Below, one piece after another: positions 1-20,614 of a stretch of DNA of 20,614 nt. Position numbers and translations under genes: made by a program. Source of the stretch: a virus. Position 1 is the stretch's first letter, and each line of letters starts with the position of its first letter. The stretch spans positions 1-20,614 of the IMG/VR virus record IMGVR_UViG_3300035126_000542; one strand, given 5' to 3'. Under the pieces are notes generated by a model. That model made no database searches. It was not told the origin of the DNA and was given only the letters and a program-made list of their open reading frames with translations.

Positions 1-800
1 GTCGCTCCAAACGCTTTTGGGTGGCCTCTGCTTCCTTGCGTTGGCGTTCTTTGACCTGTGCCTCCCTCTTTTGGTCTGCTGCGATTTGGGCGTTCGTGTG
101 GGCTTCGTATGCATCCCGGTAATTGGACAGGGCTGCTTCTTCACGCAACAACGCCTGCTCCCTTGCCTTGGCTGCGATGGCTGGGTCGGGTAGGTTCAGG
201 AACCTGCGGACCGCTGCGGTGAGTTCGTCCCACTTGGCGACCAAAAGCCCTACGGCTGCGATGGCTGCACCGATACCCGTAGCAAGGAGGGCGATTCTAA
301 ACGCCTTCATAGCCCCCGTACTTGCCCCGACTGCGGTTGCGTAGAGGGCCTGTGCTGCTGCCTGCCCTTGGGTGATTAGGATGGAGTCCTTGTTGAGCAG
401 ATTGGCGACCTGTTGCACTCCGTTAGCGAGAGCCATGGCCCCTTGGACCTTCAACAACGCTTTCTGCAAGTCCTCATTCTCGGAGCCGAACAACGCTGCT
501 GCACCTTGGGCGATTTGAAAGCCAGCGGTGATTCCTTGGATTCCAGCGACGAAGGTGTCGATGTTGCGCGTGTCCGATGCGAGGTTCTTAATCCGCTGCC
601 CCGTGTCCCCGATTTGGTCTTTGAGTTTCCCCGCCTCCTGCTCCATCTCCTTAAACGCCTTCGTGCCTTCTTGTCCCGCCAAGGACATATCGATAAGCGT
701 CTTTTGGAGTTCACGCAGACGCTGCTTAGCACTCGTCGTGCCTTGTGCCGTTGAGTCCTTAATTCCTACTTCGAGGACGATTTCTTTAGTAACTGCCATA
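1..800 (-). CDS. Phage tail tape-measure protein, N-terminal part (cut by the window edge)
   Basis: This reading frame is open from an ATG at 800 to the left edge, so its 3' end lies outside the window; 266 codons are visible. In siphophages the tape-measure protein spans the tail tube, sets its length and helps DNA ejection. What is seen: an N-terminal region rich in Lys, Glu and Gln with coiled-coil character (about residues 20-75, containing LRELQKTLIDMSLAGQEG), then a long Ala/Gly-rich stretch and a hydrophobic helix near residues 165-190 (AFRIALLATGIGAAIAAVG), then a charged helix rich in Arg, Glu and Ala (about 205-266). This charged-then-hydrophobic pattern is typical of tape-measure N-termini. 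It starts 5 bases after the stop of the 801-aa tail gene, so it is probably the last visible gene of one late transcript. A related minor tail protein is the alternative. Confidence 0.8.
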
Positions 801-805
801 GTTTT

Positions 806-3211
806 TTATTTGTCTGCCCATGCTGGTAATCCCGACACAACTTCCAAGACCTGACCTTCGGTTCCTATTCCCAAGTTTTTCCAAGCGGTGCCATCCCAAT
901 ACTTGATGTCGCCTGCTGCATCGCCCGGAGTAAACCCTGCACCTGCTGGACCGACCGCACCCGTTGCTCCAGTCGCACCCGTTTCACCGGGAGGGCCTGC
1001 AACCGCTGGGAGTTCCTTGACCAATGGAATCGGAGGGACTTCGTTTGGGTAATCCGAGTCCGTTGCAGGTACAGGGCCGTCGTAGGGTAGGTAACCGATT
1101 TGCTTTGGAACGAACTCGGTTAGGTTGAGAATCCTGCGAAGTGTAACCCGGCACGGCTTCTGCTGACCTATCTCGTAGTCCCGAATCTCAAGCAGCCTCC
1201 AACGGACCCCTCCGTAGTAGATGGGAGTGCGGAAGTCAAGTTGGCTGATGTCCACCGCATTGAGCATGATGGACAACTCCAACTGCATCGCTTCACGGCT
1301 GACCGTTTCTTGGATGAAGTTCCACCAATAGATGTTGAACAGGTTGTTGTTCGTGTATAGGTAGGGGTCGCTATTTGCGGCGACATTCACCGCATAATAC
1401 AACTGTTTGGGGATTCCAAAGGCGAGGTCAAAGTTTGCGTCGTAGGGGTTGTCAAGGTGGCTGACAAAAGGCAGATTTAACAACGACTCTGCGAGTGCTA
1501 CCGAACCGCTGACTCCGTATTGGTAGGCCCACGTCGTCGGTGCTTCGATGAGGTTGTACTGGGCTATGCGATAACCGCTCTGCAAGGTCTTGATAGTTCC
1601 CGACAAAGCGGAGCCATCCAAGTCCCAAACCCTACCGACTACCTTGTCAGTCGTGAAGTTCGCAGGGATTAGAGTGCTGCAAGCGAGTTCGACGATGTTC
1701 TCGCCCTTGCCGTAGAAGTTGTCGGTCGTGAAGATTCGCCCTCCGTAGCCTTCCTTCGCCAATGGGTAGTTCGACTTGTCCAACTTGGACAGATAATCGC
1801 CGGCATCCTTGTACTTGAACACGATGGTCTTGTACTGGTTCGGGTCCCCGTTCGTGATGTTTTGCTCTGCATTCTCATCCGATTTCTGCGACCAGTCAAC
1901 CACACCGCTGGAGTAGAAGTCCACCCAAGGTTCCACGATGAGGTTCTTCGGGTCGGCAGGGTCCGGCATGAAGTAGAGATTGAACATCTTTTGCAGGTCT
2001 TGCAAGAGGTCGCTCTGTTTCACGTCAGCAGGCAAAGCCGTAGCCATGTCAATCGTTCCAATACTCGTTGGATTCTCCAAGCATTCCCAAAGGACCGTTG
2101 AACCGCTCAAGAGATTGCATGCCGTGCTTCCAACGCCTGTCATCAAGACCCTTATCTGGCTGCTTGTGTTCAACTGGATATTGCTCCAAGTGATTACATT
2201 CGTGCCACTTGCTTGAGCCGTGAAGCCCCTTGATGGACTGACGACTCCACTCGTTGCCGTGTTGTATAAATAGAGAAAATTGTAGGTTTGATTGTTGAAT
2301 TGCGTTATTTGTCCAAAGTTCAGTTTAACCGTTACGTTCCATCGGGTTGGTAGTGCAGGGAGTTGTAGAGTGCTTGTCCCTGTGTTCCAGTAGCCGGGAC
2401 GGTCATAGTAAGGGCTTGAGTCATCGGCAAAGTTCAGGTAACCGCTAAAAGTCCCTGAAAAGTTTTGACCGCTCGTACTTGCAGCAAAAATGTTTGACCC
2501 GGAGAGGTTGACCGATAATTGTCCGGCAGCGTAAGGCATGACCAACTTACCGAACCGCTCCGAGTTGAAGAACTCCGATGTGTACCGATACCCCGCCTGT
2601 GCGAATATCAAGTCCACCATCTTCTTCACATAAATGCTCGGTGTCATCTTGTAAAAAGGCACGGCAAACCATCCCTGCGTTGTAGCATCCGTATAACCGT
2701 AGTTGTCAACCAAGCCGTAAACGTAACCGCTCGCACCACTTGCGGTCCAAGTCGCAGAAACATGGGCCGAGGTCAGCGTGTGGTTCATTCCGCTTACCCC
2801 AACCGTTGTTGCAAGGAGGTTGCCCTCAATGGCCTTGAACAGACTCACATCGTCCGAGAATAGGCCAACCTCATAGGTAACCTCGCCTTGAATCTTGGAC
2901 ATGGAAATCAGTTGCAGCACTCCGCTGAACACTTGGACCCCGTCCTCCCACATCGCAGCACGAATCTTCTTGTTCGGTTGGAATCCACCCACGAAGGACT
3001 GGATGTTGTAAGCGTACCCGAAGCAGGCCCTGTTGGTAGGCGTGTTTGGCAACGTGATGGTCTTGGAAAACGACCCCCTTCGCTTGGTGATGTCGGCAAT
3101 ATCCTCCACGCTGAACGTGAGGGCGATGTCGATTTCGCCCATGGTGTCAAGGACGTAGGGAACCTCTGCGTTTGATTCGTTGAGAGGATAGGCGATGAGG
3201 GTTACGCTCAT
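806..3211 (-). CDS. Large tail/baseplate protein with C-terminal collagen-like segment
   Basis: A protein of 801 residues, probably part of the tail tip or baseplate of the virion. The N-terminal part carries a stretch (GSFSKTITLPNTPTN, about residues 46-60) that I recognise from structural proteins of Bacteroidota phages; the middle is rich in Ser, Thr, Tyr and Asn, as in beta-structured tail proteins. Near the C-terminus seven Gly-X-Y triplets (about 739-759, starting GPPGETGATG) form a collagen-like trimerising segment. After it comes a short WDGTAW...GQVLEVVSGLPAW motif common at the ends of phage tail fibres. The ATG overlaps the upstream stop by four bases (ATGA), indicating translational coupling. 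The exact role (tail fibre, distal tail or hub) cannot be fixed from sequence alone. Confidence 0.75.
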   Translation of the reverse strand: MSVTLIAYPLNESNAEVPYVLDTMGEIDIALTFSVEDIADITKRRGSFSKTITLPNTPTNRACFGYAYNIQSFVGGFQPNKKIRAAMWEDGVQVFSGVLQLISMSKIQGEVTYEVGLFSDDVSLFKAIEGNLLATTVGVSGMNHTLTSAHVSATWTASGASGYVYGLVDNYGYTDATTQGWFAVPFYKMTPSIYVKKMVDLIFAQAGYRYTSEFFNSERFGKLVMPYAAGQLSVNLSGSNIFAASTSGQNFSGTFSGYLNFADDSSPYYDRPGYWNTGTSTLQLPALPTRWNVTVKLNFGQITQFNNQTYNFLYLYNTATSGVVSPSRGFTAQASGTNVITWSNIQLNTSSQIRVLMTGVGSTACNLLSGSTVLWECLENPTSIGTIDMATALPADVKQSDLLQDLQKMFNLYFMPDPADPKNLIVEPWVDFYSSGVVDWSQKSDENAEQNITNGDPNQYKTIVFKYKDAGDYLSKLDKSNYPLAKEGYGGRIFTTDNFYGKGENIVELACSTLIPANFTTDKVVGRVWDLDGSALSGTIKTLQSGYRIAQYNLIEAPTTWAYQYGVSGSVALAESLLNLPFVSHLDNPYDANFDLAFGIPKQLYYAVNVAANSDPYLYTNNNLFNIYWWNFIQETVSREAMQLELSIMLNAVDISQLDFRTPIYYGGVRWRLLEIRDYEIGQQKPCRVTLRRILNLTEFVPKQIGYLPYDGPVPATDSDYPNEVPPIPLVKELPAVAGPPGETGATGATGAVGPAGAGFTPGDAAGDIKYWDGTAWKNLGIGTEGQVLEVVSGLPAWADK

Positions 3212-4401
3212 AGGATGTTGTTCTTGTAGGCGACTGCAACCTCGACCTGCAACTGCGTCAGGCGGTCGTTCCTGCGTGTCGTGAATTGGTAGGTATTGGC
3301 GTTGACGATAGCCTCGACTAACTGCCCATCCAATTCAAGCCATACCTGCCCGGATCGGATCATCTCAATCAGCCAAGCGGATTCTGCATCCGTCAGCCAA
3401 TCCGAGTTGAGTGCGTAAACGTAATCAAACTCCCCTGCCCAAACTTTGTCGTAGGTTGTGGTCGCATAAACGTCCGAGTTGTACCCGAACGTCTGCCGGG
3501 TAATGTTGGCCCGCTTGCGGTTCTTGAGCGTAAAGGTGTAGGAGTCAATGCCTCCGTATTTGTTTTGAAAATGGACAGGGATGGAGTTGAACCGCTGGCA
3601 TTGCCCGATGACGTAGCGTTGACGAATCGTGATGTTTGACCCCCTTGAGAAGTAAACGTCGTAGAAGTCCCCGGCATTGCCTTGGAATAGGTAATCTCCG
3701 GGGTTCCCGTCCAAGCATTGCCCCGACGTGAGGGCTTTGAGGTTCATTGGCCCGACCCCAAAGCGAATGACATTAGAACCCGATACACTTGACGCTAACA
3801 CGTCGAACTGCCTTGCAAAGGTCGCTCCTGTTGCACTCCAGTATTGGATGTAAGCCTTCTCGACTGCGTAGTTAAACTGCCCGATGGAAAGCCATCCGTA
3901 GCCGTCGGCATAGACCGTGCGAGTCGTCGGGGTTGTTAGCATTCGATTCGTGTCGTTGACGATAGCACCGCTTGGGAAGTAAATCCCTCCACTCCAAGTC
4001 GCAAGTTCCAACTGCTCCAAGTTTCCTGCGAAGGAAACATTGCCCGAAACGGTTGTAACGGTTCCCGTGTAAACGACTGGGGTGTTCCCGTATTCCTCCA
4101 TGAAGTCGAGGCGATATCCCGAATAGTACCCGGCATGGTCCACGAAGCCCGTTTGGGTCAGCGATGGCTTGGTGGGTGCAATTAGGGTTTCAACGACCTT
4201 GGCCACATCAAAGAACCCAAAATTGGTGGCGGGCAGTTTGTCGCACTTCAACCGGGCAAGGGTGGTCCCTGCTGGGTTCTTCACATCGCAGACGTACCTG
4301 TAATTGGGTTGTGCAGTCAGCGAACCGCTGACCTTGAAAAGCATCTTGTTGTAAACGGGTGTTGCCACTTGGGGCGACCCGGAAAGGACGGTTGTTGCCA
4401 T
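3208..4401 (-). CDS. Putative tail structural protein, unknown family
   Basis: A protein of 397 residues without a motif I can name. It is rich in Thr, Ser, Tyr, Asn and Gly with few long charged helices, which suggests a beta-rich virion protein. No signal peptide or membrane segment is visible. It sits between a gp10-like gene and the collagen-bearing tail gene, one base after the former and overlapping the latter by ATGA, so it is very likely translated with them and belongs to the same tail structure. The C-terminal third (about 330-397) contains a run with LTDAESAWLIEMIRSGQVW that resembles segments found beside tail genes of other Bacteroidota phages; that comparison is from memory. Distal tail or tail-tip protein is the best guess. 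Confidence 0.6.
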   Translation of the reverse strand: MATTVLSGSPQVATPVYNKMLFKVSGSLTAQPNYRYVCDVKNPAGTTLARLKCDKLPATNFGFFDVAKVVETLIAPTKPSLTQTGFVDHAGYYSGYRLDFMEEYGNTPVVYTGTVTTVSGNVSFAGNLEQLELATWSGGIYFPSGAIVNDTNRMLTTPTTRTVYADGYGWLSIGQFNYAVEKAYIQYWSATGATFARQFDVLASSVSGSNVIRFGVGPMNLKALTSGQCLDGNPGDYLFQGNAGDFYDVYFSRGSNITIRQRYVIGQCQRFNSIPVHFQNKYGGIDSYTFTLKNRKRANITRQTFGYNSDVYATTTYDKVWAGEFDYVYALNSDWLTDAESAWLIEMIRSGQVWLELDGQLVEAIVNANTYQFTTRRNDRLTQLQVEVAVAYKNNIL

Positions 4402-4402
4402 T

Positions 4403-5050
4403 TTATCTTGTTGTTGCTACGCTTATGGATTTACCAAGGACCTCTGCGATATTCTCGGTCAGGACCTCTATCATTTCGGGGCTTACTGCATTGCTCATAA
4501 AGTTGGTGGCCCGTGTTCCTCGTTGGAATACCCAATAGGCTACCGACCTGCCATCCACCAACCCTTGCTCCTGCTTCGTCCGCATCCGCTTGAGTTCACG
4601 GGAATAGGTTGGCACAACGGGTTTTTCCTTGTTGGCTATCCAATCGGCCATTGCTTGGGCAGGTGGGTACTTGTCCCTGTATTGGAATGGCGACCTTGGG
4701 GCCTTTACGCTTGACGTTTTGCCTCGCACCCCTTGGTCCACGTACTTCCAGTAGGGGTTGGCCATGATAGCCACGACGATTTGCTTTGCGGATAGTTCGA
4801 TGTCTTCGGGGGCGATGGATGCGGATAGCGTTCCCCCTGCATTTGCGTTGGCTGCTTCGAGGTTCTTCTTCGCAAGTTCAATGACCCGTTCAATCCACTT
4901 GACCAGCACGTCATAGGTGGGCGACTTGCCTCCACCCTTGGGTCCTACGATTGAACCAATACCCTCCAAAGCGGTTTGGTCGATGCCTTTCATCGAACCG
5001 CTACCGAATTTACCTACGGGTTGGCCATTCGCAAGTATGGTTGTTTCCAT
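4403..5050 (-). CDS. Putative head-tail joining / tail-completion protein (HK97 gp10-like)
   Basis: A protein of 215 residues. About 60-80 is a charged helix (DVLVKWIERVIELAKKNLEA), the centre contains a basic, proline-rich stretch (about 115-135), and the C-terminal part has AYWVFQRGTRATNFMSNAV, which recalls the 'GTR...' loop of gp10-type tail-completion proteins. The similarity is weak and the family call is inference. The gene lies between the chaperone-like frameshift locus and a tail structural gene, which agrees with a neck or tail assembly role. The ATG at 5050 is taken because the preceding frame closes at 5082 and the gene begins 31 bases later. It could also be an unrelated minor tail protein. 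Confidence 0.5.
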   Translation of the reverse strand: METTILANGQPVGKFGSGSMKGIDQTALEGIGSIVGPKGGGKSPTYDVLVKWIERVIELAKKNLEAANANAGGTLSASIAPEDIELSAKQIVVAIMANPYWKYVDQGVRGKTSSVKAPRSPFQYRDKYPPAQAMADWIANKEKPVVPTYSRELKRMRTKQEQGLVDGRSVAYWVFQRGTRATNFMSNAVSPEMIEVLTENIAEVLGKSISVATTR

Positions 5051-5081
5051 ACGGGTAAATGTCCCCCGTGCTGGAATGTGT

Positions 5082-5231
5082 CTATCTGCGCCTCGCTCGT
5101 TCCGCTTCCATCCGTTCGGCTTCCAAGATGTCGTGGATTAACAGGGCATAGTTCAGGAACTCCACCGCCTTCATCGCAAAGATGGCATCGAATTTCAGCA
5201 CGTCCTTGTTTGCCATCCGCCACACGACCAT
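5082..5231 (-). CDS. Small tail ORF: probable -1 frameshift extension of the tail chaperone
   Basis: As a free-standing gene this would encode 49 residues from an ATG at 5231 (or 44 from an ATG at 5216), mostly helical, with a hydrophobic centre (FLNYALLIHDI) and a basic end (ERARRR). The same frame is open far upstream, through a T9 run at 5345-5337 inside the preceding gene. A -1 slip there would join this segment to the preceding protein and give about 248 residues instead of 189. This is the arrangement of lambda G/GT tail chaperones. The ATG lies 26 bases past the upstream stop and has no Shine-Dalgarno, so re-initiation is the alternative. Coding character of the segment is clear; the way it is expressed is inferred. 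Confidence 0.6.
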   Translation of the reverse strand: MVVWRMANKDVLKFDAIFAMKAVEFLNYALLIHDILEAERMEAERARRR

Positions 5232-5245
5232 AAGCCAACCGTAGC

Positions 5246-5277
5246 CGGCAAGAGGGCTTACGTCAGCCCCTCGGCCG
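5246..5277 (-). other. RNA hairpin whose loop holds the stop codon of the 189-aa gene
   Basis: On the coding strand CGGC and GAGGGGC pair with GCCCTC and GCCG, with one bulged G, one bulged C and a two-base bulge; the eight-base loop TGACGTAA contains the in-frame TAA (5260-5258). It lies about 60 bases past the T9 run, too far to be a classical frameshift stimulator, but could affect termination or re-initiation at the downstream small ORF. Function is inferred only. Confidence 0.35.
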
Positions 5278-5827
5278 TCTTCATCAGGTGCTTGGAATAA
5301 TCGCTCAAAACTTTCAAGTAGGATTCTGAACTTAGCAAAAAAAAACTGACAACGCCCCAAACGTCCCCGACCTTGGCGTGTTTCTTTATCAACTCGGCTC
5401 GCTCGGCATGGGCAGCCCCGTCGTACTTCTTCGGGAATAATCCGAATAGACCGCCCTCCCTGCACAAGGTCGCCATGATTCGATGAAGGTTCTGCAGGAG
5501 TTGCTTTTCGTCGGTCGTGTTTGCGTCCATTAACTCTATCAACTGCCCAGCGGTCAACTCATCCGTGAACACTGTTGGAATCCACCACTTGCCCCCGGCT
5601 TTGAACTTTCGCTTGTACCCAAGGGCAGGCAATGCGTTCCACTCGCTGATAATGGCCTTGTAACGCTTTAGGACGCTCTTGGCGGGCATTTCTCGAACGA
5701 TTGATATATCGACCCCCTCAACGATTGCAACGACTCCTGCTCGCTTGTCGTAGTCCCCGAGAACGCTGGAGAACTCAATGGCTCCGATGCGCTGGAACTG
5801 GTCGATGGTGAGGTCTTGGAGTTTCAT
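5258..5827 (-). CDS. Putative tail assembly chaperone (short form)
   Basis: A protein of 189 residues. It begins MKLQDLTIDQF, contains FTDELTAGQLIELMDAN near 88-104 followed by LLQNLHRIMATLCREGG (about 110-126), a layout I know from chaperone-like genes upstream of tape-measure genes in Bacteroidota phages. Such proteins bind the tape measure during tail assembly and are usually made in a short and a long form. Codons 161-164 read AGT TTT TTT TTG, i.e. a T9 run where a -1 slip enters an open frame. The gene overlaps the upstream glycosyltransferase stop by ATGA. Three genes separate it from the tape measure, which is further than usual. A generic tail protein is the alternative. Confidence 0.55.
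   Translation of the reverse strand: MKLQDLTIDQFQRIGAIEFSSVLGDYDKRAGVVAIVEGVDISIVREMPAKSVLKRYKAIISEWNALPALGYKRKFKAGGKWWIPTVFTDELTAGQLIELMDANTTDEKQLLQNLHRIMATLCREGGLFGLFPKKYDGAAHAERAELIKKHAKVGDVWGVVSFFLLSSESYLKVLSDYSKHLMKTAEGLT
5337..5345 (-). promoter_or_regulatory. T9 slippery run, candidate -1 ribosomal frameshift site
   Basis: Nine consecutive T on the coding strand, placed so that the zero frame reads T TTT TTT followed by TTG; this fits the X XXY YYZ rule for -1 slippage. The -1 frame stays open from the run to 5082 (84 codons). A homopolymer sequencing or assembly error would look similar, but then one of the two plausible frames would be wrong. Context beside tail genes favours a real frameshift. 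Confidence 0.55.
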
Positions 5828-6474
5828 AATTTTAGGAAGGTTTTGTAGGACGATGCCGACGATGCCGATGCAAGGTACTGGCTGAACTCCTTATCAGCCT
5901 TGCGTTCTTTCTCCGAATAGTACCAAGGAATGTGCCTCGCTGACTCAAGCAACGAAACCCCACCGATGAAGTACTCCTGCCGATTGTAAACGGCAAAGGT
6001 CGTGTCGATAGGCACGTCAACTCTCGCTGCCATGATGACCCGTGAGTTACGCTGACGAGTCGCCTCGTAGTTGTTCACATGGGTGTAGTACGACGACCTT
6101 GGAGGCACGTCATCCCATCGGAGCGACAGGCCTACCTTGCCTGCTTGGGGGAATTGTTGCAACCACTCCAAGCACATGGGAATCGTCCGCTTGCTGGTCT
6201 TGTAAAGGTCAAGGTCCGGGTCTGTAACCGCATAGAACGGCTCTCCCAGTTGTTGCACCAAGCCCGAAGTCCATGGGGCTTGATGGCCCAAGTTTTCGCC
6301 AAGCATTACGACCTTGCAGGGGTTGGTGGCGTACCACTCCAGCAAAGGCTCGTAGGTTGAACCGTTGTCCACGATGTAGATGTCCCCAATCCCCTCCCAC
6401 TTGCTCAAGTCCCTGACCATCGCCTTGGGCCACGTCAGCAGGTTGCGGTTGTTGATGATTACGGGGATGCCCAT
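5824..6474 (-). CDS. GT2-like glycosyltransferase (GT-A fold)
   Basis: A protein of 216 residues, taken from the ATG at 6474, one base after the upstream stop; an in-frame start at 6495 would run back into the upstream gene. GT-A features are visible: an N-terminal strand (GIPVIINNRN), IYIVDNGS near 33-40 as the nucleotide-sugar binding 'DNGS' motif, NLGHQAPW (about 61-68) and TDPDLDL near 84-90, which supplies the DxD-type metal site. No membrane segment is seen, so it should be cytoplasmic. It probably moves a sugar from an activated donor onto a glycan or protein. It is the last of three surface-chemistry genes behind the large terminase and overlaps the tail chaperone gene by ATGA. The acceptor, whether virion protein or host glycan, is unknown. 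Confidence 0.75.
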   Translation of the reverse strand: MGIPVIINNRNLLTWPKAMVRDLSKWEGIGDIYIVDNGSTYEPLLEWYATNPCKVVMLGENLGHQAPWTSGLVQQLGEPFYAVTDPDLDLYKTSKRTIPMCLEWLQQFPQAGKVGLSLRWDDVPPRSSYYTHVNNYEATRQRNSRVIMAARVDVPIDTTFAVYNRQEYFIGGVSLLESARHIPWYYSEKERKADKEFSQYLASASSASSYKTFLKL

Positions 6475-6475
6475 G

Positions 6476-7060
6476 TTAGAACTTGTAAACGGCAATAAGG
6501 TCGTCGTATCGGCCCGATTCGCTAAGGTCTATGGCCTCAAAGATTGAATTGCTCGGTGCTACGGCTGACAGGTTCACGAACCAATCCTTGCTCTGCACGT
6601 CTTCAATCATTAAGACACCGCCTTGGTTCATTAATGGTGCATACAGGCTGACGACCTGCAACATGGAGTCTAAGGTGTGCGGGCCGTCGTCAAGCAGGAA
6701 GTCGATGCCGTTCTTAAAATAGTCCCTTGCGACTTGCACGGATTCGGGGGTGTAGGCCGATGCGATGTGGAGCCTTGAACGAGTCCAGTCAATGTGCTTG
6801 TCAGCCTTTGGCTTGACTTGGTTGGCAATGTCGTAGAACAAGAACTTGGCCTTTGGAAGATATTTGCACCACATAGCCATGGACCCTCCGTGCCACACGC
6901 CTATCTCCACAAAATTGATGGAGTCGGCTCGCATTTCAGCCAAGTACTTAGCATATGTGCTTGTGTAGTTGTGGCCGTTGGCCTTGTCGGTTCCTCCCTC
7001 CCAGTCAGCACCATTGAGGTCTAACTCGTCGAGGATGGCAATCAGTTCTTTGTCTTTCAT
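6476..7060 (-). CDS. Class I SAM-dependent methyltransferase, MycE/TylF-like
   Basis: A protein of 194 residues. The SAM-binding motif I is FVEIGVWHGGSMAMW (about 49-63), followed by FLFYDI with its acidic residue at the end of strand two; LLDDGPHTLDSML (about 119-131) and GGVLMIEDV (about 144-152) correspond to the DDGSH and IED motifs of macrolide-sugar O-methyltransferases, where these acids bind the metal. The Pro in DDGPH replaces the more usual Ser. The ATG at 7060 is chosen because it lies two bases after the upstream stop; the 53 residues that precede it in frame are a shadow of the upstream gene. Between two glycosyltransferase-like genes, methylation of a sugar or glycan is likely; the substrate is inferred. 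Confidence 0.8.
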   Translation of the reverse strand: MKDKELIAILDELDLNGADWEGGTDKANGHNYTSTYAKYLAEMRADSINFVEIGVWHGGSMAMWCKYLPKAKFLFYDIANQVKPKADKHIDWTRSRLHIASAYTPESVQVARDYFKNGIDFLLDDGPHTLDSMLQVVSLYAPLMNQGGVLMIEDVQSKDWFVNLSAVAPSNSIFEAIDLSESGRYDDLIAVYKF

Positions 7061-7062
7061 GG

Positions 7063-7716
7063 TTAAAATGTGATTACAAACTTTTCGGGACCCGGCCATC
7101 CGGGGTTGGTATCGTGGACCTTGGTGTCGGGCTTCTTGCCAATCCAATGCTCTGCCTGCCAGCGGTGATCCCGTACTGGTTCGCCCAGTTCCTTGATGTG
7201 GGACGACTTGGCCCACCAATAGGTTCCACCAAAGTAGGGGTAGCCGTCGGCGTTGTTGTGGTCAGCCATGTGAGGGAACTGTTCCTTGGTAATCCAATGA
7301 CATCCCACCGCATCCACGCCTTCCAGCAGTTGCAAGCAGCGTTCCCAAGCCACGACGTTGAAGAAGGTCATCGACCTATTCCAAAGTTGGTTGATAAGCG
7401 ACGGATCGCTTGCCCCCTTCGTGTGGGCGTACAGGTACACGGCTTCCTCTTCCTGACTTGCCCGGTACATCTCGGTAAGCGTCGCCTGCTCCCAAGCGTT
7501 GGTCCGGGTTACTACTATTTTAATCTTCGGGGCCACCATCGAGTTCTCCAGCACCTCCTTGACCGCTTTGCGTTGTTCGGGTGGACCGACGATGCCGACA
7601 CGAATCTCATCCAAGACCCCGATGAGGCCATAGTTGCACACGGCCATCATGTGCTGGTTGAGTATCAACTGCCAGTTGCCTCCGCAATAGATGTGGTAGT
7701 AGTGGACGACTTTCAT
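7063..7716 (-). CDS. Glycosyltransferase-like protein
   Basis: A protein of 217 residues from the ATG at 7716; an upstream TTG at 7725 is less likely. The pattern AVYLYAHTKGASDPS (about 91-105), a later VDAVGCHWI, then YFGGTYWWAKSSHIKELG (about 162-179) and WQAEHWI is one I know from a group of glycosyltransferase-like proteins encoded in capsule and LPS loci, where the equivalent segments read HTKG and GNFWWA. No DxD site is as clear as in the partner gene at 5824-6474, so the enzyme could be a variant or have another role. The start overlaps the stop of a 33-aa membrane peptide by ATGA, and the methyltransferase follows after two bases, so the three enzymes are made together. Confidence 0.65.
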   Translation of the reverse strand: MKVVHYYHIYCGGNWQLILNQHMMAVCNYGLIGVLDEIRVGIVGPPEQRKAVKEVLENSMVAPKIKIVVTRTNAWEQATLTEMYRASQEEEAVYLYAHTKGASDPSLINQLWNRSMTFFNVVAWERCLQLLEGVDAVGCHWITKEQFPHMADHNNADGYPYFGGTYWWAKSSHIKELGEPVRDHRWQAEHWIGKKPDTKVHDTNPGWPGPEKFVITF

Positions 7717-7814
7717 AAGGTCCAAAGGAGAGTTAGAAGGGTGAGGATAAAGAAAACGGCTGCAACCGTCTTCCCGATTTCGATTAGCAGGTCAAGGATG
7801 CGTTCGGGGTTCAT
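7713..7814 (-). CDS. 33-residue single-span membrane peptide
   Basis: An ATG at 7814 opens a 33-codon frame starting MNPERILDLLIEIGKTVA, then a hydrophobic run AVFFILTLLTLLWTL to the end: a short charged N-terminus and one membrane span. It begins 9 bases after the large terminase stop, and its TGA overlaps the ATG of the following gene as ATGA, so the whole terminase-glycosyltransferase gap is filled by a coupled frame. The tight fit and amphipathic/hydrophobic layout support a real gene. It may be a holin-like or regulatory membrane peptide, or anchor the glycan enzymes; no family is recognised. Confidence 0.5.
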   Translation of the reverse strand: MNPERILDLLIEIGKTVAAVFFILTLLTLLWTL

Positions 7815-7823
7815 GCCCCAAAG

Positions 7824-8999
7824 TTAAACCACAACATACTTCCCAGAGTTACTGACCCTTAACTTGTTGAGGGCCACATACCGCATCGCATCGCAGGCGT
7901 GGTTGAACGAGTCAATCGGAACCCCCGTGTTCTTGCCTTCCTTGTCGGTCGCCCAAGTATAGGACCGCAGTTCCTTGATGAGGTTGGTGCTATCCTTGGT
8001 TACCTGCAACTTAAAGCGTTTCAGGATGTCTATCCCGTTCCTGACCGAGTCGGGACCTTTCTCCGCTGGCTTGATGTTGAAACCTAACCGATAGATTTCT
8101 TCGATGGACTTCGGTTCTGCTGAATCCGCCACGATCTCCCAAGCCCTTGTGATGCCCAGCGACCGCAACTTGTCTGCGATGTCTTGGTTGGTTAGACCCG
8201 TGGAGTAGAGCAGTTCTTGGATGAGCAGGCAGTCCCCTTGGCGGTAGATAGCGACCAAGGCCGTAGGGTCGTTGCTAAAGCCCCAGTCAAGCCCTAAGGC
8301 GACGAATTTCGCACGGCTGACATCTATACCCTCCACCACCTCGAAGTCCTCGTAGATAGCACCCTGAAGCGTCCCGACTTGACCGAGGCCATACACCTTC
8401 CACCAGTTCGCCCAATAGGCAGAGGTTTCGGCTTTGGTGCGGTTCAGTTCGATGTCCCTCCTAATCGTGTCGGGCAAAGCCTCGTTGTCCTGATAGGTCA
8501 GGATGAGCAGTTCGGAATCGTCCTCTCGCAGGACCTCGGTATGCGCCCAAAACTCGTGCGTCGGGTTGAAGTCGATGTAGATGGCCTCGCTGGTACGGAT
8601 GGCTAACTGATAGTAGGACTCGAAGTCAATGTTGTTCGCCTCGTTGATGAATAGCACCTGCCTCCTTGCACCCCGGAGCCTTGCCTCTTGGTCAGCCGAG
8701 AAAAACTCGATGGTGCTACGGTTAGCGAACTGGTAGGTCAGCAGGGTCTTGTTCCACCTTGCCGGAACGAAGATGCCCTTGGCAATCATTATCTTGATGA
8801 AGTCCCGAATCGCACCCCTCCGAAGGTGAGGCACGGTTTCCCCGACGATGCTGATTTCGGTCTTCTTCGTGCAAGCCTGTTTGATTAAAACGCAAAGGAT
8901 GCTGAAGGTCTTGGAGGCCGAGGTCCCTCCTTGGATGACCCGTTTACGATGGGTCAGCGATTCAATCTTCCGCTTGGCGGTGGTGTTTATGACCTTCAT
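7824..8999 (-). CDS. terL: Terminase large subunit (DNA-packaging ATPase and nuclease)
   Basis: The motor that pumps phage DNA into the prohead and cuts concatemers. The protein has 391 residues from the ATG at 8999 (a TTG three bases earlier is in frame). The ATPase part has a Walker A variant GGTSASKT (24-31) and Walker B VLFINEA with the catalytic Glu at about 120. The RNase H-like nuclease part has LGLDWGFSNDP with Asp 238, ADSAEP with Asp 292, and HACDAMRY with Asp 370, the acidic metal-binding set. Length and motif spacing fit PBSX/Terminase_3-type proteins. The start shares one base with the small terminase stop (TGATG). Unusually, no portal gene follows; a membrane peptide and glycan-modifying enzymes do. 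Confidence 0.95.
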   Translation of the reverse strand: MKVINTTAKRKIESLTHRKRVIQGGTSASKTFSILCVLIKQACTKKTEISIVGETVPHLRRGAIRDFIKIMIAKGIFVPARWNKTLLTYQFANRSTIEFFSADQEARLRGARRQVLFINEANNIDFESYYQLAIRTSEAIYIDFNPTHEFWAHTEVLREDDSELLILTYQDNEALPDTIRRDIELNRTKAETSAYWANWWKVYGLGQVGTLQGAIYEDFEVVEGIDVSRAKFVALGLDWGFSNDPTALVAIYRQGDCLLIQELLYSTGLTNQDIADKLRSLGITRAWEIVADSAEPKSIEEIYRLGFNIKPAEKGPDSVRNGIDILKRFKLQVTKDSTNLIKELRSYTWATDKEGKNTGVPIDSFNHACDAMRYVALNKLRVSNSGKYVVV

Positions 9000-9415
9000 C
9001 AATCATCTTCAGTCCATTGTTCAATGAACACTTGATTCTCCTGTTTGTCAACCAAGGAGTTCAACCGTTGGGTGATGCTTGCGTTGTACTGACCGACCAT
9101 ACCCCCTTCGATTTGGTCTTGGCGGATGACTCGCTTTATGCGTGAACAGATACTTAAATAGTCGGAGTAGTTGCCCTTCGTGTTGGCAAAGTAGTGTTCA
9201 AGGCCATCAATGATACCTGCATCCGCACACCAGTTCTCAAAGCCTTCCAAGGTCAGCGGACGCTCCAAAGGCTCATGCTGGGGGATAGCATCCTTGCCGG
9301 GGAATACCGTCTTAGTCCTTGGGTTTGCCTTGACCTGCGAGCGGTATGCCTCAAAGTACTCCCACATCTTTTCGGGGGTTTCAATGTATTTGCCGTGTCC
9401 TCTGCTGGTTCCCAT
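8999..9415 (-). CDS. terS: Terminase small subunit (P22 gp3-like)
   Basis: A protein of 138 residues that would recognise the packaging site and load the large terminase on DNA. It contains RPLTLEGFENWCADAG (about 52-67), then HYFANTKGNYSDYLSICSRI and a helical RVIRQDQIEGGMVGQYNASI (about 95-114); this arrangement is that of gp3-type DNA-packaging proteins, whose central helices build a ring. It is immediately followed by the large subunit (one-base overlap), the usual terS-terL order, and preceded by a 46-aa frame with which it also shares one base. No separate DNA-binding motif is clear. The call rests on both pattern and position. Confidence 0.8.
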   Translation of the reverse strand: MGTSRGHGKYIETPEKMWEYFEAYRSQVKANPRTKTVFPGKDAIPQHEPLERPLTLEGFENWCADAGIIDGLEHYFANTKGNYSDYLSICSRIKRVIRQDQIEGGMVGQYNASITQRLNSLVDKQENQVFIEQWTEDD

Positions 9416-9555
9416 CAGTATTCAATTTTGTCGATTAGGTCGCTTATCTTGTTTACGATTTTCATTTTCACTTCGTACTGGTTCGGGGCATTGGAATCGT
9501 CCACCGCTCCGATGCAGTCGCATAGGGTGGTGATGACCATCATCAGCGAGTCCAT
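9415..9555 (-). CDS. Small protein of unknown function upstream of terS
   Basis: A 46-residue frame from the ATG at 9555 (a GTG at 9567 is also in frame), beginning MDSLMMVITTLCDCIGAVDD and ending in an amphipathic helix (IVNKISDLIDKIEY). The same frame runs further upstream to 9972, but that part lies over the 156-aa gene in another frame and is not coding. The stop TGA shares its last base with the terS ATG, so coupling is likely. Length and helix content would fit a small packaging accessory protein, but no family is recognised. Confidence 0.5.
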   Translation of the reverse strand: MDSLMMVITTLCDCIGAVDDSNAPNQYEVKMKIVNKISDLIDKIEY

Positions 9556-9577
9556 CCGAGCCTGCACTTGGGCTTCG

Positions 9578-10048
9578 TCATCCTTCGCCTTCGAGTTCGC
9601 CAAGTTCTCGGAGTTTATTCCTGCTCCATGATAAAGCCGACTTGCCACCCCACAGGAGGTAGGAGATGTAACCGCAGTCCGAGGTATCGTCTGCGTTGTC
9701 GTAGTAGGTTTCTGCCCGGGACAGGTAAGAGTGCATCCGCTTGATGGTTTCAACCGAGATGGGTTCGCCCTTGGACAAAGTTGCTGCACGAACTTTGCCT
9801 GTTTGCGTCGCACACTTGTTCCCGTTCCTTTCGTTGAGTTCAATCCCTCGCTTGGCATTGGCCCGAATCTCTTGGCCGTAATCGGAGTACGACTCGAACT
9901 GCTGCCTTTTGTGATTCTCCCACGTTGAGCCACAAACCGCCAATCGTTGAGCCGTATCGGGGAACTCCGCATTGGTTTGGTTATTGCTCATGCAGCGACC
10001 GATAAAGCCTTCTTTGCTTTCGTTATTGTTCGGGATTGGTAGGGGCAT
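9578..10048 (-). CDS. Phage protein of unknown function with 'MPLP' N-terminus and RG-repeat-like domain
   Basis: A protein of 156 residues. The N-terminus (MPLPIPNNNESKEGFIGRCM, then FPDTAQRLAVCGSTWE) is a short cysteine-containing module I know from many Bacteroidota phage proteins near head genes. The second part, about 62-150, has AKRGIELNER..., KVRAATLSKGEPISVETIKR and YISYLLWGGKSALSW, which matches from memory a domain recurring in phage head-region proteins (KRGLELR...RAR.L..S..TI.RM...WLLWGG). The molecular role of either module is not known to me. The start overlaps the end of the preceding gene by 26 bases. Position just before terS suggests a packaging or head-related role. Confidence 0.65.
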   Translation of the reverse strand: MPLPIPNNNESKEGFIGRCMSNNQTNAEFPDTAQRLAVCGSTWENHKRQQFESYSDYGQEIRANAKRGIELNERNGNKCATQTGKVRAATLSKGEPISVETIKRMHSYLSRAETYYDNADDTSDCGYISYLLWGGKSALSWSRNKLRELGELEGEG

Positions 10049-10295
10049 TGCTTAGTGGGATTGTAACGGTGTTTTGGTTGGCTTCGGCAAACAAGTCCGC
10101 TTGCAGGTAAATGTATTGAAGGGCCGATTTTACGCAGTCCGCACACCACCAATTTGTAGGCGGTCGTCCGTGAGCGGTCAAGATGGCTTGCAGTTCACCA
10201 ACCGCATCGGGTGGCAGTCGCATCGTTAGGGATGCCACATATTGATCCCAGTACTTCCTGTGCTTCTGGGCAATTACGAACTGGTCGGTTGTCAT
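10023..10295 (-). CDS. Small protein of unknown function with a CxxC motif
   Basis: A 90-residue protein from the ATG at 10295, which overlaps the stop of the membrane-protein gene as ATGA. A longer in-frame reading to 10466 is ignored because it runs over that gene. Features: a basic N-terminal third (IAQKHRKYWDQYV), a central GRPPTNWWCADCVKSALQYIY (about 44-64) with a single Cys pair, and a polar tail. One Cys pair is not a full zinc site, so metal binding would need a dimer. No function is assigned. Tight packing on both sides supports it as a real gene. Confidence 0.6.
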   Translation of the reverse strand: MTTDQFVIAQKHRKYWDQYVASLTMRLPPDAVGELQAILTAHGRPPTNWWCADCVKSALQYIYLQADLFAEANQNTVTIPLSNAPTNPEQ

Positions 10296-10543
10296 TTGAA
10301 GGTCCATTCTCGGAGTAAAATTGCGGTGGCAGATGAGGCAAGCCCAAGGATAGGAGCCAAGTACCATTGGCAGGTCGGCAGGGTCAGGGCAACCCCAAGC
10401 CAAAACCCGAAGCAGGTCATGCACGAAAACGGCTTCCGCTTCGCAAAGGGCAAAGCGTAGAACCATCCCGGCAGTACCCGGAACTCCACGACCGCAAGGG
10501 TCGCTAAAGCACTAATCAGGATTGGAAAAACCAGTATATCCAT
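10292..10543 (-). CDS. Small integral membrane protein, possible holin-like
   Basis: An 83-residue protein with hydrophobic segments at about 3-22 (ILVFPILISALATLAVVEF), 44-56 (GFWLGVALTLP) and 61-76 (YLAPILGLASSATAIL), a basic stretch between the first two (AKRKPFSCMTCFG), and a short basic end. Two or three membrane spans are likely. The SCMTCFGFWLG core is one I have seen in small membrane proteins of Bacteroidota phages, function unknown. Size and spans would permit a holin, but the amidase endolysin is far away on the other strand, so that is only a suggestion. It overlaps the upstream sigma-like gene by 32 bases. Confidence 0.6.
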   Translation of the reverse strand: MDILVFPILISALATLAVVEFRVLPGWFYALPFAKRKPFSCMTCFGFWLGVALTLPTCQWYLAPILGLASSATAILLREWTFK

Positions 10544-11060
10544 TGGACTCGATTGCGGTTTTGATTTTGGCCTTGGCCTGTTCGATGGAGTAGATTATTG
10601 ACCTGTACGGGATGCCCGTTTCACGGCTCATGGCTTTCATATTCCCGGTCTGCATGAGCAGGTTCAGCAGTTCTTTGTCGTAGGGGAACGCTCCGTCCTT
10701 GGCCCAAGAGTCCATCTCTTGCTGGGCAATGGCCCAAAGGTCATCGAGCAGGGAATCGTAGTCTTTGCCCAGTTCTTGGGTTTCAGGATCCACTTCAACC
10801 CTCTCGTCGTGGTGTCGGTACTTCTTGGCAAATTGGTTGTTGTTGCCCCGGTAAAGGTTCATGATGAGCCGAACGATGTAAAAACGCAGGTAGCCTTGCA
10901 CCTGCATCTTGAGAATTTTGTCGGGGTCTTTTTCGAGCAGGATGAGGACGACCTCTTGTTCGAGGTCCTTCCAAAGCGGATTGCCCCCCGTAATGGTGAG
11001 GCAAGCCTTGCGGATTTCTCCGCTTCGATAAAGGTCAAGGATGGTAGCCTCTGCGTTCAC
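10512..11060 (-). CDS. Sigma-70-like (ECF-type) transcription factor, putative
   Basis: A 182-residue protein starting at GTG 11060; the first ATG in frame is at codon 52 and would remove part of the conserved region. WKDLEQEVVLILLEKDPDKI followed by YLRFYIVRLIMNLYRG (about 30-71) looks like sigma region 2 (core-binding and -10 recognition helices). The C-terminal part, MKAMSRETGIPYRSIIYSI and AKAKIK (about 141-167), is a helix-turn-helix like region 4. Between them lies an acidic linker. If correct, it redirects host RNA polymerase to phage promoters, and its place just ahead of the terminase and late genes fits a late-gene switch. It could also be a non-sigma helix-turn-helix regulator. Confidence 0.55.
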   Translation of the reverse strand: MNAEATILDLYRSGEIRKACLTITGGNPLWKDLEQEVVLILLEKDPDKILKMQVQGYLRFYIVRLIMNLYRGNNNQFAKKYRHHDERVEVDPETQELGKDYDSLLDDLWAIAQQEMDSWAKDGAFPYDKELLNLLMQTGNMKAMSRETGIPYRSIIYSIEQAKAKIKTAIESNGYTGFSNPD

Positions 11061-11086
11061 TGACGCAAAGATGGAGAGGGCTTTTC

Positions 11087-11386
11087 CTAATGTTGCAAAA
11101 AATCTCTCGTCCTGTTCAGAACCTGTGTACGAAGGAATTTAATGTCGGGCCTTGCTCTCATGTTTTTGGCAAGAATTTCGAGGTTGTGCATGACCGTTGC
11201 GTGGTTCCTCTTGATGATTCGCCCGATTTGGCAGTAGGTGTAGAGGTATTCGGAGTAGGCGATGTCTGCGAAGATGCTTCGAGCAAGGACCAGTTCTTGG
11301 GTCTTGACTTCGCTCAAGATGTCATCGGGGCTGACTCCGACGACCTCTGCCGTGTAGCCGAGGATGGTTCGTGAGATTAGGTCCAT
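11087..11386 (-). CDS. Stand-alone DnaA domain IV-like DNA-binding protein
   Basis: A 99-residue protein from the ATG at 11386, two bases after the DUF551 stop. The centre and C-terminal half carry the DnaA domain IV pattern: an initial helix (ISRTILGYTAEVVGVSPDDI), then QIGRIIKRNHATVMHNLEIL (about 55-74), equivalent to the DnaA signature (GR..G.RDHTTVLHA), and a final helix with KFLRTQVLNRTRDFL. The AAA+ part of DnaA is absent, so it can bind DNA but not form an ATP-driven initiator filament. Such fragments occur in Bacteroidota hosts and phages; a role in replication control or as repressor is possible. The family resemblance is clear; the function is inferred. Confidence 0.75.
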   Translation of the reverse strand: MDLISRTILGYTAEVVGVSPDDILSEVKTQELVLARSIFADIAYSEYLYTYCQIGRIIKRNHATVMHNLEILAKNMRARPDIKFLRTQVLNRTRDFLQH

Positions 11387-11388
11387 GG

Positions 11389-11571
11389 TTAAAACGGGTT
11401 TGGGGGTAGGGGCATCCAGTGGCTCACTTCGGAGAGGAACCAAGCTTGGTGTTCGTAGCACCAAAGGTGGCGGTTCTCAAGCCAGCCCATAAATTGATTC
11501 ATGTCCGTTGTGAAAATCAGGACGGGTTCACCAAGTTCCGGCATACGCTCGGAGCATTTAATCCACTCCAT
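11389..11571 (-). CDS. DUF551 family protein
   Basis: A 60-residue protein. It opens MEWIKCSERMPELGEPVLIF and closes with VSHWMPLPPNP, the two conserved ends of DUF551 (WI.C.ERLP..G..VL... and ..V.HWMPLPEPP). DUF551 proteins are common in phages; their function is not known to me. The ATG is one base after the stop of the CxxC peptide gene, and the DnaA-like gene begins two bases after its own stop, so it belongs to a compact run of small genes. Confidence 0.85.
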   Translation of the reverse strand: MEWIKCSERMPELGEPVLIFTTDMNQFMGWLENRHLWCYEHQAWFLSEVSHWMPLPPNPF

Positions 11572-11572
11572 G

Positions 11573-11725
11573 TCAGGCGTTTTTGGCTTGGAGGATACGA
11601 CCGAGCAGGGTCCAGTTGACGGACCAAGCCTTGATGGTTTCGCTTTTGTCGGGGCGGTTGCAGTTGACGCACTCCTTGCGGATGTGCAGTTGCCAGCGTC
11701 GGAAATCGGTTGGTGTGGTTTTCAT
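11573..11725 (-). CDS. 50-residue CxxC peptide of unknown function
   Basis: A short frame with ATG at 11725 and TGA ending at 11573. It starts MKTTPTDFRRWQLHIRKECV and has a single Cys pair (CVNC, 19-22) followed by a Trp-containing helix (AWSVNWTLLGRIL). It lies exactly between two other small genes, one base before the DUF551 ATG. The start region (GGTGTGGTTTTCATGGG on the plus strand) is repeated at the next upstream gene, so both begin MKTTP. Compact placement supports expression; no function is recognised. Confidence 0.55.
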   Translation of the reverse strand: MKTTPTDFRRWQLHIRKECVNCNRPDKSETIKAWSVNWTLLGRILQAKNA

Positions 11726-11735
11726 GGGTTTGGGG

Positions 11736-11978
11736 TTAATTGAGAAAGGTTATAGAATCAGGGGACTCCATTGTAACTTCTCCTGTTTCTATGTTTTCTG
11801 CTATTGCAAGTGTTTCTGCATATACGCAGTCTTTTTGTGGGTCTTCTGGATGGAGTTTTTTCGTACCTCGTTGTCCCCATCCGTGAAAAAAGGCTAAATA
11901 AGTGACATCTGGTTTTGGATACAAATTATAATACCGCACTTGGCATTTTCTCAGTTTTTCTTTGGGTGTGGTTTTCAT
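11736..11978 (-). CDS. AT-rich small gene of unknown function
   Basis: An 80-residue protein, visibly richer in A and T than its neighbours. It contains YLAFFHGWGQRG (about 27-38), then CVYAETLAIAENIETGEVTM (about 51-70), a layout like small accessory proteins in Bacteroidota that I cannot name. No membrane span. It is the first gene behind the promoter at 12068-12097, with a leader of about 85 bases that holds a 9-base direct repeat (AGGCTGACG on the plus strand, at 12007 and 12040). Base composition and first-gene position fit a recently acquired accessory gene. Confidence 0.55.
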   Translation of the reverse strand: MKTTPKEKLRKCQVRYYNLYPKPDVTYLAFFHGWGQRGTKKLHPEDPQKDCVYAETLAIAENIETGEVTMESPDSITFLN

Positions 11979-12067
11979 GGGGTTATGGTTTGGTTGGTAA
12001 GGTTATAGGCTGACGCTGGGGGAGGTTTGGTAAGACCAGAGGCTGACGGTTAGCGATTGCGTATAGG

Positions 12068-12097
12068 CAAATTTACACAACTATTCCACACTTGCAA
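12068..12097 (-). promoter_or_regulatory. Bacteroidota-type promoter for the small-gene/terminase operon
   Basis: On the minus strand TTG (12097-12095), 19 bases, then TAAATTTG (12075-12068) match the Bacteroidota -33/-7 pattern. It lies over the end of the VRR-NUC gene and about 90 bases ahead of the ATG at 11978. The ten bases GTAAATTTGC, which include the -7 box, recur exactly at the promoter before the primase. The leader between it and the start codon carries two AGGCTGACG copies, possible regulator sites. Activity is inferred from sequence. Confidence 0.6.
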
Positions 12098-12407
12098 CCA
12101 CTCTTTGAAAATCCTCCACGCTCCTGATGACCTCGTATCGGTAGCCTGCCTCTTGGACGACTCCCTGCCACCACTTCTGCGAGAGGGATTGCTTGCCTTT
12201 CTCGGCTTTGAACTCCAGCATCACCGCACCGGTGGGCGAGAGCCATATCATGTCGCTGACACCTGCGACCACGCCCATGGCCTTCATCACGCTGCCGGCA
12301 TAGGCATTCGGTGCGTTGTTGTTGACGGTGAATAATCGGCCACGCTGGTCGGGAAAGTTGTTCCAGTGCCACTGGAAGCATTCGGCTTGGAGTTTAAATT
12401 CTTGCAT
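12081..12407 (-). CDS. VRR-NUC domain nuclease
   Basis: A 108-residue protein that consists almost only of a VRR-NUC domain, a PD-(D/E)XK-type nuclease fold seen in phage and in FAN1-type repair enzymes. Visible are an N-terminal helix with Glu 9, GVSDMIWLSPTG with Asp 52, LEFKAEKGKQS with Glu 65 and Lys 67 (the E-x-K pair), Gln 73 and a C-terminal YEVIRSVEDF. The catalytic set appears complete. Stand-alone VRR-NUC proteins in phages are thought to cut branched DNA or recombination intermediates. The gene follows the SF2 helicase by four bases, so helicase and nuclease are likely made together and may act together. Confidence 0.85.
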   Translation of the reverse strand: MQEFKLQAECFQWHWNNFPDQRGRLFTVNNNAPNAYAGSVMKAMGVVAGVSDMIWLSPTGAVMLEFKAEKGKQSLSQKWWQGVVQEAGYRYEVIRSVEDFQRVVASVE

Positions 12408-12411
12408 GAAC

Positions 12412-13845
12412 TTACTTTAGGATTGGAAAACGGTCTTTATTGTGGAAGGCCCAGCCTGGCCTCCATCCCATGTAGCGGATGAACTCCAAGGCTTCGGCTT
12501 TGCTCTTGCATTGATTGTGCAGAACCCAAAACGGGCTGATGACCTTGGCCTTTGCCAGTTGAGCCTTTTGGTACATCGTGCTTTGCTTTGCCATTTCCAT
12601 GCCTTGGGCCTTGGTCAGCATCTGCAAACTTACGACTTCCCCTGGAGGCTTTGGCTTTCGCTCGTATTCAAACTTGCAATGCTTGCACTCCATGGCAGCC
12701 ACCGGGATAATGGCCTCGCAATTCTTGCAGTTCTTCACCCCACCAACGCCAGCGGATTCCCGTTTGCGTTTCTTCTTCAAGGACCATTCCCGGTTGGTTT
12801 CCCAAAAGCCATGGGTCTGCACGTTGTTCCCGAAATCCAGCACCGTGAACCGTGTCTTGGTTGGCGTTACCCTGGAGCCTCGGCCAACCATTTGCATGAA
12901 CAGGGGTAGGCTCGCAGTCGCCCGGTAAAGGATAACGACCTCGATGCTTGGTTCATCAAAGCCCGTGGTCATCAGGTCGCAGTTGCAAAGGATCCCATTG
13001 GTGGAATGCTTGAACCAGGCAAGGGTTTCGGCTCGTAAGGACTTTGGCATCTCTCCGTCAACGTGCCGGGCGTTGAACCCTGCACCCTGCAAAGCCTCGC
13101 AAACCTCCTTGCTCGATGCGATGTTGCTGGCAAACACGATTGCCTTCTTGCCTGGGCAGACCTTGGCGTAGTTCTGCACCACCCCGGCAAAGACCTTCCG
13201 CTCGCTGAATTGTTTGGCCATCTGCTCGGTGTCGTAGTCGTCGCCCTTCATGCGGATCCCGGAAAGGTCCTGCGTCATTCCGTAGGTCGTTGGTTCGGCC
13301 AGGTAGCCTTGGCTGATTAGTTCCTGCACCTGAACCGGTGCATGGAGGGCCTTGTAAAACTTCGAGAGGCATTCTTGCTTTCCCCTCCGCAATGGCGTTG
13401 CAGTCGCACCGATGACCACGGCCTTGAGGTTGATGTATGGCAGCAGGGGGTTAAATGTTTGCTTGTGGGCTTCGTCAATGATCACCAGGTCCATACGGGC
13501 CAAGAGGTCCGTGTATTCAGCAGAGTCCTTCCTTCGGCTGAATGTTTGAGCCATGGCAATGAAGCAGTTTCCTGAAACATCGAGCCGGGTGCGGTTGGCC
13601 TCAATCAGCGTCGGCTTAATTCCGAACTGGTCCAAGGCTCCATTGGATTGCCGGAGCAGTTCAACCCGGTCCGTGAAGATGATGGCCTGCTTGCCTTTCT
13701 CTAAGGCCCGTGCCACCATGTAAGTGAACATGACCGTCTTTCCGCTTCCAGTCGGGGAGCAGAGTATCAAGCGTCTTTTGCCCTCGGCAATACTTGTCCG
13801 CATTTGGTCAATAGCGGTTTGTTGGTAGGGTCTAAGTGTGGTCAC
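12412..13845 (-). CDS. SF2 DEAD/DEAH-box helicase with C-terminal zinc ribbon
   Basis: A 477-residue ATP-dependent nucleic-acid helicase. Seen in order: a Q-motif-like LRPYQQTAID (4-13), Walker A SPTGSGKT (30-37), DEAH (124-127), motif III GATATPLR (147-154), motif V-type TTGFDEPS (293-300) and motif VI QMVGRGSR (318-325). Residues 373-390 hold CKNC and CKHC separated by ten residues, a zinc ribbon likely to contact DNA. The start is GTG at 13845, fixed by an upstream in-frame stop and by the need to include the Q-like motif; the GTG lies inside one of the iteron-like repeats. It is paired with the VRR-NUC nuclease. A role in replication restart, recombination or origin opening is plausible. 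Confidence 0.9.
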   Translation of the reverse strand: MTTLRPYQQTAIDQMRTSIAEGKRRLILCSPTGSGKTVMFTYMVARALEKGKQAIIFTDRVELLRQSNGALDQFGIKPTLIEANRTRLDVSGNCFIAMAQTFSRRKDSAEYTDLLARMDLVIIDEAHKQTFNPLLPYINLKAVVIGATATPLRRGKQECLSKFYKALHAPVQVQELISQGYLAEPTTYGMTQDLSGIRMKGDDYDTEQMAKQFSERKVFAGVVQNYAKVCPGKKAIVFASNIASSKEVCEALQGAGFNARHVDGEMPKSLRAETLAWFKHSTNGILCNCDLMTTGFDEPSIEVVILYRATASLPLFMQMVGRGSRVTPTKTRFTVLDFGNNVQTHGFWETNREWSLKKKRKRESAGVGGVKNCKNCEAIIPVAAMECKHCKFEYERKPKPPGEVVSLQMLTKAQGMEMAKQSTMYQKAQLAKAKVISPFWVLHNQCKSKAEALEFIRYMGWRPGWAFHNKDRFPILK

Positions 13846-14085
13846 TTGTAGTTACTTTGAATTTGGGCGAAGTGACTACCAAAATCTGCGTTTTTGATAG
13901 CGTGAAGGGGGTTGTAGTCACTGTAGTCACTTTAGTTACTACTTTCTTTAGAGTATATATTATATGCACACACACACACACACACATGCACATATAAGGC
14001 CCTAAAGAAAAAACGCATTTTAAGTGACTAAGTGACTACACTAAAAGGGATGTCGCTTAGTATCAACTTGTTGGGCGTAGTCACT
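13838..14085. repeat. Array of 9-bp iterons GTAGTCACT, candidate phage replication origin
   Basis: Exact copies of GTAGTCACT or its complement AGTGACTAC are at 13871-13879 (reverse), 13914-13922, 13923-13931, 14031-14039 (reverse) and 14077-14085. Copies with one or two changes are at 13838-13846, 13848-13856, 13932-13940 and 14023-14031. Three abut in tandem at 13914-13940. The array surrounds an AT-rich stretch (13951-13965), a (CA)10 tract and an imperfect dyad (13944-13953 against 14000-14009). The site is the gap between the primase/VapE and SF2 helicase genes. Iterons next to an AT-rich segment beside replication genes are the usual shape of an origin; function is inferred. Confidence 0.6.
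13967..13986. repeat. (CA)10 dinucleotide repeat
   Basis: Twenty bases of perfect CA repeat sit in the centre of the iteron-bearing gap, between TATATG on the left and TGCACATATA on the right. It lies in the loop of an imperfect dyad whose arms are TTCTTTAGAG and CCCTAAAGAA. Alternating purine-pyrimidine DNA can adopt unusual helical forms; a part in origin melting is only a guess. The tract may vary in length between relatives. Confidence 0.8.
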
Positions 14086-16275
14086 TTTATCGGCATTTTT
14101 CACCAAAAAGTAGCACGGAAGGAAATTCCGCTCCCGTCGTGTCATTTTCTTACAGCCAAGGGACTTTAGGACCGCTCCAAGTTTGTGCGAACTGATGTGC
14201 TGCTTGGTGCAGGTTTCGATGAGGTCCTTGATTTCGGTATTGCTCATCCACTTGCCGTAAGGGTCGCTATAATCCATCGGGATGGTGAACAGGTTTAGGA
14301 GCATTTCTTTCTCAATTGCCGGCTGCACGTTGTGCATGGTGTGATTGTTCAACATCTTGATTTCGGCCTTGGATAGTTGCCAGGCATCGGCTCCGTTCAA
14401 TTTAAAGGAATGGAGGGCTTCAATAAACAGGTCCGTCTTGTCGATGGCTGCATAGGCATCCCAGTCAATCTCGCTGATTACAATGGGCAGGATCCTACGG
14501 TTGCCCGTTGGGTCGTTGATGACTTCCTCGTCGTTGCTTGTACCGCAAAGGACCGCATAGCGGTTCAATTCCTCATGGACCCGTCCGTAGGGCTTGCGGA
14601 TGCTGAATGTCTGCTTGGAGGACAGTTCCTTGAGTTTCTTGGCTTCCTGCTTGGATTTGCCACCGAACTCGTCATCGCAGAGGATTATCTTCTTGCACAT
14701 GAGAATTTCATCGTCCTTGCCGGCATCCAGTTTGGATTCCCCGTAATAGGCCCGAAGTTCATCGGGCAGCAGGTTGCGAAAAAAGTTGGTCTTGCCGATG
14801 CCCTGGTCGCCACAAAGCACCAGGATGGTCAAGGAGTATTCCCCGTGCATACTTGCGATGACCGAGCAGAGCCATTTGGTGATGCAGAGTTGGACGAACG
14901 TATGGTCCTGGTTGGTTGTTCGGATGGTATTGGTCAGGGCCTCGATGCACCCGGTAGGATTGCGATGGCCGTGCCTGGCAAAGAACTGGGTGAATGGATT
15001 GTAAGTCGGTGTAAAGTCCGAATCCACTATGGCCCCAACGAGTTGCATATTGACCTCCTTCTTTCCAAAGGCTTCGAGGCAGTCAACGTAAATATTGTTC
15101 AGGTCCACGTCGGTAATGGGATGGCCTTTGTATTCAATGCAACGGGTTACTGCATTGCGTTTTAGGTCGAATGAACGCAAGAAAGCCTTTATCTGCTTTA
15201 TCGGTGTATCCTCGGTGTCAGCGGATTTCAATTCCGTTGTATCAAGAGCCATGGTGTTGGCAACGATTTCTTCAAGACCATCGATATCGATGTTGTCAAT
15301 TTCCCGAAGTACCCGAACCGCTGCTTCGGTTGCTGCGTTGATGTCCTTGGGACCGCCATTGGTCCCGACACGCATGCGGTGGGACTTGGTTGTGGACACG
15401 ATGTGCTTAGTGGTCTTGGTTTGAATCTCGACTCCTGCATTCTTGGCAAGCCACATGAACGAAGCAAAGGACACTTGATTCTGCTTGGATTGGCAGAGTT
15501 GCTTGTACTTTTTGTCGCAGGCTTCCGGGTTGTACTTTGGGGATAGTGCTGAAACCCGATGGAACAGGTCCGCACCTGGCTCGTGGTATTTTGCAGCAAT
15601 GGCAAAACCAATCTTGACCCAATCGGCATAAGAATCCGTCAGGTCTAATCGCTTGGCTTCGATTTGTTGGAGGATGTGTTCGACATCGTGTTCACCGTGT
15701 GGGTAGAACTTTGGGGCTGGTGCAGCCTTGGCCTTGGGTAGGTAGGTCTTAAATACCGGAACGGGTTTGTCGGTGATGAATGCGTCCGGGTCAAAACTCA
15801 CGAACCGCAACCGGCTCACGTCTTTGCAAGCAGGATCCACGATGATGTGGTAACGGTCTGCGAGGCGTTTCTCCAAAGCGAAGAAAGCGTCGAGGTGTCG
15901 GTCCGGCTCGATGCGGTAGTAGGCTGCATAGCCTTGCCCGCCGGTGCTTTGGTGTAGGGCGTAAAGGTGTTCGTCCTGGCGGATTGCAAGCACGTCAACG
16001 CCTTCGTTGTCCTTGGCATCGATGTCGATGCAGATAATACCGGAATGCGTTTCGAGGCCTTCTTTGCCCTGCTTCTTGAATTTACCGCTTGGCGTTACGG
16101 CTGAAAGCCTGCGTTTGGTTTCTTCGGTCTTGGCTTTGCGGTAGGCCATGACCTCCGTGTAGTAGATGCCGTCTTTGATGTCCTGGATGTACTGCACAAA
16201 CGGCATGTGGTCTTCGGGGACATTGTTTCGCACACCGCCATTGGTGGACGCTTTGAACATTGATATTTCTGCCAT
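14041..16275 (-). CDS. Primase (BT4734/VirE-N, PriCT) fused to VapE-type helicase
   Basis: A 744-residue replication protein from the ATG at 16275; an in-frame TTG at 16329 would start inside the terminator hairpin and is rejected. About 35-165 is a BT4734/VirE-N domain, related to archaeo-eukaryotic primases, with ICIDIDAKD (Asp 84, Asp 86), STGGQGYAAYYRI and HIIVDPACKDVSRLRFVSF (from about 143). About 198-267 resembles a primase C-terminal PriCT module (YADWVKIGFAIAAKYHE). The C-terminal half is a VapE/VirE ATPase with Walker A GDQGIGKT (489-496), Walker B KIILCDDEF (529-537) and an arginine motif GNRRILPI (591-598). It should prime and unwind phage DNA, as no separate primase or replicative helicase is seen. 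A promoter and attenuator-like leader precede it; a candidate origin follows. Confidence 0.85.
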   Translation of the reverse strand: MAEISMFKASTNGGVRNNVPEDHMPFVQYIQDIKDGIYYTEVMAYRKAKTEETKRRLSAVTPSGKFKKQGKEGLETHSGIICIDIDAKDNEGVDVLAIRQDEHLYALHQSTGGQGYAAYYRIEPDRHLDAFFALEKRLADRYHIIVDPACKDVSRLRFVSFDPDAFITDKPVPVFKTYLPKAKAAPAPKFYPHGEHDVEHILQQIEAKRLDLTDSYADWVKIGFAIAAKYHEPGADLFHRVSALSPKYNPEACDKKYKQLCQSKQNQVSFASFMWLAKNAGVEIQTKTTKHIVSTTKSHRMRVGTNGGPKDINAATEAAVRVLREIDNIDIDGLEEIVANTMALDTTELKSADTEDTPIKQIKAFLRSFDLKRNAVTRCIEYKGHPITDVDLNNIYVDCLEAFGKKEVNMQLVGAIVDSDFTPTYNPFTQFFARHGHRNPTGCIEALTNTIRTTNQDHTFVQLCITKWLCSVIASMHGEYSLTILVLCGDQGIGKTNFFRNLLPDELRAYYGESKLDAGKDDEILMCKKIILCDDEFGGKSKQEAKKLKELSSKQTFSIRKPYGRVHEELNRYAVLCGTSNDEEVINDPTGNRRILPIVISEIDWDAYAAIDKTDLFIEALHSFKLNGADAWQLSKAEIKMLNNHTMHNVQPAIEKEMLLNLFTIPMDYSDPYGKWMSNTEIKDLIETCTKQHISSHKLGAVLKSLGCKKMTRRERNFLPCYFLVKNADKSDYAQQVDTKRHPF

Positions 16276-16403
16276 AGGATAAGAAAAAAAATACCCCGAC
16301 TGATAGCAGCAGCCGGGGTAGGGGTTCAAGCATGACCCTTTATCGGTAGCATCACTTGGCTGCTATACAAGCAATGCGTCTATTGGTAAATGTATGTTGC
16401 GTG
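16276..16403 (-). promoter_or_regulatory. Attenuator-like 5' leader of the primase/VapE gene
   Basis: A transcript from the promoter at 16404-16434 would carry about 120 untranslated bases before the ATG at 16275. An upstream segment, ATAGCAGC (16366-16359), can pair perfectly over eight bases with GCTGCTAT (16310-16303); this overlaps the loop and first arm of the terminator hairpin, so the two structures exclude each other. A smaller stem GGGT/ACCC lies between. This is the usual layout of an attenuator or riboswitch expression platform. The sensed signal is unknown; a very short leader RNA is the alternative. Confidence 0.45.
16284..16320 (-). terminator. Intrinsic terminator hairpin inside the primase leader
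   Basis: On the minus strand TACCCCGGCTG (16320-16310) pairs with CAGTCGGGGTA (16302-16292) with one mismatched pair, around a seven-base loop, and is followed at once by eight T (16291-16284). The stem is GC-rich and the T tract abuts it, as expected of a Rho-independent terminator. It lies 8 bases before the primase ATG, downstream of that gene's promoter, so it should reduce read-through unless overcome. Confidence 0.75.
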
Positions 16404-16434
16404 CAAATTTACCGCAACTTAGGGATTAAAACAA
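16404..16434 (-). promoter_or_regulatory. Bacteroidota-type promoter for the primase/VapE gene
   Basis: Minus strand: TTG (16434-16432), 20 bases, then TAAATTTG (16411-16404). The TA of the -7 box is part of the TAA stop of the 62-aa gene, so the promoter overlaps the end of the preceding gene. The core GTAAATTTGC is identical to that at 12068-12075. Transcription would begin near 16397 and run into the attenuator-like leader. Confidence 0.6.
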
Positions 16435-16597
16435 GGTCAAAGCCATCCATTATTTCTGCAAACTCTTGCATTTTAATGTGCTTTTCCCATTTCAATTCAT
16501 TTTTTTCATTCACACGATAGCGAGAAATCTGCCGTATTTTAATGATTGGACCTTCTTCATCCTTAGAAAGATTCCAAATTTTTGCGATGTACTGCAT
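16409..16597 (-). CDS. Small AT-rich gene of unknown function
   Basis: A 62-residue protein (MQYIAKIWNLSKDEEGPIIK at its start), rich in Lys, Ile and Glu, and clearly richer in A and T than the flanking genes. The predicted fold is a beta-rich front part with a helical end (QEFAEIMDGFDLVLI). It starts two bases after the SSB-like gene stop and its TAA is shared with the -7 box of the next promoter. No family is recognised. Its different composition hints at separate ancestry. Confidence 0.55.
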   Translation of the reverse strand: MQYIAKIWNLSKDEEGPIIKIRQISRYRVNEKNELKWEKHIKMQEFAEIMDGFDLVLIPKLR

Positions 16598-16599
16598 AA

Positions 16600-16836
16600 T
16601 TAAAAAGGCATATCACCGTCTTGGGGTGCAAAATTTCCACCGCTGGTCTGCTGCTGGATCGGCTCTACTTTGCCGGATATGAACCGCTTGCCATTGGATT
16701 CCTTGACCCACCCGGAGAGGCGCATCTTGGTTCCATCGGGGAGAACCACGTCGCCCCGGTAATCGGGACGCTTAGGGTTGTCGCCTTTGTCATTAACGAA
16801 GAGAGTGAAGGTGTTGGGTTGGGGGGTGTAACTCAT
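16600..16836 (-). CDS. Small SSB-like protein with acidic tail
   Basis: A 78-residue protein. Residues about 9-57 (TFTLFVNDKG, then YRGDVVLPDGTKMRLSGWVK, then KRFISGKVEP) form alternating short strands as in small OB-fold or DUF736-like proteins, and the end reads PQDGDMPF, very like the acidic C-terminal tip of bacterial SSB (DDDIPF) that docks repair and replication partners. It is half the length of a normal SSB. Its place between the Rad52-like gene group and the primase supports single-strand DNA binding during replication or recombination. The start overlaps the winged-helix gene stop by ATGA. A DUF736-like protein without DNA binding is the alternative. Confidence 0.55.
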   Translation of the reverse strand: MSYTPQPNTFTLFVNDKGDNPKRPDYRGDVVLPDGTKMRLSGWVKESNGKRFISGKVEPIQQQTSGGNFAPQDGDMPF

Positions 16837-17045
16837 GGTTGGGGGTTGTAAATGGTTGGGGTTGGGGTTTCGAGTTTGTGATAGTACGATTTGGTTACTC
16901 CGACATAGCCGGAATTTAGGAGGTCGTGCAGCACCCGGTAGGTGTAGCGTTCTTTGTTGCCCAGCAGTTCAGCAATCTGCTTGGCTCGGTATGGGCGGTC
17001 GCATAGCAACCTGTAAACCCTTACGGCATCGGAGGCTCTTCTCAT
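16833..17045 (-). CDS. Small winged-helix DNA-binding protein
   Basis: A 70-residue protein. The sequence from about 5 to 52 reads as helix, helix-turn-helix and wing: VYRLLCDRPYRAKQIAELLG, then YTYRVLHDLLNSGYVGVTKS. This is the layout of MarR/ROK-like winged helices, where the second helix enters the DNA groove. The tail is Pro- and Thr-rich. It overlaps both neighbours by ATGA (17042-17045 and 16833-16836), lying between the 149-aa unknown and the SSB-like gene. It probably regulates phage genes; its target is unknown. Confidence 0.65.
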   Translation of the reverse strand: MRRASDAVRVYRLLCDRPYRAKQIAELLGNKERYTYRVLHDLLNSGYVGVTKSYYHKLETPTPTIYNPQP

Positions 17046-17491
17046 TTGAAACTAACGGCTATGGACGCTTTGGTGGCCTTGGCTGAACATACTGGAACCT
17101 GCTCGCCCGTGGATTCGTCAAAGATAGCGCTCTTGCCGGCTTGCCGAAAGGCCATCTTCAGCAGTTCCTCCCTCGCTTTGAGTTGGGCTTTAAGGTCGGC
17201 ATACACTTCGTCTTCCTCGTAATTAGGCGTAAGGCTCCCTTCCTTGAGGGTAATCTCTGCACCAAAGGCTCGGAAGGTCTTGCCGTGCTTGGAGGCTTCG
17301 TCGGCTACGGTCTGCTCGGTGGCCTTGATGGTGGCTTCAAGAGCCTTGACGATGGCCTTCAGTTTGATGTGCGCCTCCACCGGGTTGACCTCTCCGTCTT
17401 TGATTCGGTCGGTCAGTTGCTGGGCTATTTGGGCTATCTCTGCCTTGCAGATGTCGGCCTTTGGTATTGTGATGAGAGTTGGGTGAATCAT
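17042..17491 (-). CDS. Helical protein of unknown function in the recombination operon
   Basis: A 149-residue protein. The region from about 15 to 70 is strongly helical and could form a coiled coil (AEIAQIAQQLTDRIKDGEV, then IKLKAIVKALEATIKATEQT), followed by a beta-like GKTFRAFGAEITLKEG and a second helix (YADLKAQLKAREELLKMAF). This resembles small coiled-coil proteins encoded beside phage annealing proteins, but I cannot name a family. It is coupled by ATGA to both neighbours, which ties its expression to the Rad52-like protein. A role as recombination partner is inference. Confidence 0.55.
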   Translation of the reverse strand: MIHPTLITIPKADICKAEIAQIAQQLTDRIKDGEVNPVEAHIKLKAIVKALEATIKATEQTVADEASKHGKTFRAFGAEITLKEGSLTPNYEEDEVYADLKAQLKAREELLKMAFRQAGKSAIFDESTGEQVPVCSAKATKASIAVSFK

Positions 17492-17709
17492 GGCTTCGAT
17501 TTAAAAGCGTCAAAGATTTGGTTGCAATACTGGCCGTATCGAATACCGACTGCATTGGACAGGTCGATGCACTCGCCCAAGGTCAGTTGGATGGGCAGGG
17601 TTTTCTCGGTCAAGGCCTTTACAAGGTCAAGGCCAATTAACGGGAATTTTTCTTTGAACTCAAGGAGTTTCCGAAACTCGTCAGCGTTCATTTGTTCAAG
17701 TAGGTTCAT
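17488..17709 (-). CDS. Small protein of unknown function next to the annealing protein
   Basis: A 73-residue protein beginning MNLLEQMNADEFRKLLEFKE, mostly helical and slightly acidic at its N-terminus, with a central LPIQLTLGECIDLSNAVGI. No motif is recognised and no membrane span is seen. It overlaps the Rad52-like gene stop (17706-17709) and the next gene start (17488-17491) by ATGA on both sides, which makes a real translated gene very likely and suggests work with the recombination proteins. Confidence 0.6.
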   Translation of the reverse strand: MNLLEQMNADEFRKLLEFKEKFPLIGLDLVKALTEKTLPIQLTLGECIDLSNAVGIRYGQYCNQIFDAFKSKP

Positions 17710-18356
17710 GATTTTGCGAGTTGGTTTTGGATGAATTGGATGCCTTTCTCGAATCGTGCGGGGGTCATGTGGTCGATGTCCTTCATGAACTTGGCGGCCT
17801 GCTCCTTTGGGAGTTTGTCAAGCAATGCAAGGAAGTCGGCCTTGAGGGTTGCGGTGGTCAGTTCGTCGTAGGAAGGGACCAGTCCGAGTTTGTCGTTGAG
17901 GTCCAGCAAATTGGCGTTGGCGGGCTTGGGGGCTGCTCCGTGCTTGCCTTTGTACACATCAATTCCAATCCCAATCCATGAGGCAATTTTGGTGATGGCA
18001 TCGGTGGTCGCTCCTTTGGCTGCGTCGCCCGGGTCGGAGTTGGTGGAGGATGCGATGCACTCGTAGTAGATTGCGTATTCGGGAACCGTGAAGATGGTCT
18101 TGACTACTGCCGTGTATTCGATACGCTCACGGCCTGCATTGGTGGTCGTGTGGACCGTTGTGATGGGACTGGACAGGTCGGTCTTAACAACCCAAGTACC
18201 TACACCAAATACTTGGTTCAGTCGCTCGGTTACGAAGATTCCCTTAATAGTTGAGAGGCCAGCCATGCGAGGATGGGCCGCAATGGCTTCGGGTGGTAGA
18301 GGCTCGGCAATCTTGGCGAGTTGCTCCGGGGTTAACTTGTTGGGGACTATTGTCAT
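17706..18356 (-). CDS. Rad52-like single-strand annealing protein (SSAP)
   Basis: A 216-residue protein that should anneal complementary single strands in phage recombination. Diagnostic segments: TERLNQVFGVGTWVVKTD (about 43-60), a central beta part (EYTAVVKTIFTV, 80-91), then DPGDAAKGATTDAITKIASW (about 108-127) and IGIGIDVYKGKHG (128-140). The pattern 'KGA.TDA..K..S.LGIG.DVY' is the Rad52/22 family signature. The C-terminal third (about 155-216) is a helical tail that may bind partners such as the SSB-like protein. The A/C-rich leader before its ATG is shared with the two upstream genes. It opens a chain of four ATGA-coupled genes. Confidence 0.85.
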   Translation of the reverse strand: MTIVPNKLTPEQLAKIAEPLPPEAIAAHPRMAGLSTIKGIFVTERLNQVFGVGTWVVKTDLSSPITTVHTTTNAGRERIEYTAVVKTIFTVPEYAIYYECIASSTNSDPGDAAKGATTDAITKIASWIGIGIDVYKGKHGAAPKPANANLLDLNDKLGLVPSYDELTTATLKADFLALLDKLPKEQAAKFMKDIDHMTPARFEKGIQFIQNQLAKS

Positions 18357-18370
18357 GGTTTTGAGGTTTG
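18353..18370. repeat. Shared A/C-rich start-codon leader, copy 1 (before the annealing protein)
   Basis: The bases around the ATG of the Rad52-like gene (plus strand TCATGGTTTTGAGGTTTG) match those of the two leaders at 18493-18517 and 18898-18922 over 18 bases. On the coding strand it reads as CAAACCTCAAAACC before ATG. It has no Shine-Dalgarno character. Confidence 0.75.
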
Positions 18371-18378
18371 GTTTGGGT

Positions 18379-18498
18379 TTAGTTGGTGATAAGTGCGAAG
18401 ATGAAACGCCCGAAGAAGGCGATGCCGAGGCAAGCGGTCAGCAGGATGTAGCCCGTTGCGAGGGCTGCTTTGAGTTTGGCTTTGGTTTCGTGGTTCAT
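18379..18498 (-). CDS. 39-residue single-span membrane peptide
   Basis: ATG at 18498, TAA at 18381-18379. The peptide starts with a basic, polar segment (MNHETKAKLK) followed by a long hydrophobic run (ALATGYILLTACLGIAFFG, then RFIFALI), so one membrane span with the N-terminus probably in the cytoplasm. The ATG is preceded by an A/C-rich leader that is identical over 25 bases to that of the gene at 18556-18903, strong support for real translation. A different reading of the same stretch in another frame looks non-coding. Function unknown; superinfection exclusion or holin-like activity would suit its form but is not shown. Confidence 0.55.
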   Translation of the reverse strand: MNHETKAKLKAALATGYILLTACLGIAFFGRFIFALITN

Positions 18499-18517
18499 GG
18501 TTTTGAGGTTTGAGGTT
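18493..18517. repeat. Shared A/C-rich start-codon leader, copy 2 (before the 39-aa peptide)
   Basis: Twenty-five bases identical to 18898-18922, covering the codons ATG AAC and the upstream AACCTCAAACCTCAAAACC. The match ends abruptly on both sides, so it is a duplicated leader rather than a duplicated gene. Confidence 0.85.
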
Positions 18518-18555
18518 TAAAGAATGTGCGTTGGCGAGTCGCACCCCTCGGTTAA

Positions 18556-18903
18556 TTAGAGTTTAATTACGTAAATTAGTACTCCTTCTTCCCAGACATG
18601 GTGTTTAATGATGTTTTCTTGTTCATCGTAAAAGATTTGGATTCCATCTAATACACCATCTTTGTATGGGGCTCTAAAGTTGATGTTTCCGTTCGTAAAG
18701 AAATCCTCTTTAATTCCATCTTCCTTACCATCTTTGTACTGAGTTCTCCAAGAAATACTTCCGTTTGGATAGAAACACTCCCAAAGACCTTCTATTCGTC
18801 CGTATTGGTTCTTTTGTCCTTTGACCATTACGTTTCCGTTGTCATAGTATTCAACGTATGGCTCTAATTCGTTATTCATTTGGGCTGAGGTTTGGTTGTT
18901 CAT
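18556..18903 (-). CDS. YwqK-like MORN-repeat protein
   Basis: A 115-residue protein from the ATG at 18903, set by the conserved leader; a frame start further upstream at 18936 falls in the promoter. It has about four MORN-2/YwqK-like units: YYDNGNVMVKG, then GLWECFYPNGSISWRTQYKDG (17 to 21 residues per unit), then GIKEDFFTNGNINFRAPYKDG, then GIQIFYDEQENI. These repeats (E/D.F..NG.....Y.DG...G) occur in bacterial proteins annotated as YwqK antitoxins. It is AT-richer than the genes around it. As the first gene of the early operon it may counter a host defence or act as an accessory gene; that is conjecture. Confidence 0.75.
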   Translation of the reverse strand: MNNQTSAQMNNELEPYVEYYDNGNVMVKGQKNQYGRIEGLWECFYPNGSISWRTQYKDGKEDGIKEDFFTNGNINFRAPYKDGVLDGIQIFYDEQENIIKHHVWEEGVLIYVIKL

Positions 18904-18922
18904 GGTTTTGAGGTTTGAGGTT
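18898..18922. repeat. Shared A/C-rich start-codon leader, copy 3 (before the MORN protein)
   Basis: Identical over 25 bases to 18493-18517. It lies between the early promoter's initial transcribed sequence (TACAAACC) and the ATG at 18903, and so forms most of the 5' leader of the first early gene. Confidence 0.85.
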
Positions 18923-18933
18923 GGTTTGTAAAG

Positions 18934-18941
18934 CAAAGATA
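18934..18941 (-). promoter_or_regulatory. Early promoter -7 box, minus strand
   Basis: TATCTTTG on the minus strand (18941-18934) matches TAnnTTTG, about 30 bases before the ATG at 18903. I see no TTG at the expected distance upstream, so it may be weak or need an activator. It is followed by TACAAACC (18930-18923), the same eight bases that follow the divergent plus-strand box. Confidence 0.45.
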
Positions 18942-19001
18942 ATGCAGTCCGACCCTATTTGTGCCACCTCGTAGCAAAAAAAATATTCATCCCCCGTTTT
19001 A

Positions 19002-19031
19002 TTGCGATTTGGGGCTATTTCCATACATTTG
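19002..19031 (+). promoter_or_regulatory. Plus-strand promoter for the amidase operon, with overlapping palindrome
   Basis: TTG (19002-19004), 19 bases, then TACATTTG (19024-19031) fit the Bacteroidota pattern. A perfect palindrome TTTGTACAAA (19028-19037) overlaps the -7 box and start point and could be an operator. The ATG at 19046 follows after about 14 bases with an A/C-rich leader. It is divergent to the early minus-strand promoter; the stretch between, 18942-19001, holds A8 (18976-18983) but no gene. Confidence 0.55.
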
Positions 19032-19045
19032 TACAAACCTAACCC

Positions 19046-19303
19046 ATGCCCGAATACCACTCCCTACGACCTGCCAAGGCCCTGACTAACGCCTTGGAAC
19101 GGCTGATGATAGCCATCGACAACGCTGATTTGGAAGGCAACCACGCCCTGCTCTTGGAATACCGCAAAGCCTGCGAGTTACTGGGCTATGACCCGGCTAT
19201 GGCTCAATGGCAGGGGACCAAGGAGGTCCACTTATCCAGCGGTCCCGACGTTGCGGATCCTGTTGCGGTCAACTACTTCCACAAATTAAACCCCGAAGAA
19301 TGA
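19046..19303 (+). CDS. 85-residue protein of unknown function upstream of the amidase
   Basis: One of only two plus-strand genes in the window. The centre is helical (KALTNALERLMIAIDNADLE, then ALLLEYRKACELLGYDP), reminiscent of small adaptor or terminase-small helices, but that resemblance is not specific. No signal peptide or membrane span, so it is not an evident holin. Its stop overlaps the amidase ATG by ATGA (19300-19303), so both are translated together. First gene behind the plus-strand promoter. Confidence 0.6.
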   Translation: MPEYHSLRPAKALTNALERLMIAIDNADLEGNHALLLEYRKACELLGYDPAMAQWQGTKEVHLSSGPDVADPVAVNYFHKLNPEE

Positions 19304-19725
19304 GAACCATCACCCACCTCGTCGTCCATTGTACGGCAACGCCTAAGCATACGACCATCGCCTCAATCCGCAAGCATTGGAAGGAGGCCCTCGGTTGGAA
19401 GTCGGTGGGCTACCATCGGATCATTGATTCGACTGGGAATGTAACGGTCTTGGCTCCTGATAGTGCCATCACCAACGGAGTGCAGGGGCATAACGCTACG
19501 AGCCTCCACGTGAGTTATATCGGAGGCAAAGACAAAGACGACCGAACTATCGGCCAGCGTCAAGCGATTGCCGTGGTGCTGCTTGATTGGCTTAAAAAGT
19601 ACCCTACCGCTCGGATATGCGGACACAGGGACTTTCCGGGCGTTACCAAGGCCTGTCCCCAGTTTAATGCTGAAAAGGAATACGGCTACCTATACCTAAC
19701 TGCCAGCGGTTCGCAGGAGGGATAA
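19300..19725 (+). CDS. N-acetylmuramoyl-L-alanine amidase endolysin (T7 lysozyme type)
   Basis: A 141-residue amidase that cuts the bond between the glycan chain and the peptide of murein to release progeny. The start is the ATG at 19300; in-frame codons upstream overlap the preceding gene. Zinc ligands match the Amidase_2 pattern: His 10 (HLVVHCTATP), His 109 (CGHRDFPG) and Cys 119 (KACPQF). Other active-site residues are Tyr 38/His 39 (GYHRIID) and Lys 117. QGHN (62-65) is also typical. There is no signal peptide, so a holin is needed to reach the wall; none is adjacent. T7 lysozyme also binds the phage RNA polymerase, but no such polymerase is seen here. Confidence 0.93.
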   Translation: MRTITHLVVHCTATPKHTTIASIRKHWKEALGWKSVGYHRIIDSTGNVTVLAPDSAITNGVQGHNATSLHVSYIGGKDKDDRTIGQRQAIAVVLLDWLKKYPTARICGHRDFPGVTKACPQFNAEKEYGYLYLTASGSQEG

Positions 19726-19735
19726 AGCAGCAGGT

Positions 19736-19752
19736 GTACGACTTTCTCGTAC
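19736..19752. terminator. Short hairpin between convergent genes
   Basis: GTACGA (19736-19741), loop CTTTC, TCGTAC (19747-19752): a perfect six-base stem exactly between the amidase stop and the phosphoesterase stop. It is placed to end both transcripts, but neither side has a T tract, so intrinsic termination is uncertain. Confidence 0.35.
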
Positions 19753-19755
19753 GGG

Positions 19756-20614
19756 TTAGTACAACCTATCCGCAGGAGTGAAGGTGGCGTGAACTTGAAG
19801 TTCGGGACCCTTGTTGTCCTTGCTGGTATTCCGTGAGGTTTCCAGTTTTAGCCAATAGCCTCCCAAAGGCTTCGGGCCTCTTCCTCGCTCAGTATGAAAG
19901 CCCATGTAGCCTCCGTCCCATTCTTCCTTGTAAGTAGCCGTACGAAGTTGGTGAATAGGTTTTTGAATGAGGGTTTTGGTTGAGCGGTCATAGCGGTGAA
20001 TTATATTTTGGTGGTAGTACAATTCGTGGACATGGCCCATCCAAGTCAAGTCGTAGCCTTCGGTCGCAGCAAGGAGCCTTTGGTCTTGAATTACGCCCTT
20101 GGTTACGGGTCCTCCACCACCTGCCCCGTGATAATAATGCACTACGAAGTTGACTCCACGGATTGTATCGTGAAGCACTCGGATGTCAATGGTTCCACCA
20201 TATCCGCCAACTTGAACCGCTGACCCTGTGGCGTAGTTGAGGGTGCTGGCAAAGCGTTGCAGGAGGTCCGTTTCGCCATGTTTAATGATAGCCGTTTCGT
20301 GGTTGCCGTAGCCTATCAGCAAAATGTTTTTGGCGTAGGGGGCAAACCATTCCACCGAGGTGTCCACGATAGCGTCAAAGTATCGGTCGGTGTTGTGTTC
20401 GGGACGAATCAGGGACTTGTCAGCACGACGGTCATATTTCCCGCCCATGCAGCAGTAAGTGTCGCCATTGAGGATAATGGCAGCATTCCGCTTCACGGCT
20501 TCGTCCAAATGGTTTTTCAGCAAGCCTCTATCGCAATGGGGGTTGTCCCAATGCAGGTCGCTTATGAGTAAGAACTCCTGCCCTGATTGGCAGGTTACTT
20601 CGTGGATGTTTCGG
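19756..20614 (-). CDS. Calcineurin-like metallophosphoesterase, C-terminal part (cut by window edge)
   Basis: The frame is open from the right edge (first full codon at 20613) to the TAA at 19758-19756, giving 285 residues without the native start. The metal-binding motifs are all there: LLISDLHWDNPH (D-x-H), AAIILNGDTY (GD), IGYGNHE (GNHE) and WMGHVHELY (GHVH). These ligands hold two metal ions and cleave phosphomonoesters or diesters. No membrane or secretion signal is visible in this part. Phage enzymes of this fold may act on nucleic acid ends or nucleotides; the substrate here is unknown. It converges on the amidase operon. Confidence 0.85.
   Translation of the reverse strand, partial: RNIHEVTCQSGQEFLLISDLHWDNPHCDRGLLKNHLDEAVKRNAAIILNGDTYCCMGGKYDRRADKSLIRPEHNTDRYFDAIVDTSVEWFAPYAKNILLIGYGNHETAIIKHGETDLLQRFASTLNYATGSAVQVGGYGGTIDIRVLHDTIRGVNFVVHYYHGAGGGGPVTKGVIQDQRLLAATEGYDLTWMGHVHELYYHQNIIHRYDRSTKTLIQKPIHQLRTATYKEEWDGGYMGFHTERGRGPKPLGGYWLKLETSRNTSKDNKGPELQVHATFTPADRLY

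Follow-up and report, generated by a model that had tools for sequence, protein, structure and literature searches.

Frameshifted tail chaperones are a textbook case of ribosomal recoding. In phage lambda, G and GT are the short and -1-extended forms of one tail gene, and both act as chaperones of the tape-measure protein (PMC5009743). P2-like phages have T6G or T7G/T7C at such a gene, and the event there is described as ribosomal (PMC3931495). RNA polymerase can also slip on homopolymers, and transcriptional slippage at A9 or T9 has been described in Thermus dnaX, Shigella mxiE and IS elements (PMC1088944). In many bacterial genomes, selection against slippage becomes apparent once A/T runs reach nine (PMC1088944). 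Single-base insertions in homopolymers all fell in A/T runs and rose with run length (PMC5574713), and the RNA-DNA hybrid of RNA polymerase spans 9-10 bp (PMC5009743). The literature we searched yielded no report of transcriptional slippage in a phage tail chaperone.

The gene examined here lies in a 20,614-nucleotide stretch of viral DNA (IMG/VR record IMGVR_UViG_3300035126_000542), which we call the window. Its frame-0 ORF runs on the minus strand from an ATG at 5827 to 5258 (5258..5827) and has 189 codons, of which codons 161-164 read AGT TTT TTT TTG. This places a run of nine Ts at 5337..5345, and the -1 frame is open from 5' of the run down to a TAG at 5084..5082. The gene, its T run and the open -1 frame were part of the original prediction, and their coordinates held. 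A shift at TTT TTT would produce a 248-aa fusion that shares its first 163 residues with the short form and takes its last 85 from the -1 frame; the -1 extension, 85 codons and a stop following codon 163, occupies 5082..5339 on the minus strand and carries an [LM]AN[GK]D domain. The two frames overlap at 5258..5345. The site contains an in-frame T TTT TTT and has the X XXY YYZ form of a -1 ribosomal frameshift heptamer. One T9 in the window is near chance, as 0.64 are expected and 34 of 100 shuffles contained at least one, so the weight of the case rests on conservation across relatives. AlphaFold modeled the short form with a pLDDT of 89.9, and the fusion was represented in structure prediction by a continuous homologue, L250. 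Searching the PDB with the short-form model and the L250 fusion-type model returned no credible match to a solved structure, an absence that does not imply a new fold.

To follow the site through evolution, we scanned IMG/VR with the 189-aa protein and examined the best 80 of 427 relatives, which are 97-100% identical to it in protein sequence. The T9 run is present in all 80. We then compared variability in 79 full-length sequences, comprising the window and 78 close relatives; all of them keep T9 unchanged, with both frames open. The conservation of run and frames that the original prediction had put forward as a check is therefore borne out. Before the run, mean minor-allele frequencies at frame-0 codon positions 1, 2 and 3 are.030,.004 and.149. 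They drop to.021,.034 and.026 in the overlap, with low variability at all three positions, and become.003,.211 and.037 3' of the frame-0 stop, where position 2 coincides with -1-frame position 3. In other words, the variability typical of third positions marks frame 0 upstream, disappears from both frames in the overlap and reappears in the -1 frame after the stop, a progression that indicates dual coding beginning at T9. In none of the 79 sequences does the -1 frame contain an ATG, GTG or TTG after the run and before frame 0 ends. Comparison of these genes thus shows that both frames are constrained as translated sequence, and it identifies the site and direction of the change.

We also looked for more distant relatives. 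An early tblastn of phage records gave nothing useful, and a first scan of genome contigs confirmed no relative. The peptide ANGDITK is a motif familiar from other phage tail genes, and a degenerate DNA pattern for it recovered eight contigs, the majority of which carry this two-frame gene. With three different sequences as starting points, profile scans blind to the T run then yielded 153 unique loci that form 31 clusters at 70% identity. We classed 131 of the 153 as split, every one to the -1 frame, and most clusters are split like the window gene. A further 12 window-family loci were labelled 'continuous' by our script due to a -1 frame that is open far upstream, and are in fact split at T9. 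Counting every locus, the longest stretch of Ts 5' of the motif is a T9 in 126, a T10 in 19 (three of them in-frame and single-ORF) and T6 in two; no locus found has T7 or T8. The peptide directly after the run, resembling F..FR..L.E.Y..LF, recurs across the family. PHROG profiles place many of these proteins in a group of no assigned function, phrog_32199, which matches 34 of the 40 short-form members of alignment A4 (best 3.7e-24) and not the window protein; on this basis, phrog_32199 is probably the same family of chaperone candidates.

A minority of relatives encode the fusion in one frame (L088, L249, L250, L258, L267, L276, L281, L297 and L304), and they align straight through the junction. 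Although continuous-frame relatives had been named as a result that would count against recoding, those that occur (L088, L249/L250, the L258 group and L304) make the same join in a single ORF and so support a real fusion without speaking against recoding in the split majority. Together with the variability pattern and the split family, they give strong support to the predicted 189-aa and 248-aa forms produced by a -1 change. In L249, L250 and L297 a T10 lies in frame, which would make the long form the default product. L179, which clusters with L249 and L250, has T9 and is split. The siblings of L297 also have T9, so the extra T of L297 could be either genuine variation or an error. A sister lineage consists of L253 (match region 3001-3249) and L255; the L253 junction has only T6 in a canonical U UUU UUA (GGT TTT TTA), the L255 junction has no T run, and a tape-measure-like ORF sits directly upstream of the gene in L253.

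Two cultured phages carry the gene. In BFVD, the short-form model matched proteins of uncultured phages and one of Nonlabens phage P12024S, where the homologous gene comes right after terminase. It contains a T9 at 23578, the only run of at least nine Ts on the plus strand of that record, and P12024L agrees, with T9 in its homologous gene. The annotations of both phages (Inhavirus) divide the gene into a pair of hypothetical proteins, _38/_39 and _40/_41. Unlike the window family, the -1 domain of P12024S lacks the LANGD motif. A weak BFVD match in Flavobacterium phage 6H was set aside due to its T6 run and confusing frame pattern. Elsewhere in the window, the replication genes at 10512-20523 (VapE-like primase, ResIII helicase, VRR-NUC and Rad52-like) resemble the gene content of P12024S, a likeness that hints at a Bacteroidota host.

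What does the two-frame gene do? Its neighbors, all on the minus strand, point to a tail module. The terminase large subunit, identified by Pfam and PHROG matches, lies upstream in gene order (7824..9002), and the other end of the module runs off the window with the N-terminal part of a probable tape-measure protein (2..799). The latter matches phrog_21917 at 9e-24, a profile that also matches a 658-aa protein of L087 that is itself matched by tape-measure PHROGs. Between the candidate and the tape measure are three genes, which encode a 215-aa protein (4403..5050; phrog_29822, also found at the corresponding place in L087), a 397-aa protein assigned to the tail region by position and the similar gene order in L087 (3208..4401), and an 801-aa tail-region protein (806..3211; phrog_38559, the family of P12024S_45). 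L087 has a similar layout: terminase, the two-frame gene, proteins of 152, 175, 361 and 825 aa, and then the 658-aa protein. P12024S has a similar order of terminase, two-frame gene, a few genes and tape measure. A spacing of three genes before the tape measure, initially thought unusual, thus looks typical of the family. The window also contains a sugar-related cassette (methyltransferase and glycosyltransferase-like genes) at 5824-7725, between terminase and the two-frame gene. In close relatives this interval ranges from 1,835 to 3,307 bases between flanks that are both about 84-96% identical, and in L003 it includes a UDP-galactopyranose mutase.

The window protein has no significant match to a chaperone profile in Pfam or PHROGs. 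Among 40 family members, the most frequently matched Pfam family is Phage_TAC_7 (5/40, best 0.0012, weak), and weak matches also link 12 of the 40 to phrog_166, a tail protein, and three to phrog_3140, a tail assembly chaperone. Like a G/GT-type gene, the locus encodes a short form and a C-terminal extension in another frame, as judged by comparison of relatives. Gene order, the two-product architecture and these weak profile matches make it likely that the gene encodes a G/GT-like tail-assembly chaperone. The predicted function is plausible on these grounds and stops short of proof.

Our best explanation for the whole locus, to which we give a probability of roughly 0.6, is a two-product G/GT-like chaperone gene with a -1 change at T9 that most likely arises by transcriptional slippage. 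RNA polymerase would realign on the nine Ts and add one extra U in a fraction of the mRNAs, so that ribosomes would read into the extension without making an error themselves. Transcripts read straight would give the 189-aa short form, whose role would be to coat the tape-measure protein. The 248-aa fusion would be the rarer product and would recruit the tail-tube protein. The chaperone function, the ratio of products and slippage by the polymerase rather than the ribosome are all points that we infer.

Two readings would dispense with recoding altogether. Homopolymers are error-prone, and L297 differs from its siblings by a single T, so the run could in principle reflect a sequencing error or a decayed gene. 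However, T9 is found in all close relatives, which come from many independent metagenomes, and in two isolates, and both frames are under constraint; conservation on this scale excludes a T8 or T10 miscall, which had been raised as a possible refutation, and we consider error or decay extremely improbable. Alternatively, the locus could encode two separate proteins, with the downstream ORF reinitiating near the frame-0 stop and no fusion made. The window does have a -1-frame ATG shortly 3' of that stop, and in both L184 and the P12024S annotation a second ORF, which has a start of its own, overlaps the stop of the first. This arrangement is contradicted by constraint on the -1 frame that begins at the T run, 5' of any start codon, by the family-wide recurrence of the post-run peptide and by the single-ORF relatives that encode the fusion outright. 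We regard reinitiation as very unlikely.

The more serious question is whether the ribosome slips instead, making the same two products by -1 programmed frameshifting at U UUU UUU or U UUU UUG, as at P2 gene E/E'. Each T9 or T10 site contains an in-frame T TTT TTT by construction, split relatives always shift to -1, L253 has a canonical U UUU UUA on T6, and P2 relatives use T6G and T7G/C at a comparable gene in what is described as a ribosomal event (PMC3931495). However, a ribosomal heptamer needs just 6-7 Ts in the commonest phase, and the conserved 9-10 Ts exceed that need. T7 and T8 sites are never seen, and 13 clusters whose phase would make seven Ts sufficient all have T9, with L253 as the sole exception. 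Runs are almost always T9 or T10, and they occur in all three codon phases. On a quick tree of 114 sequences, whose several long branches make the count approximate, the codon phase in which the run lies changed at least 10 times while its length stayed at 9-10 save for one T6, indicating that run length, not codon position, is what is kept.

Additionally, the junctions of 34 representatives comprise 30 T9, three T10 and one T6, with no T9 in 150,749 bases of their flanking coding-strand DNA. Signals that can stimulate ribosomal frameshifting are absent or inconsistent in the same 34: we detected no downstream RNA structure (mean z of folding against shuffled sequence, +0.16 to +0.31), and just six have a Shine-Dalgarno-like match upstream of the site. 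Not all known -1 ribosomal frameshift sites carry such a signal. A homopolymer of about nine or more A/T that persists irrespective of codon phase is what transcriptional slippage calls for. Taken together, run length, phase independence, the lack of T9 in the flanks and the lack of a consistent stimulator favor transcriptional over ribosomal slippage, and they suggest that the signature of the run fits the polymerase better. Of the proposed ribosomal slippage at X XXY YYZ, the in-frame heptamer is present, while the 9-10 Ts in any phase and the failure to detect a stimulatory structure point to transcription. These observations stop short of proving polymerase slippage, since a ribosomal slippery site lies within every T9/T10 run and P2-like phages reach a comparable extension with T6G or T7G/C; we hold ribosomal frameshifting to be the less likely alternative. 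The in-frame T10 of L249/L250 does not separate the mechanisms, because either could also yield the short form. On balance, we lean slightly toward the idea that polymerase slippage on a 9-10 nucleotide T run sets the chaperone ratio throughout this phage lineage, of which the known isolates infect Bacteroidota, including in those in-frame T10 relatives whose default product would be the long form.

The family is a large one in which most members have no assigned function, and it occurs in two cultured phages. A T9-T10 run between two overlapping ORFs downstream of terminase can serve as an annotation signature for tail chaperones in these phages, and the site itself suggests that the two-product logic of known systems is achieved by a different machine. 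As in lambda G/GT, the window gene would have a short form and a -1-extended long form, but the slip site differs, we see no sequence similarity and the gene does not adjoin the tape measure. P2 gene E/E' (Phage_TAC_7, PF10109) and its counterparts in P2-like phages such as Smp131 also pair a tail gene with a -1 extension at a T run. Weak profile similarity to the P2-like proteins recurs in the wider family, although the window protein itself shows none; the slip sites are T6G or T7G/C there and T9/T10 here, and, unlike E/E', three or more genes separate the two-frame gene from the tape measure. In the genes known to use A9/T9 slippage, about nine As or Ts likewise join two ORFs or give two products; those examples are cellular or IS genes, whereas the window gene belongs to a phage tail.
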